DNA of 64,000 nt, taken from assembly GCF_000243415.2 (NCBI RefSeq), contig NZ_KI912270.1, forward strand, positions 3,162,001 through 3,226,000. Direction: 5' to 3'. The notes below the pieces were generated by a model that ran no database searches, was not told where the DNA came from, and was given only the letters and a program-made list of their open reading frames with translations. This document shows positions 1 to 64,000 of the stretch, one piece after another (position 1 is the stretch's first letter; each line of letters begins with the position of its first letter). Source of the DNA: Mycolicibacterium tusciae JS617 (GTDB lineage: Bacteria; Actinomycetota; Actinomycetes; Mycobacteriales; Mycobacteriaceae). The translations under genes and the position numbers were made by a program.

Positions 1-56
1 TAGTTGTCGACGATGTGCTGCGCCGGCTGGATGCGCGCGGTACGCACGTCGAATAG
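1..56 (+). CDS. C-terminal end of an unidentified gene
   Basis: The frame starting at base 3 reads through 17 codons ending in a run of Asp, Leu and Arg, and stops with TAG at 54-56. The amino-acid pattern looks coding (amphipathic, Asp-Asp-Val-Leu-Arg-Arg-Leu), but too little remains to name a family. It would converge on the DUF1206 gene, whose stop lies about 10 bases away. The gene body is outside the window. Confidence 0.4.
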   Translation, partial: VVDDVLRRLDARGTHVE

Positions 57-64
57 ACAGCGGT

Positions 65-877
65 TCACATTCGCGAGTAGCGCACCAACGCGAAGCTGTA
101 CAAGCCGTACGCCGCGAAACCCGTTGCCGCAGCGATCAGGATCGCCGTGCCATACTGCGCGTGCCCCAGCGACTTGACCGCCGCGTCGAGGCCCGTCGCC
201 CTGGCCGGATCGCTCACGTATGTCGCCACGATCACCGACACGCCGGCGCCGAACAGCACCAACCCCTCTGCGACATGCCCGCAGACACCCAGCACCGTGA
301 TCAGCCGACCACCCGGAACCGTCAAGTCGTTGAGGAACTTGCGCGTCGCGCCCTTGTGCACGTAATAGGCACCGATCACGGCGATCACGAAGCCGACGAT
401 CACCAACAGAGCCTTGCCGCCACCGGACTGCATCAGCCGCGCGCTCAGTCCATCAGTCGTTTCCTTACCCCATCGCGAAACGCCGAGCGCGAACTGGACG
501 GCCGTGAACGCCACCGCACAGTAGATGAGGCCCAACCCGAAAGCCTTGAGCCTATCGCTGATTGGCGAGTCGCGATGGTGGGCCACGGTGCTCTCAGCCG
601 GATGCAGGCCCAGCACCGCTTCGGCGAACCTCCACATCGCCAGTGCGAACAGTCCGGCGGCCACGATCCACAGCGGCGCCGCGCCACCGCCGCTACTGGC
701 AAGCGTTGCCAATGCGCCCGTCTGGTCGGCGTCACCACCGAAACCCAACGCGATCCGCACGATCAGGTAGGCGATCAGCAGATGCAGTGTTCCGCTGACC
801 GGATAGCCGGCACGCGCGATCCATTCGACGGCGCGGGTCTGGGTGGCTTCGTTGACCGCTCCCTTGACGCTCGTCAT
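65..877 (-). CDS. DUF1206 domain-containing membrane protein
   Basis: A 270-residue integral membrane protein of the DUF1206 family. It is built from about three internal units, each with a pair of hydrophobic helices, giving about six membrane segments. The N-terminal unit carries the family-typical region around residues 19-45 (Trp-Ile-Ala-Arg-Ala-Gly-Tyr followed by a long hydrophobic helix). The later units contain short His/Lys-Gly motifs, such as His-Lys-Gly near residue 174. The start ATG at 877 is preceded by an AG-rich ribosome-binding site. It is monocistronic and upstream of nothing obvious. The biochemical role of the family is unknown; a plasma-membrane location is inferred from the helices. 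Confidence 0.85.
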   Translation of the reverse strand: MTSVKGAVNEATQTRAVEWIARAGYPVSGTLHLLIAYLIVRIALGFGGDADQTGALATLASSGGGAAPLWIVAAGLFALAMWRFAEAVLGLHPAESTVAHHRDSPISDRLKAFGLGLIYCAVAFTAVQFALGVSRWGKETTDGLSARLMQSGGGKALLVIVGFVIAVIGAYYVHKGATRKFLNDLTVPGGRLITVLGVCGHVAEGLVLFGAGVSVIVATYVSDPARATGLDAAVKSLGHAQYGTAILIAAATGFAAYGLYSFALVRYSRM

Positions 878-964
878 GCCAGCACTCCTTACCCGAGGCG
901 TGGGTTGCTGAAACGGCTACGGCAGCGATGATTCGGCGCTCGCATGCGGGGTAATCCTGACGGC

Positions 965-1120
965 ATGACTGATCGCGGGATGGCCATAGATTCCTCGGAA
1001 CAAGTGCCCGGCCAGCAGACCAACGAGAGTTCGCGCGATGACACCGCCGACAGCGAACCGAGCGTGACGAAGGGCCTCGGCGATGGCCCCCACGCCGGCG
1101 AAAGCACTCGCGCCGACTAA
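965..1120 (+). CDS. Possible small acidic hydrophilic protein (51 aa)
   Basis: An open frame from ATG 965 to TAA 1118-1120 encodes 51 residues rich in Asp, Glu, Ser, Thr and Gly, with no hydrophobic segment, suggesting a disordered peptide. It fills the gap between two minus-strand genes and ends 11 bases before the phosphatase stop codon. No strong ribosome-binding site is visible (only a weak purine stretch around 952-956), and no family is recognised. It could be a real small mycobacterial protein or a chance frame; conservation in related genomes would decide. Confidence 0.3.
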   Translation: MTDRGMAIDSSEQVPGQQTNESSRDDTADSEPSVTKGLGDGPHAGESTRAD

Positions 1121-1130
1121 CCGACTCAGG

Positions 1131-2099
1131 TCAAAGTGGCTGTTGCTCACCGGAAGCCATGGGGCCTCCGATCGGGATCATGATCACCGTGATGTTGTCG
1201 TGGCCGCCGGCATGCAAGGCATGGTCGACCAGCGCACGGGCCGCCTCGTCCGGGGTGACCCCATGGCAGAACCTGGCGATGTCGGCCGCCTCGGGCAGGT
1301 AGTTGTGCAGACCGTCGGAGCACAGCACCAAGACGCCTCGGTCGGCGGTGGTCAACGTGCTGATGCTCGATTCGTCGAACAATGGTCGTTCGGCATCGGC
1401 GCCGAACCAGCGGGTCAGGGTGTGCGCACCTCTCAGTACGACGGGTGAATCGGCCGGTATACCCCCGGAGACCAGTTGCTGGGCAAGGGTGTCGTCGACC
1501 GTCAGGCATTGCGGCTGCGCGGGCGGATCGGGCAGCCAGTACACCCTGCTGTCGCCCACGTTGGCGACGGCGATGTGCACCTCGCCAGCGCTCGACGAAA
1601 CGACGACCGCGGCCGTATAGGTGCATGACGACGGCGGAATTGATGCGTCGGGCGACTCGGCTGCCGCGGCTGCCTGCGCCGCGTCGGAGAGTCCGGCGAG
1701 CATCACCGATGTCAGGTCACGGGAGGCGACGAGTGCCGCCAACATCGCGTCGACGCCAGCGACCGACGCGGCCCGCGCGGCGTTTTGGCCATCGGCCGAC
1801 GTGGAGACGCCGTCGCATACAACCGCCGCAATCGCGGGTAACCGCTCCCCCGGCGCGCCTGCCACGGTTCCCGCTGCGCCGGCGTCCTCATTTCGGGTGT
1901 GCTCGATTCCGCGGTCGGTGATCAGCACGATCGCATCGAGATGGTCCTCGTCGCGATCCGGCTCAGTGCGGCCCTGAGCGGGCCTGGGCACTGCGACGCG
2001 TCGGATCGGCGTCGGGGCCGTTCCGCAGTTCTCGCAGAACCTTTGCACGGGAGCGATATTCGTCCCGCACTCCGTGCATGTCGACACTGCGCTCCTCAT
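1131..2099 (-). CDS. PP2C-family Ser/Thr phosphatase with N-terminal zinc ribbon
   Basis: A 322-residue cytoplasmic phosphatase. Residues 8-25 form a zinc ribbon (Cys8-x2-Cys11 ... Cys22-x2-Cys25). A PP2C catalytic domain spans about 50-315. Metal-binding motifs are visible: Arg-Asn-Glu-Asp near residue 67, Val-Cys-Asp-Gly, Asn-Val-Gly-Asp-Ser-Arg, Cys-Ser-Asp-Gly-Leu and the terminal Gly-His-Asp-Asn-Ile, so the enzyme should be an active Mn/Mg-dependent protein phosphatase. The ATG at 2099 has little Shine-Dalgarno sequence. A GTG 12 bases downstream (2087) sits behind a GAGGAG run and may be the true start. Its substrate, presumably a protein phosphorylated by a Ser/Thr kinase, is not indicated by the neighbours. 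Confidence 0.88.
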   Translation of the reverse strand: MRSAVSTCTECGTNIAPVQRFCENCGTAPTPIRRVAVPRPAQGRTEPDRDEDHLDAIVLITDRGIEHTRNEDAGAAGTVAGAPGERLPAIAAVVCDGVSTSADGQNAARAASVAGVDAMLAALVASRDLTSVMLAGLSDAAQAAAAAESPDASIPPSSCTYTAAVVVSSSAGEVHIAVANVGDSRVYWLPDPPAQPQCLTVDDTLAQQLVSGGIPADSPVVLRGAHTLTRWFGADAERPLFDESSISTLTTADRGVLVLCSDGLHNYLPEAADIARFCHGVTPDEAARALVDHALHAGGHDNITVIMIPIGGPMASGEQQPL

Positions 2100-2269
2100 A
2101 TTGTCGTCCCGGGACGCATCGCATTCGCTTCGTCTACGGAGGGGGTCATCGGCACTGGTGGCTGGACAAGCTCATGATTGCTCATTCGGGCTTACCGGCG
2201 AAGCGCTACGACCGCATTGGTGCAGTCGTGCCAATTATCGGCATGAGACGCGTCGATTCAAGGGTCGAT

Positions 2270-2815
2270 TTAGCCAGCGACGATCGGCCAGAAGAGGTCG
2301 AATAGCCGCGCTTCCCACCCGCTGACGGCCCGTCCCGTGCGGGCGCGCTCGGCGATATGCGCACCGACCACGGCGTCGACGAGTGTCGCGCCGTCGACAT
2401 CGGCACTGAAAGACCCGTCGGCCTTCGCCGCGTCGATCACCGACTCCAATTTGGTGCGCTGCTTGGCAAGGACCCGACGGAAAAGTTTGGTGAATTCGGG
2501 ATCCTCGTCGGTGAGCAAGGCCGCGAACCCGCCGACGCCGATGCCGACCTCGATGGTCTTGACCGCTTCTCCGATGAGCCACCGCAGCTGATCGGGCGGA
2601 TCGGCCTGCATAGGGAGTGGTACGGGAGCAGTCACTCGCGTCAATGCGGCGGACAGCATGTCGCGGCGGTCGCGGTGCCTGCGGTAGATGGTGGTCTTGG
2701 CGATACCCGAGCGTGCCGCGACCGCCTCGACCGTCACCGATCTGGGACCTTTGGAGCGCAGCAGCGCCAAGGCGGCGTCGGCGATGCCGTCGTCGACATC
2801 CGGGCGTTGCGTCAT
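2270..2815 (-). CDS. TetR-family transcriptional regulator
   Basis: A 181-residue repressor-type protein. The N-terminal helix-turn-helix spans about residues 10-55 (Val-Thr-Val-Glu-Ala-Val-Ala-Ala-Arg-Ser-Gly then Thr-Thr-Ile-Tyr-Arg-Arg), and the rest is a ligand/dimerisation domain of the usual length. It is divergent from the small membrane protein at 2959. The 140-base gap holds two overlapping inverted repeats (2857-2892) that are strong operator candidates, so it probably represses itself and that neighbour. The inducer is unknown. Confidence 0.9.
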   Translation of the reverse strand: MTQRPDVDDGIADAALALLRSKGPRSVTVEAVAARSGIAKTTIYRRHRDRRDMLSAALTRVTAPVPLPMQADPPDQLRWLIGEAVKTIEVGIGVGGFAALLTDEDPEFTKLFRRVLAKQRTKLESVIDAAKADGSFSADVDGATLVDAVVGAHIAERARTGRAVSGWEARLFDLFWPIVAG

Positions 2816-2853
2816 CGACCTCTCCTTATCGCTGGGAATACCGGCGGCCGGAA

Positions 2854-2895
2854 AAACGCTACACTAGGCGTAGCGCTACGATACGCGTAGCGTTT
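2854..2895. promoter_or_regulatory. Tandem overlapping TetR operator
   Basis: Two copies of CGCTAC-N7-GTAGCG lie at 2857-2875 and 2874-2892, sharing the central palindrome GTAGCGCTAC (2870-2879). The outermost AAACGCTAC and GTAGCGTTT arms make the whole 42-base block symmetrical about position 2874.5 except for the two spacers. It lies between the TetR gene and the divergent membrane-protein gene, where a dimeric TetR regulator would bind. Cooperative binding of two dimers is inferred. Confidence 0.75.
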
Positions 2896-2958
2896 CTAAA
2901 TGAGATTGACGAGATTCGAGAGGTGATAGACGTGTTGAGGGCATTGCGGAGGGTTTCG

Positions 2959-3312
2959 ATGACGTACGTGGCATATCTACTTCTGCTGCTGGTTTTCGTC
3001 GCGCTCGGGATGTTCGTCTACGCCCTGGCCGCCGAAAGTGCCCTGGCGGGGATCATCGGCGTGAGCATGGTCGTGTTGATGGTCGCGACCGTCGTGGGGT
3101 TCCGCGCGGGGGCCCGCATCCGGAGTGAGTCCAACGACAGCGGCATCGAGATCCCCAGTGAAAACATCTGGGCACGACCGCTGCGCCGCGAGCAGATCGA
3201 CGGGTATCTGCAGAGCTACCGCGCCACGCGCGCGAACCATGAGCAGCTGCTGCAGGCCGTGGCCGTGCCCGGGGGCGACCCGACACCATGGGTGAATCGA
3301 CGCGCGGCCTGA
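2959..3312 (+). CDS. Small two-helix membrane protein, probable TetR target
   Basis: A 117-residue protein of no recognised family. Two adjacent hydrophobic helices (about residues 4-27 and 29-50) are followed by a charged cytoplasmic tail of about 65 residues. The ATG at 2959 was chosen because GGAGGG at 2948-2953 sits just upstream; in-frame GTG codons at 2923 and 2932 are alternatives. Because the TetR operator lies in its upstream region, it is likely to be induced when that regulator is released. A role in membrane stress or transport is possible, but nothing in the sequence shows it. Confidence 0.7.
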   Translation: MTYVAYLLLLLVFVALGMFVYALAAESALAGIIGVSMVVLMVATVVGFRAGARIRSESNDSGIEIPSENIWARPLRREQIDGYLQSYRATRANHEQLLQAVAVPGGDPTPWVNRRAA

Positions 3313-3350
3313 TCCGATGAGTTTCGGGTGCGCTCGTGGTCTTCTTAGGC

Positions 3351-3995
3351 ATGACGCGCACGAACCTCTCGATGTCGATCTCCGCGGACGGCTACGTCGC
3401 CGGACCCGACCAGAGCGAGGAGAATCCCCTTGGAATGGGTGGCATCGCTGTTCACCATTGGCATATCGGGCCGGGCAGCGATCACCCGGTCAACCGGCAG
3501 GTGATGTCCGAGATGCTCGACGGCATGGGCGCAACGATCATGGGCCGCAACATGTTCGGGCCCATCCGTGGCGAATGGGCCGATTCGGACTGGAAGGGCT
3601 GGTGGGGCGACACCCCGCCGTACCACTGCCCGGTCTTCGTCCTCACCCATCACGAACACGAGCCGGTCGAGATGAAGGGTGGAACCACCTTCCATTTCGT
3701 GACCGACGGCATCGAAGCCGCCTACGCACAGGCCCAGGCGGCTGCCGGCGACCGGAACATCTCCATCGCGGGGGGCGCCTCCTGCGCCCGGCAGGCGATC
3801 AAGGCCGGCCTCGTCGACGAGATCGACCTGCAGGTGTCACCAGCGATCCTCGGTTCCGGCGAGCGTCTGTTCGACGGCTTCGAGGCCGGCCTCCCCGAGA
3901 TGGAACTCGTCCGAGTGCTGCATGCCCCCGGCGTGGCCCACCTCCGCTACGCGGTCACCCGGCGTCAGGAGACCGCTGCGGCGAGCTCCGCGTAG
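3351..3995 (+). CDS. Dihydrofolate-reductase-family (RibD C-terminal-like) protein
   Basis: A 214-residue protein of the RibD C-terminal/DHFR-like fold. It opens with the family pattern Ser-Met-Ser-Ile-Ser-Ala-Asp-Gly-Tyr-Val-Ala-Gly. A Met-Gly-Arg-Asn-Met-Phe segment, the nucleotide-binding Ile-Ala-Gly-Gly-Ala-Ser segment and a final Leu-Arg-Tyr strand follow. Such proteins bind NADPH or related cofactors, but the substrate is usually unknown. A GTG at 3336 would add five residues; neither start has a good ribosome-binding site. Its last 31 bases overlap the tail of the convergent hydrolase gene. Confidence 0.85.
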   Translation: MTRTNLSMSISADGYVAGPDQSEENPLGMGGIAVHHWHIGPGSDHPVNRQVMSEMLDGMGATIMGRNMFGPIRGEWADSDWKGWWGDTPPYHCPVFVLTHHEHEPVEMKGGTTFHFVTDGIEAAYAQAQAAAGDRNISIAGGASCARQAIKAGLVDEIDLQVSPAILGSGERLFDGFEAGLPEMELVRVLHAPGVAHLRYAVTRRQETAAASSA

Positions 3996-5116
3996 ACGGC
4001 GGCCTCGAAGCCGAGGATCGTCTCGACCATCTTGCCGTCGAAGAAGGGCAGCAGTTGTGTCGCGATCACCGCGCCGATCCCCGCGGTGCGGTCGATCCAA
4101 TAGAAGGAGTTGAACAGGCCCGACCAGTCGCCCGAGCCCGCGCTGCGCATGCCTGGCAGATCGATCAGGTACATGTGGAACCCCAGGCCCCACCCCTGCG
4201 GCACGTCGAGCAGCTCGACCGGGTTGGCCAGCTCGGGGACAGTCGACGCCAGCTTCTTCGGCAGCGGCGCCCCGTCGAGGTGGTCGGTCAACGCGAGCTT
4301 CACCGTCTCCTCCTTGAGGATGCGCCTGCCGTCGAGCTCGCCGCCGTTGACCCAGGCGCGCACAAACCGCCCGTAGTCCGCGATCGTCCCGTACGAGCCG
4401 TGGCCGCCTGAGTCCCACTCCGGCTCGGCGTCCAGGTCGATGTCGGTCGGTACCAGGCGACCGTCCGTGGTCCTGGAGAGGACCGGCAACAAGCGTTCGC
4501 GCTGCTCGTCGCTCGGGGCGAACGTCGAGTCCGTCATGCCGAGCGGGCCGTAGACGTTTTCGGCGAGGTAGTCGCCCAGCGTCTGGCCGCTCACGGCCTC
4601 GACGACCTGGCCGACCCAGTCGGTGCTGACGCCGTACTCCCAGACCGTGCCGGGATCGTGGACCAGCGGCGCACTGATGCTCTGCTTGAGTCCCGAAAGG
4701 ATGTTGGGGAAGCCGTAGTCGGTGCAGTACTTGAAGAGCTTCTCGTTGAGGAAGTGGTAACCGCAGCCAGACGTGTGGTTCATCAGCTGGCGGACGGTCG
4801 CCTGCGACTTGGGTGCGCGTAGGACCGGTTCGCCGCCCTCGAACCCGTCGAGCACCTGAAGCTCGCCGAACCCGGGCACGATCGACGCCACCGTCGCGTC
4901 GAGGTTGAGGCGCCCCTCCTCGAATAGCTGCAGCGCAGCAGTGGTCGCGACGGCCTTCGTCATCGAGGCGTTGCGAAACATGGTGTCGGGCCCGGCGTCG
5001 CCGGCCGCGCCCTCGTAGAGGACGCCGTCGCGGCCCACGATCGTGGCGGCGATGCCGTGCAGGGACCCATCGGCCGTCACACCATTCAGCAGGTCGTCGA
5101 TTCGCTCAAACCCCAT
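3965..5116 (-). CDS. Beta-lactamase-family serine hydrolase (EstB/class C-like)
   Basis: A 383-residue enzyme of the penicillin-binding-protein/beta-lactamase fold. The catalytic Ser-x-x-Lys is Ser51-Met-Thr-Lys54, and the second motif is Tyr161-Gly-Val in place of Tyr-x-Asn. There is no signal peptide, so it is probably a cytoplasmic esterase or peptidase rather than a secreted beta-lactamase. Family members hydrolyse esters, D-amino-acid peptides or lactones, and the substrate cannot be read from sequence. An AGGAGCTT-like ribosome-binding site precedes ATG 5116. Confidence 0.88.
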   Translation of the reverse strand: MGFERIDDLLNGVTADGSLHGIAATIVGRDGVLYEGAAGDAGPDTMFRNASMTKAVATTAALQLFEEGRLNLDATVASIVPGFGELQVLDGFEGGEPVLRAPKSQATVRQLMNHTSGCGYHFLNEKLFKYCTDYGFPNILSGLKQSISAPLVHDPGTVWEYGVSTDWVGQVVEAVSGQTLGDYLAENVYGPLGMTDSTFAPSDEQRERLLPVLSRTTDGRLVPTDIDLDAEPEWDSGGHGSYGTIADYGRFVRAWVNGGELDGRRILKEETVKLALTDHLDGAPLPKKLASTVPELANPVELLDVPQGWGLGFHMYLIDLPGMRSAGSGDWSGLFNSFYWIDRTAGIGAVIATQLLPFFDGKMVETILGFEAAVYAELAAAVS

Positions 5117-5186
5117 GTCAAGCTCCTTCGCTCTCAGGGATCATCGCACGTGCGGTGGGATGGGATAGGCCGCTTCTGCTGAGGTG

Positions 5187-5459
5187 TCAGACGTGGATTA
5201 TCGCAAGACCCGCGACACCTTCTAGGACATCGAAGTGCCCATCCTGCGTGACGACCGGCAGGTGCTTGGCGGCCGCGATTGCAGCGATCCACAGGTCACT
5301 GACTCGGACCCGTCGCCCCGCCTCGGCCGCGTGAACGCGTAGCAGCGCCAAAATTGAGCCCGCCTCTTCGACCTCTGTCAAGTCGTCGTGCGAGGTAGGT
5401 GCGCCCGCAAGAACGCGAACATTGCGGCGACGGTCGGCGAGCGTGGCGCGGGCGAGCCG
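5187..5459 (-). pseudogene. vapC-type PIN-domain toxin remnant
   Basis: The open frame after the stop at 5460-5462 encodes the last two thirds of a PIN-domain VapC RNase. It has the conserved Val-Ser-Asp-Leu-Trp-Ile-Ala-Ala segment, and Val-Val-Thr-Gln-Asp with the downstream acidic residues. The N-terminal strand with the first catalytic Asp is missing, and no ATG or GTG lies in the frame. Only a TTG at 5381 could start a 64-residue fragment. No antitoxin gene is recognisable in 5460-5736, which looks like degraded sequence. It is best read as a dead toxin. Confidence 0.7.
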
Positions 5460-5736
5460 TCAATTATTCACAGCGGCGGACGGTTTCGTCGTCGCCGAGC
5501 ACGACAACCGCTGTTGCCGTCGCGTCGTGAGGCCGAATCAAGGCAAGCTCCCCTCGGCAGGCACGACGCCGGGCCGGGCTGAGGCGGCGGCATCTGTGAA
5601 GTCAATTCGACGGTATCGGGAGCGACCGACAGCTCTGGACGTCAGCGATCTTTGACCGCAGGCCGCGACGCGACACGCCATCCGTGGAAAAGCGAATCAC
5701 CCTGCCGCCGATATCGAGTGAGGCATGCTCCAGTAC

Positions 5737-6516
5737 ATGAAGAAGCGGCACCTCGTGATCGCGGTCGCGGTGATGCTCACCGTGGCGGCGTGCGACAGCT
5801 CCAGCACGCCGGCCTCGGAGTCCACGACGACGACGCCGAACACTTCGACGTCAGCTGCGGCCACCACGTCCGCCACGTCCGCCGCGCCGACCACGGCGGC
5901 TGCCGCATCGTCCGCGTGCGCCGAGCTCGAGGGAACGGTTGGTGACGCCAACCTCTGCACGGTCCACACCGAGACGCCCGACTACACGATCGACATGAGC
6001 TTCCCCGTCGACTATCCCGACCAAGCTGCGGTGGTTGGTCTCCTGACCGATCAACGCGACGGGTTCGTCGCACTCGTCGAGGAGCCGCCGGTGCGCGATG
6101 TGCCCAAGGCGCTCGACATCAAGTCGCAGACATTCCGGTCAGGAACTCCGACGGCAGGTACCCAAAGCCTGGTCTTCGAGGAGTACGCCAACTTCGGTGG
6201 CGCCCATCCGGTGACGAACTACGACGCCCTCAATTTCGACCTCGACAAGAAGGCGCCGATCACGTTCGACACGTTGTTCAAGCCGGAGGCGGACGCCGTC
6301 GCCGTGCTCGATCCACTTGTGCAGGCGGAGTTGAAGAAGCAGTTGCCGGGCGCGCCCGTTCCCGACAATCCGGTGGGTGCGGAGATGTACACGAACTTCG
6401 CCCTGACCGATGACGCGGTGGTGTTCTTCATCAGCCAGGGCCAGTGGACCATCTCGGCCGCGGGACCGCAGACGGTTTCGATACCCCGCGCCGAACTGAC
6501 ATCGATCCTGGCCTGA
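5737..6516 (+). CDS. MPT64-like lipoprotein (DUF3298/RsiV-like domain)
   Basis: A 259-residue exported lipoprotein. The signal peptide ends in a lipobox with Cys19 (Leu-Thr-Val-Ala-Ala-Cys), followed by a Ser/Thr-rich linker to about residue 65. The folded domain (about 65-259) follows the mycobacterial antigen MPT64 closely: Cys-Ala-Glu-Leu-Glu-Gly-Thr, Tyr-Pro-Asp-Gln, Gly-Gly-Ala-His-Pro-Val-Thr, Ile-Thr-Phe-Asp-Thr-Leu and a final Val-Pro-Arg-Ala strand. MPT64 itself is secreted and immunogenic; here the lipobox suggests membrane anchoring. The start was moved from an ATG at 5725 to 5737 to fit the signal peptide. The molecular function of the family is not established. Confidence 0.85.
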   Translation: MKKRHLVIAVAVMLTVAACDSSSTPASESTTTTPNTSTSAAATTSATSAAPTTAAAASSACAELEGTVGDANLCTVHTETPDYTIDMSFPVDYPDQAAVVGLLTDQRDGFVALVEEPPVRDVPKALDIKSQTFRSGTPTAGTQSLVFEEYANFGGAHPVTNYDALNFDLDKKAPITFDTLFKPEADAVAVLDPLVQAELKKQLPGAPVPDNPVGAEMYTNFALTDDAVVFFISQGQWTISAAGPQTVSIPRAELTSILA

Positions 6517-6660
6517 CGCATCGGCGATCGCGGGGAGACCGCGCGAGTCGTGGCGTCAGCCGTCAGCGAGTGGCCCGGATCGTCTTATCTTGGTGTCGAT
6601 CACGGGTTACCAACGGCGGTAGAGTTGGCTATCGGCCGCAGTTTGCTGGGGGGTTGCGGG

Positions 6661-6975
6661 ATGTCTGATCCGAACGAGCAGTTGAAGGTAGATCCGAAAG
6701 AGCTGCATGCTGCGGCAGACCAACTCGACGGACAGGCAAGCGAGTTCTCGGCAACCCATGAAACGGCATTCTCGCGGGCGAGCAAGACGAACCTGGGTTC
6801 GGGCTTGTCGGCTGCCGTGATGCCGCAGATGCTGGCAGCCTGGGAGACCGACAGCGCCCGCTTCGCCAAGCACTTCGCCACGAACGCGCAGGGACACCTC
6901 GAAGCAGCCGCGCGCTATGCGAAGACAGATGGCGCCAGCGCCGACGGGATCCACGACGCGGGTGCTGCGCTGTGA
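6661..6975 (+). CDS. EspC-like type VII secretion substrate
   Basis: A 104-residue helical protein of the ESX-1 secretion-associated EspC/DUF2580 family (PF10824). It has an N-terminal Val-Asp-Pro-Lys-Glu-Leu-His-Ala-Ala-Ala-Asp-Gln-Leu helix, a central turn, and a second helix ending in Tyr-Ala-Lys-Thr-Asp, the usual C-terminal secretion-type region. It is nine bases upstream of the TNT toxin gene and almost certainly its small secretion partner. Two paralogous pairs lie at 39277-39606 and 52878-53192. Confidence 0.88.
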   Translation: MSDPNEQLKVDPKELHAAADQLDGQASEFSATHETAFSRASKTNLGSGLSAAVMPQMLAAWETDSARFAKHFATNAQGHLEAAARYAKTDGASADGIHDAGAAL

Positions 6976-6984
6976 GCTGACACC

Positions 6985-8736
6985 GTGGCGCTGAACTTGA
7001 GGGAGCTGCGGGAGTGGCCGCCTGAAATCGCGGATCTAGCCGGTTCCACTCGTGAGGCTGCGGCGAACCATGCGAATTCGGCTGACTTCTATCGGTCGTT
7101 GGCGGCGACCTCCAGATGGGAGGGCGACGGCGGAGACGCGGCGCGGGCGGCAATGCTGGCCATCGCCGGTGAGCACGACGGGATGGCAGAGACCCTGGGC
7201 AAAGCGGCCACCGGCATGGAGCACGCCCAGCAGCAAGCCGAGCACGTTGCGCAAAAGATCACGGACATTCTCAATTACGCCGCCGAGGCGCCCGCGGTAC
7301 AGATCGACGAGTCCACGAACCAGGTGATCGCGCCGGACACTACGTATTTGGATGACGAGGCCGCGGCGAAGGTGGCGGCCAAGGTCGCCGACTTGCAGGC
7401 GCAGATCGCGGCGGCCCTGTCCCGGGGCGAAGAGGTGGATGCCGACCTGGCGGGGGCGATTGTCACGGCCACCGGCACATCGGCTTCCGAGGTGAAGACG
7501 GCGTCCTCGGTGGAGGACCTTTTGCTGCCCGGCTCTGGGCAACGGCAAGGAACGCCGTCCGCGGACAGCGCGTCGCCACCGGACAGGCTGGACAGCGCAC
7601 TCGATCAGCTCGCCGGAAGACCCGGCTCAGCCTCGTCAGGCATCCAGGAGGTCGACGGTTCTGCGGCACCAGTTCCCTTGAACCCGGCGAAGATCGAACA
7701 GTTCAAGGCGTTGGCCCGGCAGACGATGCTTCGCGACGGTGTACCGCCGGATCAGATCGAAGCACGCCTGGATGCGATGGTCACCGCGGCACGACAACCG
7801 CACAAGCCCTACACCCCGACGGAACCGGACAAGATGCCGCCGCCCGGCTTCGCAGAGGGGTTCGCCGATCGTTGGTTCGAGACCGAACAAGGCATCAAAA
7901 ACCTGATCGGGCAGGGCGGGCCGGGGGCACCGGGGGTGTGGGAATCCTGGCGTGACCTGCTCGAGAGCACCAACGACCAAATCACGAACCCGGTCGGAAC
8001 AGCTGTCGACGAAGTCAAGAACGCGCTGGAGTCGCCGAGCGGGGCGTATTACCTCGGCGGGAAGGCAGCAGAGGGTGCTATCGCCGCACCTGGCGTCATC
8101 TTCGGCGGCGAAGGTGCTCTCGTGGCACGAGCCGGCGCGCTCGACGACCTCGCCGGCGCAGGCGCTATTCCTCGTGAGGTCATCGACAACCCAACTCATA
8201 CAGGCGCGTTCGAGCATCACACACCGACACCACTTAGCGACTTGCCGAGCCACCGCCTACCGACGGCAGATGCGCCGCCCCCACCCCTGGCGCCAGATTC
8301 ACCGTTGTTCGACGGCTACGACCCGACACCCCCGGGTCCGGAATTCACCAACCCCGACGGCAGCTTGATCTATCCCGACGACAGCCTGCCGGAAAAGCCA
8401 TACGCAATACCTGGCACCGTGGTCGACAACGTCCAGTTAGCCGCAGGCACCGAGCTCGAGCGCTTCGGCTACCCGGGTGGCACCTACCTCGCTCCGGAAG
8501 GAACGCCCTTTGCCGAACTCTCACTGCCGTCAGACAGCGCCGCCAGACCCTACTACCGCTACGTCGTCGATGATCCCACTGCACTTCCGCCCGGCTGGCT
8601 CATCGAACAATCCCAGGCGGCGCCATGGTTTCATCAGCCCGGCGGCGGACCGCAATTCCGAATCATCGCGCCCGATGGGGACGAGGCTTCAGTCGGTGCG
8701 TTGGTTGACTGGGGATTCTTGAGAGAGGTGAAGTAG
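6985..8736 (+). CDS. Type VII secreted toxin with C-terminal TNT NAD+ glycohydrolase domain
   Basis: A 583-residue CpnT-like protein. Residues 1-165 are an EspA/WXG100-like helical delivery domain with Trp-Glu-Gly near residue 45, ending in Asp-Ala-Asp-Leu-Ala. A long Pro-rich linker follows, and residues about 470-583 are a TNT domain. The three residues known to be critical in M. tuberculosis TNT are conserved with matching spacing: Arg493, Tyr501 and Gln557 (corresponding to Arg757, Tyr765 and Gln822). The domain should therefore hydrolyse NAD+. The start is GTG 6985, and the preceding EspC-like gene ends nine bases earlier. The next gene overlaps or abuts the stop and probably encodes the immunity protein. 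Confidence 0.88.
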   Translation: MALNLRELREWPPEIADLAGSTREAAANHANSADFYRSLAATSRWEGDGGDAARAAMLAIAGEHDGMAETLGKAATGMEHAQQQAEHVAQKITDILNYAAEAPAVQIDESTNQVIAPDTTYLDDEAAAKVAAKVADLQAQIAAALSRGEEVDADLAGAIVTATGTSASEVKTASSVEDLLLPGSGQRQGTPSADSASPPDRLDSALDQLAGRPGSASSGIQEVDGSAAPVPLNPAKIEQFKALARQTMLRDGVPPDQIEARLDAMVTAARQPHKPYTPTEPDKMPPPGFAEGFADRWFETEQGIKNLIGQGGPGAPGVWESWRDLLESTNDQITNPVGTAVDEVKNALESPSGAYYLGGKAAEGAIAAPGVIFGGEGALVARAGALDDLAGAGAIPREVIDNPTHTGAFEHHTPTPLSDLPSHRLPTADAPPPPLAPDSPLFDGYDPTPPGPEFTNPDGSLIYPDDSLPEKPYAIPGTVVDNVQLAAGTELERFGYPGGTYLAPEGTPFAELSLPSDSAARPYYRYVVDDPTALPPGWLIEQSQAAPWFHQPGGGPQFRIIAPDGDEASVGALVDWGFLREVK

Positions 8737-8738
8737 TG

Positions 8739-9221
8739 ATGACCGATTTCTCCTACCTGTCCGCAAGTTGGTTTGAATGGACCAGTCTCGCGCGAATGGG
8801 CCACGTCTCAGTCTCTACGGACTGCCAAGACTGCCAAATCCTCTTCAAGTCCGATGACGAATCATTCCACCTGCGCCAAGACGGAGAATGGTGGGTAGTG
8901 GATAGGATCGATGACCGAAATCAGCGGCACATCAGTGTGGCCAGGTTCTCTACATTCGGTCTTCTGGAGAAGTACCTTGTCTGGCGATGGTCGTGGCTAG
9001 CTCGCGCCGCTGTCGACGCAAAACCGCTGGGCGCGCAGCTCCACTCATTGGGGATGGCACCAGGCGTTGAAGCTGCCGCAACCGATCGAGAAGGTGCCGT
9101 TGAGCTCAGGTCGACCGATGGTTCCGCCGTAGTACCCAGGTCAGTGGAAAACATTTTCAGTCAATTGATGTCGAAACCGATGGATGAGATTGAGCAACTC
9201 GTCCACAAGGGGTTGCGATAG
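8739..9221 (+). CDS. Putative immunity protein for the TNT toxin
   Basis: A 160-residue soluble protein rich in Trp and acidic residues, starting at ATG 8739 or the overlapping GTG 8736, behind GAGAGAGG at 8721-8728. A Cys-x2-Cys pair (Asp-Cys-Gln-Asp-Cys) lies at about 31-34 and a Gly-Glu-Trp-Trp motif at about 52-55. Its place directly after a toxic NAD+ glycohydrolase, and its re-duplication together with a toxin tip just downstream, both indicate an immunity factor. It does not resemble the known TNT immunity factor (Rv3902c) by eye, so assignment rests on context and is inference. Confidence 0.65.
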   Translation: MTDFSYLSASWFEWTSLARMGHVSVSTDCQDCQILFKSDDESFHLRQDGEWWVVDRIDDRNQRHISVARFSTFGLLEKYLVWRWSWLARAAVDAKPLGAQLHSLGMAPGVEAAATDREGAVELRSTDGSAVVPRSVENIFSQLMSKPMDEIEQLVHKGLR

Positions 9222-9234
9222 CGGCGATGCGCGC

Positions 9235-9361
9235 ACTGACGATGAACTGTGTGTGCCGTCGAGCAGCGGCGCGAAACCGTCTTTCCGATACGTCGTTGGA
9301 CGGCATCCGGCCCGCTGCGCAAACACCGGTTAACCGGGGATTCTCGAGACAGGTTGGGTAA
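9235..9361 (+). pseudogene. Decayed second TNT domain fragment
   Basis: Two short stretches copy the end of the TNT domain upstream. Bases from 9235 read Glu-Leu-Cys-Val-Pro-Ser-Ser-Ser-Gly-Ala-Lys-Pro, then Arg-Tyr-Val-Val, matching the Leu-Pro-Ser-Asp-Ser-Ala-Ala-Arg-Pro region. In another frame, 9329-9361 reads Val-Asn-Arg-Gly-Phe-Ser-Arg-Gln-Val-Gly-stop, matching the last residues of the toxin. The middle, including the catalytic Gln, is deleted. It has no start codon and cannot encode a toxin. It is followed after 3 bases by an immunity-gene copy, as in the intact pair. Confidence 0.65.
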
Positions 9362-9364
9362 TCG

Positions 9365-9847
9365 ATGGTGGACTTCTCGCGACTGTCGAGAAATTGGATT
9401 CAAGGGACGCGGCTGGCCCGGATGGCCAACGTCTCGGTCTCCGCTGACTGCGCCGACTGTCAGATCCTCTTCAAATCCGACGATCAATCCTCCCATCTGC
9501 GACAAGGCGGTGAATGGTGGAGCGTCGATGCGATGGATGATCGCGGAAAACGCTATAGCGCGACCGCGAAGTTTCTACGTTCGAGCTAGCAGAGAAATAT
9601 CTGATCTGGAGCTGGGCGTCTGTCACTCGTGGCGCAATCGGGTGCTGTACCACTTGGCAGGAAACTTCACGCCCTCGGGATGTCGCCAAACGTGCAAACC
9701 TTTTCGACGGAACGCGACTATTTTGTGGAGCTGCGGGCGTCTACCGGCTCCGCCATCTTGCCCACGTCAAGTGCAACAATTTTTAGTCATCTCATGTCGA
9801 AATCAGTGGATCAGATCGAGCAGATGGTCACGGAAGACATCGCCTAA
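9365..9847 (+). pseudogene. Frameshifted paralogue of the TNT immunity gene
   Basis: The first 70 codons from ATG 9365 closely match the immunity protein upstream (Arg-Met-Ala-Asn-Val-Ser-Val-Ser-Ala-Asp-Cys; Gln-Ile-Leu-Phe-Lys-Ser-Asp-Asp-Gln). A one-base deletion near 9580 shifts the match into another frame and an in-frame TAG follows at about 9587. A one-base insertion near 9635-9650 restores the original frame, which then matches to the end (Leu-Gly-Arg-Lys-Leu-His-Ala-Leu-Gly-Met; Gln-Ile-Glu-Gln-Met-Val). Unless both indels are sequencing errors, no full protein is made. Confidence 0.75.
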
Positions 9848-9895
9848 TACACCGATTACTGGTTTGTGCTCTGGGGCCAATACCATCGGGGTGCT

Positions 9896-11521
9896 ATGAC
9901 CGACAACGCCCTGGCTGCTGCGCCGACCGCTGACGCCGCGCGACCTGGCCGTATTTCCGCTGAGGCGAGCCGGCGGCGAACGTTCGCGGTCATCAGCCAT
10001 CCTGACGCCGGCAAGTCCACGTTGACCGAGGCGCTGGCGCTGCATGCCCGGGCGATCACCGAAGCCGGCGCGGTCCACGGCAAGGCGGGCCGGCGCGCGA
10101 CGGTGTCGGACTGGATGGACATGGAGAAGGCCAGGGGCATCTCGATCACCTCCACGGCGCTGCAGTTCCCCTACCGCGATTGCGTCATCAACCTGCTCGA
10201 CACCCCGGGCCACGCCGACTTCTCCGAAGACACCTACCGGGTGCTGACGGCCGTGGACTGCGCGGTGATGCTCATCGACGCCGCGAAAGGCCTTGAGCCG
10301 CAGACTCTGAAGCTGTTCCAGGTGTGTAAGCACCGGGGGATCCCGATCATCACGGTGATCAACAAATGGGACCGACCCGGGCGCCATGCCCTGGAACTGA
10401 TCGACGAAATCCACTCGCGAATCGGGTTGCGGCCCACTCCCCTGACCTGGCCGGTCGGTATCGCCGGGGACTTCAAGGGCGTGCTCGACCGCCGGACCGG
10501 GGACTTCATCCGGTTCACCCGCACCGCCGGTGGCGCGACGGCGGCGCCTGAGGAGCACATCGCGGCGACGGATGCGCACGATGCCGCCGGCGTCGACTGG
10601 GATACCGCCGTCGAGGAGTCCGAACTGCTGACCGCCGACGGCTCCGATTACGACCGCGAGGCGTTTTTGGGCGGCGAGTCGACACCGACGCTGTTCACGT
10701 CGGCGGCGTTGAACTTCGGCGTGAATCAGCTCCTCGATGTTCTGGTCGGTTATGCGCCGCCGCCCAGCGGAGCAGCCGACGTCGACGGAGCTCTGCGCGT
10801 GATCGAATCACCGTTCAGTGCTTTCGTTTTCAAGGTGCAGGCCGGGATGGACTCCTCGCACCGCGATCGCATCGCCTACGCGCGGGTGGTATCGGGGACG
10901 TTCGAGCGAGGGGACGTGCTCACCCATGCGGCGACGGGTAAGCCGTTCGTCACGAAGTATGCGCAGTCGGTGTTCGGTCAGCAGCGCGCGACCCTGGACA
11001 GGGCGTGGCCCGGTGATGTGATCGGGTTGGCCAACGCGGCGGCGTTGCGCCCGGGTGACACGCTGTATGTCGATGCGCCGGTGCAGTATCCGCCGATACC
11101 GAGCTTCTCGCCCGAGCATTTCGCGGTGGCCCGCGGCACGGACCCGAGTAAGCACAAGCAGTTTCGCCGCGGGATCGAACAGCTCGAGCAAGAGGGCGTC
11201 GTTCAGGTGCTGCGCTCGGACCGCCGCGGCGAACAAGCGCCGGTGCTGGCCGCGGTCGGCCCGATGCAATTCGAGGTGGCCACCCACCGGATGGCCACCG
11301 AGTACAGCGCGCCCATCTCACTGGAGTCACTGCCGTATCAGGTCGCGCGGGTCGTGGACCCCGCAGACGCGGAGTTCATGAACAGGCAGGTATCAGCCGA
11401 AGTCCTGACCCGCACCGACGGAATCATGCTCGTGCTGTTCTCCACCCGGTGGCGGCTGGAAGGCTTCCAACGCGTCAACCCCGACGTGAAGCTGGGCTCG
11501 CTGGTCGCGGCGGAGGGATAA
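9896..11521 (+). CDS. prfC: Peptide chain release factor 3 (RF3)
   Basis: A 541-residue translational GTPase that recycles class I release factors after termination. G motifs are clear: G1 His-Pro-Asp-Ala-Gly-Lys-Ser-Thr near residue 36, the switch region Ala-Arg-Gly-Ile-Ser-Ile-Thr, G3 Asp-Thr-Pro-Gly-His-Ala-Asp, and G4 Asn-Lys-Trp-Asp. The Met-Asp-Met-Glu-Lys segment is typical of RF3. Length is near the family norm of about 530. ATG 9896 was chosen over a TTG at 9866 because the next residues match RF3 N-termini. It is monocistronic, converging on the cbtA gene. Confidence 0.95.
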   Translation: MTDNALAAAPTADAARPGRISAEASRRRTFAVISHPDAGKSTLTEALALHARAITEAGAVHGKAGRRATVSDWMDMEKARGISITSTALQFPYRDCVINLLDTPGHADFSEDTYRVLTAVDCAVMLIDAAKGLEPQTLKLFQVCKHRGIPIITVINKWDRPGRHALELIDEIHSRIGLRPTPLTWPVGIAGDFKGVLDRRTGDFIRFTRTAGGATAAPEEHIAATDAHDAAGVDWDTAVEESELLTADGSDYDREAFLGGESTPTLFTSAALNFGVNQLLDVLVGYAPPPSGAADVDGALRVIESPFSAFVFKVQAGMDSSHRDRIAYARVVSGTFERGDVLTHAATGKPFVTKYAQSVFGQQRATLDRAWPGDVIGLANAAALRPGDTLYVDAPVQYPPIPSFSPEHFAVARGTDPSKHKQFRRGIEQLEQEGVVQVLRSDRRGEQAPVLAAVGPMQFEVATHRMATEYSAPISLESLPYQVARVVDPADAEFMNRQVSAEVLTRTDGIMLVLFSTRWRLEGFQRVNPDVKLGSLVAAEG

Positions 11522-11539
11522 ACCGCGGCGCCGAGGGTT

Positions 11540-12370
11540 CTAAAGGATGCTGGTTGATTCCCGATCATCACGTCTGAGGTCCGATCGCCGCATCGACGAC
11601 CACCCGGCCATGAGCACGGCTGAGGTGACGCCGATGACCAGCCACATGATTGCCTGGTTCAGCAGCGAGTAGACCCGGAAGTCCGCCAGCACCTGCGCCG
11701 GAAAACCGTCGAGCAGCAGGCCGTCGGGTCCGGCTATCGGCCCGGGGACTTCGTGGAAGCTTGGCAGCACCATCATCACGCCCAGCATCACCGCCGCGTA
11801 GCCACCGACCGCGAGAGCACTGGCCCGCCACGGTCCCCATTGGCGCGCGAACGCCAGCCCGGCCGCCACCGCGATGCAGGCAGCCACCACCGAGAGGACC
11901 GTTATCGTCAGCGACGCCGAACTGCGCGCTGCCACAGTCTCATCCAGCCCGACGGTCGGCGGATTCGCCGGATACTTCAGCCCCGGCATGAAGGCTATTG
12001 CCACGAACATGCCCGCCGACAGCAGCAATGTCAGACCAGTTGGATCCGGTGCAAAACCCCGTCGCTCCAACCCGGTTCGAATCACGGTATGCACCACCGC
12101 GAACAGCACGCCCATCACGATGCCGAACACGACGATCCCAACCGCGGCACCCACGTTCTCTTGGATCGCACGGGTGAACAACTCATGACCGTGGGCGTGA
12201 TGTTCGCCGCTCAGTTCCGACTCGACGTGTTCGCGCTCGCCCTCGTAGTCCACCGCGATGCCGATCAGCGGTTCGATCAGCACGCGGCTGAAGACGAACG
12301 CCGCCATGCCGGCGACGGCGCCGGGAACCAGATAGCGGACAGCGGAGGGCATTTCGTCGGTCAATGGCAT
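11540..12370 (-). CDS. cbtA: CbtA-type cobalt transporter subunit
   Basis: A 276-residue membrane protein of the CbtA family with about seven hydrophobic segments. It has a His-rich periplasmic-type loop near residues 50-60 (Glu-His-His-Ala-His-Gly-His) that could bind cobalt. The start ATG at 12370 overlaps the end of cbtB by ten bases, so translation is probably coupled. It is the last gene of the nitrile hydratase operon, whose enzyme needs cobalt (Cys-Thr-Leu-Cys-Ser-Cys motif). Import of Co2+ for that enzyme is the natural role; this is inference from context and family. Confidence 0.88.
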   Translation of the reverse strand: MPLTDEMPSAVRYLVPGAVAGMAAFVFSRVLIEPLIGIAVDYEGEREHVESELSGEHHAHGHELFTRAIQENVGAAVGIVVFGIVMGVLFAVVHTVIRTGLERRGFAPDPTGLTLLLSAGMFVAIAFMPGLKYPANPPTVGLDETVAARSSASLTITVLSVVAACIAVAAGLAFARQWGPWRASALAVGGYAAVMLGVMMVLPSFHEVPGPIAGPDGLLLDGFPAQVLADFRVYSLLNQAIMWLVIGVTSAVLMAGWSSMRRSDLRRDDRESTSIL

Positions 12371-12579
12371 GGGAATCCCAAGAGGTGGCGGGCGTCGTGC
12401 AGGAACTCGTGAATGTGGGTGTCCGATCCGAACACCGACACCGCGCCCTGGTCGTAGCCGACGAAGTAGTAGGCGATCAGCGCGAGCATCGTGATCGCGG
12501 TCAGTCGGGCCGCGGCGGCAAGTGCAGGCACAGCCCGCACGTTCAGGCGTGGGACGGCGGCGGCTTTGGCGTTGCTCAT
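12361..12579 (-). CDS. cbtB: CbtB-type cobalt transporter subunit
   Basis: A 72-residue protein with one membrane helix (about residues 22-42). The C-terminal tail carries the CbtB metal motif His-Ile-His-Glu-Phe-Leu-His-Asp-Ala-Arg-His. ATG 12579 is favoured over the ATG at 12585 because a GAGGA sits six bases upstream. It lies between the nitrile hydratase chaperone gene and cbtA, overlapping the latter. CbtA and CbtB are predicted to act together in cobalt uptake. Confidence 0.88.
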   Translation of the reverse strand: MSNAKAAAVPRLNVRAVPALAAAARLTAITMLALIAYYFVGYDQGAVSVFGSDTHIHEFLHDARHLLGFPCH

Positions 12580-12587
12580 GGGCATCC

Positions 12588-12899
12588 TCAGTGGTCGTGG
12601 TCGTGGGGTAGGGCGTGGTCATTGGCGTCGGTCAGCGGCGGAGCCGTCAGCAGCTCATGACGGTCGACAAGCTTCTCCAGCGTGGCGACCCAGTGGTCGT
12701 AGTATTCCCACTGTCCGCGTTCGGATTCGGCTGCGCTCTCCCACTGCCCGATCGTGGCGATCAGGGTCTCCTGGAACTCGCTCCACGGGTAGTGCCGGAA
12801 CTCCGAGAGCGCAAGCGCCAGACCGAATGCCCGGCGTTGCCATTCGTGGTCGAACTGCGGTGCCGCCTGATCGGTGGTGCAGGTGTCGTGCAGTTTCAT
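12588..12899 (-). CDS. Nitrile hydratase accessory protein (cobalt chaperone)
   Basis: A 103-residue protein of the nitrile hydratase activator family, related to the N-terminal region of the beta subunit (Trp-Gln-Arg-Arg-Ala-Phe-Gly-Leu-Ala; Trp-Ser-Glu-Phe-Gln-Glu; Tyr-Tyr-Asp-His-Trp). It ends in His-Asp-His-Asp-His, a likely metal-holding tail. In known systems this protein exchanges subunits to deliver cobalt to the alpha subunit. Its ATG overlaps the stop of the alpha-subunit gene by four bases (ATGA). Confidence 0.88.
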   Translation of the reverse strand: MKLHDTCTTDQAAPQFDHEWQRRAFGLALALSEFRHYPWSEFQETLIATIGQWESAAESERGQWEYYDHWVATLEKLVDRHELLTAPPLTDANDHALPHDHDH

Positions 12900-13516
12900 G
12901 ACGACTCCCCGGCCAGTGCCACGCCGATCATCGACTCGGTGGTCACCAGGTCCATCAGCATCTCGTCGGTGAAATCCTCAGTTCCCGTCGGTCGTTCGGG
13001 AATGACGAACCATCGCGAGTGGCCGCTGGAGTCCCACACCTTTATCTCGGTGTCGGCGGGCAGATCGAGGCCGACCTCAGCGAGCACCTTGCGCGGTTCG
13101 CGGGCGGCACGGGCCCGGAAGGTCGGATCCTTGTACCAGTACGGCGGCAGGCCCAGCACCGGCCACGGGAAGCAGGAGCACAGCGTGCAGATCACCAGGT
13201 TGTGCACGCCGGGCGTGTTGGCGACGGCCTGCAGGTGCTCGCCTTCGGCGCCGGCCATCCCGTCGGGGAAGTCGAGTTCGGCGACGGCAGCGGGGGTGTC
13301 GACGACGATCTTCTCGGCGAATTCCGGATCGGTCCAGGCCTTTACGACGATCTTCTTCCCGTTCAGCGGGGTCATCTCGGTCTCGAAGTAGGCGAGCACC
13401 TTGTCCACGGTCTGCGGGGTGATGACGCCCTTCTCGATCAGCAGTGACTCCAACGCGGCGGCCTTCTTGGCACTGGCTTCCTCGCGGTCGGGTGGGTAGG
13501 CGAACTGTTCGGTCAT
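12896..13516 (-). CDS. nthA: Nitrile hydratase alpha subunit, cobalt type
   Basis: A 206-residue catalytic subunit. The metal site Val-Ile-Cys-Thr-Leu-Cys-Ser-Cys is at residues 108-115; Thr between the first two Cys marks the cobalt type (iron enzymes have Ser). It hydrates nitriles to amides in the cytoplasm; the second and third Cys are normally oxidised to sulfinic and sulfenic acids. The Ser-Arg-Trp-Phe-Val-Ile-Pro-Glu-Arg-Pro region is typical. ATG 13516 overlaps the nthB stop (TGATG); a GTG three bases earlier is possible. Confidence 0.92.
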   Translation of the reverse strand: MTEQFAYPPDREEASAKKAAALESLLIEKGVITPQTVDKVLAYFETEMTPLNGKKIVVKAWTDPEFAEKIVVDTPAAVAELDFPDGMAGAEGEHLQAVANTPGVHNLVICTLCSCFPWPVLGLPPYWYKDPTFRARAAREPRKVLAEVGLDLPADTEIKVWDSSGHSRWFVIPERPTGTEDFTDEMLMDLVTTESMIGVALAGESS

Positions 13517-14250
13517 CACTTCTCCTCGATGGGTTCCAGGTAGGCCTCGAAAAGCTCGGCGTACAGGCTCAGCGGCCCGTCTTCGGCGCGGGGGCCCCAG
13601 ATGTCGCCGGGCTCGAACTCGACGATGTAGATCGGCATCGGGTCACCGATGCCGTCGCCGGTGTGCACGAAGTAGGCGTAGTCGCCTTCGAAGACCCGTT
13701 CCACGGTGCCAGTGCGGCCGCGCAGGTAGCCCGGCAGCCGGCTGTGCGCGTCGGCCGGGACATTGGTGATGCGCACGGTCGAGCCGACGGCGAACTTCGG
13801 GTGGGCGACGTCGCGGCGGGGACTGTCACCCAGCCGCAGGTAGGAGATCACCTGATCGTCGACTGCTTCCTCGCCGGAATCCTCTGGCGCCGACGGCAGT
13901 TCGGCGACGCGCTGAGAAAGTTCCTCCTCGGTCACGTAGCCCTTGTCGATGAAGAACTGAGTGATGCCGCCCAGCCACTTCTCGTAGTAGCGGAACTTGA
14001 AGTAGTCGAACGGGTTCATCGCCTCGGCGCCGGTGCGCAGGTCGGCCCACGTCCACTCGTCCTTGAAGGCGGTCGGCACCTCGTCGATGGGATAGGCAGG
14101 CAGCGCCGAGCCGAGGTGGTTCGACAATCCCATCATCGCGACGTGAATGCCGAAGATGCGTTTCTCCCACTCCTCGACGAAGACGCGTTTCTCCAAAGTC
14201 AACGGTTCGGGCAGGCCTTCCAGGCCGCCGAGATAGTGCTGCAGTTTCAT
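13516..14250 (-). CDS. nthB: Nitrile hydratase beta subunit
   Basis: A 244-residue structural and active-site partner of the alpha subunit. It has the typical N-terminal Gly-Gly-Leu-Glu-Gly-Leu, Trp-Glu-Lys-Arg-Ile-Phe-Gly and Tyr-Glu-Lys-Trp-Leu segments, and an SH3-like C-terminal barrel (Val-Arg-Ile-Thr-Asn, Tyr-Leu-Arg-Gly-Arg-Thr-Gly-Thr-Val-Glu). The beta-alpha-activator order is that of cobalt nitrile hydratases. ATG 14250 overlaps the upstream membrane-protein stop (TGATG) and has GAAGGAAG upstream. Confidence 0.92.
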   Translation of the reverse strand: MKLQHYLGGLEGLPEPLTLEKRVFVEEWEKRIFGIHVAMMGLSNHLGSALPAYPIDEVPTAFKDEWTWADLRTGAEAMNPFDYFKFRYYEKWLGGITQFFIDKGYVTEEELSQRVAELPSAPEDSGEEAVDDQVISYLRLGDSPRRDVAHPKFAVGSTVRITNVPADAHSRLPGYLRGRTGTVERVFEGDYAYFVHTGDGIGDPMPIYIVEFEPGDIWGPRAEDGPLSLYAELFEAYLEPIEEK

Positions 14251-14771
14251 CAGGCCGGGCTTCCTTCGGTAGACGTTGCGGGTTCCGGTTTCTTCGTCAT
14301 CGCGGTGGCCGCGTACTCGGAGAGCAGGCCGAAGGACGCGCCGAGGACACAGGCGACGGCGGCGACCAGACCCGGGTGGGAGACGGTCGTGACGGTGATG
14401 GTGTTGCCGGTGCCCGCGACCGTGGACACGGTGGAGGCGAAGCCGACGACGACGGCTGGCGTGGTGGACAGCAGCGGCACCCACGACGCCTGCACCATCA
14501 CCGCGCTGCCGACGCCGACGGCGATGGCGGTGACCAGCAGGCTGCCGCCCATCAGGTGCGCGGCATACAGGCTGGCCGAGGCGATCACGACGCCGATGAG
14601 GTTCGACGACACCGATCGCACCCACCCGGTGACGCCGCCGCCGACGAAGAAGAACGACGCCCACGCCAGGAACACCACCCAGATGGGCACAGTGATGACT
14701 TCTGCGGTCAGCGCGACCGCCAGCCCACCGAGGACGCCTATGCTCAGGGTCAAGGCTGTTCGAGAATCCAT
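14250..14771 (-). CDS. DUF1097-like membrane protein, first gene of the nitrile hydratase operon
   Basis: A 173-residue hydrophobic protein with about five membrane segments. Trp-Val-Val-Phe-Leu-Ala-Trp-Ala-Ser-Phe-Phe and Ser-Asn-Leu-Ile-Gly-Val resemble DUF1097 proteins. AGGAGGT precedes ATG 14771. The tight coupling to nthB suggests a link to nitrile or amide metabolism, for example substrate or product movement, but this is inference from position only. Confidence 0.75.
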   Translation of the reverse strand: MDSRTALTLSIGVLGGLAVALTAEVITVPIWVVFLAWASFFFVGGGVTGWVRSVSSNLIGVVIASASLYAAHLMGGSLLVTAIAVGVGSAVMVQASWVPLLSTTPAVVVGFASTVSTVAGTGNTITVTTVSHPGLVAAVACVLGASFGLLSEYAATAMTKKPEPATSTEGSPA

Positions 14772-14967
14772 GGCTCACCTCCTTGCAGTTGCAGTGAGAT
14801 AAGCGTCAGGGCAGCAGGTTTCGGCCGCGTTACACCTGAATGTCGCTGGCCGTCAGGAGCGGACACGAATCGCGCAAATCCGGACCTGGGCTGACGCGCA
14901 ACGTGGATGTAACAGACGGCAGTTAACTTGACTTCACTTCAGGCGGGGGTGACGAAAGGACAGCAGG
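14772..14967. promoter_or_regulatory. Divergent control region of the nitrile hydratase operon and its regulator
   Basis: The 196-base gap separates the minus-strand nitrile hydratase operon from the plus-strand GlxA-type regulator. GTTACA at 14829-14834 and TGTAAC at 14908-14913 form a widely spaced inverted pair that could be half-sites for an AraC-type dimer. An 8-base palindrome AGTTAACT starts at 14931. No clear -35/-10 pair stands out. The operator proposal is tentative. Confidence 0.35.
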
Positions 14968-16008
14968 ATGTCCGACGGGAAGAGACCAGCGCGGCAACGG
15001 AGGACGGTCGTCTTCGCGCTCTACGACAAGGTCACGTTACAGGACGTGGCGGCGCCGCTGGAGATCTTCGCCCGCGCCAACGACTTCGGTGCGCGGTACG
15101 ACGTGATGCTGGCGTCGGTGGATGGAAAGCCGGTCAACACAACATCGTTCGTCGTACTCAACGTCGACACCTCGATCGACGAAGTGCCGGACCGGATCGA
15201 CACGTTGATCGTGCCGGGCGGGGTGCCTCCGGATTTCACCTTCACGCCGGGTGAACACGACATCCCCGAGGAGCAGACGCCCGACGTCGTCGCGTCGGCG
15301 CTGGAGATGGTGCGCGAACTGGCGCCGCGGGCGCGCCGGGTGGCGTCGGTGTGCACCGGCGCGTTCGTGCTCGCCAAGCTCGGGCTGCTCGACGGGCGCC
15401 GGGCGACCACGCATTGGGCGCACTGCCAGGAGTTGGCGCGGGCCTATCCGGAGATCTCGGTGGACCCGGACTCGTTGTTCGTCCAGGACGGGCCGTTCAT
15501 CACCGGGGCGGGGATCAGCGCTGGGATCGACCTGGGCCTGGCGATGGTGGAGAGCGATTACGGTCCGGACGTCGCCCGGCGGGTGGCGCGGTGGATGGTG
15601 GTGTTCCTGCAGCGGCCGGGAGGTCAGGCGCAGTTCAGTGTGTGGACGGAGGCGGCATCGCCGGTGTCGACGGGGCTGCGCGAGATCCTCGACGCGGTGG
15701 TGGCCGACCCCGCCGGTGACCATTCGATTGCGGCGATGGCGGAACGCGCGGCGGTGAGCGAGCGACATCTGGTGCGCATGTTCCGTGTGCAGGTGGGGAT
15801 GACGCCGGCACGGTACGTCGAGCGGGCGCGCGTGGAGGCGGCCAAGGTGCTGCTGGCGACGGGCGATCACAGTCAGGAAGCGGTGGCGCGACGCGCCGGG
15901 TTCGGATCGGCGGACACGATGCGGCGCACCTTCCGCCGCGCGCTGGGTGTCTCCCCCAGCTCGTACCGCAGGCGATTCCGGACGACGGGCGTGGGGTTGC
16001 CCGCGTAG
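14968..16008 (+). CDS. GlxA-family AraC-type transcriptional regulator
   Basis: A 346-residue regulator. The DJ-1/PfpI (amidase-like) sensor domain spans about residues 14-190, with the nucleophile-elbow motif Ser-Val-Cys-Thr-Gly-Ala-Phe. A C-terminal AraC double helix-turn-helix spans about 230-335 (Ser-Glu-Arg-His-Leu-Val-Arg-Met-Phe; Ala-Gly-Phe-Gly-Ser-Ala-Asp-Thr-Met-Arg-Arg). Such proteins often activate nitrogen-compound catabolism. Being divergent from the nitrile hydratase operon, it is the likely regulator of that operon. GAAAGGA precedes ATG 14968. Confidence 0.9.
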   Translation: MSDGKRPARQRRTVVFALYDKVTLQDVAAPLEIFARANDFGARYDVMLASVDGKPVNTTSFVVLNVDTSIDEVPDRIDTLIVPGGVPPDFTFTPGEHDIPEEQTPDVVASALEMVRELAPRARRVASVCTGAFVLAKLGLLDGRRATTHWAHCQELARAYPEISVDPDSLFVQDGPFITGAGISAGIDLGLAMVESDYGPDVARRVARWMVVFLQRPGGQAQFSVWTEAASPVSTGLREILDAVVADPAGDHSIAAMAERAAVSERHLVRMFRVQVGMTPARYVERARVEAAKVLLATGDHSQEAVARRAGFGSADTMRRTFRRALGVSPSSYRRRFRTTGVGLPA

Positions 16009-16118
16009 GTGGGGCGCGGGCTGGGCGCGCGGCGGCGGACAGCTTTGAAGCTGGCTGACGTTCTCGAGCAAGTGCCACGACGGATCCCAGCGCTCCGGGG
16101 ACGTTGCGACTGAGAAGT

Positions 16119-16139
16119 GTCATCAATTGAATTGATGAC
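16119..16139. promoter_or_regulatory. Perfect 21-base palindrome
   Basis: GTCATCAATT (16119-16128), one central base, and AATTGATGAC (16130-16139) form a perfect inverted repeat. The one-base centre and AT-rich core argue against a terminator hairpin and for a dimeric protein site. It lies in the 175-base gap between the convergent GlxA regulator and ABC-transporter genes, where an operator is not expected. Confidence 0.5.
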
Positions 16140-16183
16140 GCGAAAATGTCAGCAATGGTCCTGATGCGCACAAGCGGGGCCGA

Positions 16184-16957
16184 TCACAGAACCTTGGACA
16201 GAAACTCCTGCAGCCGCGGATGTTTGGGATTGTCGAAGAGTTCAGCCGGCGGGGCGTCCTCGACGATGTTGCCGTCGTCCATGAACAGCACCCGTGAGGA
16301 TACTTCCCGCGCGAAGCCCATTTCGTGGGTGACGACGACCATCGTCATACCGCCGACAGCGAGGTCGCGCAGCACCTCGAGCACGTCTCCGACCATCTCG
16401 GGGTCCAGCGCGCTGGTCGCCTCGTCGAACAGCATGATCGATGGATTCATCGCCAACGCTCTGGCGATCGCGACGCGCTGCTTCTGACCGCCCGACAACG
16501 TCGACGGCTTCACGTGCGCCTTCTCCTTGAGCCCTACCTGATCGAGAAGTTCGAGCGCCTTTTTCTCCGCTGCGGCTTTGTCCATCTTCTTCGTCAGCAG
16601 CGGCGCCATGGTCACGTTGTCGATCACCGTCATGTGCGGGAAGAGGTTGAAGTGCTGGAACACCATGCCGATGCGCTGGCGGACCTTGTCGAGGTCGACC
16701 TTCTTGTCGGTCAGGTCATACTCGTCGACCATCACCTTGCCGTCGGTGATGTCCTCCAGCTTGTTCAGGCACCGTAGGAACGTCGACTTACCCGATCCGG
16801 ACGGGCCGATGACGCAGACCACCTCGCCCTTTCTGATCGTGGTGTCGATGCCCTTGAGGACATCCAGATCGCCGAAGGATTTCTTGAGTCCCTCGATGCG
16901 GACCTTCACGGTCCCTTCGGGTTCGGCGACCGCGGCCTCCGGGACGAGTTGGCTCAT
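16184..16957 (-). CDS. Polar amino-acid ABC transporter ATP-binding protein
   Basis: A 257-residue GlnQ-type ATPase. Walker A Gly-Pro-Ser-Gly-Ser-Gly-Lys-Ser-Thr, Q-loop Phe-Gln-His-Phe-Asn-Leu-Phe-Pro-His, signature Leu-Ser-Gly-Gly-Gln-Lys-Gln-Arg, Walker B [10 protein letters not shown] and the H-loop His are all present. Its ATG overlaps the stop of the fused binding-protein/permease gene by four bases, so the two genes form a complete importer. Substrate is probably glutamine, glutamate or another polar amino acid. Confidence 0.93.
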
Positions 16958-18414
16958 TTGTTGATCCTTTTCTCGAGGCGATCCGAGAGTTTGGTCAGCG
17001 CCATGATGACGATGAAGTAGATGATGCCGATGATCAACCACATCTGGAACGACTGGAAGTTGCGCGCGATGATGATCCGGCCCGTCTGGGTCAGCTCGGC
17101 GATGCCGATGACCGACAGGATCGAGGTGTCCTTCAAGGTAATGACGAATTGGTTGATGTAGGACGGGATCATCGTCCGGACCGCCTGCGGCAGAATCACT
17201 TTGCGCATCGTCGGCAGATATCCGACACCCAGGCTGCGGGATGCCTCCATCTGACCCTTGTCGACAGACAGGATGCCACCGCGCACGATCTCGGTCATAT
17301 AGGCACCCGCGTTGAGCGAGAGGGTGATGATGCCCGCAGTGAACGCTGACATCTCCAAGCCCAGCGCGGCGGGGATGCCGAAGTAGATGAAGAACGCCTG
17401 CACGAGAAGCGGTGTGCCGCGGAAGATGTCGACGAAGGTGGTGCCGATCGCACGTAGCCAGATCGACCGGGATACCCGCATCAGGCCGAAGAGCACGCCG
17501 AGCACCAACGCGCACGCGATGGAGATGATCGTCAGGATGACGGTCATCTTCAGGCCTTCCAACAGCAGCGGGAAGGTGCTCTTCAGTAGGCCGAAGAACG
17601 AGTTGTCCGCAACTACGGCATCCTCGCCGAGGTAGGTGTCGAGCACTTCCTGGTAGCGGCCGGACTCTTTGAGGTTCTTCAGGCCGGCGTTGAACTTGGC
17701 CAGCAGTTCGGCGTTTTGCCCCTTGTTGACCGCGAACCCGTAGCTGGCGCCCTTCTCCTTCGGCGTCACGGTCTTCAGGCCGTTGCCCTGGGTGATGCCG
17801 TAAGCGAGGACCGGGTAGTCGTCGAAGACGGCGACGGAGTTGCCGGTCTTCACCTCGTCGTACATCGACGAGGAGTCGGCGAAGTAGACGGTTTCGAAGC
17901 CGTACTTGTCCTTGATCGACTCGGCGAACGTCGCGCCTTCGGTGCCGTTCTTCACGGCCACCCGCAGACCCCTGAGGTCTTCGTAGCCCTTGATGTCGTT
18001 GTCGGTCTCCAGCACCGCCATCTGGACGCCGGACTCGAAGTACGGGTCGGAGAAGTCGAACACCTTCTTGCGTTCGTCGGTGATGGACATGCCCGCGATG
18101 ACGCCGTCGACCTGGTTGGCCTGCACCGCTTGCAATGCCGCGTCGAAGCCCAACGGTTTGATGTCGACCTCGAAGCCCTGGTCCTTGCCGATGTCGCGGA
18201 GGAGATCCATGTCGATGCCGACGAATTCGCCCTCTTCGTTCTGGAATTCGAACGGGGCGAACGTCGTATCGGTAGCGACCACGTAGGTCTCGTCTTGCGC
18301 GTGCGCGGGCGCCGGGCTCAACAGCCCAATACCGAGGAGCGCTATGACGATCGCAGCAAACAGCACCGCCAATCGATGGGGGCCACTTCTGTCTCTCACC
18401 CATCCGGCTCGCAT
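16954..18414 (-). CDS. Fused solute-binding protein and permease of a polar amino-acid ABC importer
   Basis: A 486-residue fusion. A signal sequence ends near residue 39 (Ala-His-Ala). Residues about 43-270 form a periplasmic binding domain of the glutamine-binding type (Phe-Ala-Pro-Phe-Glu-Phe; Gly-Ile-Asp-Met-Asp-Leu; Asp-Gly-Val-Ile-Ala-Gly-Met). Residues about 275-480 form a HisM-type permease with about five helices and an EAA loop (Glu-Ala-Ser-Arg-Ser-Leu-Gly-Val-Gly). The binding domain is thus tethered to the channel. With the downstream ATPase it makes a two-gene importer. Confidence 0.93.
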
Positions 18415-18679
18415 CGTCGCCTCCCAGCGTCAGCTGTTACGGAGAATTCACGCTAGTAGTCCTGTGCTGTTGGCGCTGCGGATCGGGAGAGTTGTTTCCG
18501 ACGCCGAGTTGATCCTCATGCCCAACGAGTGCCATGGCTTCGCGGCGGCCACCACGTCCGCCGCGGAAACAGGGGACAGGCAGGTCGATGTTCCTGCGCT
18601 CCCGCCCAACGCCGACGTCCAAACGTTCCCCGCACCGTCGAGCAGGCCGTCGAGGGGCTCAAAGAGTCCAGCCGTGACA
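18415..18679. other. Gap without a convincing gene; possible decayed coding sequence
   Basis: No intact gene is supported here. On the plus strand, three successive frames (from about 18503, about 18630 and about 18741 to 18920) each give short protein-like stretches, such as a Glu-Gln-Ala-Val-Glu-Gly-Leu-Lys-Glu-Ser segment. This is what a multiply frameshifted gene would look like, but no family is recognised and chance is not excluded. The stretch overlaps the anomalous 3' end of the MazG-like gene. Confidence 0.3.
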
Positions 18680-19195
18680 TCAGCGAGGCAACTTTCCGGA
18701 TCGTGCCCGACTACGCTCATACCGCCGAAGCGTTCGCCAATTGGGTGAGCACTCCGGAGCCGAGCAGGCCGGCGCGATACTCGACACTGCTGGCTTACTG
18801 CCTCGCCCCGGTGCCAAACCCCTCGGTGAAGCGCTGCAACACGGACTCGACGCCTTCACCGCGGGCTGCCACGCCAACAACGTTGTGCACCAGGGTGTTC
18901 CGCATGACCTCATTGATGGGCCTCCCCGCTCCATGCGCTTCTTCTGGGCGACCTCGATGATGGTATCGAGGGTGGCACCATGATCGACAGCGATCGCGCC
19001 GAGGACTTCGAGCACATCGGCTGCCTCTGCGAGCACCGCATCGGACGTTTGCTCGGTCGCGAGCTCTGCCACCTCTTCGCGCAGTTTTTCGATGAGCGCC
19101 TCGCGATAAGACTCTGCGCTCAACGTCTTCACGCGCGGCCGCCGGCCAGACGTGCGGATCAGGTTGGGAATCTTGTCCCGGACAAGTTTGCCCAC
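18680..19195 (-). CDS. MazG-like nucleotide pyrophosphohydrolase with aberrant C-terminus
   Basis: The first 92 or so residues form a complete MazG/phosphoribosyl-ATP pyrophosphohydrolase-like domain. It starts Gly-Lys-Leu-Val-Arg-Asp-Lys-Ile-Pro, has Glu-Glu-Val-Ala-Glu and Glu-Ala-Ala-Asp-Val metal-binding patterns, and ends at Glu-Arg-Gly-Gly. Relatives stop within about ten residues of that point. Here the frame runs on for 79 more residues of Cys/Ser/Pro/Arg-rich sequence that does not look like protein, from about 18916. This suggests a lost stop codon through rearrangement. GTG 19195 has GGGGAG upstream. Expected role: hydrolysis of (d)NTPs or modified nucleotides, possibly in defence given the neighbours. 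Confidence 0.7.
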   Translation of the reverse strand: MGKLVRDKIPNLIRTSGRRPRVKTLSAESYREALIEKLREEVAELATEQTSDAVLAEAADVLEVLGAIAVDHGATLDTIIEVAQKKRMERGGPSMRSCGTPWCTTLLAWQPAVKASSPCCSASPRGLAPGRGSKPAVSSIAPACSAPECSPNWRTLRRYERSRARSGKLPR

Positions 19196-19230
19196 ATGCT
19201 CCCCTTGTCTCGCAATAATGTCTCAATGCA

Positions 19231-19253
19231 TTTGTACCGCGACGGGCTGACAC
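19231..19253 (-). promoter_or_regulatory. PafBC-like promoter motif upstream of the MazG-like gene
   Basis: Read on the minus strand, GTGTCAGCC (19253-19245), eight bases, then TACAAA (19236-19231). The arrangement resembles the mycobacterial DNA-damage motif tTGTCRGTG-N8-TAnnnT, with the last T replaced by A (TACAAAT). The same nonamer occurs upstream of the helicase gene at 24458-24450. The gene would start about 30 bases after the expected transcription start. Confidence 0.4.
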
Positions 19254-19265
19254 GGATGACTCGCA

Positions 19266-20342
19266 ATGTCAGATGACACTTTGGACCCGTTGCTCCTCGG
19301 CCACCGCGTAATCGCCATCCTTGAAACCGGCCTGAGGACCGCTACCTACAAGCTAGCGACGCTCATGGCGCTCCTTGAACACTGCATTGAGAACCTGCCG
19401 GATCGGCCCGACGAGACACTGCAGGTTCCGCTAGTGGAGCTGGCTCATCGAGTGCTTGGCATCTATTGGCAGCAGGTGCGCCCGTTCGAGGGGCATGAAC
19501 TGCGTCAGTCGACGCAGCCCCGCGCGAGGATCCTGATCGCGCTGAATGCGTTGCGTGCCGCTTCGGGTCGTCCGGCAGGTGCGGTAGAAGGTGCGCGACT
19601 GCGTGCGCCAGTCGAATACGAGAGCGCGATTAACGAGGTCGTTCTGTGCCTGGCGCAGCAGCCGTTACATCGCCTACAGAGGCTGCCCGGCTCATCGACT
19701 AGCGACTCCTTTTTGTATGACGACTCATTTCTCCATGACCACGTATCGCGGTCGACACTTCGCGAGCACGACGATGCGATCGAGCTGAAGCCGGGTGTCG
19801 CGTACGGACTGGCCCGTCTCGCGGGACTGCTCAAGCCGGCGTTGGAGATCATGTGGGTCGAGGACGTGCGCCGCATGAATAAATTCCTCGATGAAAACGC
19901 CCCGGATGTCGCGGGCCATCTGTTTGGGCGTGAACGTACAGCGCTGGCCGCTGTGCGAAATCCGTTCAAGGAGGCATTCGGTCCGCATTGCTTCTACTGC
20001 GGGACGCATCTGCCAGCGAACAATCCGATTGACCATGTGCTGCCGTGGGCGCTCGTGGGGATCGACGGCTTGTCGAATCTCGTACTCGCATGCGCGCGGT
20101 GCAACGGCGACAAGAGGAGCGCGCTGCCTGCCGTGTCGGTGATTGATCAGGTGCTGCAACGAGATAGGCGGATCTTGGAGCAGATCGCGTCTGATATTCA
20201 GTGGCCGACACAGCATGAACGTGTCGTCGCTGCGGCGCGTGGCATCTATCGCGGCCAGCCTGCCGGTGTTCCGACGTGGTCGGGCTTCAAAACTGTTGAG
20301 CGGTTAGACATCAGCTTTCCGCCGCGTTGGATCAGTTCGTGA
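19266..20342 (+). CDS. HNH endonuclease-domain protein
   Basis: A 358-residue protein with a helical N-terminal region of unknown function (about 1-235) and an HNH nuclease domain at about 240-285. The zinc-knuckle Cys-Phe-Tyr-Cys-Gly, the catalytic Asp-His-Val-Leu-Pro, Asn-Leu-Val-Leu-Ala-Cys and Cys-Asn-Gly-Asp-Lys are present. It is divergent from the MazG-like gene and its last 11 bases overlap the convergent DUF6884 gene. The surroundings (pyrophosphohydrolase, GIY-YIG-like protein, PLD-helicase) suggest a role in defence against foreign DNA; this is inference. Confidence 0.85.
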   Translation: MSDDTLDPLLLGHRVIAILETGLRTATYKLATLMALLEHCIENLPDRPDETLQVPLVELAHRVLGIYWQQVRPFEGHELRQSTQPRARILIALNALRAASGRPAGAVEGARLRAPVEYESAINEVVLCLAQQPLHRLQRLPGSSTSDSFLYDDSFLHDHVSRSTLREHDDAIELKPGVAYGLARLAGLLKPALEIMWVEDVRRMNKFLDENAPDVAGHLFGRERTALAAVRNPFKEAFGPHCFYCGTHLPANNPIDHVLPWALVGIDGLSNLVLACARCNGDKRSALPAVSVIDQVLQRDRRILEQIASDIQWPTQHERVVAAARGIYRGQPAGVPTWSGFKTVERLDISFPPRWISS

Positions 20343-21330
20343 TCGATCGCCGCAGTTCCTTGAGCCGCCGGCGAATTGGCGTCGGCTCCATGTGTTGCAG
20401 GTTCAGCGGTGGATCGAGCTCGCCCAGCACATCGCGTTCGAGCCGACCGAGTACGTCCCGGTCGTCATAGGGCACCGTGACGAGGCGTAGGTGGCTGTGC
20501 ATCCATCGTGTCAGGCCATCCTCGTCGATCTGCGTAACACCATCTGAGTGCGCGATGATCGCACCGAGGGTACGTCTGAACGTAGAGAACTCGTGATTCC
20601 CACCGAGATGCATTGTCATGACCCGCAACCACAGCGTGTTGTTGGATCGCATGCCGCTGGGCCAGCGGGTCGCGCCGGCCAGGCCGGCGTAGATCAGACC
20701 GGGAGCGACTTCAAGGCGTAGGCCCCGGCTCAGGTTTTCAGCGCCCTCCTCGTCGACCCACCAGCTGTACAACCCCGGTCGGTCATATGATGCGCGGCCT
20801 CGTGCGATGAACTCTTCGGGCGAAAGTGCAGCGTCCGCGTCGCTCAGCGCTTGCACACAAGGCTCGATGTCGTTGGCTTCCGCGACTGGCTCGGTAGCGG
20901 TGTCGCCGTACCAGCCCAGCCGTGGCCCCATCTTCAAACCCTCAAGCGGGTTGACAACCCGCGCCCCGCGCTTCTCCAGCTCCGGACGGACCGCATCGAG
21001 GTAGGTTGACCCAGCGTGGATTTCAATGACCTTGTCCTGCAACGTTCCAGCGAGCAATTCCAGGCGAGATGCCACCCAGAGACCCCACGCCGCGCGATAA
21101 GAGGCGGGAGTATCGGGCAGGTACCGCTCGTAGGGCGCGAGCCATTCGTTGGGCGCGACCAGTCCGTGTTCGGCGGAGAGTATGAACCACGGGACACCCA
21201 ACATTTCGGCATAGGCTCGCTGCTTCTTGAAGAGGGCCGAGATGTAGAGATCCTTGGCGGCCGCTGGTCGATTCAACTTGGACTTGACGCAGGTCACCAA
21301 GACGATGTCCGTCGAAGAATCGCCGATCAT
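20332..21330 (-). CDS. DUF6884 / GIY-YIG-like nuclease fusion
   Basis: A 332-residue two-domain protein. Residues about 5-150 match DUF6884 (Val-Thr-Cys-Val-Lys-Ser-Lys at the start; Tyr-Ile-Ser-Ala-Leu-Phe-Lys-Lys; Leu-Ser-Ala-Glu-His-Gly-Leu-Val). Residues about 185-325 look GIY-YIG-like: Gly-Leu-Tyr-Ser-Trp-Trp, Leu-Ile-Tyr-Ala-Gly, a following Arg, then Leu-Glu-Arg-Asp-Val-Leu with Pro-Pro-Leu-Asn-Leu giving the Glu and Asn of the motif. ATG 21330 overlaps the helicase stop by four bases, so both are co-translated. The N-terminal domain could be a base- or nucleotide-processing fold; its role is not established. Confidence 0.78.
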   Translation of the reverse strand: MIGDSSTDIVLVTCVKSKLNRPAAAKDLYISALFKKQRAYAEMLGVPWFILSAEHGLVAPNEWLAPYERYLPDTPASYRAAWGLWVASRLELLAGTLQDKVIEIHAGSTYLDAVRPELEKRGARVVNPLEGLKMGPRLGWYGDTATEPVAEANDIEPCVQALSDADAALSPEEFIARGRASYDRPGLYSWWVDEEGAENLSRGLRLEVAPGLIYAGLAGATRWPSGMRSNNTLWLRVMTMHLGGNHEFSTFRRTLGAIIAHSDGVTQIDEDGLTRWMHSHLRLVTVPYDDRDVLGRLERDVLGELDPPLNLQHMEPTPIRRRLKELRRSITN

Positions 21331-24300
21331 GCGACCGCCACCGTCGATGCTTGGTAAACCTCTGTAGGCATCGGCCGGTGCAGCCGCCACGTGATGGCCA
21401 TGGGCCGGTCTCCCTCATGCGAGACATAGTCTGCGGGACCCAAGAAGACGTAGGGTGAAGTTCCCAGCGCGTTCGCCTTCGTCGCGCGGACGAACAAGAG
21501 GATATGAGTTCCGCGTTCCCGGTGGTGGATGTACCTCTGTCCCGTCGGCGATGCTTCTGACGTCGTGGACTGCGACTCCCAGTGGAACAGCTCCGGACTT
21601 AATGCGAAGTCGCGGTACATCGTTGTCGGTGAATAGTCGCGATCGGATTTCTTCAGCGTGATGAGAAACGCGTCGGCATTGACCTCGGGGCACCAAGCTA
21701 CCCCTTCGCGCATCGTGTTCGGCGTTCGCTGCATGGACGCAAATCCCAGTGCCGCAAGGATTTCCTCGCGCGAGTAGCTCGCGTGCACTTCTAGGGGCAC
21801 ATCCGTCAGCGCCGGTACCAGACGTCCCAGGGCATAGGTGGTCCGTCGCGCAGTGTCGAAGGCGATGTCGATGACTTGCCTCATCTCGTTGGCTACCGCT
21901 TCGCTAGCGAGCGCACCGAGGCCGGATGCGGTGCTGTCAAACCCTCCCCCATTAGGGAACAGAGAGAAGAAGAGCATCTCCACTAAACGCTGTTCGGCTG
22001 GGCTTGGCTGATCGAGCGTTCCGTCGAGCATCGACTTATACGCCGCCCACCGCCGGCGGTCATCAACGTGCGCAAGTGCACGCACTCGCTTGATCAGATC
22101 ATTCTCGCGTTCACCGGCTTCGCTGTCGAACTTGCCCGCCTCGCGACAAAGCGTGGTCCACGACCGGTTGGTCCGCAGGATGTCTTCGAGCGCACGTCCG
22201 GATGCGTCAAGGTAAGACGCCAACCGATCGTCCGGGTGAGCTCGAACCTCTGAGACGAGTGCCGCCCACCTCGGAGTGACCTGCTGACGGATATTCTCGA
22301 GCACTAGCCCTTGCGCCACGCGATCAAGGACGATCTGGCTGCCTGATGGCAAGAATGGGAATCCCTCTTCGACCTGGCGCTGCAACGCCTTTCCAGCGAC
22401 GCCGGTCATTGCGCGAAATCGCTGATCGAAGCGGAACTCGCGACGCTGGTGTCCAACAAAGTCGAGCGCTGTCAGAACCGTCTTACCTCGGGTCAAACGC
22501 AGGCCGCGCCCGAGCTGCTGCAAAAAGACGGTTGCGCTCTCGGTCGGGCGCAAGAACAGCACTGTGTCCACCTCAGGAATATCGAGGCCTTCGTTGAAGA
22601 GGTCGACCGCGAATAGGGCATTGATTTCACAATTCCGCAACGCCTGCAGTGCATTCCGGCGTTCGGCTGCAGATGTTTCGGCGGATACGGCACGCGCGGG
22701 GATACCGGCGTCGACGAATCGCTGCGCCATGTAACGCGCATGCGCGACGCTGACGCAGAACCCCAGGCCGCGCATCGTGGTGACATCAGATACCTTGTCG
22801 CGTAGCTCCTTCAAGACGATTCGGGTTCGTGCATCGTTCCCGGTGTAGAGGCCGTCGAGCGCAGTCAGGTCGTATCCACCGCGCTTCCATTGAACGGATT
22901 CGAGGTCGGTTCCATCGTGAATGCCGAAGTAATGGAACGGGCAGAGGAGAGTCTGCTCGAGGGCTTCCCACAACCGAAGCTCGGCAGCCACTCGCCCACC
23001 GAAAAGATCTCGGACGTCGACACCGTCGGCACGCTCGGGCGTCGCGGTCAATCCAACAAGTTCTAGGGGATTTATATGGTCGAGCAGTCGCTTGTACGAC
23101 GCTGCTTCGGCATGATGGAACTCGTCGACCACGACGACATCGAAATGCTTGGGATCGATTTCGGCGAGCCGTCGCTGTGACAGCGATTGGATGCTCGCGA
23201 ACACGTGCCGCCATTGTGTTGGCTCTTGTCCGTCGACCAACATCTCGCCAAAGGTGGCGTCGGTGAGTACCTCCTGATACATCCGCCGCGACTGGTGCAG
23301 GATCTCTTTGCGGTGCGCGACGAAAAGGAGCTTTAGGTCCCGGTTATGGACTTCCCGCATCAGGCGTCGGTAGTCGAGCGCCGCGACGACGGTTTTGCCG
23401 GTTCCCGTCGCAGCGACGATGAGATTGCGGTGGCGATCGTGAATAGTGCGCTCCGCATCGAGCTGTTCGAGCATTTCAGCCTGGTACGGCTTGGGGTGCA
23501 CCTCGAGGCCGGAAAGTGTCACTATAAGGCGATCGCTGGTGCGGTTGCCTGACGCGGTTTCAAGTGCGGCGCGTAGGCGGTCACCGTCCTGGCTAGGCGA
23601 ATAGAGCTCGAACTCGCGGTTCTCCCAATAGGAATCGAATGTGGCGCGGAACTTTTCGAGCAGGTGTGGTGTAGAGACTGCGGACAGTCGAACGTTCCAC
23701 TCGAGTCCGTCGACCAGCGCAGCATGAGAGAGGTTGCTCGATCCGACGTAGGCAGTGTGAAATCCGGTGTTGCGACGGAGCAGCCACGCCTTCGCGTGCA
23801 GGCGCGTGCGATCGGTCTCGTAATTGATTCGAACTTCGGCACCAAACTCATCGACCAGCGCGTCGAGTGCTCGGGCGTCGGTGGCGCCGAGGTACGTAGT
23901 TGTGATGACGCGCAGCGGCACGCCTCGCTGTTGCAATTCTCGGAGCTGCGCTTCAAGGAGACGCAGACCCTGCCACTTGACGAATGCGCAGAGGAGGTCA
24001 ACCTCATCGGCGCTACCCATCTCCGCGCGCAGCTCAGCCGCCAGAGTCGGCTCATCGCGCGCGTTCGTCATCAGTGCCGCATCGGAGAAGGGCGTCGCGG
24101 GACGGTGCAGGCGGCCACGAGGCAGGGCGCCGACGCTTCCGAGCTCCTCGAGGCGGGTGATCTTTTCCGCTTCCATCGGTTGTAGCGCCTCGTCGGCCAC
24201 ATCTACGTCAGGTAGGACGGCCAGAATCCGCTTCATCAGTTCAGCTCGGTCACCGGCGCCTTTTGCCACCCGCATTGAATGCTCGATGATCGGCGCGAGA

Positions 24301-24428
24301 TGCCGAGCGATGGCCAGCGGCTGCTCAGCGTCGTCGATGGTTCCGAATTCAGGACGCAATTCACCGCCGTCGTCGAACCCTCTGAAGAGCTTCGCGGTGA
24401 GTAACGACTCGTACACCCCCAGGTCCAT
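21327..24428 (-). CDS. PLD-superfamily 2 helicase-DUF3427 protein (predicted defence helicase)
   Basis: A 1033-residue protein. Order: a helical N-terminus; a phospholipase-D-like nuclease domain at about 125-275 with His211-x-Lys213 and Gly-Ser-Ser-Asn at 229-232; an SF2 helicase at about 315-670 with Walker A Thr341-Gly-Thr-Gly-Lys-Thr346, DEFH box Asp435-Glu-Phe-His438, Thr-Ala-Thr motif III and Gln-Gln-Leu-Gly-Arg-Gly-Leu-Arg motif VI; and a DUF3427-like C-terminal region. This architecture recurs in anti-phage and restriction-like islands, where it probably cuts or translocates foreign DNA. It is co-transcribed with the DUF6884 gene and has a PafBC-like promoter. Confidence 0.88.
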   Translation of the reverse strand: MDLGVYESLLTAKLFRGFDDGGELRPEFGTIDDAEQPLAIARHLAPIIEHSMRVAKGAGDRAELMKRILAVLPDVDVADEALQPMEAEKITRLEELGSVGALPRGRLHRPATPFSDAALMTNARDEPTLAAELRAEMGSADEVDLLCAFVKWQGLRLLEAQLRELQQRGVPLRVITTTYLGATDARALDALVDEFGAEVRINYETDRTRLHAKAWLLRRNTGFHTAYVGSSNLSHAALVDGLEWNVRLSAVSTPHLLEKFRATFDSYWENREFELYSPSQDGDRLRAALETASGNRTSDRLIVTLSGLEVHPKPYQAEMLEQLDAERTIHDRHRNLIVAATGTGKTVVAALDYRRLMREVHNRDLKLLFVAHRKEILHQSRRMYQEVLTDATFGEMLVDGQEPTQWRHVFASIQSLSQRRLAEIDPKHFDVVVVDEFHHAEAASYKRLLDHINPLELVGLTATPERADGVDVRDLFGGRVAAELRLWEALEQTLLCPFHYFGIHDGTDLESVQWKRGGYDLTALDGLYTGNDARTRIVLKELRDKVSDVTTMRGLGFCVSVAHARYMAQRFVDAGIPARAVSAETSAAERRNALQALRNCEINALFAVDLFNEGLDIPEVDTVLFLRPTESATVFLQQLGRGLRLTRGKTVLTALDFVGHQRREFRFDQRFRAMTGVAGKALQRQVEEGFPFLPSGSQIVLDRVAQGLVLENIRQQVTPRWAALVSEVRAHPDDRLASYLDASGRALEDILRTNRSWTTLCREAGKFDSEAGERENDLIKRVRALAHVDDRRRWAAYKSMLDGTLDQPSPAEQRLVEMLFFSLFPNGGGFDSTASGLGALASEAVANEMRQVIDIAFDTARRTTYALGRLVPALTDVPLEVHASYSREEILAALGFASMQRTPNTMREGVAWCPEVNADAFLITLKKSDRDYSPTTMYRDFALSPELFHWESQSTTSEASPTGQRYIHHRERGTHILLFVRATKANALGTSPYVFLGPADYVSHEGDRPMAITWRLHRPMPTEVYQASTVAVA

Positions 24429-24435
24429 GGCTCGG

Positions 24436-24458
24436 ACGATAGTCGATCAGGCTGACAC
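24436..24458 (-). promoter_or_regulatory. PafBC-like promoter of the helicase operon, leaderless
   Basis: On the minus strand, GTGTCAGCC (24458-24450), exactly eight bases, then TATCGT (24441-24436), fitting tTGTCRGTG-N8-TAnnnT in the TGTCR core, spacing and -10. The -10 ends eight bases before the ATG at 24428, so transcription should begin at or within a base of that A and the mRNA would be leaderless, which is common in mycobacteria. This predicts DNA-damage induction of the helicase and DUF6884 genes. Confidence 0.6.
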
Positions 24459-24484
24459 CTCGGGACGAACGTTCGCTAGCTGTT

Positions 24485-24513
24485 AGCGCATGTCATCGGT
24501 CGACACATGCGCT
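24485..24513. promoter_or_regulatory. Inverted repeat upstream of the helicase operon
   Basis: AGCGCATGT (24485-24493), 11 bases, then ACATGCGCT (24505-24513): perfect 9-base arms. It sits about 27 bases upstream of the TGTCA element of the helicase promoter, a suitable position for an activator or repressor. No regulator is identified. Confidence 0.4.
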
Positions 24514-24799
24514 GTTGACGAGGGGAAATTCGCACTTTGAATGTTCTAAGTGGGGGCGCAATCAAGTGGTTTTCTGCGCCTGATCGATGGGACCGGATTG
24601 TGTCCACCGACACGGTCGCGTAAGCAGTTGCGGGTCTTGAGTCTTGAGTTATCCCGATGATCGAGCGAACGACCACAAATCGCTGAGCGACGACTACTGC
24701 ACCTCAGTTGGCACGCTGTCGACACGTATCCACCTTTGTGCTCGCGCCGGCCGCTGTAGTCCTGGACGCAGAAGCACCCTCCTGCGACCGCCGCGCCAC

Positions 24800-26182
24800 C
24801 TAAGCCTCCAGCAGCGCGCTCATCTCGCTCTTGAAACGATCGGCCAGATCCCACAGGTCGTCGACCAACTGTCGGCACGAGATGATGCCGACGTTGAGCC
24901 TGCCGTTCAACGACATCACCGTGATGTTCAAACCCGACCCGTGAAAGATCGGACCGAGCGGATACAGCGACTTCATCTCCGCGCCCATCGCGTACAGCTT
25001 CGTGTTCGGTCCCGCCACGTTCGAGATCACCACGTTGTGAATCGGCGTGCTCTTCAGCGGCGTACGCGACAGCACGTCGATCATCACACCGAACACCGCC
25101 GGTGGGATCACCTGAGTCACATCGGCAAACAGCGTCGGTGCCAGGGCAGCACTGTGTTCCTTTGCGCGCGAACTTGATTCGGCGATTGCCCGCAGGCGCT
25201 CCGCCGGATCCGCGATATGCGTCTGCAGGTTGGAGAACATCCCCGACAACTGGTTTCGGCCCGGCCGATCGGACTTGCCGCGCACCGACGCCGGAACCAC
25301 CGCGATCAGCGGCTCATCGGGCAACTCTCCCCGACCCTGCAAGTACTCCCGCAACGCGCCGGCGCACAACGCCATCACCACATCGTTGACCTTGACCCCG
25401 AACGCATTCTTCACCTGCTTGACGTCGTCCAACTCCACCTGCGCCAGCGCGATACTGCGGTCGGACGTGATCTCGGCGTTGAACACCGTCGCCGGAGCTC
25501 TGAACGGCGGCGCCATCGCCCTGCCACTACGCGCGCGGCCGACCGTGTTGACGATCGTCGACATCGTCGCGGGCACCACCCTCGCGAGCTGCAGCGGACG
25601 AGTCAGCGCCCGTACCAATCCGCTGGCGGCGATCTCGAACGGCATCGCGCCCCCCGCTCCCTCCACCGGTTCCGGCGGCGCGCTGTCCGGCTCCACGTCG
25701 CACAGATTGTTGATCAGGCTGGCCGCCGCTACACCGTCCACCGCCGCGTGATGCACCTTGATCATCAGCGCGATGGACCCACCGTCCTCCGGCTCCACCC
25801 CGTCCAAGCCCTCGATGACCCACATCTCCCACAGCGGCTTGCTGCGGTCCAGCGGCGTCGACGCGATACGTCCGCACACCTCCGCCAAGTCGGCGCGCCC
25901 TCCCGGTGCCGGAACGCCGATGCGGTGCAGATGCTGCGACACATCCAGCTCGGTGTCCTCGACCCACACGGGATGGTCCAAATTCAACTGGCTGTCTTCA
26001 AGTTTCGCCCGCAACTCCGGCAGCGCCTGCATCCGGGACTCCAGGTGGCGGCGAACTCCGTCGAAGCTGTATCCGCCGGGAATCGTGGACGGGTCCAGCT
26101 CGGCGATGGAACACACATGCAATGGCACAGCGGCTGATTCGCTGTAAAGCATGCTTGCATCAAACCCGCTCAGTCGTTCCAC
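24800..26182 (-). CDS. WS/DGAT-type O-acyltransferase
   Basis: A 460-residue wax ester synthase/diacylglycerol acyltransferase. The catalytic motif is His144-His145-Ala-Ala-Val-Asp149-Gly150. The N-terminal Arg-Leu-Ser-Gly-Phe-Asp-Ala-Ser-Met-Leu and the C-terminal Ser-Asn-Val-Ala-Gly-Pro region are typical of mycobacterial paralogues. It esterifies fatty acyl-CoA to diacylglycerol or alcohols at the membrane, making storage lipid. It appears monocistronic; most mycobacteria hold many paralogues, so the substrate range is not defined here. Confidence 0.93.
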   Translation of the reverse strand: MERLSGFDASMLYSESAAVPLHVCSIAELDPSTIPGGYSFDGVRRHLESRMQALPELRAKLEDSQLNLDHPVWVEDTELDVSQHLHRIGVPAPGGRADLAEVCGRIASTPLDRSKPLWEMWVIEGLDGVEPEDGGSIALMIKVHHAAVDGVAAASLINNLCDVEPDSAPPEPVEGAGGAMPFEIAASGLVRALTRPLQLARVVPATMSTIVNTVGRARSGRAMAPPFRAPATVFNAEITSDRSIALAQVELDDVKQVKNAFGVKVNDVVMALCAGALREYLQGRGELPDEPLIAVVPASVRGKSDRPGRNQLSGMFSNLQTHIADPAERLRAIAESSSRAKEHSAALAPTLFADVTQVIPPAVFGVMIDVLSRTPLKSTPIHNVVISNVAGPNTKLYAMGAEMKSLYPLGPIFHGSGLNITVMSLNGRLNVGIISCRQLVDDLWDLADRFKSEMSALLEA

Positions 26183-26240
26183 TAACCCGAGGTACCCGAG
26201 CGGACACTCATCTCAAACCCGAGGCCCAACCCGCCGAAAG

Positions 26241-26930
26241 CTACCGCTGTGAGCCCGGCAGCTGATCGAGCCAGTCCGATTCCCCGTCGACGGGTTCGCC
26301 GTTGATCACGACGGTCGGAACACCGGGCTCAGGAAACTGACGCAGGACCGCGAGGTTGCTGGCCGCGATGGCGCGCGCGTCGTACCCGATCGGCAGACCG
26401 AGCCTGACCAGATTCTGGGCCGGTTGCGGTGCGCCGACGCGGTTGGCCAGCTCGGCGAGCTGATTGTTGTCCAGATCCGTGGGCCCTCCCTCTTCCGGCT
26501 GGTTCTCCGCCGAGAAGATCTGCTCGACGAAGCGCCACGTGACGTCGCTCGACCGCGACTGATCAGCCACCACGAAGGTCGCGTAGATCGCTCGAATGTC
26601 GTATGTCTTGCTGGCCGAGTACTTGTCGAGAAAGTCCACAAATCGAAGGTTGACGCGCAGCGAGCCGTCCTCGATGCGCTGACCGATTTCCTCGCCCTGC
26701 TCCTGGATCATCTTTCCGCTGAACGGGCACATCGGATCCACGTACAGGTCGACCACCCCGAGCGAGTGCGGGTCCCCGATGGCGATGGCATCCCCCGCCG
26801 GCGCCGCCGCGGCCGCCTGGGCAACTCCCGCCGTCGGTCCGCACATCAACAACGCCACGATCACGCCCACGACCGCCCAGAGCGCACGCCTTGTCCGGTT
26901 CACCGGTGTTCCGTCCATGCCTCCCATCAT
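26241..26930 (-). CDS. Exported DsbA-like thioredoxin-fold protein with single active-site Cys
   Basis: A 229-residue protein with a signal sequence (about residues 13-40, ending Ala-Gln-Ala-Ala-Ala) and a DsbA/thioredoxin fold: strand Val-Asp-Leu-Tyr-Val-Asp-Pro, active site Cys-Pro-Phe-Ser, and cis-Pro loop Gly-Val-Pro-Thr-Val-Val. The second Cys of the usual Cys-x-x-Cys is Ser, so ordinary disulfide formation is unlikely; mixed-disulfide or structural roles are possible. Starts at ATG 26930, 26918 or a downstream GTG are all possible. Confidence 0.85.
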   Translation of the reverse strand: MMGGMDGTPVNRTRRALWAVVGVIVALLMCGPTAGVAQAAAAAPAGDAIAIGDPHSLGVVDLYVDPMCPFSGKMIQEQGEEIGQRIEDGSLRVNLRFVDFLDKYSASKTYDIRAIYATFVVADQSRSSDVTWRFVEQIFSAENQPEEGGPTDLDNNQLAELANRVGAPQPAQNLVRLGLPIGYDARAIAASNLAVLRQFPEPGVPTVVINGEPVDGESDWLDQLPGSQR

Positions 26931-27007
26931 GTCGTGCCGGGCGCAAGAGTGAATCGGTGGTCATCCGCCCCACGGTTGAACCACCTCTCACCGGGTAGTC
27001 GGGCCCG

Positions 27008-28789
27008 ATGAGCTCACTCGTCGCTGACGGCATCATCGACCGACTCCGGGAATGGGGCGTCAAGCGCATCTTCGGCTTCGCCGGCGACGGCATCGACCCG
27101 ATCCTCGCCGCCCTCCGCCGCGCCGACGGCGATCCCGAATACGTCGCCGTCCGCCACGAGGAGATGGCCGCCTTCATGGCCTGCGGCCACGCCAAGTACA
27201 CCGGCGAAGTCGGCGTCTGCCTGGCCACTCAGGGCCCCGGCGCCATCCACCTGCTCACCGGGCTGTACGACGCCAAACTCGACCGCCGCCCGGTCGTCGC
27301 CATCGTCGGCCAGGTCGTCTCCTCCGCCCTCGGCAGCGGCTACCTCCAGGAGGTCGACCTGCACCCCCTCTTCAAGGACGTCTGCGGCCAATTCGTCCAG
27401 ACCGTCTTCACCCCCGAACAGCTCCCCATGGCCCTGGACAACGCCATGCGCACCGCCATCGCGACGTCCACCCCGACGTGTCTCATCGTCCCCCACGACA
27501 TCCAAAAGGCCTCGCTGCCAGACGAACTCCCCCACAGCCACGGCATCGTCCCGTCCTCCATCGTCGCCGACCACCGCCACCTCGTCCCGCCGCCAGAGCG
27601 CCTCCAGGAAGCCGCCGGCGTCCTCAACGCCGGCCGCAAAGTGGCCCTTCTCATCGGCCGTGGTGCCGCAGGCGCCGCCGACGAGATCGCCAAGACCGTC
27701 CAGGCTCTCGGCGCCGGAGTCACCGCGTCGCTGCTCGGCAAGCCCGTCCTCGACGAGGACGCGCCCTGGCACACCGGCGTCATGGGCCACCTCGGCACCA
27801 CCGCCAGCGCCGACCTCATGGAGAATTGCGACACCCTGCTCATCGTCGGCTGCAACGACCCCTGGACCGAGTTCTACCCCAAGCCGGGCCAGGCCCGGGC
27901 CGTCCAGATCGACGCCGACCCCCGCGTCCTTGGCGCCAAGTTCCCCGTCGAGGTCGGCATCGTCGGCGACGCCGCCACCACCCTGCGCCAGATGCTGCCC
28001 CTCCTGGAGCATCCCACCGATGACGAGTGGACCACCACCGTCGACCAGTACATCAGCCGATGGAAAGCCTTCGCCCAGAACAATATTGAGGCGCAGACCA
28101 CCAACGCCAACCCCGAATTCGTCGTCTTCGAACTCAACGAACACCTGCCGGCCAACGCGCGCATCGCCGTCGACGTCGGCTCGTCCACCTACTGGTACGC
28201 CAAACATCTGCGCCTGCCCGGCGGCGTGCCCGCCCACGTCTCCGGCTACCTCGCCTGCATGGGCTGCGCCATGCCCTACGGCCTCGCCGCCAAGCTCGAC
28301 GCGCCCGACCGCCCCGTCGTCGCACTCATCGGCGACGGCGCCATGCAGATGAACGGCCTGCTCGAACTCATCACCGTCGCCCACCACTGGCGCGAGTGGC
28401 AGGACCCACGATTCGTCGTCCTCGTCCTGCACAACCGCGACCTGGCCGAAGTGAGCTGGGAACAACGCGAGATGGAAGGCGACCCGCGCTACCCCGCCTC
28501 CCAGCAAGTGCCTGACTTCCCGTACGCCCGCTACGCCGAAATGCTTGGCCTGCAGGGTATCCGGGTCGAACAGTCAGCGCAGGCCTCCGAGGCGTGGCGA
28601 CAAGCGTTCAGCGCCGACCGCCCCACCCTCATCGAGGCGATCGTCGATGCCAACGTCCCGTTGCTGCCACCCAACATGCCCGACGAGAAGGCCAGCAAGG
28701 TCTTCGATGCCGTCGACCAGGAACCCGACGGCGCCGCGGTGCGCGCCCGCATCGACCACCACCTCCAGGCCGAACACACGACGGGCTGA
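27008..28789 (+). CDS. Thiamine-diphosphate-dependent enzyme (pyruvate oxidase/acetolactate synthase type)
   Basis: A 593-residue ThDP enzyme of the usual three-domain form. The catalytic Glu lies in Val-Arg-His-Glu-Glu near residue 47. The central domain is at about 195-340. The cofactor motif Gly-Asp-Gly-Ala-Met ... Asn is at about 440-475 (Leu-His-Asn-Arg-Asp-Leu). It probably decarboxylates a 2-oxo acid such as pyruvate, but the acceptor is uncertain. The aldehyde oxidoreductase genes follow after 45 bases and may share a transcript, in which case the aldehyde product could be passed on; this is inference. Confidence 0.88.
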   Translation: MSSLVADGIIDRLREWGVKRIFGFAGDGIDPILAALRRADGDPEYVAVRHEEMAAFMACGHAKYTGEVGVCLATQGPGAIHLLTGLYDAKLDRRPVVAIVGQVVSSALGSGYLQEVDLHPLFKDVCGQFVQTVFTPEQLPMALDNAMRTAIATSTPTCLIVPHDIQKASLPDELPHSHGIVPSSIVADHRHLVPPPERLQEAAGVLNAGRKVALLIGRGAAGAADEIAKTVQALGAGVTASLLGKPVLDEDAPWHTGVMGHLGTTASADLMENCDTLLIVGCNDPWTEFYPKPGQARAVQIDADPRVLGAKFPVEVGIVGDAATTLRQMLPLLEHPTDDEWTTTVDQYISRWKAFAQNNIEAQTTNANPEFVVFELNEHLPANARIAVDVGSSTYWYAKHLRLPGGVPAHVSGYLACMGCAMPYGLAAKLDAPDRPVVALIGDGAMQMNGLLELITVAHHWREWQDPRFVVLVLHNRDLAEVSWEQREMEGDPRYPASQQVPDFPYARYAEMLGLQGIRVEQSAQASEAWRQAFSADRPTLIEAIVDANVPLLPPNMPDEKASKVFDAVDQEPDGAAVRARIDHHLQAEHTTG

Positions 28790-28834
28790 CCGCCCCGACG
28801 GTTTCGTCAGCCTGCACGGGGGTACCCGGCTGCC

Positions 28835-29350
28835 ATGGAGTCAGCCCACTTCACCGACATCACCGTGACCGTCGACGGCACCCCGCGCCAGGTCCGCGTC
28901 GACAACCGCACCACCCTGCTGGACCTGCTGCGTGAGCACCTCGACGTCACCGCCCCCAAGAAGGGCTGCGACCACGGCCAGTGCGGATCCTGCACGGTGC
29001 TGCTCGACGGCCGCCGCGCGACCACCTGCCTGGCGTTCGCAGTCGCCCACGACGGCGCCGAGATCGTCACCGCCGCCGGCCTCGGCGACACCGACTCGCT
29101 GCACCCGGTCGCCCAAGCCTTCCTCGACCACGACGGCTTCCAATGCGGCTACTGCACCCCCGGCCAGATCTGCTCGGCGGTCGGCATGCTCGACGAACTC
29201 AAGGCCGGCAACCCCAGCAGCGTCACCGACGACCTCGACGGAACACCCACCGCCTCCGACGCCGAGATCCGAGAACGCATGAGCGGCAACCTCTGTCGCT
29301 GCGCCGCCTATCCCAACATCCTCGCCGCCATCGGACAGGCGCTGCGATGA
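28835..29350 (+). CDS. paoA: Aldehyde oxidoreductase [2Fe-2S] subunit
   Basis: A 171-residue small subunit of a xanthine-dehydrogenase-family enzyme. Plant-type [2Fe-2S] ligands are in [10 protein letters not shown] and a following Thr-Thr-Cys. The second cluster ligands are in Cys-Gly-Tyr-Cys and Leu-Cys-Arg-Cys. It passes electrons from the molybdenum centre to FAD. It overlaps the next gene by four bases (ATGA). No Tat signal is evident, unlike E. coli PaoA, so the complex is probably cytoplasmic. Confidence 0.92.
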
Positions 29351-30339
29351 TCCCGTTCGCCTATCACCGCGCCACCAGCGTGGCGGACGCCGTCACAACC
29401 GTCGCCGACCGCCCCGACGCGGTCTTCCTCGCCGGCGGCACCAACCTCGTCGACCACATGAAACTCGGCGTCATCGCACCCGGCCTGGTCGTCGACGTCG
29501 GCCACCTGCCGCTCACCGACGTCGACGTGCTGCCCGACGGCACCCTGCGCATCGGCGCCGACGTCCGCAACAGCGACCTCGCCGCGCATCCGGTGGTCCG
29601 CAGCCGCTACCCGGTCCTCGCCCGCGCCCTGCTGTCCGCGGCGTCGGGCCAACTGCGCAACCTCGCCACCACCGCCGGCAATCTGCTGCAGCGCACCCGC
29701 TGCGTCTACTTCCAGGACGTCACGACACCGTGCAACAAACGCACGCCCGGCGCCGGCTGCTCGGCCATCGACGGGTACGTGCGCTACCACGCCATCTTCG
29801 GCGCGTCCGAACACTGCGTCGCCGTGCACCCGTCCGATATGGCGGTGGCGATGGCCGCCCTCGACGCGCAGGTGGTGTTCCACGACGGCGACGGCGAACA
29901 CCGGCTGTCGCTCGACGAGTTCTATCGGCTGCCCGGCGAGGAGCCCGAGCGCGACACCACCCTGCCGCCCGGCGCGCTGATCACCGCCGTGGAGATTCCC
30001 GCGCCGCCACCGCGATCCTGTTCGACGTACCGGAAGGTCCGCGACCGCGCGTCCTTCGCGTTCGCGCTGACGTCCGTCGCCGCCGAGGTGGTGATCGACG
30101 ACGGCACCGTCACCTCGGCGCGCGTCGCGCTCGGCGGTGTCGCCCACAAACCCTGGCGCGCCCACCATGCCGAGGAGGCGTTGACCGGCAAGCCCGCCAC
30201 CGAGGAGTCCTTCCGCGCCGCTGCCGACGCCGAACTCGCGCACGCACAGCCGTTGCGCGGCAACGAGTTCAAGGTCGACCTCACCCGCGGCGCCCTCGTC
30301 GCCACCTTGGCGGCCCTGGCGGAAGGGCGGCAGCGATGA
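29347..30339 (+). CDS. paoB: Aldehyde oxidoreductase FAD subunit with extra [4Fe-4S] site
   Basis: A 330-residue FAD-binding subunit. The FAD loop Ala-Gly-Gly-Thr-Asn-Leu is near residues 29-34 and Thr-Thr-Ala-Gly-Asn-Leu near 108-113. An inserted segment with Cys119, Cys129 and Cys138, plus Cys159, matches the PaoB-type [4Fe-4S] insertion (Arg-Cys-x-Tyr-Phe; Pro-Cys-Asn-Lys-Arg; Gly-Cys-Ser). This points to a periplasmic-PaoABC-like aldehyde oxidoreductase rather than a xanthine or CO dehydrogenase. It is translationally coupled on both sides. Confidence 0.9.
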
Positions 30340-32426
30340 CCGCCCTGCAGCCCCGCGCCATCGGCACCCGACTCACCCGGCTCGACGGACCGGCCAAAGT
30401 CACCGGCACCGCCGACTACGCCGTCGAGCACCGCGTCGACGCGCCGCTGTATCTGCACGCGGTGCAGGCCACCATCTCGCGCGGGCGCGTCACCGCGATG
30501 GACACCAGCCAAGCGCAGGCCGTCGACGGGGTGGAAACGATCCTCACCGTCTTCGATGCGCCACGGCTGGCCGACACGTCCGACGGCGACCTCACCATCC
30601 TGCAGGACAACCAGGTGCACTACCGCGGCCAGTTCATCGGCGCCGTGGTCGCCGACACCGCCGAGAACGCCCGGCAGGCAGCCCATCTCGTGCGTGTCGG
30701 ATACGAGGCCGCCGAGCGCCACACCGAACTGATCGCCGACCATCCGCGGCTGTATGCGCCCGATACGGTCAACGCCGGATACCCGACCGACACCGCCCAG
30801 GGCAGCGCCGAGGCCGCCATGCATCAGGTTCCGGTCACCGTCGACCACACGTACACCACCCCGCATGAGTTCAACAGCCCGATGGAGCCACACGCCTGTA
30901 TTGCCCTGTGGGACAACGACGGCCCCCGGCTGACGCTGTACGACTCGACCCAGGGTGTGCACGTGGTGCGCCAACAGATGGCGTCGTCGTTCGGCATCGA
31001 CAAGGAGCAGATTCGCGTCGTGGCCACACACGTCGGCGGCGGCTTCGGGTCCAAGGGTGCGCCGCACTCGCACAACATCCTGGCTGTGATGGCCGCCCAG
31101 CGCACTCCTGGCCGTCCGGTGAAGTTCGCGATAACCCGCCAGCAGATGTTCGCCGTCGCCGGCTACCGCACCCCCACCATCCAGCGCGTCCGTCTCGGCG
31201 CCCAAAAAGACGGCACGATCACCGCGATCAGCCACGAGGTCATCACGCAGACCGCGACGATCAAGGAATTCGCCGAGCAGGCCGCGGTTCCGGCGCGCAT
31301 GATGTACGCCGGCGACCACCGCAAGACATCGCACCGTGTCGCGCCTTTGGACGTGCCCGTCCCGTTCTGGATGCGCGCACCCGGTGAGTGCCCCGGCATG
31401 TTCGCCCTCGAGGTCGCGATGGACGAGCTGGCCGTCGCGTGCGACCTGGATCCGATCGAGCTGCGGGTGCGCAACGATCCGGAGGTCGACCCCGAAACCG
31501 GCAACCCGTGGTCGGACCGTCGGCTCGTCGAATGTCTGCACACCGGCGCCGAACGGTTCGGCTGGGCGCCGCGCGACCCCACACCACGCGCCCGTCGAGA
31601 CGGTGAATGGCTGGTGGGCACCGGGGTCGCGTCCGCGGTGTATCCGGCGATGATCCAGCCCGGCAACAGTGCACGCATCGAATGCGTTAAGCCACAACGG
31701 TTCGCGGTGCAGATCGGCGCGGTCGACATCGGTACCGGTACGTGGACGGCGCTGACCCAGATCGCCGCCGACGCGCTCGGCTGCGACGTCGGCGCGATCG
31801 ATCTGCAGATCGGCGACACCGACCTGCCTGCCGCGTCGGTCGAGGGCGGGTCGTCGGGCATCAGCTCGTGGGGCCGTGCGATCGTCGCCGCTGCGCGCGC
31901 CTTCCGCGACGAGCACGGGGACACCCCGGCGACCGGCGCCGCCACGACGGCCGACGCCCCCGACAACGACGAGGTCGAGGACTACGGAATGTATTCCTTC
32001 GGAGCGCATTTCGTCGAAGCCCGGGTCAGCCGCTATACCGGTGAGATCCATCTGTCGCGCATGCTGGGGGTGTTCTCGATCGGCCGGGCGATCAACCCGA
32101 CGACGCTGCGCTCGCAGTTGATCGGCGGGATGACGATGGGCATCTCGATGGCGTTGCACGAAGAGGGCGTGCGCGATACACGCTTCGGCCACATCGTCAC
32201 CCAAGACCTGGCGACCTACCACATCAGCTCGCACGCCGACATCCCGCAGATCGACGCGATCTGGCTCGACGGTGTCGATGAGCACTCCAACCCGATGGGC
32301 TCGCGTGGCGCGGGCGAGATCGGCATCGTCGGGTCAGCGGCCGCGGTGGTCAACGCGATCTATCACGCCACCGGCGTGCGCGTGCGAGACTTGCCGGTGA
32401 TGTGTGACGCCTTGCTCGCCACGTGA
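30336..32426 (+). CDS. paoC: Aldehyde oxidoreductase molybdenum-binding subunit
   Basis: A 696-residue catalytic subunit carrying the molybdopterin cofactor. Gly-Gly-Gly-Phe-Gly-Ser-Lys near residues 226-232, Phe-Trp-Met-Arg-Ala-Pro-Gly near 344-350, and the C-terminal Gly-Ala-Gly-Glu661-Ile-Gly with the general-base Glu are present. It oxidises aldehydes (often aromatic) to acids with water as oxygen source. The usual cofactor-insertion chaperone (PaoD/XdhC) is not in the window. Its stop overlaps the GTG of the kinase-like gene. Confidence 0.92.
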
Positions 32427-33193
32427 CCGACCTCGACGACCTTGTCATCGAGTGGGACCTGTGTCCCGACGGACCCGCGATCGACACCGAGGGCTCCCGC
32501 CTGATGCCAGTCCGCGCCGACAGCGCCCCTGCTGTGCTCAAGATCGGCGCCTCCGAGCACGCCCACCTGGTGCTGCGACGGTGGAACGGCCGCGGCGCCG
32601 TCCGCCTCCTGCGCGCGGACCCGCACCGACGGGCCCTGCTGCTGGAGCGCCTGGGGACAACGAACCTCGTGCCCGACGACGACGCCTGCACCGTCATCGC
32701 CGACCTCTACCGCAGACTTCACGTGCCCGCAATGCCGCAATTACCCTCGGCCGCAACGCTTACCGAACAGTGGGCCGAGGACTTCGACGCCCTCCCCCGC
32801 AGCGCCCCTATCCCCCACCGCCTCGTCGAGCAAGCCGCCACGCTGTGCCGCGACCTGGCCACCGCACCCGCCGACACCACGCTGCACGGCAACCTGCACT
32901 GTGGCAAAGTGCTTGCCGCCGAACGTGAACCGTGGCTGGCCATCGCCCCGCAACCCCTCAACGGCGATCCGCCCTTCGAACTCGCCCCGATGCTGTGGAC
33001 CGGCTGGGACGACGGCCCGAACCGCGACGACGTCCGTCACCGCTTCTACACGCTCGTCGACGCTGCAGGCTTCGACGAGGACCGCGCCAAAGCGTGGGCC
33101 ATCGTCCGCATCGTCCGTGCAGCCGTCAACGCCTTGGACCACCCCGGCCAGCTGACCCAGTTGATCACAATCGCCAAGGCAATTCAGGACTGA
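32423..33193 (+). CDS. APH(6)/streptomycin-kinase-like protein, probably inactive
   Basis: A 256-residue protein with the fold and motifs of streptomycin 6-kinase. The ATP-binding Lys40 is kept (Ala-Val-Leu-Lys). The catalytic loop, normally His-Gly-Asp-Leu-His-x-Gly-Asn, reads His155-Gly-Asn157-Leu-His-Cys-Gly-Lys162. The Asp of the Ala-Ile-Asp-Pro metal site is Ala175. Loss of the catalytic base and both magnesium ligands argues for a pseudokinase or a dead resistance gene. It is coupled to paoC by a GTGA overlap, so it may instead have a structural role linked to that enzyme. Confidence 0.8.
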   Translation: MTDLDDLVIEWDLCPDGPAIDTEGSRLMPVRADSAPAVLKIGASEHAHLVLRRWNGRGAVRLLRADPHRRALLLERLGTTNLVPDDDACTVIADLYRRLHVPAMPQLPSAATLTEQWAEDFDALPRSAPIPHRLVEQAATLCRDLATAPADTTLHGNLHCGKVLAAEREPWLAIAPQPLNGDPPFELAPMLWTGWDDGPNRDDVRHRFYTLVDAAGFDEDRAKAWAIVRIVRAAVNALDHPGQLTQLITIAKAIQD

Positions 33194-33336
33194 CGAGCGC
33201 TAGATCGCCCTGTTCGCCGATGAGCGCGGTCGGAATCCTGCGCCATCACCTCTTCGGAGAAGGCCGCGACGCCGTCCCCCACACCCTTCACACAACGGCA
33301 GTATTCGCCCGCAACACTCCCCCTCGGTGCGCCAAG

Positions 33337-33359
33337 ATGTCGGCGGCGTGTCCTATGTT
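33337..33359 (+). promoter_or_regulatory. PafBC-like promoter of jetA
   Basis: ATGTCGGCG (33337-33345), eight bases, TATGTT (33354-33359): seven of nine positions of tTGTCRGTG plus a full TAnnnT at the right spacing. The predicted transcription start is near 33366, giving a leader of about 30 bases before GTG 33398 with AGAGGA as ribosome-binding site. Near-identical arrangements precede jetB and jetC. Confidence 0.65.
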
Positions 33360-33397
33360 GAGTCCTCCGGATCGATGCACTGAATAGAGGAACGCGG

Positions 33398-34834
33398 GTG
33401 AACGAGTACGCAGGAGCCGCTGACCTGCTGGAGCTCAACCGCGACCTGCAGGGTTCCCGCGCCATCCGCCTGCTCGCCGCAACCAACCTCAGCCTCTACG
33501 CGACGCTGATGGAGCGTCACCTGTCCGACGGCGCGGTCGCCGAGACCGAACTCGTCGTGCGCCTCGAACGCGACCTCGCCGATCTAGACGACCCCCAGTC
33601 CGGCCTCGCCCTCATCAAGTCCTGGGCCGCCCAAGGCTGGCTGCACCGCATCGTCGACGAACGCCACGACCAGAACGTCTGCTACCTCACCCAGGACACC
33701 CGACGGGCGCTGGACTTCCTGCGCGGCATGCGCCGCCAGGACACCATCGCCACCGGCGGCTCGATCACCGGCATCGCGTCGCGACTCAAGCAGGTCGCGC
33801 TGCGCGTCGACAACGATCCCGCCCGCATCCGCAAGCACATCGAAGCCGAAATCGCCGCTCTCCACGAGGAACTCGAGGCATTGGACGCCGGGCAGCGTCC
33901 GGCACCCGACGTCACCGACTGCTACGACGAGGCCCGCGCCATCGCCCTGCAGATGGAACGCCTCATCACCGACATCGGCCAATACGGCACCATGATCGAG
34001 CAGGCCACCGCGGCGCTGGACGAACCCATCGACTCCAACACCGCCTACCGCGACCGCCAGCGCCAGATGTACACCGACTACCAAACCGCCTGGGACTCCC
34101 AGGGCCGCGACTCCCACCGCGCCTTCCTGCGCATGATCAACGACCCCGACCAACGCGCCGAATTCGAGACCGACGTCGCCGCCGTCGCCGAAGCGCTGCC
34201 CGCCCTCGACCCCGCCCTGCGCAAGGTCATGGCCGGCTTCTTCGAACTCGTCGGCCACCAGATCGACGAAGTCGAACGCATCCAGCAGCGCTGCGCCCAG
34301 CGCGTCAAACGCTTCACCGCCTTCGGCACCATGGAGCAGAGCCGCGGGGTGGCCCGCCAACTCAACGAAGCCATCGGCGCCGCCCGCGCCTTGTTGAAGT
34401 CCAGCTTCACCGACTCCCGCCTCGACATCGACGTCCCCCTGACTCGCCACGCCATCAGTTCCATTGGCGCGCTGAGCTTCAAGATCGGCGACCTGTCCAA
34501 CCCCAAGCCCGCCGAACACGCCGCGAACGACGTCGACCTCACCAGCTTCGCCGCCCTCACCACCCAGGTCGACGCCCCCGCCATGTCCGACATGCTCAAC
34601 CGCGCCCTGCGCGACGGGCCCGTCGAACTCCCCGACGCCGTCGCCATGCTCGACACGGCCTACCTCGGCCACGTCATCGTGCTGTGGTCGTGGGCGCTCA
34701 CCCAACCCAACCCACAACAAGCCGAGTCGACCACCGTCCGCTTCCGCTCCCTCGACGGCCGCGACCGCGAAATGGCCGTCCCCCGTTTGACCTTCACCGA
34801 GCCCATCACCACCCTCGCCGGAGCGGGCACGTGA
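33398..34834 (+). CDS. jetA: Wadjet protein JetA (DUF3375, MksF/kleisin-like)
   Basis: A 478-residue DUF3375 protein of normal family length. It has an N-terminal winged-helix-like region (Leu-Leu-Ala-Ala-Thr-Asn-Leu-Ser-Leu-Tyr; Leu-Thr-Gln-Asp-Thr-Arg-Arg-Ala-Leu-Asp-Phe-Leu), long helices in the middle (about 110-340) and a C-terminal domain. In Wadjet, JetA is the kleisin-like subunit that bridges the JetC SMC heads and recruits JetB to sense and restrict small circular DNA. GTG 33398 follows AGAGGA. Unlike standard jetABCD operons, the next gene is not jetB but an ERCC4-Lsr2 nuclease. Confidence 0.92.
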   Translation: MNEYAGAADLLELNRDLQGSRAIRLLAATNLSLYATLMERHLSDGAVAETELVVRLERDLADLDDPQSGLALIKSWAAQGWLHRIVDERHDQNVCYLTQDTRRALDFLRGMRRQDTIATGGSITGIASRLKQVALRVDNDPARIRKHIEAEIAALHEELEALDAGQRPAPDVTDCYDEARAIALQMERLITDIGQYGTMIEQATAALDEPIDSNTAYRDRQRQMYTDYQTAWDSQGRDSHRAFLRMINDPDQRAEFETDVAAVAEALPALDPALRKVMAGFFELVGHQIDEVERIQQRCAQRVKRFTAFGTMEQSRGVARQLNEAIGAARALLKSSFTDSRLDIDVPLTRHAISSIGALSFKIGDLSNPKPAEHAANDVDLTSFAALTTQVDAPAMSDMLNRALRDGPVELPDAVAMLDTAYLGHVIVLWSWALTQPNPQQAESTTVRFRSLDGRDREMAVPRLTFTEPITTLAGAGT

Positions 34835-34944
34835 GTGCAACCGCCGCCGCGGACCGGCCCCGCTGAGGTGTTCGGACGCTAACCGCACACGCCCGCGTCA
34901 GGGGTGTTGTGCCAGATCTTGGGCGCACCCGGCAGACTCGGGGT

Positions 34945-35934
34945 GTGGCGGAGATGGTCATCGCGCTCAACCCGGATGAGGATTCCCGGCTGCCGTATCT
35001 GCTGCGGCTTCCGCAGCCCGGCGGCGACCTGCTGTTTCGGACGTCGGGGACGTGGCCGCGGGTCAAGGCGCTGTACTGCCACCCGGTGAGCCTCGACGAA
35101 TGGCCTGCCGATGCGGAGATCATCGAACGCGCCGAACTGCGCTCGTGTCAGCGCCGCGGTGGGGCCATCGATGTGATTCTGCAGCGCGCGAGGGAGAACC
35201 GCTCCCAGCTGGTGTTCACCACAGCACGCGGCCGCGACGCCGTCTTCTGGCAGGCGCCGCGCACCCGCAAGCAGGCACGTCCGAACGTGCGTACCCCGAC
35301 CGCGCGCGCCCAGGGCATCGAGGGGCTGCAGATCCTGGTCGACTCACACGAGCGGTATGCCTACCGGTTTGGCACCCAGCAGGCGAGCACCGTCGCGCGG
35401 GCGCTGCCGTGCGGAGACTACGGTCTCGAGGTCGACGGACAGTTGGTCGCCAGCGTGGAACGCAAGTCTCTGGCCGATCTGGTCTCCAGTCTGACCAATG
35501 GCAAGCTGCGCTATCAGGTCGCCGATCTGGCTGCACTGCCGCGCGCGGCCGTTGTCGTGGAGGACCGCTACTCACAGGTGTTCAAGCTCGACTATGTCCG
35601 TCCCGCCGTGGTCGCCGACGGGCTGGCCGAACTGCAGATCCGCTGGCCCAACGTGGCGATCGTGTTCTGCGAGACCCGTCAGCTCGCCGAGGAATGGACC
35701 TACCGGTTCCTCGCCGCCGCGCATACCTGGGCGGCCGCTGAAGACGCGGCGCTGCAACGTATCTCGCCCACTATGCTCACGGTTGCCGATCGCGATCAGG
35801 CGGCCGCAGCGCCCGAGCCGAACACCGCTGAGGTTCGGGCCTGGGCGCGCACCGCCGGGCTCGCCGTCCCCGACCGCGGCAAGCTTCGCCCCGACATCTG
35901 GCAGGCCTGGCACGCCGCCAACGACCCACAGTGA
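34945..35934 (+). CDS. ERCC4-type nuclease fused to an Lsr2-like DNA-binding domain
   Basis: A 329-residue protein. An N-terminal region (1-125) ends near a basic segment. An ERCC4/XPF-type nuclease domain follows, with Asp133, Glu136-Arg137, Gly-Asp158-Tyr and the signature Glu172-Arg173-Lys174 ... Asp178. A C-terminal stretch (about 295-326) resembles the Lsr2 DNA-binding tail (Val-Arg-Ala-Trp-Ala-Arg; Asp-Arg-Gly-Lys), which in Lsr2 targets AT-rich foreign DNA. GTG 34945 or ATG 34954 fits the family N-terminus; a GTG at 34909 is also open. It lies between jetA and jetB on the same strand and could supply nuclease activity to the system, though homologues also exist alone. Confidence 0.85.
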   Translation: MAEMVIALNPDEDSRLPYLLRLPQPGGDLLFRTSGTWPRVKALYCHPVSLDEWPADAEIIERAELRSCQRRGGAIDVILQRARENRSQLVFTTARGRDAVFWQAPRTRKQARPNVRTPTARAQGIEGLQILVDSHERYAYRFGTQQASTVARALPCGDYGLEVDGQLVASVERKSLADLVSSLTNGKLRYQVADLAALPRAAVVVEDRYSQVFKLDYVRPAVVADGLAELQIRWPNVAIVFCETRQLAEEWTYRFLAAAHTWAAAEDAALQRISPTMLTVADRDQAAAAPEPNTAEVRAWARTAGLAVPDRGKLRPDIWQAWHAANDPQ

Positions 35935-36012
35935 CCGGACCCTCCGGCTGCGCCACACGCTCGTGCCGCACTCGCCGCCGTCGTCCGCGGCGGCGCGTTC
36001 GGTCGACTTTCG

Positions 36013-36098
36013 AGTTGCCAAGCTCCGAGCGACATAGTCGCTGATGGTGGGACAAGCCGTCGTAGTTGAGCGACAGAGTCGCTCAGAGGCTGGCAACT
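36013..36098. repeat. Interspersed palindromic repeat element, copy A
   Basis: An 86-base element bounded by AGTTGCCA (36013-36020) and TGGCAACT (36091-36098). It contains two internal inverted repeats, AGCGAC-ATA-GTCGCT (36028-36042) and GAGCGAC-AGA-GTCGCTC (36068-36084). Its reverse complement aligns along its length with the element at 61141-61220, including the shared block TGTCGCTCAACTAC and the AGCTTGGCA end. Size, terminal repeats and location between genes suggest a MITE- or REP-like element. Confidence 0.75.
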
Positions 36099-36310
36099 TG
36101 GATAGTGCCTCCGGCCCCTCATCGGGCCGCACAAGCCGAACTATATGCGCCGGAAGCCCCCTCGGGACGTGGCCACCGAACATCACCTGCCTCATGCTTC
36201 ACAGCAGCACCGTCCACCCGTGATGCCTTGGGACGCAGGATTTCCGCTGACGTCGGCAAACCGGTGACGCCGCTAATTCACCGCCGACACGAGCCTCTCC
36301 CGTGCCCAAC

Positions 36311-36333
36311 ATGTCGGAACGGTGACCTATGTT
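36311..36333 (+). promoter_or_regulatory. PafBC-like promoter of jetB
   Basis: ATGTCGGAA (36311-36319), eight bases, TATGTT (36328-36333). The TGTCG core, spacing and -10 fit tTGTCRGTG-N8-TAnnnT; the GTG part is weaker. The CCGCCGACACG box begins exactly 30 bases upstream, as at jetC. Confidence 0.6.
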
Positions 36334-36369
36334 GGGGCGTCCGACCAATAACAGAGCGAGGAAATGCAC

Positions 36370-37059
36370 GTGACCACAGAAGCCGACATCGACTTCTCCT
36401 CCCTCCCCCAGGTCGACCAACAGACCGCCCGGCCGCCCGGCATCCGCCGTCCCCGATTCGACGGTGACGTCTCCGAACTCCCCGACCGCGCCTGCTGGGC
36501 ATTGCAACACCTGCTCACCCGCCGCTACCTCAGCGCCGAGGCCGACGCCGACGTCTACAGCTGGGTCCTCGAATACCGGAAGGAACTCGCCGTCCGGCTC
36601 TCCGAACTCGACCTGATCCTGCGCATCGTCGACGGCACCGACATCGCGTTCATCGAACAGGCCCGCTACGAATCCTCCAGGGGCATCAAGGTTCTGCGCC
36701 GCGAGCCGCTGGGTACCTACGACTCCATCCTCGCGCTGCATCTCGCCCAGATGATGCGTGCCGCCGCCGGACAGAGCGTCCTCATCAGCCGCGAAGAGAT
36801 GCACGGCCTGTTCTCCGCCATCCTCAACGACACCGACCGCGACGCCGTCACCTTCGCCGCCCGCATCGACGCCGCCATCGCCCGCCTCACCGGCCTGGAG
36901 ATCCTGCGCAAGAGCCGCGACGACGAGGACAGCTACACCATCTCCCCCGTCATCACCGCCATCATGACCGCCTCGGTCATCACCGAGTTGCAGCAGCAGT
37001 TCGAACAGCTCCTCAACGGCGGCGCGCCCGCCGAAGGCGACGAGGGCGAAGACGAGTAA
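36370..37059 (+). CDS. jetB: Wadjet protein JetB (DUF4194, MksE-like)
   Basis: A 229-residue DUF4194 protein of typical size. It is a winged-helix KITE-like subunit that binds the JetA kleisin and contacts DNA in the complex. Residues about 45-210 hold the conserved Leu-Leu-Thr-Arg-Arg-Tyr-Leu-Ser, Leu-Asp-Leu-Ile-Leu-Arg-Ile-Val and Ile-Leu-Arg-Lys-Ser-Arg segments; the last 20 residues are acidic. GTG 36370 has GAGGA at good distance; ATG 36364 is an alternative two codons earlier. The stop lies six bases from the stop of the convergent LppA-type lipoprotein gene. Confidence 0.88.
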   Translation: MTTEADIDFSSLPQVDQQTARPPGIRRPRFDGDVSELPDRACWALQHLLTRRYLSAEADADVYSWVLEYRKELAVRLSELDLILRIVDGTDIAFIEQARYESSRGIKVLRREPLGTYDSILALHLAQMMRAAAGQSVLISREEMHGLFSAILNDTDRDAVTFAARIDAAIARLTGLEILRKSRDDEDSYTISPVITAIMTASVITELQQQFEQLLNGGAPAEGDEGEDE

Positions 37060-37065
37060 CGCCTC

Positions 37066-37623
37066 TTACTTGGGCGCTCCGTCGGACTCACTGAGCCGAC
37101 AGTCGGACTTGGCGGTGAGCGTCGATGCCTTCTGGGTGCCCAACCGGAACTCGACACCGTCGGGCCCGGCGATATAGACGTCATGGTCGGCGGGATTGTC
37201 CTTGAACGTCCCGAACTCCGATGCTCCCACTTGCGCGGCACCATCTTTGAGGATCTGCAGTGCCTGCGGCCACACGGCGTCGGGAATCGGGCCGCTGAAA
37301 ACGGCCATGAGATACGCCTGCTTGGCGTTCGTCTCGGCGTATTCACCGCCGCACCCCACCCAGGTGTTCTGTTCGATGATGAAGGTCGTGCCGGGCGTCA
37401 GCGCGGCGATGCTGCCGGCCATGTTCTGAACGGCTGCTTGGTATTCCGCCTGCGCGGCTTCCAGGGAGGGTTTGGACTGCAGCTCCTGTTCGAGCTGCGC
37501 TGAGTCGGTTTCAGACACGCTGGTGGACTCTCCTCCCGTACTCGTCGATCCGTCGCACCCGGCGACGCCCGCCACGCAGACAAGGCTGAATGCCAAGCCC
37601 ACGACCATCTTTCGTAGCGTCAC
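37066..37623 (-). CDS. LppA-like lipoprotein
   Basis: A 185-residue lipoprotein with lipobox Ala-Gly-Cys at residue 23. The domain resembles mycobacterial LppA: Tyr-x-Ala-Ala near the helix, Cys-Gly-Gly-Glu-Tyr-Ala-Glu, Gly-Pro-Asp-Gly-Val-Glu-Phe-Arg-Leu and a final Asp-Cys-Arg. It should be anchored on the outer face of the plasma membrane. GTG 37623 overlaps the stop of the upstream hydrolase gene (GTGA), so it belongs to the EspC-hydrolase-lipoprotein cassette. Molecular role unknown. Confidence 0.82.
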   Translation of the reverse strand: MTLRKMVVGLAFSLVCVAGVAGCDGSTSTGGESTSVSETDSAQLEQELQSKPSLEAAQAEYQAAVQNMAGSIAALTPGTTFIIEQNTWVGCGGEYAETNAKQAYLMAVFSGPIPDAVWPQALQILKDGAAQVGASEFGTFKDNPADHDVYIAGPDGVEFRLGTQKASTLTAKSDCRLSESDGAPK

Positions 37624-39266
37624 CGGAAGGGGACCCCCGGTAGCAATGGGGGTGTCGGCGGCGCTACGGGCGGCGGTGGCGGTGGCGCAAGGACCTGGTT
37701 GTCCGGCAACCCGGCCACGACCGCGGCCAAGTTATAGCCGGACATGCGCAACTGGTTGTCGCTTCCCAGCCGGGCGTAATCCGAGTGCGAGTGAACGCCC
37801 TCCCGGACGACTCCGCCCGGATCGGGCCCGGCTGCCGCCGACAGTTCGGGGAACATTCCGGCGTACGGGTTGACCCCCCACCCGTGCAGCGGGGCCAGCT
37901 CCGCCACGGCGCCTGAGATCGGATCATCCATCCCGCGCATCACATAAGCATGCCCTGCGCCGAGCCCCAACTGGTCGGAACTCGTCAGCTCCAAGCCCGG
38001 TGAACCGTAAAACACGACGTCGTTCACGGGATGCAGCCCTTGGGCATTGAGCTCTTGCAGGGCCAACGATGACGTCAACGAGCCATAGGAATGTCCGAGC
38101 AAGGTCAGGTGACCGTCGGGGTTGTTGGCGCGGACCTGTTCGAGATACGACGACAGGCTGTCGGCCCCCAGTCGGGCCTGCCCGTCCCCCATGGTGGCCA
38201 AGGCATCCGCCGGGCTGAGCGTGTTGATCGGGTTGGGCGGCGGGTCGTAGCCCATCCAGGCGACCGTCGCCGCCGAGCCGGGCAGACCGGCGTTCCTCAA
38301 CTGGCGCTGCGCTTCGAGTTGGAGGTTGGACGCCTCGGTGACCATGTCGGGCAACGAGCCCTTGGCGGTCGAGCCGATCCCGGGAACCGTGACCGAGACG
38401 TTGCGCGCGGTGTCGGGGTTGCCCACCGCGACCGCGGCCAGCACCGGCCTTCCGGTCCCGGTGCGCGGATCGAACACGGTCAGGTAGGTCTCGGGGGCCT
38501 TCCCCAGCGCGTCATGGACGGCGTTCAATTCGCCGAGACGCGACTTGGCGCCGTCCAATTGGCCCTTGAGGTCATTGAGCCGATCCAGCGCCCCCGCACT
38601 GTGGTCTCCGGTCGTGTACGCCTGCCGGGCCAGCTCGTCGATCTGATGCTGCAACTGATCCACGCGCGCCTGCGTGCCGGCTCGTTCGCGCTCCAGCGCC
38701 GCTTCGTTCGCATCACTGGCGACCTGAGTCGGCGTCAATCCCTCCGCGCCGACCGGCGGGCCCGCCTGCGGAATGGGTGTCTTGCCGGTCGCCATGTTGA
38801 TGGCATTGGCCAAGTCGTCATCGATGCCGGCCGCCTCGGCCAACAGTGCCGTCAGTTGTGGTTGTAGTTCCGCTTGGGCCAGGGCCGCATCCGCTTTCGT
38901 GATGGTCGAACCCGCCGCGGGGACAAAGGCATTGGATGTCGCGTCGAGTTCCATCCCGAGCTGATGGGCGCGGTTTCGAAGATTGGTCAGCTTGCCCTTG
39001 AGGGTCTCGATGTCGTCGGCGGCCCGGTCGGCCGCCCTGGCCACCGCAAGCGCTTCCGCGCCGTGCGCGTCGAGATCCTTGCGCGTCTGGTCGATGGAGT
39101 CCCTAGCGGCTCGCGACGCGTCGCCTCCCCACGTCCCGAAGGCGGGAAGTTGCGCGATGCCGTCGGCTGCTTCGCGCGCCGCTTCGGCGCGACTGCGGGT
39201 GGCGTGGAACACCTCGCGCACGTCGCCCGCATTCCAGCGGTCGATGTCGGCGACGGAGACGGTCAC
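37620..39266 (-). CDS. Type VII substrate-like protein with C-terminal alpha/beta hydrolase domain
   Basis: A 548-residue protein. Residues 1-170 are an EspA/WXG100-like helical delivery domain (Phe-Gly-Thr-Trp-Gly-Gly-Asp near residue 44, ending Asp-Asp-Asp-Leu-Ala). A helical linker and an alpha/beta hydrolase of the DUF1023 type follow, with nucleophile elbow Gly-His-Ser-Tyr-Gly-Ser near residue 395. The tail is Pro-rich. The N-terminal module is paralogous to those of the TNT toxin (6985) and the TPR protein (53196). Probably exported by an ESX system together with the small EspC-like partner; substrate unknown. Confidence 0.85.
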   Translation of the reverse strand: MTVSVADIDRWNAGDVREVFHATRSRAEAAREAADGIAQLPAFGTWGGDASRAARDSIDQTRKDLDAHGAEALAVARAADRAADDIETLKGKLTNLRNRAHQLGMELDATSNAFVPAAGSTITKADAALAQAELQPQLTALLAEAAGIDDDLANAINMATGKTPIPQAGPPVGAEGLTPTQVASDANEAALERERAGTQARVDQLQHQIDELARQAYTTGDHSAGALDRLNDLKGQLDGAKSRLGELNAVHDALGKAPETYLTVFDPRTGTGRPVLAAVAVGNPDTARNVSVTVPGIGSTAKGSLPDMVTEASNLQLEAQRQLRNAGLPGSAATVAWMGYDPPPNPINTLSPADALATMGDGQARLGADSLSSYLEQVRANNPDGHLTLLGHSYGSLTSSLALQELNAQGLHPVNDVVFYGSPGLELTSSDQLGLGAGHAYVMRGMDDPISGAVAELAPLHGWGVNPYAGMFPELSAAAGPDPGGVVREGVHSHSDYARLGSDNQLRMSGYNLAAVVAGLPDNQVLAPPPPPPVAPPTPPLLPGVPFR

Positions 39267-39276
39267 GGTGGCCGCG

Positions 39277-39606
39277 CTACAGCCCTAGGTCGAGGTCACT
39301 TACGGCTTGCTCTGCGCGATTGATGTCCGTCGCCCCGTCGTCGTCCGCCCGTACGTACGCGGCCGCACCGGTACGCAGCCCGTGCGAGTGGTCGACCATG
39401 CGGCCGAACATCGCCGACGTGTCCGCCTGCCACTTCCCCACGGCGTCGGTCAACGCCGCCGCCGACCCCATCGGCAAACCGGCCTGCGCTGCCTCCATGC
39501 GACCGTCCGCCTCGAGGTGGCGGGCGTGGACGTTGTCGGCGTGGACGTCGACGGTGGCAGCCGAGATGTGCAAGTCCTCGGGAGTCACCCTGACTTCGTC
39601 AGGCAC
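39277..39606 (-). CDS. EspC-like type VII secretion substrate
   Basis: A 109-residue DUF2580/EspC-like helical protein (Val-Thr-Pro-Glu-Asp-Leu-His; a central Trp in Gly-Lys-Trp-Gln-Ala-Asp; C-terminal Tyr-Val-Arg-Ala-Asp). GTG 39606 was chosen for the GAGAGGAG six bases upstream. It lies ten bases before the hydrolase gene and is probably its secretion partner. It is divergent from jetC. Confidence 0.85.
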   Translation of the reverse strand: MPDEVRVTPEDLHISAATVDVHADNVHARHLEADGRMEAAQAGLPMGSAAALTDAVGKWQADTSAMFGRMVDHSHGLRTGAAAYVRADDDGATDINRAEQAVSDLDLGL

Positions 39607-39819
39607 GGCCGCTCCTCTCCTCCCGAGCAAATCGCATCACCGCCACAATACTGCTTGCGACCGGTACCGATCGACGCCAAAGTGGAGCTGAGCCGGGCTG
39701 GCTGCCGTGGTGCATCTGCGAGCCCCAGCAGCACCATAAATCTCGTGTTTCACAATGGCATCTGGGTGAAGCCGAGCGGTCGCAATACTCCGCCGACACG
39801 GCCCCTTCCCGCGCCAGAG

Positions 39820-39842
39820 TTGTCGTCCCCGTCGCCTATGTT
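39820..39842 (+). promoter_or_regulatory. PafBC-like promoter of jetC
   Basis: TTGTCGTCC (39820-39828), eight bases, TATGTT (39837-39842). The first six bases of tTGTCRGTG match fully, then the GTG part is lost. The CCGCCGACACG box (39790-39800) lies exactly 30 bases upstream of the TTGTCG, as at jetB, so the two regions are related over about 75 bases. Confidence 0.62.
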
Positions 39843-39874
39843 GGGCGTCCAGACCAACAACCCAGAGGACGACG

Positions 39875-42800
39875 TTGATTGAGCAGTTCCACCTGTCCCG
39901 GCTGCAGGTCATCAACTGGGGCGTGTTCGACGGCTACCACTCCATCCCGTTCAGCAGCGGCGGCGCGCTGATCGCCGGCGCCTCCGGCAGCGGCAAGTCC
40001 TCTCTGCTCGACGCGATATCGCTGGGCTTCCTGCCGTTCAACCGCCGCAATTTCAACGCCTCCGGCGACAACACCGCCGCCGGATCCAGCGCCGGGCGCC
40101 GCACCGTCGACAAGTACGTCCGCGGCGCCTGGGGCCAGCGCAGCGACGGCGGCACCAGCCGCGTCATGTATCTGCGTGGCGACGGCACCGCCTGGTCGGC
40201 CGTCGCGGTCACCTACGCCAGCGACTCCGGGCGTACCGTCACCGGCCTGGTACTCAAATGGCTCACCGGCGAGTCGCGCAACGACTCGTCGAGCCGCTTC
40301 ATCCTCGGCGACGGCGACCTCGACATCGAAGACGTCTGCAACCGCTGGGCCTCGGGCCGCTTCGACGCGAAAGTCTTCACAGGGGACTGGCGCTTCTCCA
40401 CCAAGGTCGAATCCCAGTACCTCGCCCAGCTGTACGCCACCATCGGCATTCGCGCCTCCGACGCCGCCCAGCAGCTGCTCGGTAAGGCCAAGTCGCTGAA
40501 AAGCGTTGGTGGACTTGAGCAGTTCGTCCGCGAGTTCATGCTCGACGAACCCGACAGCCTGGCCCGGCTGCCCGAGGCGCTCAAGCAGATCGACCCGCTG
40601 GTCGAGGCCCGCGAACTGCTGGCCGTCGCGCAGAAGAAACGCAAGATCCTCGGCGACATCGAGGCCATCCAGCACCGCTACACCTCCGAGTCCTCCGACC
40701 TCGGCATCATCGACCTCGTCGACGCGCCGATGGTGCGCGCATTCACCGACCACGTCCGTGCTGAGCAGATCCCTGACCAGATTTCCGGGCTGGACAGCAC
40801 CATCGATCAGCTCGAGAACGAGTACGAGGACGTCACCCGCAGCCTCAATCTGGCCAAGGCGGAAGCGGATTCGCTCAACGCACAGATCAGCGGGTCCAGC
40901 GCGAACATCGCCCCGCTGCAGTCCCAGGTCACCGCCGCCGAGACCGAGGCCGAGCAGGTCGAGCGCCGCCGATCCGCCTACGAGGACCTGCTCACCGCCC
41001 AGGACGTCGAGATTCCGGACACCGCCGACGAGTTCTGGAACCTCCGCGAGGAACTGCTCACCCAGGCCACCGAACTGCTCGCCAAGGTCGAACGGAATCG
41101 CGAGGCATCCACCGACGCCGAGTACGCCCAGAAATCGGCCCGCATCGCGCGCGACGACGCCGCCAAGGAACTCAAACGCGTCGAGCATGTCGGCTCGGCA
41201 CTGCCGGAGTTCGCCATCGCGATGCGCGACCACATCTGCGCGGCCATCAAAGCCGACTCCGCCGAGCTGCCCTACATCGCCGAACTGCTCGACCTGAAGC
41301 CCGACCAGACCCGTTGGCGCACCGCCGTCGAGAAGGTCTTGAGAGGGGCCGGGCTGCGGCTGCTGGTGCCCGACCAGCACTGGGAGAAGGTGCTGCGCTT
41401 CGTCAACGAGACCGACATGCGCGGCCGCCTGCAGCTGCACCACGTCCGCGCGAAGTTCCTCGGCGCAGAGCCGGCAGACCCCGAGCCGAACACGTTGGCG
41501 GGCAAGCTCTTCGCCGTCGACCCCGCGCATCCGTGCGCGGCCGAGGCCGTCGACGTCATCACAGCAGCCGGCGACCACATCTGCGTCGACACCCCCGACG
41601 TGTTCGCCCGCTTCCGCCGCGCGGTCACCGACACCGGGTTGTACAAGGACTCCGACCGGCTCGCCGTCAAGGACGACCGCAAAGCCGTCAGGCAGTCCGA
41701 ATACCTGTACCAGGGTGACGTCACCGCGAAGATCAACGCGCTGACGTTGGAACTCGCCACCGCCGAGGACGCGTACCAGAAGGCCCGCCGCGTCGCGGAC
41801 GACATCGCCGCGCAACGCCAGCAGTGGCGCGACCGCGCGACCGCGTGCAAGGCGATCTGCGAGCAGTACCCGCAGTGGAGCCAGATCGACACCGAGACCG
41901 CCGACGGGCACGCCGAGCGGTTGCGCGAACAGTACGAACTGCTGCTCGCCGAGAACCCCGACCTGGACGCGCTCAATGCGCGCGCCGACGAATGCTGGTC
42001 GCAGATCCAGAAATTCATGACGCGCCGAGGCGCGATCCAGACCCGGCGCGACGGCCTCGACGATCGCCGCACCCGGTTGATGGAGCTGGCCGAGCGGCTG
42101 TCGCCGGCGTTCGTGTCCGAACCGCTGACCGAGCTGCTGCACCGCTACGCCGCGCAGCTGCCCGTCTCGCTCGAGTTGCTCGATCCCGAACCGCACCGCG
42201 ATGCGTTGTTGACGTCGATCAAGAAGGATCGTGAGCAGTTGCGCGAGAGCCGGCGTCGGTCTTACGACGAGCTGGCCCGCATCCTCAACACGTTCGACAC
42301 GTCGTTCCCCGATGCGATTCCGAACGACAGCGAGGACTTCGACGAGCGGGTGCACGACTACGTCGCGCTGTGCCGCCACATCGACGAGCGCGAATTGCCC
42401 GAGGCCTACGAGCGGATGATGCGCCTGGTCACCGAGCAGGCGCCCGACGCGATCCTCACGCTGCACCGCGTCGCCGAGCAGGAGACGCGGCGCATTGCCG
42501 AGCAGATCAACCGCGTCAACACCGGACTGGGCTCGGTGGAGTTCAATCGCGGCACCCGGCTCACGCTGCGCGCCACCCCGCGGCAGCTGCCCGCGGTCAC
42601 CGAGCTCACCGAGATCGTGCGGTCGATCTCGCGACGCATCGCCGAGGTGGGGCTGGGCGACAAGCAGGCGATCCTCGACCAGTACGCGGACATTCTGCGG
42701 CTGCGCAACCGGTTGGCATCCACCGCACCGGAAGACAAGGCGTGGACGCGCGACGCGCTCGACGTGCGCAACCGGTTTACGTTCGACTGCGCGGAGTGGG

Positions 42801-43252
42801 CGGGCGACGAGTTGATCCGCACCCACAGCAACGCGGGCGACAACTCCGGCGGTGAGCAGGAGAAGCTGATGGCGTTCTGCCTCGCGGGCGCGCTGAGCTT
42901 CAACCTGGCCAGCCCCGAAAGTACGGACAACACACCGGTGTTCGCGCAGCTGATGCTCGACGAGGCGTTCAGCAAGTCCGATCCGCAGTTCGCGCAGCAG
43001 GCGCTGTCGGCGTTCCGCAAGTTCGGCTTCCAGTTGGTGATCGTGGCGACGGTGCAGAACGCCACGACGATCCAGCCCTACATCGACAGCGTGGTGATGG
43101 TGTCCAAGACCGAAGCGACGGGCCGAAACGTCCGCCCCGTCGCGACCGTCGCCACCAGGACCATCTCGGAGTTCACGTCGATCAAGCAGGAGATGCGCAA
43201 GACGGCTGCGAAGGTGCCTGCCGGGGTCTGGTTCTTGAATCAGCGAAGGTAG
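39875..43252 (+). CDS. jetC: Wadjet protein JetC (MksB-like SMC ATPase)
   Basis: A 1125-residue SMC-like protein. Head motifs: Walker A Gly35-Ala-Ser-Gly-Ser-Gly-Lys41-Ser; ABC signature near the C-terminus (Asn-Ser-Gly-Gly-Glu-Gln-Glu-Lys-Leu); Walker B Leu-Met-Leu-Asp-Glu-Ala-Phe. Two long coiled-coil arms (about 280-460 and 680-900) flank a hinge. It is the loop-extruding motor of Wadjet. TTG 39875 follows AGAGGA. In typical loci jetD (DUF3322/DUF2220 nuclease) comes next; here the following gene is a convergent exported protein overlapping by 13 bases. Confidence 0.93.
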
Positions 43253-43839
43253 GTTTGCCCGTCCTGCGGGTATCCGCCGCCGTCGGTGGCGATGTGAACG
43301 TGGTCGTAGTGATTGGCGGTGTCGCCGCCGCGGTCCGTCATCACTCTTTTCGAGCCGTCGGGCTTGTAGATGGTCTGCCGCCAGATGACGTGATTCAGAT
43401 CAAAGCGCTTCCCATTCTGAAGGACATATGCCAGGACGCTGTCGCCGAGCGCTATCCCGGCCGGCGTGCGCGCGTTGGGAATCATCACGTCGATCGCCAT
43501 CCCGTGCGGATGCCATCTCAAGGAATCCGGCCGGACCCCGCCGATGGTGGGGATCTCGGGAAACGCCGCGCTCACCGCGCGAGCCGCCAAGATGGTGTCG
43601 ACCTGCAGTCCCTGCTCCTTCGCGACCCCGATGGGCAAGGTGGGGGGCGGGACCGGGTGCGCCGCCGTGGGAGGCAGTGTTGCGGGTTTCGAGGCCACCA
43701 CCGTCTCGCAGCACAGAGCATCGCTGCTTATGCGTGGATCGGCGTCTGAGCCGACAACGAACAACGTGGCGATGCCGACGCCCGCGGCGACGGCCAGCGG
43801 CGACCGTTTCCGCGTTTTCGGCAATGCGTGTCTTCCCAT
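43240..43839 (-). CDS. Exported peptidoglycan-peptidase-like protein (M15/ARB-07466-like fold)
   Basis: A 199-residue protein with a basic N-terminus and signal-anchor helix (about 13-30), a Pro-rich linker, and a C-terminal domain. That domain has Trp-His-Pro-His-Gly-Met-Ala-Ile-Asp and a final Tyr-Asp-His-Val-His-Ile, the pattern of M15-type zinc peptidases and related mycobacterial exported proteins. The His...Asp...His-x-His set could bind zinc, so cell-wall cleavage is possible but not shown. Its 3' end overlaps jetC. Confidence 0.75.
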
Positions 43840-44155
43840 CGCACGCGCACGCTACCGACACGCCCGAGCGCGTAGCAACTACACGGCTGACCCGTCGCCG
43901 TGCATACCTTCACCTAGAATTTTGCCCACGTTTACGTAAGACCGCAGCTCACAGGGTCATACTCAGAGTACCCAATTAGCCAAAAATGGTGACACCCGTC
44001 CGCTAACTGTGACACAAGTCAAATTTCAGCTAAGGATGTGACATCCGTCAGGTCGGCGCCGAAGCGCGAATCGACCACATCCAGCGCGCGAGGCACTCTC
44101 TGTTTGCGGACGCTTGGCGAGTGGCCGGCATGTCCGTCGCTGTCAGACCGGATGG
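43840..44155. other. Intergenic region with three direct repeats
   Basis: No gene is supported in these 316 bases. AT content is higher than average around 43965-44040. Three GTGACA-type repeats (43989-44049) are the only clear structure. The promoter of the exported protein gene starting at 43839 is expected within it. Confidence 0.5.
43989..44049. promoter_or_regulatory. Three CRP-like direct repeats
   Basis: GTGACACCCGTC (43989-44000), GTGACACAAGTC (44009-44020) and GTGACATCCGTC (44038-44049). The second and third extend to TGTGA-N6-TCA, the left half and spacing of the CRP consensus TGTGA-N6-TCACA. They lie 150-210 bases upstream of the exported protein gene at 43839. Binding by a CRP/FNR-type regulator is a tentative reading. 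Confidence 0.4.
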
Positions 44156-44371
44156 TCAGTCTGCGTAGTAAAGGGAGTAATGCCCGGGACCGGTCTCATA
44201 GCAGTACGAGTAGCTGTTGCCCGCAGCGTTCGCCTGTCTCGCCGCGCTCTTACAGGCCGCCTCATTGATCCCGAAGTCGATGTAATCGTCGGCGTTGGCG
44301 ACGGCTGCGCCAGCTAGAGATACGACCGCCGCGACCCCTCCTGTGAGGAGCAGGTTGTGCCACAACTTCAT
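44156..44371 (-). CDS. Small exported protein
   Basis: A 71-residue precursor with a signal peptide (about 1-27, Ala-Asn-Ala) leaving a mature peptide of about 44 residues. The mature part is rich in Tyr, Ala and Ser with two Cys (Ala-Ala-Cys; Tyr-Cys-Tyr), perhaps joined by a disulfide. A GGGAAAG ribosome-binding site precedes ATG 44371. It resembles the many short secreted mycobacterial proteins of unknown function; no family is assigned. Confidence 0.65.
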   Translation of the reverse strand: MKLWHNLLLTGGVAAVVSLAGAAVANADDYIDFGINEAACKSAARQANAAGNSYSYCYETGPGHYSLYYAD

Positions 44372-44493
44372 TGTCTTTCCCTTTTCTATCTGTACCGGAA
44401 GTCACTCACACGGTTCGGATTACGCCGAGCAATCGGCACCCGACACCCGAATGCTCCACCCGAGCGTCTGGCGAGCGAAGAGCTAGTGCTCGC

Positions 44494-45237
44494 CTACTCG
44501 CACGCGACGCCGTCGTTATCGCGGTCCAGACCTGACCGATAGCCAGGCGCCCCCGTATAAAGCGGAGCCGCGCCTGCGGCCCGGGCCTCAGAACAGTTCG
44601 AGTAATAGACGCTCGACGCGGATTCCGGAACATCGACTAGCGGCGGCGCGTACACGGGAGTCGATTCGGTCCACGGCGATGGAGCTGCTGCTTGCGCGGT
44701 CTCGGTGACAGTAGACGGCGGTGCCGTTTCGGTGATCGTGGCAATCGGTGGCTGAGCGCTCACAGTCGCCGTGGGCGGTCCGACCGTCCGAGTCACAGTC
44801 GACGTCAACGTCGTGGTGCTCGAATTATCCGACGGTCCTGAGCAATTCCCGATCAGGGCCAACATGAGGAAGCACAGTGCCACGCCGCCACCGATGATCC
44901 AGCCGCGATTGTTAGTCGGCGGTCTCGGCGGCTCCCCACCCCACGCATATCCATTCCAGTACGACATGCCACCCGATCCGGCGGGATCGGGATACCAACC
45001 GGACACCGCCTCCGTCGCTGCCACCGCTGCAACAGCACGCGGCGCAGCTGAACCCGAATGGCCAATCTTTTTTGTGTCTGAGACACCCGTGCCGGGAACC
45101 CGAACTGTCCGTCGCCAGGTCCCGTCAGCACCGCGGCTGACTCGCAGCGGTCCCGCGCCGACGCTCGTCGAGACGCCGCGATCGCTGAACGTCAACCGCA
45201 CCGGCCCGAAAGACTTGGACTTCCGAAATTGCACCAT
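44494..45237 (-). CDS. DUF4236-DUF2510-Excalibur membrane protein
   Basis: A 247-residue protein with four parts. Residues 1-55 are DUF4236 (Phe-Arg-Lys-Ser; Gly-Val-Ser-Thr-Ser-Val-Gly). A DUF2510 module follows at about 78-105 (Gly-Trp-Tyr-Pro-Asp-Pro; Tyr-Trp-Asn-Gly). A membrane helix lies at about 112-130, then a Ser/Thr/Pro-rich stalk. The C-terminal Excalibur calcium-binding motif has Asn-Cys-Ser-Glu-Ala-Arg and Asp-Arg-Asp-Asn-Asp-Gly-Val-Ala-Cys-Glu. ATG 45237 has GGGAAG upstream; the frame is open further upstream but without DUF4236 homology. The Excalibur tail should face outside the membrane. Confidence 0.8.
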   Translation of the reverse strand: MVQFRKSKSFGPVRLTFSDRGVSTSVGAGPLRVSRGADGTWRRTVRVPGTGVSDTKKIGHSGSAAPRAVAAVAATEAVSGWYPDPAGSGGMSYWNGYAWGGEPPRPPTNNRGWIIGGGVALCFLMLALIGNCSGPSDNSSTTTLTSTVTRTVGPPTATVSAQPPIATITETAPPSTVTETAQAAAPSPWTESTPVYAPPLVDVPESASSVYYSNCSEARAAGAAPLYTGAPGYRSGLDRDNDGVACE

Positions 45238-45389
45238 CGAGCTTCCCTTCTTGCGCGGCCGCCAATCGTGTTCGACCGCTGTTACTTCTATTTCGTCAGC
45301 CACAAATTCGCGACAGATCCGCAAGCGCCGAGCCGATGTGTGTCTCAACTACCGACTGATGGGCTGAACGGTCTTGCCCTCGTTGCGGC

Positions 45390-45716
45390 TTACGGACAAG
45401 TCTCCGAATCCTTCACGACGCCGAAGTCGATCTCGGTGCTCACCGTGAACGAAGCACCAGCGGGTGGAGTAGAACTGCACACGGTCCAATTCCGGTCGTT
45501 TAGCTGTGCCCGTCCCTGACCGGTGAGATCTGTCGAACTGCTAAAGAAGACTTCACCGTTGCTAACCGACTGGATCGCATCCTGCGCTCCCTGCAGATCG
45601 GTCCCGACCAAGTCGGGCATCGTCCACGGCTCAGCCATAGCTGGAGACGCAGACCCCAATGCTGCGGCCGCAAGAACGACGCCGACGGCGCAGACAGCAG
45701 CGCACCCATTCCGCAT
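45390..45716 (-). CDS. Exported PASTA-like domain protein
   Basis: A 108-residue precursor with a signal peptide (about 1-28, Ala-Met-Ala-Glu) and one PASTA-like module: Met-Pro-Asp-Leu-Val-Gly-Thr-Asp-Leu-Gln-Gly-Ala-Gln-Asp, then Ser-Thr-Pro-Pro-Ala-Gly. Two Cys in the mature part may form a disulfide. GAGGGAA precedes ATG 45716. PASTA modules often bind cell-wall fragments; function here is unknown. Confidence 0.75.
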   Translation of the reverse strand: MRNGCAAVCAVGVVLAAAALGSASPAMAEPWTMPDLVGTDLQGAQDAIQSVSNGEVFFSSSTDLTGQGRAQLNDRNWTVCSSTPPAGASFTVSTEIDFGVVKDSETCP

Positions 45717-45949
45717 AGCAAATTCCCTCGTAACAAATCCATCGTCTTCGTGCTGAACAGAACGTAGCTCCACTGACCCAGCACAGGAATCGGGTGTTTC
45801 CCTACGTTCTTGTTTGCTGGCGACTCCTAGGAACTTCACACCGGCACCAAGCGGATATCGACCGCGAAATCGGCGCCCCTGCGGTGTTTGGGCAGCGCGT
45901 GGCCGGTGAACACCCGAAGTGCGTGATCAGCCCAGGAAAGGAAACCATC

Positions 45950-46141
45950 ATGGCACTCGACGATGACGACATGACGACAGCAGGCGGCGGCGGAGAAGGT
46001 ACGGCCGACGGCGGCTCCAACCCCGAAGGCCACGACGGCGGCGCCGACGGCACCGCGAGCGAGGAGTCGAGCGGCGAGGGCACGGCCGACGGCGGATCGA
46101 ACCCCGAGGGCCACGACGGCGGTGCCGACGGAACCGCCTGA
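45950..46141 (+). CDS. Gly/Asp-rich repeat peptide, candidate modified-peptide precursor
   Basis: A 63-residue peptide with two identical 22-residue repeats (residues 15-36 and 42-63) rich in Gly, Asp and Ala, each with one His (His28 and His55) and Asn-Pro-Glu-Gly. The first 14 residues (Ala-Leu-Asp-Asp-Asp-Asp) could be a leader. AAGGAAA precedes ATG 45950. The JmjC oxygenase gene begins seven bases after its stop, so the two are co-transcribed and the peptide is probably its substrate. It may be a ribosomally made, post-translationally modified peptide; this is inference. Confidence 0.7.
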   Translation: MALDDDDMTTAGGGGEGTADGGSNPEGHDGGADGTASEESSGEGTADGGSNPEGHDGGADGTA

Positions 46142-46148
46142 GGCCAGC

Positions 46149-47366
46149 ATGCTGAGCCGGTGTGTGGCAACTGATACCGGTGCGTTCGCCACCGAATATT
46201 GGGGCCGCCAACCCCTGCTCAGTCGCCACACCGCGCTGCCCCGCGACTTCAGCGATCTCCTCTCACCAACTGCGGTTGACGAGCTGATCGCTGAGCGCGG
46301 GGTACGCGCGCCCTTCATCCGGATGGCCAAGACAGGTGACGTGCTGGCCCGCACCTGCTACACCGGACCGGCCGGCTTCGGCGCCGAGATGCCCGACCAG
46401 GTCGACTCGACCAAGGTGCTGTCCGAATTCGCCGCCGGCGCGACGATCGTCCTCCAGGGGTTGCACCGGTTGTGGCCCCCGCTGATCGATTTCGTCCGAG
46501 GCCTCACCGACGACCTCGGTCATCCCGTGCAGGCCAACGCCTACATCACCCCGCCGGACGCCCAGGGATTCGAGCCCCATTACGACGTCCACGACGTGTT
46601 CGTCCTGCAGGCCGCCGGCGAGAAGCGCTGGACGGTGCACGAACCCGTGCACCACCACCCGCTGGACTCCCAGCCATGGACCGAGCACCGCGACGCCATC
46701 GCCGCACGCATCAGCGACGCCCCGATCATCGACACTGTCCTGCAGGCGGGCGACGCGCTGTATCTGCCCCGCGGTTGGGTGCATTCCGCCCGATCCGAGA
46801 ACACCACGTCAATCCACCTGACGATCGGAGTGTCGGCGTTGACGTACCTCGACGTGGTACGCGCGGTCGTCGACACGCTCGCCGCGGACGACGAGTTCCG
46901 GAAATCTCTACCCATGGGCATCGATACCACCGATCGCAGTGAAATGGCCTCGACGACAAGCAAAGTGATGGCGCAGCTGGCCGATGCTGTACGCGAGAGG
47001 ACTGCCGACCTCAGCGACCGGGCGGCCGCGCAGTTGTCGGACCGTCACGCCGAGCGGACCCGGCCCGTCGCGGTACGGCCCCTGGCCACGCTGGACGCCA
47101 TGGACGCCGCCGACGCGTTGCGCGTTCGATGGCGCCACGGGCTCATCGGCACGCTGGAGCACCGCGGTGACAAGGTGTGCCTGCGGCTGCCGGATCGGAC
47201 CATCACGTTTCCCGAGTCGTGCGCCACTGCGGTCGAGGCGCTGCAACACGGACTCGTCGCGGACGCACACACACTGCAGGGCCTCGACCACGCCGACGGA
47301 GAAGTGCTCATTCGCCGGCTGTTGCGCGAGGCCGTCGTGGTAGCGGTCGAGGACGGGACAGCATAG
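46149..47366 (+). CDS. JmjC/ribosomal-oxygenase-like 2-oxoglutarate dioxygenase
   Basis: A 405-residue protein with a JmjC cupin at about 45-260. Iron ligands are His144-x-Asp146 (Pro-His-Tyr-Asp-Val-His-Asp-Val-Phe-Val-Leu-Gln) and His212 (Arg-Gly-Trp-Val-His). The surroundings match ROX-type hydroxylases such as E. coli YcfD, which hydroxylate Arg or His side chains. A C-terminal helical/winged-helix region follows. ATG 46149 was chosen; a GTG at 46122 would overlap the peptide gene. Location suggests it hydroxylates the repeat peptide upstream, though a ribosomal target is the alternative. Confidence 0.82.
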   Translation: MLSRCVATDTGAFATEYWGRQPLLSRHTALPRDFSDLLSPTAVDELIAERGVRAPFIRMAKTGDVLARTCYTGPAGFGAEMPDQVDSTKVLSEFAAGATIVLQGLHRLWPPLIDFVRGLTDDLGHPVQANAYITPPDAQGFEPHYDVHDVFVLQAAGEKRWTVHEPVHHHPLDSQPWTEHRDAIAARISDAPIIDTVLQAGDALYLPRGWVHSARSENTTSIHLTIGVSALTYLDVVRAVVDTLAADDEFRKSLPMGIDTTDRSEMASTTSKVMAQLADAVRERTADLSDRAAAQLSDRHAERTRPVAVRPLATLDAMDAADALRVRWRHGLIGTLEHRGDKVCLRLPDRTITFPESCATAVEALQHGLVADAHTLQGLDHADGEVLIRRLLREAVVVAVEDGTA

Positions 47367-47370
47367 AGCG

Positions 47371-48255
47371 ATGAGCTCCAACCGCACGCCGTGCAGCGAC
47401 CAATCGCTGACGCGCAACGACCCCATGTACGGCACGGCCGGTGCCGGACGGTCCTGGGCGATGCTCGAACTGTGCGGCGGCTGGGGGCACTCGGCATTCC
47501 TCGACTCGCCCTCGCTCATCGACCGCGAACTCGGACGCAGCATCTGCCGCCGCATCGAAGCGCAGGGCCTGCGGGTCACCGCAATACGCCGGCCGGGACG
47601 TCGGCCCGCGCCGCCGCGCTGGCGATGGTTCATCGCGCATTGTGAGGAGGGCAGCGAGGCGCTCTACGGCGGAGAGGTCGACGACGCCCGCGGGTACCTC
47701 GACATCGCCCTGGACGGCTCGGACGGCGAGCGGGTCGACGGCCCACTTGTCGCGGTCTGCGCGCACGGCAGGCACGACCAGTGTTGCGCCGTGCGCGGAC
47801 GCAGCGCCGCGTCGGCCATCGCGGCCGCATACCCCGAATTCACCTGGGAATGCTCGCATTTGGGCGGCGACCGGTTCGCCGCCACCATGCTGATCCTGCC
47901 CGAGGGCCTGTGCTACGGACGGGTCGACTCGACCGACTCCGCCGGCCTGGTGACCAAATACCTCGACGGTCGGCTGGACCACAGATATCTGCGCGGACGC
48001 ACGTCTCTACCCCACCCGGTGCAGGCCGCGCAGTATTTCGCGCGCGAGACCCTTGGCGAGGACCGCATCGACGCCCTGTCACCGCTGAAGGTCGAACACG
48101 CAGAGCACGAAATCCGCGTCGAGCTCCGCACTGACTCGGGCTCCGTGGATGTCGTTCTCGCGGAGAAGATGTCGGAACCGCTGCTGTCCATGTGCCGCGC
48201 CACCGTCGCGGGCGCGGTGCGCACGTTCGAATTAGTGTCAATCTCGTCGGACTGA
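47371..48255 (+). CDS. Sucrase/ferredoxin-like protein
   Basis: A 294-residue member of the Suc/Fer-like family (thioredoxin-like ferredoxin fold). It has the N-terminal Cys-Ser-Asp-Gln and the iron-sulfur-type Cys set Cys130-Ala-His-Gly, Cys138-Cys139 and Cys161-Ser-His-Leu-Gly-Gly-Asp-Arg-Phe. It may carry a [2Fe-2S] cluster and pass electrons. It begins four bases after the JmjC gene, so it could serve in peptide modification or iron supply; the family's role is not firmly known. Confidence 0.85.
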   Translation: MSSNRTPCSDQSLTRNDPMYGTAGAGRSWAMLELCGGWGHSAFLDSPSLIDRELGRSICRRIEAQGLRVTAIRRPGRRPAPPRWRWFIAHCEEGSEALYGGEVDDARGYLDIALDGSDGERVDGPLVAVCAHGRHDQCCAVRGRSAASAIAAAYPEFTWECSHLGGDRFAATMLILPEGLCYGRVDSTDSAGLVTKYLDGRLDHRYLRGRTSLPHPVQAAQYFARETLGEDRIDALSPLKVEHAEHEIRVELRTDSGSVDVVLAEKMSEPLLSMCRATVAGAVRTFELVSISSD

Positions 48256-48267
48256 GGAGGCTGTTTC

Positions 48268-48792
48268 ATGGCGGACATCATCGAGCTGGTATACGCCGAC
48301 CACGACTGGATTCGTCGGCAGTTCTTCCGGCTGGACGACGCGAAGTCCGACGCCGAGCTCGCCGCGATCTGGGACGCCCTCGGCGCCCGCCTCGATGTCC
48401 ACGCCGAAGTCGAGGAGGCCGTGTTCTACCCGGCGCTGCTCAAGCATGGCGGCAGCGAGGACCGCGGCAATCCCGAGGGTGACCCGGAAGACGAAACCGA
48501 GGACGCCATCACCGACCACAACGCGATCCGCGACGCGATTCGTCGCTCACGCCAACACAAGCCGGGCACCGAGGAATGGTTCGCCGCCGTTTTCGAGGCC
48601 CGCAAGGAGAACGGCGAACACCTCGACGAGGAAGAGCGCGAGGCGATGCCGGACTTCATCAAGAGCGCCTCCCTGGAGCTCCGGCACGAGTTGGCGATGA
48701 AGTGGCTGCGTTTCTACGCCGATCGCGAGACGACGATCAACGTCGACAACCGCGACAAGGACGCGGACGACTACATCGCCAAGCACTCCTGA
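48268..48792 (+). CDS. Hemerythrin-domain protein
   Basis: A 174-residue four-helix protein of the hemerythrin HHE type. Likely di-iron ligands are His16 (Ala-Asp-His-Asp-Trp), His47 with Glu residues in the following Val-Glu-Glu-Ala helix, a His in Thr-Asp-His-Asn and a His in Gly-Glu-His-Leu-Asp-Glu. It could bind oxygen or sense redox state. GAGGAGG precedes ATG 48268, 12 bases after the previous stop, so it ends the four-gene operon that starts with the repeat peptide. Confidence 0.88.
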   Translation: MADIIELVYADHDWIRRQFFRLDDAKSDAELAAIWDALGARLDVHAEVEEAVFYPALLKHGGSEDRGNPEGDPEDETEDAITDHNAIRDAIRRSRQHKPGTEEWFAAVFEARKENGEHLDEEEREAMPDFIKSASLELRHELAMKWLRFYADRETTINVDNRDKDADDYIAKHS

Positions 48793-48811
48793 GCGCGGTC
48801 TCGTGGGGGAA

Positions 48812-49591
48812 TTACGTCGTTTCCACCCTGCCCTGCGCGTGTGCGCGCAACCGCGCACCGAGCTCGGCCAGCGCACAGTCCGCCTCGGCCAGCACACCCG
48901 CGTGCAGGTGGATGTCGTGCCACAGCCCGTCGAGGCGCTGGCGTTCGACTACCGTTGCCACGCTGGCGATCTTCTCCACCAGGGAATCCTCGCCCGCGCT
49001 CTGCAACACAATCGGCGGCAGACCTGTGAAGTCTCCGCACAGCGCGGACACCGCCGACGTCATCGACGGGCGGATCAACCCCAATGCCGCCGGCAGATCG
49101 ATTCCCCTGTCCCGCAACGTTATCGCCAGCGCCAGCGCCAATCCGCCGCCCGCTGAATCACCCGCGATCACCGTCGTTTGCGGGTCCGTCCCGTCAGCCA
49201 ACAGCGCCGTGTACACCTCGACCATCTCATCGAGCGCCGCCGCCTCCGGCGCCAACGAGTAGTCCGGCAGTACGGCCGCCATCCATGCCGCCTCGGCCAG
49301 CCTGCCGACGACACCCCGATAGCCGTACGCACTGCCCCGCCCGTACGCTCCGCCATGCAGATAGACCAGCGTTGCGTTGGCACATACACCGACCGTCCGC
49401 TGCACCGGCGCCCCGCCGAGGACCCCTCGCTGCCATTGCAGGCCTTCGACGGGTCGCGTCAACGTTGTGACGGCCTCATACATTTTTCGTTCGGCGCGTA
49501 CCGAGGTCCGATGCGGCGCTAACGGCGAGCGGCAACCCCTCAGTGCCGCCCGCACGATCTCACGACGAATCCTCGCAATCTGGTACGTCAT
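48812..49591 (-). CDS. Alpha/beta hydrolase of the hormone-sensitive lipase family
   Basis: A 259-residue esterase. The oxyanion-hole motif His-Gly-Gly-Ala-Tyr is near residues 79-83, and the nucleophile elbow Gly-Asp-Ser-Ala-Gly-Gly near 143-148. A Gly-Glu-Asp-Ser segment holds the catalytic acid and a C-terminal Trp-His-Asp the His. It is shorter than many LipW/LipN-type relatives (about 310) but complete for the fold. It is divergent from an AraC regulator 80 bases away, which may control it. Confidence 0.88.
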   Translation of the reverse strand: MTYQIARIRREIVRAALRGCRSPLAPHRTSVRAERKMYEAVTTLTRPVEGLQWQRGVLGGAPVQRTVGVCANATLVYLHGGAYGRGSAYGYRGVVGRLAEAAWMAAVLPDYSLAPEAAALDEMVEVYTALLADGTDPQTTVIAGDSAGGGLALALAITLRDRGIDLPAALGLIRPSMTSAVSALCGDFTGLPPIVLQSAGEDSLVEKIASVATVVERQRLDGLWHDIHLHAGVLAEADCALAELGARLRAHAQGRVETT

Positions 49592-49672
49592 GCATCGAGA
49601 ATGGCTGTCAGCACGCCCCTAGGTATTGACCGAAGACGACAATTTTTTACCATTTCCCGACAAGGGAGGATG

Positions 49673-50671
49673 ATGGGCAACCTGATCCGGGCCACGGCCA
49701 TGTGGGGCTACCCCGGGCTCGTACGCGAACTCGGGGCAGACCCGGCGGTATTTCTGGACCGCTTCGGCGTCCCCTCGGGTGCCGAGCTCGAGGAGGACAC
49801 GTTCATCTCTTTTGCGTCGTTCATCCGGATTCTCGAAGCCACCGCGGAGGAGCTGACTTGCCCCGACTTCGGGTTGCGCCTATCGGGCCGCCAAGGCCTA
49901 CACATCATCGGGCCCGTTGCGGTGATCGCGCGCAGCGCCTCGACTGTGCTCAGCGGTATCGAAGCAATCGAGCGCTTCCTCTATATCCATTCCCCCGCGC
50001 TGATGCTCGCCGCCCAGCCACGCGACGATGGCGGCGTCAAGTTCATCTACGAAATGACCGAGCCGGGAGTTCCTTACATCCAGGGATACGAGCTGAGCAT
50101 GGGCGTCGCCGCGCGAATTGTCCGCATGCTCGGCGGGCCGTCAGCACGTCTGGACGCCGTCTCCTTCCCGCACCCCCAACAGGGCACGGACGCCGCCTAC
50201 CGTGACGCACTGGGCTGCCCGGTGTACTTCGAACCGCCGTGTTCCTTCGAGCTGTCGGCGGAGCTGGCCGCCCGTCGAAACGATAACGCCGACCCACAGA
50301 CGCATCGCATCGCCACCGAATACCTCGAGGCGACATACCTTCCCGCCAGTGCGACGCTGGCCGACCGCGTGGCCGAGCTGGCGCACCGATTGCTACCCAC
50401 CGGGCAGTGCACCGTCGAAGCGATCGCCGGCGAGCTCGCGATGCATCCGCGGACGCTGCAGCGGCGGCTGGGAGATGAGGGCACCCGCTGCCAAGACATC
50501 ATCGACCGTGCACGCCGCACCCAGGCCGCACGCTACTTCGCCGAGCCGGACCTCCATTTCGCGCAGATCGCCGGTCTACTCGGGTATGCCGAGCAGAGCG
50601 CGTTGAACCGGTCGTGCCGACGCTGGTTCGGCAGGACACCGAGGCAATGCCGCGAGGGTGCGCCGGTGTGA
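49673..50671 (+). CDS. AraC-family transcriptional regulator (arabinose-binding-like N-terminus)
   Basis: A 332-residue regulator with the N-terminal domain typical of OruR/ArgR-like AraC proteins (Pro-Asp-Phe-Gly-Leu-Arg-Leu near residue 64) and a C-terminal AraC domain (about 230-325; Met-His-Pro-Arg-Thr-Leu-Gln-Arg-Arg-Leu; Leu-Gly-Tyr-Ala-Glu-Gln-Ser-Ala). GGGAGG lies just before the paired ATG codons 49670 and 49673. It is divergent from the esterase gene, the likely target. Confidence 0.9.
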   Translation: MGNLIRATAMWGYPGLVRELGADPAVFLDRFGVPSGAELEEDTFISFASFIRILEATAEELTCPDFGLRLSGRQGLHIIGPVAVIARSASTVLSGIEAIERFLYIHSPALMLAAQPRDDGGVKFIYEMTEPGVPYIQGYELSMGVAARIVRMLGGPSARLDAVSFPHPQQGTDAAYRDALGCPVYFEPPCSFELSAELAARRNDNADPQTHRIATEYLEATYLPASATLADRVAELAHRLLPTGQCTVEAIAGELAMHPRTLQRRLGDEGTRCQDIIDRARRTQAARYFAEPDLHFAQIAGLLGYAEQSALNRSCRRWFGRTPRQCREGAPV

Positions 50672-50738
50672 GAGCTCGCGGTCGTCGACGCCCGTCAATC
50701 CCGCGCGAGCGCGAGAGCTTTCCGCGAGTACGGCGCGA

Positions 50739-51173
50739 TCAGTACGGCGTGACGCCGACCCCGTCGATGGAGATGTTCATGCCATGGACGCTGTCCACGT
50801 TCGTCAGACGCGTTCCCTCGATCGTCAACAGGAGGGTCCATCCATGGAACCGATACGGCTGGCCGTTGATCATCGTCACCTCTTGGCCAACAGTTGGCCC
50901 AATACCTGCTTCGGCCCAGCTGAACTTGCCGTCGGCATCCACCGATGCGACAGGCCAGTGACCGCCGGTAGCAGTGACCGGGGCGGCGGGGAATCCTCCG
51001 TCACGCTCGCACGAGGCCTTCTCCGCGCTGACCACGCAGCGCACATTGCCGGCCGTGCGGATGAACTGGGCTTCGGGGTTGAAGGTGCCCGGCTGCGCCG
51101 AGGCCGACGGGGCCATCCCCACAGTCATGACCGCTGCGGCCACCCCGAACACTGCAGCCGATGGTCGTCTCAT
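50739..51173 (-). CDS. Exported protein of unknown function
   Basis: A 144-residue precursor with a clear signal peptide (about 1-26, Ser-Ala-Ser-Ala). The mature part of about 118 residues has a disulfide-capable Cys pair (Val-Arg-Cys ... Ala-Ser-Cys) and a beta-rich composition with Trp-Pro and His-Gly-Trp-Thr. Similar small secreted proteins are common in mycobacteria but the role is unknown. It stands between convergent AraC and divergent TspO-like genes. Confidence 0.75.
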   Translation of the reverse strand: MRRPSAAVFGVAAAVMTVGMAPSASAQPGTFNPEAQFIRTAGNVRCVVSAEKASCERDGGFPAAPVTATGGHWPVASVDADGKFSWAEAGIGPTVGQEVTMINGQPYRFHGWTLLLTIEGTRLTNVDSVHGMNISIDGVGVTPY

Positions 51174-51313
51174 GAAATCCCCTTACCCAGGAGGCGTCGC
51201 CGTTTCGGTGATTGTGCGTCATCCCGCGCTCGCACATGGGCCGATTGGCATCCGCGGCACGATCGGCTCCGAATACCTAGTGACGGGGTGGGCCCGCGGG
51301 AGGAGAACAGACG

Positions 51314-52090
51314 TTGAGTACGGCACAGACCGACACGAGCGCGCCATCGGTGGGGTTATGGCGGTGGATCGCCGCAGTGCTGGCATTGACTCAGCTCGCC
51401 GCGCCCCTGATCGTCAATGCGCTCGCCGGCGACTTCCTGAAGTCCGGCGCAACGAACCAGGCACTCATCACACCAGGGGGTTACGCGTTCAGCCTGTGGG
51501 GGTTGATCACCGTGCTGAGCGCGGCGACGGCGCTGACGGTGCTGCGTTACGGCTTGGGCTCATGGTGGGAGACCAGCGTCCTCATCGACGCCAGCGTGGC
51601 GTTCGTCGGATTCAGCGTGTGGCTGCTGGTGGCCGCGCAGGACTGGTTGTGGGTCAGCGTCGCGGTGTTCGTGGTCATGGTGTCGGCCCTGATCCACATC
51701 ATGCGGCTGCTGGTGCGTCGGCGCCACGACCTGACGTGTCCATCGTGGGTGGCGCTGTTGGCCACGCTGACATTCGGTCTTTATCTCGGGTGGAGCAGCA
51801 TCGCGGTGTTCGCGAATGTCGCGGCGGCACTTATCAATAGCGGCGTGTCGGCGTCGACGGTCGGATGGCAGTTCGTCGTGCTGGCCGCCGCGAGCGCCTG
51901 CGCGCTGGTGTTGACGACAATGCTGCGCGGCACACCCGGCTATGCGGCCGGCGTGGTGTGGGCCCTGGTCGCGATCGCTATCGGCGCCGCCGACCGCGGC
52001 AGTGCGTTCTTGTCGACGACGGCTGTGGTGGCCACGGTGCTCGTCGTGGCGGCGACGGTCGCGGCGATGCGACGTCGTCGCCTCCGCTGA
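51314..52090 (+). CDS. TspO/MBR-related membrane protein
   Basis: A 258-residue protein with about seven membrane helices. Residues such as Tyr-Ala-Phe-Ser-Leu-Trp-Gly-Leu-Ile and several Trp in helices resemble TspO/MBR-related tryptophan-rich proteins, although classic TspO has five helices and about 160 residues. TTG 51314 follows GGGAGGAG at nine bases. Ligand unknown; porphyrin or sterol binding would be the family guess only. Confidence 0.72.
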   Translation: MSTAQTDTSAPSVGLWRWIAAVLALTQLAAPLIVNALAGDFLKSGATNQALITPGGYAFSLWGLITVLSAATALTVLRYGLGSWWETSVLIDASVAFVGFSVWLLVAAQDWLWVSVAVFVVMVSALIHIMRLLVRRRHDLTCPSWVALLATLTFGLYLGWSSIAVFANVAAALINSGVSASTVGWQFVVLAAASACALVLTTMLRGTPGYAAGVVWALVAIAIGAADRGSAFLSTTAVVATVLVVAATVAAMRRRRLR

Positions 52091-52099
52091 CGCCGGTGC

Positions 52100-52519
52100 T
52101 CACGCGTCCGAGTAGTCGATACTCAGCCACCGCTGTGGCCGCATCCGAATGACGATCGACGTCGACGTGAGGTTCGCGTCGGTGAACTGGTTGCCCGCCT
52201 CCTCGCCGAGGTAGCGGATGGCGATCGGGCGCACATCGGCGTCTGTGGCGGGGCTGATGTCGGCGACGTCGCCCTCGGCGGTGACGTACCGATACGGCGG
52301 CTGCTCATCTTGGGCGGTGATGGCGAACCGGCCGGCGTCGCGAATCAGCCGGTGCTTGAGGGAGTCGGCGTCGGTCCACAACAGCACGTCGCCGCCGGGT
52401 TCGTAGCCGTACCAGATGGGAACGCTCAGCGGCGCGCGGTCTGGTCGTTCGACCGCGATCACCCCGACGTGGACGTCGGACAGGAACTTCTCGCGGGCAT
52501 CGCTGGTCATCTTGGCCAT
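52100..52519 (-). CDS. Pyridoxamine-5'-phosphate-oxidase-fold flavoprotein
   Basis: A 139-residue split-barrel protein. It has the typical Pro-Leu-Ser-Val-Pro-Ile-Trp-Tyr strand, Asp-Ser-Leu-Lys-His-Arg-Leu-Ile-Arg and Arg-Tyr-Val-Thr-Ala-Glu-Gly segments. Mycobacterial relatives bind F420 or FMN and act as oxidoreductases. It converges on the TspO-like gene, nine bases apart. Confidence 0.87.
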   Translation of the reverse strand: MAKMTSDAREKFLSDVHVGVIAVERPDRAPLSVPIWYGYEPGGDVLLWTDADSLKHRLIRDAGRFAITAQDEQPPYRYVTAEGDVADISPATDADVRPIAIRYLGEEAGNQFTDANLTSTSIVIRMRPQRWLSIDYSDA

Positions 52520-52877
52520 GTACCGCGCAACCGTGTCCGGTCGGAGCCCATTCCCAGCCCATTCTCAAAGGTGATGGCCTTTGTATGGCGTCATCAAATC
52601 ATTACGCCGCACGAAAGTCATATAGACCCAAGACCGCGGCGCGCCAGCAAACACCCAAATTCGCATGTAACCGCACGAATTGCGTCCAGATACCCACTAC
52701 ATCGGCCCGCAGCGCGGAAAATCGCGCGTGCAACGACTCCGCAGACCAGACCGCACCTGCGGCGACGTGTGACAGCCCGCCGAGGGCCAAAAATTGGTGC
52801 ACAGGGGGTACTCCGGGGACTGGTAATGTGGCCAGCAAATAATGTACGCATCCATGACGAGGGCGGGGTTGATCTAA
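52520..52877. other. Intergenic region, no gene
   Basis: These 358 bases upstream of the third EspC-like gene include an AT-richer stretch (about 52565-52690) that probably holds the cassette promoter. No conserved gene, repeat or convincing operator was found. Confidence 0.5.
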
Positions 52878-53192
52878 ATGGGTGAAGAATTGCGGGTCGA
52901 TCCCGCCGAGGTGCGGATGGCCGCCGACCATGTGGATGTGGCCGCCGAGGGTCTGCGGACCGACCACGGCTCCGCCCAGGAGCGCATCGGCACCGCCCAG
53001 GCAGGCTGGATCGGGACGAGCGGGGACGCGCTGTCGAAGGTGGCAGCGAAGTGGGAGGAAGACTCCACCAAGCACTACACCGACCTCATCGGACACGTCG
53101 AAGGTTTCAAGTCAGCGGCGGCCAACTACGTCGGCACCGACCATCACGAGTCCACCGAGATCGAAAACGCGGGACCGGATCTGGGGCTGTAA
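52878..53192 (+). CDS. EspC-like type VII secretion substrate
   Basis: A 104-residue DUF2580/EspC-like protein (Val-Asp-Pro-Ala-Glu-Val-Arg-Met-Ala-Ala-Asp-His; central Trp-Ile-Gly; C-terminal Tyr-Val-Gly-Thr-Asp). It is the first gene of a three-gene cassette and lies three bases from the next start, so it probably pairs with the large protein for export. Confidence 0.88.
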   Translation: MGEELRVDPAEVRMAADHVDVAAEGLRTDHGSAQERIGTAQAGWIGTSGDALSKVAAKWEEDSTKHYTDLIGHVEGFKSAAANYVGTDHHESTEIENAGPDLGL

Positions 53193-53195
53193 TCC

Positions 53196-55484
53196 GTGGG
53201 GATAACGCTGGCCGACGTTCAAGGTTGGCAACCCGAGCAGATCGACGAAGTGTCACAGGCGGCGGCGCAGCGCGCCCGCACCAGCGGTGAGGCTGCCGAA
53301 ACCCTGCGCAACCTGTCGGTGTTCGGGACCTGGAAGGGCGACGCCGGCGAGGCCGCCCAGCAGGCCATCAATCAATCGGCCACCACGCTGTCGCTGTCCC
53401 AGAAGGAAGCCATCCTCGTATCGCTGGGGGCAGGGAAAGCCGCCGCCGACGTCCGCACGGTCAAGAACGACCTGCAGGCGCTTCTCGATTACGCCAACGC
53501 GGCGCCGCATGTCCAGATCGACCTGGCCACCAACTCGGTGATCCCGCCCGACACCAGCGGGTGGACTCAGGAAGAGATCGACGCGCTCGCCGCCAAGACC
53601 GCCGAGGTCGAAAACAAGATGACGGCCGTGCTGGCCGCCGCCGAAGAAGCCGACGCCGATCTCGCAAGGGTGCTGACCGCCGCGACCGGCGGCGACCCTG
53701 GGCTCCCCGGGGAGCAAGGCACCAACGACGGACAGTCACTTCAGGACGGGGATCTCACGCCGGAGGAAATGGCGCGTCTGGAAGAGAACACCACCCTCAC
53801 GCCACAGGAGCAGGAGGCGTTGGTGCGCGGCGACCTGGTGTTGCCCGCCAGCCAGATGGAATACCTGAACAACTTGGCGCGGTCGCTGGATGGCAAGAGC
53901 CCCGCCGAGATTCGGTCGATGATCGACCAGATGAACGCCAACGGCCAGAACGGCGGTGCCGTCTCCGACGCGCTGCAGCTGCTGGGCAACGAGCACATCA
54001 CCACCGCGGGCGACGCCACGGAGGGTGTGCCCACGCAGGGCGGCATGCAGCACCTGCCCTCGGGTATCCGCGAAACGTTCGAGCGTCCGACGCGTGGACC
54101 CGCCGTGCCGACGCAGGGCACCAACGAGCAGGGCTATCCGACGATCGAGATGCCCGACCTGGAGAAGCCGTTCCCCGAAATCGACAACTACCGCGACGTC
54201 GCGGCGATCGTGTCGGCGGGCGACGCCTCGCTGCAGCAGGGCACGGCGATGGACGAGGCCCTGCTGAACAAGTCGGAGCAGATCCTCCACGGCTTGCACA
54301 GCCCTCCCCACATCCCGTGGGACGAGAGGGTCGAGGTGTCGCAGAGACTCATCGACCCGGCGTTGCAGGACATGCTGTCCGCGGCGGGACGCGACCAGAT
54401 GGCAGTGCACAACGAGCTCGCGGGCGCCGACGGGGCGACACCCAACAACGAGTTCATCGGCGACTTGTTCAAACATCAATGGGCTGACGATGGCGCCGCG
54501 GCAGGCACGGTGCTCAACGGCACCGGCGCGGTGCCGACCGACCTGACCGACCCCACGCAGGTGGCGCAGGCGACCCGCTCCGGGGAAATCATGCATGCCG
54601 TCGACCAGTACGTCGGCAACGGCGACAACTCCCCGCAGTTGCTCAACATCCCAGGCGCCGACGGCCAGTCACTCGGCCAGGTCAACCCCGAGCTCACCCA
54701 GGCCCTCGCCGAAGCCAACAAGCCCTACATCGACGACATGCTCGGCAACTCCCTGGACAACAGCCGGGGATTCAACCCGCTGGATGACGTGAAGAACCCG
54801 GAGATGCCGGTCATGCGGGATCTGTTCGCGGTGATCGACACCAATGCGGACGCCGCCACCACCCTCAACAGCCAGGCCTACCTCAATGGTTTGCAGTACC
54901 AAAACAACTTCGAGCAGTCCATCATCGACGGCGGCACGGTCAACACCGGCGATCTGCAGTCAGCGGGCACGTTGCGAGGCGTGATCGATTCCGCGGCCAA
55001 CATCGCCGACAATGACGTCATCGAATACGGCAACCTGCAGGAGGCGAAAGCCTACGAGAGCCGCGGCATGTGGTTCGACGTGGCAACGACTCTCGGCAAG
55101 GAGATCCCCGGCGTCTCGGCAATCCTCGAGTGGAACAGCAAGATGCCCATTGATCCGCTGCATCAGATCTTCGTAGGCGATGCGCCCGCGGGCGCGGATC
55201 CCACCTACATCGCCCAGCAGAGTTCCGAAATGATGCAGTACGCCGTGGCACAGCGACTGCTCGACGCCGACCTCGGCAACCCGGACGTCTTCAACCAATT
55301 CGACCTGATCGACCCCGAGACCAACCAACTCAAGCCGCTGAATAACTACGACTTCGGCGACTTCCGCTCCGCGTTCACGGAGTACTTCATGGGAGTCGAT
55401 CCGACGGTGAAGGCGGGCATCGAGGACTACGAGGACGCCTACCGCGACGCGCTGCCCACGCCGACGGGGCACACAGGAGGATAA
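53196..55484 (+). CDS. Large type VII substrate-like protein with TPR-repeat-region C-terminus
   Basis: A 762-residue protein. Residues 1-165 are the same EspA/WXG100-like module as in the TNT toxin and the hydrolase protein (Phe-Gly-Thr-Trp-Lys-Gly-Asp; ending Asp-Ala-Asp-Leu-Ala-Arg). An acidic linker follows, then a long helical region (about 300-740) like the mycobacterial TPR-repeat-region proteins, with Asp/Asn-rich turns. No enzymatic motif is visible. GTG 53196 starts it. A lipoprotein follows six bases later, so the three products may work together at the envelope. Confidence 0.8.
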   Translation: MGITLADVQGWQPEQIDEVSQAAAQRARTSGEAAETLRNLSVFGTWKGDAGEAAQQAINQSATTLSLSQKEAILVSLGAGKAAADVRTVKNDLQALLDYANAAPHVQIDLATNSVIPPDTSGWTQEEIDALAAKTAEVENKMTAVLAAAEEADADLARVLTAATGGDPGLPGEQGTNDGQSLQDGDLTPEEMARLEENTTLTPQEQEALVRGDLVLPASQMEYLNNLARSLDGKSPAEIRSMIDQMNANGQNGGAVSDALQLLGNEHITTAGDATEGVPTQGGMQHLPSGIRETFERPTRGPAVPTQGTNEQGYPTIEMPDLEKPFPEIDNYRDVAAIVSAGDASLQQGTAMDEALLNKSEQILHGLHSPPHIPWDERVEVSQRLIDPALQDMLSAAGRDQMAVHNELAGADGATPNNEFIGDLFKHQWADDGAAAGTVLNGTGAVPTDLTDPTQVAQATRSGEIMHAVDQYVGNGDNSPQLLNIPGADGQSLGQVNPELTQALAEANKPYIDDMLGNSLDNSRGFNPLDDVKNPEMPVMRDLFAVIDTNADAATTLNSQAYLNGLQYQNNFEQSIIDGGTVNTGDLQSAGTLRGVIDSAANIADNDVIEYGNLQEAKAYESRGMWFDVATTLGKEIPGVSAILEWNSKMPIDPLHQIFVGDAPAGADPTYIAQQSSEMMQYAVAQRLLDADLGNPDVFNQFDLIDPETNQLKPLNNYDFGDFRSAFTEYFMGVDPTVKAGIEDYEDAYRDALPTPTGHTGG

Positions 55485-55489
55485 CGAGC

Positions 55490-56350
55490 GTGATGTCGAT
55501 CGTGCGGTGGTGCGCGGTCGTCCTGCTGACGGCGGTGGGGCTGACTGGGTGCGGCGGCGAAGAAGCGCCGCAGGCGCCGACGTTCGCGAATTGGCCGGAT
55601 ACTTTGGGCGACTTCCGGTTTCAGTGGGCCGCCGAGCCGGGCGTCGACCTGGTGTCGGGCCCCGCGGTGCCGTTGCGCGCGTATCTGGAGTCCTACCGGA
55701 TCGCGCAGTTCACGGGCTTCGTCGGCGCCGCTTATCCCGGTTTCGATCGCGCTGTCCCGGACGCATTGCCGCCAAGTTCCAAAGCGAGTACCCGAAGCGA
55801 ACTGGTGAACATTCGGCCGCTGCCGGAGGCCGAGCCGTTCGGTCCCCCGGGGCCGTTCTTCGGCAACGAGTTCTTCCACGTCCTCGAGCTCACCCCGATC
55901 GAGGGCGGCTACCGCGCATACGTCTGCGACGGCATGTACAAGATTTTTCGCGAGGACCAGGAGCAGGGTAAGTACGTGTCCGTCGTCGGTTACGACGCCC
56001 GCACCGGCCTCGGCGACGTCGACGGCATGAAGGTATGGCGGGTGGAGTTCACCGACACCCCGCCCGCTGCCGACGCGCCTGCCATGGTGGCCGACGTGCA
56101 GCGTGGACCGAACCCCGCACCCGCCGGTGACGTCTTCGGTCCGTGGCGCATCACCGGCGCCAGCGACGAGAGCTGGGGATCGCTGATCAATCGTGAGTCC
56201 ACCGCCGATGAAAGGATCGACGGCGCCCGACGCATATCGCGATGTTCTGATCTGATGCCGCAATGGCGCACGGAGCGCGCCGCTATCGTCGAGCGCGTTC
56301 TCGACACGCCACCGGACGCTGAGCCCGCGTCGCCCGGCTGGCCCGGATAG
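55490..56350 (+). CDS. Lipoprotein of the third type VII cassette
   Basis: A 286-residue lipoprotein. Lipobox Leu-Thr-Gly-Cys ends at residue 20. The mature domain has two well-conserved Cys (Val-Cys-Asp-Gly; Arg-Cys-Ser-Asp) and ends with a Pro-rich tail. AGGAGG lies at 55475-55480 before GTG 55490. It plays the position that an immunity gene holds in the TNT cassette and LppA holds in the hydrolase cassette. Specific function unknown. Confidence 0.8.
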   Translation: MMSIVRWCAVVLLTAVGLTGCGGEEAPQAPTFANWPDTLGDFRFQWAAEPGVDLVSGPAVPLRAYLESYRIAQFTGFVGAAYPGFDRAVPDALPPSSKASTRSELVNIRPLPEAEPFGPPGPFFGNEFFHVLELTPIEGGYRAYVCDGMYKIFREDQEQGKYVSVVGYDARTGLGDVDGMKVWRVEFTDTPPAADAPAMVADVQRGPNPAPAGDVFGPWRITGASDESWGSLINRESTADERIDGARRISRCSDLMPQWRTERAAIVERVLDTPPDAEPASPGWPG

Positions 56351-56671
56351 TTGCAGCAAAGCGCTGGGCGGACGCGTAACCCGCTAAGAGCAGGTGATCA
56401 AGCCAGCCTGAGCAACTGTGCAACGAAATTCGTCGCGAATGAATGCAATTACTGACGCACACCCAAGATCACAGTTAGCCGAGCTCACCAAAAGCATTGC
56501 AAGAAGCCATATCTGAGAGTCCTCTGAAAAGTGCAGACCTGCGACGCAATCCGTACTACTCTCAGGATGGTTGAGCTTCCGCCCGCCGGTAGCACTTAGC
56601 TGGTGCCGGGTCCTGGGTCTCACCCGGGATGCTCTCCGGCGACGCCTACAAGTCGATCTTGAGGTTGTGCA
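56351..56671. other. Intergenic region with a leader hairpin
   Basis: These 321 bases contain no convincing gene. A hairpin CCGGGT (56606-56611), ten-base loop, ACCCGG (56622-56627) lies about 45 bases upstream of the STAS gene start and could sit in its leader. A weaker repeat ATTCG-TCG-CGAAT occurs near 56430. Confidence 0.4.
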
Positions 56672-57127
56672 ATGACGGTTGGGACCGTACGCATTGGTCG
56701 TCCGAATCCTGCGTTAGTGCCTGCGTTAGTGGAGGAATACCGACAGTGCGGCAGAGCGACATTTGCCGCGCGGCGGCTTTCGACGTCGCGGCTCGCCGTC
56801 GCGGTCATCGGGGAGTTGGACGCCCGCAACGGACGCGGCCTCGGCCGTTTCGTCGAGCAGCACACCGGAATCTCGCGCCAGCTGGTGCTCGATCTGCGGG
56901 CCGTCGACTTCGCAGGCACCCAGGCGTTCACCGCGCTCTACTACATCAGCGTGCACTGCGCCCGCAATGACGTCGACTGGATCATCGTCGCCAGCCACCC
57001 GGTCCGACGCCTGCTCTCGATCTGCGACCCCGACAACGAACTGCCGCTCGTCGACGACCTCACGTCGGGACTGGAGCACCTGACCCGCTCAGCACGGTGT
57101 CACCAGCACGTTCCATCCGCGGGATAG
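56672..57127 (+). CDS. STAS-domain protein (anti-sigma-factor antagonist type)
   Basis: A 151-residue protein with a STAS domain at about residues 38-140. The region around the phosphoacceptor reads Asp-Phe-Ala-Gly-Thr-Gln-Ala-Phe-Thr-Ala-Leu, with Thr where RsbV has Ser. Such proteins release sigma factors by binding anti-sigma kinases. No kinase or sigma factor is adjacent. Start ATG 56672 has TTGAGG upstream. Confidence 0.8.
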   Translation: MTVGTVRIGRPNPALVPALVEEYRQCGRATFAARRLSTSRLAVAVIGELDARNGRGLGRFVEQHTGISRQLVLDLRAVDFAGTQAFTALYYISVHCARNDVDWIIVASHPVRRLLSICDPDNELPLVDDLTSGLEHLTRSARCHQHVPSAG

Positions 57128-57263
57128 CCGCTTGGCCCCGCCACGCGGGCCGCTCCATTAATCCATCCTCTGCATCAGTCATACCTAAAACAGTCTTGGA
57201 CATGCATGGATCGGGCTCCTAACGTAAGTGGCAGACCAGACACCATCGACGGCCTAGGAAGTC

Positions 57264-58871
57264 ATGACTGCCACCATTACGGGCCCACTCAGGACCACCG
57301 AACCGACCGGACAGATGCTCATCGCCGGCGAACCCGTCCGCGGGTCCGGCGAGCCCATCAACGCCTTCGACCCCACCGCCGGCGAGACGCTTGAGCCCCC
57401 CTACCACTACGGCGACTCCGCCAATGTCGAGGCCGCCTGCTCCGCCGCGGCCGCCGCCTTCCCGGTCTACCGCGCCACCACCTCCGAGCAGCGCGCCCAA
57501 TTCCTCGAAGCCGTCGCCGCCAACATCGAGGCGGTCAAGGACGCGGTCATCGCCCGCGCCACCGCCGAGACCGGCCTGCCGACCGCACGGATCACCGGCG
57601 AGGTCGGCCGCACCACCGGTCAGCTACGCCTCTTCGCCTCCGTCCTGCGCGAAGGTTCCTGGAACGGCGCCCGCATCGACCCCGCCCTTCCCGACCGCCA
57701 ACCCGCACCCCGCCCCGACATCCGCCAGCGCACCGTCCCGCTGGGTCCCGTCGCTGTCTTCGGCGCCTCCAACTTCCCCCTGGCCTTCTCTGTCGCCGGC
57801 GGTGACACCGCCTCCGCGCTCGCCGCAGGATGCCCCGTCGTCGTCAAGGGCCACGACGCTCACCCCGGCACCTCCGAACTGGTCGGCCGTGTCATCGCCG
57901 ACGCCGTCGCCGAGTCCGGCCTGCCGAAGGGCACCTTCTCGCTGCTCTTCGGGTCCGGCCCCGACCTCGGCATCGCGCTGGTCACCGATCCGCGCATCAA
58001 GGCCGTCGGCTTCACCGGATCACGTTACGGCGGAACGGCTCTCGTCGCGGCTGCGGCTGCCCGACCCGAGCCCATCCCCGTCTACGCCGAGATGAGCTCC
58101 ATCAACCCGGTGTTCCTGCTCGACGGTGCCCTGAGCACCCGCGGCGCCGACCTCGGCAAGGCCTTCGTCGGCTCACTGACCATGGGGTCCGGCCAGTTCT
58201 GCACGAACCCGGGCCTCGTCATCGCCGCCGACAGCCCCGGCCTCGACGACTTCATCACCGCCGCCCGCGACGCCCTGGCCGGGTCGGCGGCCACCCCGAT
58301 GCTCACGCCGAACATCGCAGGCAGCTACGCCGACGGTGTCACCGCGCTGAGCAAGGAAGCCGACCTGATCGGCCGGGGCGAAGCCGGTGACAACGAATGT
58401 GCCTGCCACGCCGCGCTGTTCGCGACCGACGCCGCCGGCTTCCTGAACTCCGAGCGACTGCAGGCCGAGGTCTTCGGGTCGTCCAGCCTCATCGTGCGTT
58501 GCAAGGACGCCACCGAGATGCGCTCCGTCGCCGAGAACATCGAAGGTCAGCTCACCGCAACGGTGCACGCCGACGAGTCCGACTACCCCGAAGCCGGAAA
58601 ACTGCTGCCGGTACTCGAACTCAAGGCCGGACGCATCCTGTTCGACGGCTGGCCCACCGGCGTCGAGGTCGGCCACGCCATGGTGCACGGCGGCCCCTAC
58701 CCGGCCACGTCCGACTCGCGCAGCACGTCGGTCGGCTCGCTGGCCATCGAGCGCTTCCTGCGGCCCGTTGCCTACCAGGACGTGCCGAAGTCGCTGCTGC
58801 CCAGCGCAATTGCCGACGGCAACCCAGACCGCCTGTGGCGCCGCATCGACGGCCAGCTCACCGCCGACTAA
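57264..58871 (+). CDS. 2-oxoglutarate semialdehyde dehydrogenase (NADP+)
   Basis: A 535-residue aldehyde dehydrogenase. Catalytic Cys lies in Gly-Gln-Phe-Cys-Thr-Asn-Pro-Gly and general-base Glu in Ala-Glu-Met-Ser-Ser; the Phe-Gly-Ala-Ser-Asn-Phe-Pro and Phe-Thr-Gly-Ser-Arg nucleotide loops are of the KGSADH type. Together with kdgD and gudD downstream it forms a complete path from D-glucarate to 2-oxoglutarate; this is the last step. A palindrome CATGCATG (57201-57208) upstream may belong to the operon promoter. Confidence 0.92.
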   Translation: MTATITGPLRTTEPTGQMLIAGEPVRGSGEPINAFDPTAGETLEPPYHYGDSANVEAACSAAAAAFPVYRATTSEQRAQFLEAVAANIEAVKDAVIARATAETGLPTARITGEVGRTTGQLRLFASVLREGSWNGARIDPALPDRQPAPRPDIRQRTVPLGPVAVFGASNFPLAFSVAGGDTASALAAGCPVVVKGHDAHPGTSELVGRVIADAVAESGLPKGTFSLLFGSGPDLGIALVTDPRIKAVGFTGSRYGGTALVAAAAARPEPIPVYAEMSSINPVFLLDGALSTRGADLGKAFVGSLTMGSGQFCTNPGLVIAADSPGLDDFITAARDALAGSAATPMLTPNIAGSYADGVTALSKEADLIGRGEAGDNECACHAALFATDAAGFLNSERLQAEVFGSSSLIVRCKDATEMRSVAENIEGQLTATVHADESDYPEAGKLLPVLELKAGRILFDGWPTGVEVGHAMVHGGPYPATSDSRSTSVGSLAIERFLRPVAYQDVPKSLLPSAIADGNPDRLWRRIDGQLTAD

Positions 58872-58901
58872 CACCCACCAGTTATCAAGGAGTCCCGCGC
58901 G

Positions 58902-59831
58902 ATGAATCCCAAGTTTGACGGCGTTCTGTTCTTCCCCGTCACGCCCTTCACCGAGGCAGGCACGGTCGATCTCGACCTGCTGGCCCAGCACGTCGCCAAG
59001 GGCGTGGACGCGGGACCCGGTGGTGTGTTCATCGCCTGCGGCACAGGCGAATTCCATGCTCTGGAGCCGAAGGAGTTCGGTGAGATCGTCCGCACGGCCG
59101 TCGAGACGGTGGCCGGGCGCGTGCCCGTCTACGCGGGTGCCGGGGGTTCCATCGCCCAGGCCAAGCTCTTCGCGACGGCCGCCAAGGCCAACGGCGCCGA
59201 CGGCCTGCTCCTGCTTCCCCCGTATCTCGTCGAGATGCCCGCCGCCGGGCTGATCGAGTACACCCGTGAGGTCGCTGCTGCCACGGATCTGCCGGTGATC
59301 GTCTACAACCGCAACAACGCCCGCTATACCGAGGCGTCGGCGATCGAGGTCGCGAAGATCCCCACCGTCGTCGGAATCAAGGACGGCACCGGCGATCTCG
59401 ACCAGGTCGCACGCATCGTCCGGGCAGTCAAAGACAACGTCGAGAAGGACTTCTTGTTCTTCAACGGCCTGCCCACCGCGGAGACCACGCAGCAGGCCTA
59501 TCGCGCCATCGGCGTCCCGCTGTACTCGTCGGCCACCTTCGCCTTCGCCCCCGACCTCGCGCTCGCGTTCTACAACGCGCTCGAGTCCGGCAACGACGCG
59601 CTGGTGGACGCCCTGTCCGCGGCGTTCTTCCATCCGCTGGTGCGCCTGCGCGACACCGTGCCGGGTTACGCCGTCTCACTCGTCAAGGCCGGCGTGGCGA
59701 TGGAAGGCCTGCCCGCAGGGCCGGTCCGCCCGCCGCTGATCATGCCGAGCTCCGCGGACCTCACCGAGCTGCACGCCATCATCACCGCCGGACGCGCCGT
59801 GCTGTCCGACGCGCTCGCCCAGGCCCGCTAG
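58902..59831 (+). CDS. kdgD: 5-dehydro-4-deoxyglucarate dehydratase
   Basis: A 309-residue DapA-superfamily lyase. The Schiff-base Lys is in Gly-Ile-Lys-Asp-Gly-Thr-Gly-Asp and the catalytic Tyr in Val-Tyr-Asn-Arg-Asn; the N-terminal Gly-Val-Leu-Phe-Phe-Pro-Val-Thr-Pro-Phe is typical of KdgD. It dehydrates and decarboxylates 5-dehydro-4-deoxy-D-glucarate to 2-oxoglutarate semialdehyde, the substrate of the preceding enzyme. AAGGAG precedes ATG 58902; gudD starts two bases after its stop. Confidence 0.94.
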   Translation: MNPKFDGVLFFPVTPFTEAGTVDLDLLAQHVAKGVDAGPGGVFIACGTGEFHALEPKEFGEIVRTAVETVAGRVPVYAGAGGSIAQAKLFATAAKANGADGLLLLPPYLVEMPAAGLIEYTREVAAATDLPVIVYNRNNARYTEASAIEVAKIPTVVGIKDGTGDLDQVARIVRAVKDNVEKDFLFFNGLPTAETTQQAYRAIGVPLYSSATFAFAPDLALAFYNALESGNDALVDALSAAFFHPLVRLRDTVPGYAVSLVKAGVAMEGLPAGPVRPPLIMPSSADLTELHAIITAGRAVLSDALAQAR

Positions 59832-59833
59832 CG

Positions 59834-61099
59834 ATGGCACCCAGCCGGATTCGCATCACCGGCGCCCGCATCACCCCGGTCGCGTTCGTCGACCCGCCGC
59901 TGCTCAACACGGTCGGCGTGCACCAGCCCTACGCCTTGCGCGCCATCATCCAGCTGGACACCGACGCGGGGCTCGTCGGGCTCGGCGAGACCTACGCCGA
60001 CTCGACGCATCTCGTCCGCCTCCAGGCCGCCGCCGACGCGATCACCGGGTTGGACGTGTTCTCGCTCAACGCGATCCGCGCCGCGATCGCCGACCGTCTC
60101 CGCGGCGACAACCGGGCCATCGGCACGGCGGGAATGATCACCACGGCCAGCGCCGTCGACCAGGTCTTCTCCCCGTTCGAGGTCGCCTGCCTCGACATCG
60201 GAGGCCACGCCACCGGGCGTCCCGTCTCCGATCTGCTGGGCGGCAAGGTCCGGGACACCGTGCCGTTCAGTGCCTACCTGTTCTACAAGTGGGCCGCGCA
60301 TCCCGGCCAGGAGCCCGACACGTTCGGTGAGGCGCTCGACCCCGACGGTCTGGTCACTCAGGCCAGGCGCATCATCGACGAATACGGCTTCAGCGCAATC
60401 AAACTCAAGGGCGGTGTGTTTCCTCCCGAGGAGGAGATGGCGGCCATCGAGGAGCTACGCAAGGCGTTCCCCGAGCATCCGCTGCGGCTGGACCCCAATG
60501 CCGCGTGGACGCCGCAGACGTCGGTCAAGGTGGCGTCCGGTCTGGCGGGCATCCTCGAGTACCTCGAAGATCCGACGCCCGGCCTCGACGGGATGGCCGA
60601 GGTCGCGCAACAGGCGCCCATGCCGCTGGCGACCAACATGTGCGTGGTGGCGTTCAACCAGCTGAAGCCCGCCGTCGCGAAAGGCTCGGTGCGCGTGGTG
60701 CTTTCCGATCACCACTACTGGGGCGGCCTGCAACGCTCGCGACTGCTCGCCGGGATCTGCGACACGTTCGACCTCGGCCTGTCGATGCACTCCAATTCTC
60801 ATCTCGGCATCAGCCTGACTGCCATGGTGCACCTTGCCGGCGCGACGCCGAACCTCACCTACGCCTGCGACACGCACTGGCCGTGGAAGACCGAGGAGAT
60901 CGTCAAGCCCGGCGTCCTGGAGTTCGAGGACGGCGCCGTCGCCGTGCCGACGACACCCGGTCTCGGTATCGAGATCGACGACGACTCGCTGGCCGCGCTG
61001 CACGAGCAGTACCTGAGCTGCGGGATCCGGGACCGCGACGACACCGGCTACATGAAGTCGATCGATCCGAGCTACGAGTTCGTCGGCCCGCGCTGGTAG
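59834..61099 (+). CDS. gudD: Glucarate dehydratase
   Basis: A 421-residue enolase-superfamily enzyme (glucarate dehydratase subgroup). The base motif Lys-Leu-Lys-Gly-Gly, metal ligands Leu-Asp-Pro-Asn-Ala, Glu-Asp-Pro and Ser-Asp-His-His-Tyr-Trp-Gly-Gly, and the His in Met-His-Ser-Asn-Ser-His are all seen. It dehydrates D-glucarate, the first step of the pathway encoded by this operon. No sugar-acid transporter or regulator is adjacent. Confidence 0.94.
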   Translation: MAPSRIRITGARITPVAFVDPPLLNTVGVHQPYALRAIIQLDTDAGLVGLGETYADSTHLVRLQAAADAITGLDVFSLNAIRAAIADRLRGDNRAIGTAGMITTASAVDQVFSPFEVACLDIGGHATGRPVSDLLGGKVRDTVPFSAYLFYKWAAHPGQEPDTFGEALDPDGLVTQARRIIDEYGFSAIKLKGGVFPPEEEMAAIEELRKAFPEHPLRLDPNAAWTPQTSVKVASGLAGILEYLEDPTPGLDGMAEVAQQAPMPLATNMCVVAFNQLKPAVAKGSVRVVLSDHHYWGGLQRSRLLAGICDTFDLGLSMHSNSHLGISLTAMVHLAGATPNLTYACDTHWPWKTEEIVKPGVLEFEDGAVAVPTTPGLGIEIDDDSLAALHEQYLSCGIRDRDDTGYMKSIDPSYEFVGPRW

Positions 61100-61140
61100 G
61101 GGAATGTGCGAGAGGCGGGCCCGGTAAGGGAGGTCTTCTG

Positions 61141-61220
61141 TGCCAAACTCTCAGCGACAATGTCGCTCAACTACTACCGCGCATCGCGAGTTCGCCGACA
61201 ATGTCGCGCGTAGCTTGGCA
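61141..61220. repeat. Interspersed palindromic repeat element, copy B
   Basis: An 80-base element bounded by TGCCAA (61141-61146) and TTGGCA (61215-61220). Inside are AGCGAC-AAT-GTCGCT (61153-61167) and CGAC-AAT-GTCG (61196-61206). It aligns with the reverse complement of the copy at 36013-36098 along its length. It lies 41 bases after gudD, between convergent genes. Confidence 0.75.
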
Positions 61221-61319
61221 GGCGTAATGGTCGTCGTCCCCGAGGTTGTCTCAAATGTCGTCTATACCGAGACGGCCTTGAGCTCGGTTACCACCCCGTC
61301 GATCCCGGCTACGGATTCG

Positions 61320-61991
61320 TCAGCCGGCGGTAGCGCCGGGAGCGCGGACCACCATCGGCACGGCAGGGAAATACCGCGCCATCTCTGAACGCGCCTTGCG
61401 CAGCGCCGCAGTGCCGTAACCGTGCTTTCGGTGGTCCGGATGGATCCAGATCCGGACGTTCACCTCACCGCTTACTAGCTCCCCGAACACCATTCCGACT
61501 GTCTGCGTCCCTATTTCGGCCACCAGCCACACGGCGTCCTCGGCGTCGATCCGTCCGATAGCCGAGCCGATCTCGTCGTCGAGAGGGCCTGCGGCACCGC
61601 CGGAGCCGTCACCGGCGGCACCCATGTCGGCGGTCCGGGCTCCGAAGAGGTCTCGGTCGGCCTCGCCGGAGAACGCCCGCAGCTCGAGATGCTCTCCTGA
61701 ACTCTCGGGCCGTTCCATCAGGGTGAAGCTCAGTCGGCTGTTCAGGTCCTCGAGTTCCGCCGCGATCTTGCGCCGCGAGTCTTTGGTGAGTCGATACATC
61801 GGCATTTGCACCACCGCTTCGGCGCCCAGGTGCGTGGTGCCGAGCAATTCGGCAACCGCTTCGACGGCCGCGCCGCGGTTGTCGGCATCGACGATCACAT
61901 CAAGCACCTCGTGCCGGCGGTCGAGAGCAGCGATCAGGGCGTCGGTGATCTCACGGCGCGAAGCGGCGAAGTCGTGGTCATTGTCGGCCAT
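61320..61991 (-). CDS. GNAT acetyltransferase with an N-terminal GyrA-like segment
   Basis: A 223-residue two-part protein. Residues about 10-90 resemble part of the GyrA/ParC coiled-coil region (Leu-Ile-Ala-Ala-Leu-Asp-Arg-Arg-His-Glu-Val-Leu-Asp-Val-Ile; Leu-Leu-Gly; Arg-Leu-Thr; Glu-Leu-Glu-Asp-Leu-Asn). Residues about 105-215 form a GNAT domain with the acetyl-CoA loop Arg-Lys-His-Gly-Tyr-Gly-Thr-Ala-Ala-Leu. The acceptor is unknown; the GyrA-like part may mediate binding to a topoisomerase or just dimerise. Confidence 0.8.
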   Translation of the reverse strand: MADNDHDFAASRREITDALIAALDRRHEVLDVIVDADNRGAAVEAVAELLGTTHLGAEAVVQMPMYRLTKDSRRKIAAELEDLNSRLSFTLMERPESSGEHLELRAFSGEADRDLFGARTADMGAAGDGSGGAAGPLDDEIGSAIGRIDAEDAVWLVAEIGTQTVGMVFGELVSGEVNVRIWIHPDHRKHGYGTAALRKARSEMARYFPAVPMVVRAPGATAG

Positions 61992-62060
61992 GGCGCCAGC
62001 GTAAACGCCGCCGGTTTTGAATTCTCGACGCGAGGTGCCGACCGAGACGTTTAGTTGGTT

Positions 62061-62125
62061 ATGTATGACTTCGCTTCATGCGTTCATCGCGTTTTCGTTG
62101 ACTTCCACAGTCATCAGTCATACAT
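62061..62125. promoter_or_regulatory. Inverted repeat upstream of the P450 gene
   Basis: ATGTATGACT (62061-62070) and AGTCATACAT (62116-62125) are a perfect 10-base inverted repeat separated by 45 bases. An extra AGTCAT is next to the right arm. It lies 39-103 bases upstream of the P450 start; the downstream TetR regulator is the natural candidate to bind it, possibly by looping. Confidence 0.5.
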
Positions 62126-62163
62126 TTCGAGCATTCTGTCGTCTCAGTCAGGGCTGGTGGCCA

Positions 62164-63396
62164 ATGAACGTCGACGTGCTCTGCCCCAATGTCTTCGACG
62201 CCGGGCTCCCGACGCTGACCTACGACGTCGAAGAGACGCCCGCCGCAGTGTTCCCGCGAATTCGCGAGGCGCAGTCGCAGGCCCCCATCGCCATCGGACC
62301 ATTCGGTCCCGAGATCCTGTCCCACGAATTGGTGCGGACGGTGATGCGTGACGCGCGCTTCACGATCCCGCCCGGAATGAACCTGATGGTGCACGGCATC
62401 ACGTCAGGACCACTGTGGGACAAAATGATCAACAGCCTCCTCGGCCTCGAAGGCGAGCCTCATCGCCGGCTGCGCAGCCTGGTGTCCAAGGCCTTCACAC
62501 CGCGGGCCAGCGCGCGGCTGCACGACACCATCGTCGACGTGCTCAACGAACTCATCGACCGGGCGGCCGTCGAGGGACGCTGCGACGTCGTCGCCGACAT
62601 CGCGCGGCCCTACCCCGTGCCGATCATCTGCGCGCTGCTCGGCGCCCCGCGGGAGGACTGGGAGCAGTTCTCGCTCTGGGCTGACGACATCTTCACCGCG
62701 TTCAATCTGGACTTCGAGGCGGGGATCGACGAGTCCCTCGTCATGCGCGCGTGGGACGAACTGGACGTCTACGTCGACGAGATGGTCGCGCGGCGGCGCC
62801 ACACCCCCACCGACGATCTGCTGTCCGATCTGATCCGCGCCGAGGACGAAGGCGACCGGCTCAACGCCGCTGAACTGCGCATGCTCGCCGGCGGTCTGCT
62901 GCTCGCGGGCACCGACACCACCCGCAACCAGGTGGCCGCATCCATCGACATCCTCGTCGACCACCCCGACCAATGGACACTGCTGGGCGAGCACCCCGAG
63001 CTCGCGGCCACCGCCGTCGAGGAGACCATGCGCCACTCGCCGATCGCGTGCGGCACCCTTCGCACCGTCACCGAGGACACCGAATTCGCGGGCCACCTGT
63101 TCCCCGCCGGAACGTTGGTGCTCGTCAATACCTTTGCCGCCAACCGGGATCCGGCTATCTACACCGACCCCGACCGCTTTGACATCAGCCGGACCGACGC
63201 GCCCGCCGTGCTGAGCTTCGGTGGCGGCATCCACTACTGCCTCGGCGCGAACCTGGCCCGGCTCGAGCTCGCCGAGGCCCTACAGATCCTCACCCGCCGA
63301 ATGCGCGAACCCTCCCGCACAGGTCCGGCGCCCTGGAAGCCGATGATGGGGTTGAGCGGACCGACGACGCTGCCGATCGAGTTCTCCCGTGCCTAA
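62164..63396 (+). CDS. Cytochrome P450
   Basis: A 410-residue P450. I-helix Ala-Gly-Thr-Asp-Thr-Thr, Glu-x-x-Arg in Glu-Glu-Thr-Met-Arg, and heme loop Phe-Gly-Gly-Gly-Ile-His-Tyr-Cys-Leu-Gly-Ala-Asn-Leu-Ala-Arg are intact, so it should be an active soluble monooxygenase. ATG 62164 fits the family N-terminus; the frame is open to 62017. No ferredoxin or reductase lies next to it. Substrate unknown. It overlaps the TetR gene by eight bases. Confidence 0.92.
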   Translation: MNVDVLCPNVFDAGLPTLTYDVEETPAAVFPRIREAQSQAPIAIGPFGPEILSHELVRTVMRDARFTIPPGMNLMVHGITSGPLWDKMINSLLGLEGEPHRRLRSLVSKAFTPRASARLHDTIVDVLNELIDRAAVEGRCDVVADIARPYPVPIICALLGAPREDWEQFSLWADDIFTAFNLDFEAGIDESLVMRAWDELDVYVDEMVARRRHTPTDDLLSDLIRAEDEGDRLNAAELRMLAGGLLLAGTDTTRNQVAASIDILVDHPDQWTLLGEHPELAATAVEETMRHSPIACGTLRTVTEDTEFAGHLFPAGTLVLVNTFAANRDPAIYTDPDRFDISRTDAPAVLSFGGGIHYCLGANLARLELAEALQILTRRMREPSRTGPAPWKPMMGLSGPTTLPIEFSRA

Positions 63397-64000
63397 CCGC
63401 GGCTGGTCGGGCAATGCCCCGGGGTCCGACGAAGAGGCGATCGACCGGATCCTCGACGTGGCCGACGCCATCATCGCCGAGCGCGGAACCGCCGTACGCA
63501 TCGCCGACGTCGCGCGCATGCTCGGCGTCACCCGTCAGACCGTCTACCGCTACTTCCCCAACACCGAAGAGCTGTTGTTGGCCAGCGGGATGCGTACCGC
63601 AGACGGGTTTCTCGACCAGCTCGCCGAGCACACCAGCGGGTTGACCGAACCCGCCGCGGCGATCGTCGAGGGAATCGCATTCGCCGTCGAGACACTCGCT
63701 GAGGACGCACAATTCGCCAACCTGCTCAGGAACGGATCCAAGAGCGGCACCGCCGTCTCACTGACCTCCGACACCGCCAGGGCATTCAGCCGTTCGATGC
63801 TGCACCGATGCGATGTCGATTGGGAGAGCAACGGTTACGACGAGGCGGCGCTCGATGAGCTGGCCGAGTTGGGGTTGCGCACATTCCATTCGATACTCGT
63901 CGACCCCGGTGAGCCCGCGCGTGACGGCTTTGCTCTGCGCCGCTTCATTTCCCGGTGGTTGGGCCCGGCCGTCGTGTATCCGCGGCTGACCCAGGTCATG
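63389..64000 (+). CDS. TetR-family regulator (incomplete at window end)
   Basis: The frame from GTG 63389 is open for 204 codons to the window edge. The N-terminal helix-turn-helix is clear (Val-Arg-Ile-Ala-Asp-Val-Ala-Arg-Met-Leu-Gly-Val-Thr-Arg-Gln-Thr-Val-Tyr-Arg-Tyr-Phe). Overlap with the P450 stop implies co-translation; it probably controls the P450 operon through the inverted repeat at 62061-62125. The C-terminus is missing from the window. Confidence 0.88.
   Translation, partial: MPNRGWSGNAPGSDEEAIDRILDVADAIIAERGTAVRIADVARMLGVTRQTVYRYFPNTEELLLASGMRTADGFLDQLAEHTSGLTEPAAAIVEGIAFAVETLAEDAQFANLLRNGSKSGTAVSLTSDTARAFSRSMLHRCDVDWESNGYDEAALDELAELGLRTFHSILVDPGEPARDGFALRRFISRWLGPAVVYPRLTQVM

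Follow-up and report, generated by a model that had tools for sequence, protein, structure and literature searches.

Type I Wadjet systems, also named JetABCD, MksBEFG or EptABCD, share the proteins JetA1, JetB1 and JetC1 with the locus analyzed here. According to the accessible passages of two reports, Mycobacterium smegmatis carries a four-gene mksFEBG/eptABCD operon in which intact EptC restricts plasmids, and strain mc2 155 has a mutation in eptC (PMC10123090, PMC10586767). A further relative is the MksBEF condensin without MksG of Pseudomonas aeruginosa, which, like the system described below, consists of an SMC protein, a kleisin and a KITE protein and includes no nuclease. In the partly accessible literature covered by our search, Wadjet and PafBC were found together only in work on BrxR, and nothing was found on a JetD-less mycobacterial Jet system or on an operon splitting of this kind.

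The window, i.e., the entire 64-kb stretch of Mycolicibacterium tusciae DNA that was analyzed, contains all three of the Wadjet type I components JetA, JetB and JetC, as judged by domains and PADLOC. The features of the locus are as follows.

33337 to 33359, + strand: PafBC-type promoter of jetA by pattern match, with -26 box ATGTCG and -10 box TATGTT (33354 to 33359)
33398 to 34834, + strand: jetA, kleisin, DUF3375, MksF-like (domain and PADLOC JetA1 match)
34909 to 35934, + strand: protein with an ERCC4 nuclease domain and an Lsr2 DNA-binding domain, 74 bp downstream of jetA
36311 to 36333, + strand: copy of the PafBC-type promoter at jetB by pattern match and comparison, with -26 box ATGTCG and -10 box TATGTT (36328 to 36333)
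36364 to 37059, + strand: jetB, KITE protein, DUF4194, MksE-like (domain and PADLOC JetB1 match)
37066 to 39630, - strand: genes between jetB and jetC, for an LppA-family lipoprotein, an alpha/beta hydrolase and a WXG100-like protein (domain search)
39820 to 39842, + strand: copy of the PafBC-type promoter at jetC by pattern match and comparison, with -26 box TTGTCG and -10 box TATGTT (39837 to 39842)
39875 to 43252, + strand: jetC, SMC ATPase, MksB-like, TTG start (domain and PADLOC JetC1 match)

With PADLOC scores of 848 bits for JetA1, 384 bits for JetB1 and 2058 bits for JetC1, the three genes are assigned by their sequences to one SMC complex composed of kleisin, KITE and SMC subunits. 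Compared to P. aeruginosa MksBEF, this complex is of the actinobacterial type, has a PafBC-type promoter and would have a putative role on the chromosome. It differs from a type I Wadjet, which is encoded by a single operon, in that no JetD was detected and the jet genes are detached, each with its own promoter. The genes between jetB and jetC are also present at locus L043; the WXG100-like match of one of their products scored below the curated cut-off. When eight other proteins of the window were analyzed with PADLOC, one strong match was obtained, a type IV restriction enzyme.

The pattern WTGTCG-N11-TATGTT has three exact matches in the window, all on the + strand and listed above, and no further match; none was found in 100 dinucleotide shuffles. 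The observation that an (A/T)TGTCG core stands 11 bases before TATGTT upstream of jetA, jetB and jetC, made in the first-pass annotation, is thus confirmed. The distance from the end of the box to the likely start of the gene is 38 bases for jetA, 30 bases for jetB and 32 bases for jetC, and from the position of the -10 box the transcription start of jetA would be expected near 33366. In the 7.3-Mb genome the pattern TGTCN-N11-TATGTT occurs seven times, three of these being the jet sites, and the reversed-pattern control gave no match. The looser TGTCR-N11-TAnnnT was hardly enriched (142 matches versus 116 for the reversed pattern), and a variant with one additional base of spacing gave 41 matches versus 103. 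Genome-wide, this loose pattern is by itself weak evidence, because the reversed-pattern controls reach 103 and 116.

The mycobacterial PafBC consensus is tTGTCRGTG-N8-TAnnnT, and the proposal of a PafBC-like promoter with this spacing held in part. All three window sites contain TGTCG and thereby the TGTC-R core, and the spacing and the presence of pafBC in the genome agree as well, but the GTG that should follow is absent from all three, its place being taken by GCG, GAA and TCC. The jet spacing is that of the site upstream of the strain's own recA gene, TGTCGGTACCGACCTCTAGCGT, and identical spacing was found for 20 of 30 recA orthologs and 13 of 30 ruvC orthologs. At the ruvC sites the RGTG block is degenerate, as in jet; ruvC is named as a member of the PafBC regulon in the part of a review available to us. 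Among 74 related jetA promoters of the main clade, 48 have N12 after TGTC (shuffled mean, 0.09); comparison of the spacings N9 to N15 gave three promoters with N15 and none with the other spacings tried. In a second, diverged jet clade N12 occurs in 6 of 11 promoters (shuffled mean, 0.05). The exact box plus spacing is missing in 26 of the 74 main-clade promoters and in 5 of 11, 8 of 9 and 3 of 3 promoters of the other clades. When 59 jet promoters were anchored on the -10 box, TGTC stood at -16 in 44 and was followed by G or A in 38; none of the 59 had a -35 TTGAC in the 60 bases preceding the -10 box, with two downstream cases at +5. A TGTCR core, 11 bases to TAnnnT and no -35 TTGAC are also the features of PafBC-dependent (RecA-NDp) promoters, from which the jet sites differ by lacking GTG after TGTCR and by having additional, jet-specific conserved blocks. 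The PafBC mechanism assumed here follows PMC11804915; the accessible passages name the RecA-NDp motif and the -26 motif, without giving their letters. The genome encodes, consecutively, the end of the Pup ligase (pafA), a WYL-WCX protein and an HTH_PafC-WYL-WCX protein, i.e., pafBC. The proposed independence of LexA is in agreement with a LexA-box scan allowing three mismatches: none of its matches falls in the stretches of the three promoters, although the scan is unspecific (67 matches in the window, 38 expected).

In 90 of 98 related loci, jetA, jetB and jetC form a compact operon. TGTC-N12-TAnnnT was present within 160 bases upstream of all nine detached jetB genes and all four detached jetC genes, and of none of the compact ones (0 of 90 and 0 of 89, respectively). 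In the named genomes, whose strains partly overlap this set, the numbers were 5 of 5 for jetB and 2 of 2 for jetC when detached versus 0 of 73 and 0 of 77 when compact. Nine of 12 detached gap ends could be aligned with the region upstream of jetA of compact species (E <= 1e-8), as exemplified by L043 and L044 (210 bp, 77% identity, E 8e-26) and by the jetC copy of the window (71 bp, 87%, E 3e-15). For the other three, including the jetB copy of the window, no direct alignment with the region upstream of jetA in compact operons was obtained at E 1e-8; the window jetB copy aligns with other detached copies, e.g., that of L041 (141 bp, 84%). The comparison shows that the detached jet genes stand behind sequences recognizable as copies of one operon promoter, in the case of the window jetB through the detached copies, and the earlier proposal of the same promoter at jetA, jetB and jetC was correct to this extent.

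At locus L040, 45 of 46 bases of the jetB start persist downstream of jetA. This fossil suggests duplication plus gene loss, and a duplication of promoter and gene followed by complementary loss of genes is the likely route to detachment, with this one strong fossil in its favor. In a shuffle test of 13 leaders for a remnant of the jetA ribosome site and start, two gave p < 0.005 (the jetB leader of L040, p 0.004, and the jetC leader of L122, p 0.002) and two more gave 0.018 and 0.020; the test was negative for the remaining leaders, among them both leaders of the window. At p < 0.05, none of the 13 leaders resembled the end of the gene that had been lost in front of it, and gene remains recognized by eye (in the jetB leader of L043, and a jetB end in the jetC leader of L122) failed the shuffle test. 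A single origin of the split was considered and not upheld: the split label needs two changes on the jetBC tree, and the starred branches force two changes on this tree and one on the jetA tree. Yet the jetB promoters of the two split groups are each other's nearest, so that the genes may have separated once or more than once.

That the three promoters arose independently and converged under selection for co-regulation is hardly credible: the missing direct match of the window jetB copy would agree with it, but for 9 of the 12 gap ends homology extends over about 70 to 210 bp around the boxes, the detached copies, window jetB included, are homologous to one another, and the L040 jetB-start fossil is present. 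A copied operon promoter whose TGTC box and conserved flanks serve a jet-specific or other regulator is possible, if rather unlikely. RGTG is not conserved at the jet sites, and the 59 promoters are strongly conserved at -6 to +14 and in an upstream GACAC box; conservation beside the -10 box exceeds what PafBC explains. The extended pattern TNNCCTATSTTGRNNNNTCC occurs in the genome only at jetA and jetB, and a jet-specific regulator may therefore exist; the WYL regulator SiwR likewise depends on the -26 region, as stated in the accessible part of that report (PMC10693628). PafBC is favored by the jet spacing, exactly that of the recA and ruvC sites and found again in the diverged clade, and by the fact that of the three WYL matches in the genome two lie in pafBC.

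A coupling of plasmid restriction to DNA damage, as also claimed in the first-pass annotation, was not supported, as JetD_C (PF09983) had no match in the genome (that of Corynebacterium glutamicum, used as a control, was matched) and was absent from the vicinity of jetABC in the 119 closest carriers. Seventeen of these carriers have JetD_C, versus 37 of 178 other genomes (p 0.17); in no carrier does it share a contig with jetB at a distance of 26 kb or less, and in nine it lies on other contigs. The recurrent neighbors in 98 loci were the families of jetC (98), jetA (96) and jetB (85), the next family reaching 13, and no fourth conserved gene of at least 120 amino acids was found near jetABC. 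These results make a damage-induced, plasmid-restricting Wadjet with a nuclease unrecognized here improbable, despite the strong matches of JetA1, JetB1 and JetC1, the M. smegmatis eptABCD precedent with its plasmid-active EptC, and the RFDGD-like N-terminal motif of JetB, which is kept both with and without an adjoining JetD. It is very improbable that JetD is replaced by the ERCC4-Lsr2 nuclease, whose gene separates jetA from jetB. Its closeness to jetA and the occurrence of the family near jetABC in L041, L075 and L119 would fit this role, but full-length copies are rarer in close carriers than elsewhere (11 of 119 versus 41 of 178, p 0.003), and some genomes have several copies, some scoring identically, as for a mobile gene. 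On account of this distribution, a replacement of JetD was rejected, the family not being tied to jetABC.

We therefore consider it fairly probable that the window encodes a JetD-less, MksBEF-like JetABC under copies of a PafBC-type promoter, which is induced by damage and acts on the chromosome. In most relatives, the compact jetABC promoter would combine a TGTC box, at which PafBC docks (-26), with a housekeeping -10 box, and in the lineage of the window each separated jet gene has a copy of it. Single-stranded DNA would then activate PafBC, RNA polymerase would start at the three copies together, and more JetABC would be made. Acting as a loop extruder of the MksBEF type, the complex most likely handles chromosomal DNA under damage, without cutting plasmids itself. 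Since a plasmid-cutting partner was not found, the destruction of plasmids is not an evident function of the complex. A more speculative and doubtful option is that PafBC serves as a sensor of entering DNA: incoming single strands would jointly induce plasmid establishment genes and the host jetABC, and under selection for this switch each of the jet genes would have retained a promoter copy as the operon was split. PafBC-type sites in front of each gene in clusters on large mycobacterial plasmids, and at some TnpB-like and homing-nuclease genes, would belong to the same picture.

The locus illustrates, by a surviving fossil, how an operon may break up with the same promoter retained for each gene. 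The nuclease-less JetABC of many mycobacteria becomes a candidate member of the DNA damage response, and a direct test is enabled of whether Wadjet-type SMC complexes may serve in genome upkeep besides plasmid defense, and of what PafBC senses.

Across the 64-kb window, WTGTCG-N11-TATGTT was matched at exactly three positions, all on the plus strand and each ahead of one of jetA, jetB, and jetC, and it appeared in 0 of 100 dinucleotide shuffles, so that the shared promoter described before these genes in the first-pass annotation is indeed present. The slightly looser pattern TGTCN-N11-TATGTT has seven matches in the 7.3-Mb genome, three of them at jetA, jetB and jetC, and its reversed form, used as a control, has none. 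The gene identities given earlier (jetA, jetB, and jetC) were also confirmed: the products are DUF3375, DUF4194, and an SMC-type ATPase, and the best PADLOC matches of the window genes were JetA1 (848 bits), JetB1 (384), and JetC1 (2058). The following genes separate the three jet genes:

34909-35934, between jetA and jetB: ERCC4-domain protein with an Lsr2 DNA-binding domain
Between jetB and jetC, on the strand opposite to the jet genes: LppA-family lipoprotein, alpha/beta hydrolase, and a weak WXG100 match

The jetA promoter is immediately preceded by a gene of the APH(6)/hydroxyurea kinase family (32423-33193, plus strand), and a large protein encoded at 21327-24428 (minus strand) matches a type IV methyl-directed restriction enzyme with 1110 bits.

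JetB relatives are encoded in 154 of the 297 genomes of the genus. From these, 100 stretches, none longer than 20 kb, were sampled across the identity range, and two (L117 and L118) were dropped as they carry another Jet type, leaving 98 loci, 90 of which have compact jet genes. jetA is apart from jetB in the window and in loci L039, L040, L041, L043, L051, L119, L121 (where the stretch holds only the end of jetA), and L122 (whose stretch yielded no jetA); jetB is apart from jetC in the window, L043, L121, and L122. Detached jet genes occur in named species such as M. tusciae, M. barrassiae, and M. neglectum.

A TGTC-N12-TAnnnT site within 160 bases upstream was found at 9/9 detached jetB and 4/4 detached jetC genes, and in compact operons at 0/90 jetB and 0/89 jetC genes (one compact jetC start lay outside the coverage and was not scored); these counts come from related species and hence are not independent trials. 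jetC also lacks the site in the five loci where jetA alone is detached (L039, L040, L041, L051, and L119). In a set of 80 loci from named species, which overlaps partly with the strains of the first set, the site precedes 5/5 detached jetB and 2/2 detached jetC genes versus 0/73 and 0/77 of the others scored.

In 9 of the 12 gaps between detached genes, the sequence at one end aligns to the immediate upstream region of jetA in compact species (E ≤ 1e-8), as in L043 versus L044 (210 bp, 77%, E = 8e-26) and the window jetC copy versus L046 (71 bp, 87%, E = 3e-15), and some of these alignments extend into jetA itself. No such match was obtained at this threshold for the jetB copies of the window and L119 and the jetC copy of L121. 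For the window jetB copy, alignments were obtained with other detached copies, e.g., that of L041 (141 bp, 84%); over 78 columns its nearest relatives are L121, L051, and L041 (0.81 to 0.82), and its best jetA promoter is that of L042 (0.69). The jetC copy may have had another donor than the jetB copy, because the stretch after the −10 box is one base shorter in the jetC copies of the window and L043 and likewise in the jetA promoter of the compact locus L049, which is also the best jetA match of both copies.

Starting at the jetA stop codon, a run of 46 bases in L040 agrees with the jetB start of the same locus at 45 positions. Duplication followed by complementary loss would explain this locus well, and may have occurred at the other detached loci. 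Likeness to the ribosome site and start of jetA was found in the jetB leader of L040 (P = 0.004) and the jetC leader of L122 (P = 0.002, with jetA of L040 as reference; 500 shuffles) and more weakly in L041 (P = 0.018) and L119 (P = 0.020). The remaining 9 of 13 leaders, including the two of the window, showed no such likeness at P < 0.02, and in none of the 13 was there a match to the lost gene's end at P < 0.05.

A jetA start that could be scored, together with the −10 form searched for, was present in 59 of 99 loci (window included), all of the main clade. When these promoters were aligned on the −10 box alone, TGTC stood at −16 in 44, and TTGAC was absent from the 60 bases upstream of the box in all 59. 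Among spacings N9 to N15, N12 occurred in 48/74 main-clade jetA promoters (shuffled mean 0.09, maximum 2), N15 in 3/74, and the rest in none. A second clade (~58% protein identity) had N12 in 6/11 (shuffled mean 0.05), and two further clades had it in 1/9 and 0/3. As yardsticks, TGTC-N12-TAnnnT was found in 20/30 fetched recA loci (59 genomes with a match), all TGTC-R-G, and in 13/30 fetched loci (of 58) of ruvC, which a review names among the PafBC regulon members, with a purine as fifth base in 6/13. The genome of the window carries the recA site TGTCGGTACCGACCTCTAGCGT and adjoining pafA, pafB, and pafC genes. Thus, the TGTC box at fixed spacing and the pafBC genes agree with the suggested PafBC fit, but the jet promoters do not conserve the GTG that follows TGTCR, and the blocks flanking the −10 box in the 59 jetA promoters are conserved beyond the need of PafBC. 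We therefore call the jet promoters PafBC-type, meaning that they appear to work like PafBC promoters, and regard the genes as candidate regulon members only. The extended pattern of −10 box plus flanks is found in the genome of the window at jetA and jetB only; in jetC this region is shorter by one base. At 33348-33368 and in the orthologs, the bases immediately flanking the −10 box are strongly conserved, beyond what PafBC explains. A GACAC box, which on the opposite strand reads as part of the TGTC box, is conserved ~41 bases before the −10 box of jetA (at −42 or −41 in 34/59).

The first-pass annotation had linked these promoters to plasmid restriction, which found no support: the profile of the Wadjet nuclease, JetD_C, has no match in the genome of the window. 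It matches in 54 of 297 genomes, 17/119 closest jetABC carriers (window's genome counted) versus 37/178 others (P = 0.17), and in one of 14 control genomes, Corynebacterium glutamicum. In the 17 close carriers the match lies on another contig (9 genomes) or at least 26 kb from jetB (8 genomes). In some loci of distant clades, e.g., in genomes G428, G367, and G359, JetD lies ~4.5 kb from jetB. When frames of at least 120 amino acids near jetABC were clustered, jetC was found in 98/98 loci, jetA in 96/98, and jetB in 85/98; since the next family reached only 13/98, there is no fixed fourth gene of this size. Full-length ERCC4-Lsr2 genes are rarer in close carriers (11/119) than elsewhere (41/178). 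This family has several copies in some genomes (e.g., G372, G416, and G462), some with identical scores, like a mobile gene, and a member lies <1 kb from the JetD_C match in G368, G395, and G444. A partner nuclease of JetABC is possible, because an RFDGD-like motif at the JetB N terminus is kept with and without JetD. The simplest reading is that JetABC resembles MksBEF and is driven by a damage-type promoter. In Pseudomonas aeruginosa, the MksBEF condensin likewise comprises SMC, kleisin, and KITE subunits and lacks the nuclease MksG.

PafBC-type sites also occur elsewhere in the genome of the window. By eye, 17 were chosen from 100 listed of 142 TGTCR-N11-TAnnnT matches and the seven TGTCN-N11-TATGTT matches. 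One is the recA site; at seven, the start of a gene of nuclease or transposon type follows after 6 to 8 bases (two DUF222, one of them assigned by likeness to the other copy, three TnpB-like, one LAGLIDADG, and one HNH); and nine have no such gene. The distance of 6 to 8 bases at L219, L220, L223, L225, L230, L233, and L234 is as for leaderless messages from a damage-type promoter. The two ends (L215 and L216, ~21 kb in all) of the 218-kb contig C3, which also encodes FtsK/SpoIIIE-family and AAA_10 ATPases, hold 12 TGTCGGTG-N8-TAnnnT sites and would form one stretch if the contig is circular. Two stretches of named plasmids have such sites:

L245, NZ_CP126902.1: plasmid stretch with PafBC-type sites
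L246, NZ_CP015597.1: plasmid stretch with PafBC-type sites

The stretches from M. vanbaalenii and M. adipatum carry 12 and 6 TGTCR-N11-TAnnnT sites, respectively, on one strand and none on the other; 11/27 and 6/8 of the genes scored have a site within 150 bases, located 76 to 85 bases before the start in 15 of these 17. Clusters of genes behind PafBC-type sites are thus seen on large mycobacterial plasmids (L215, L216, L245, and L246). Among the matches listed, the literature found on such plasmids did not mention PafBC. The sites at nuclease and transposon genes and the plasmid clusters raise the idea of PafBC as a sensor of entering DNA, which we consider improbable.

PafBC is activated by single-stranded DNA and then associates with polymerase that has already bound the promoter; recognition of the −26 motif is the part of PafB (PMC11804915). 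DNA damage would then fire the three jet promoters together, and this co-firing would keep the supply of Jet subunits coordinated despite the loss of the operon.
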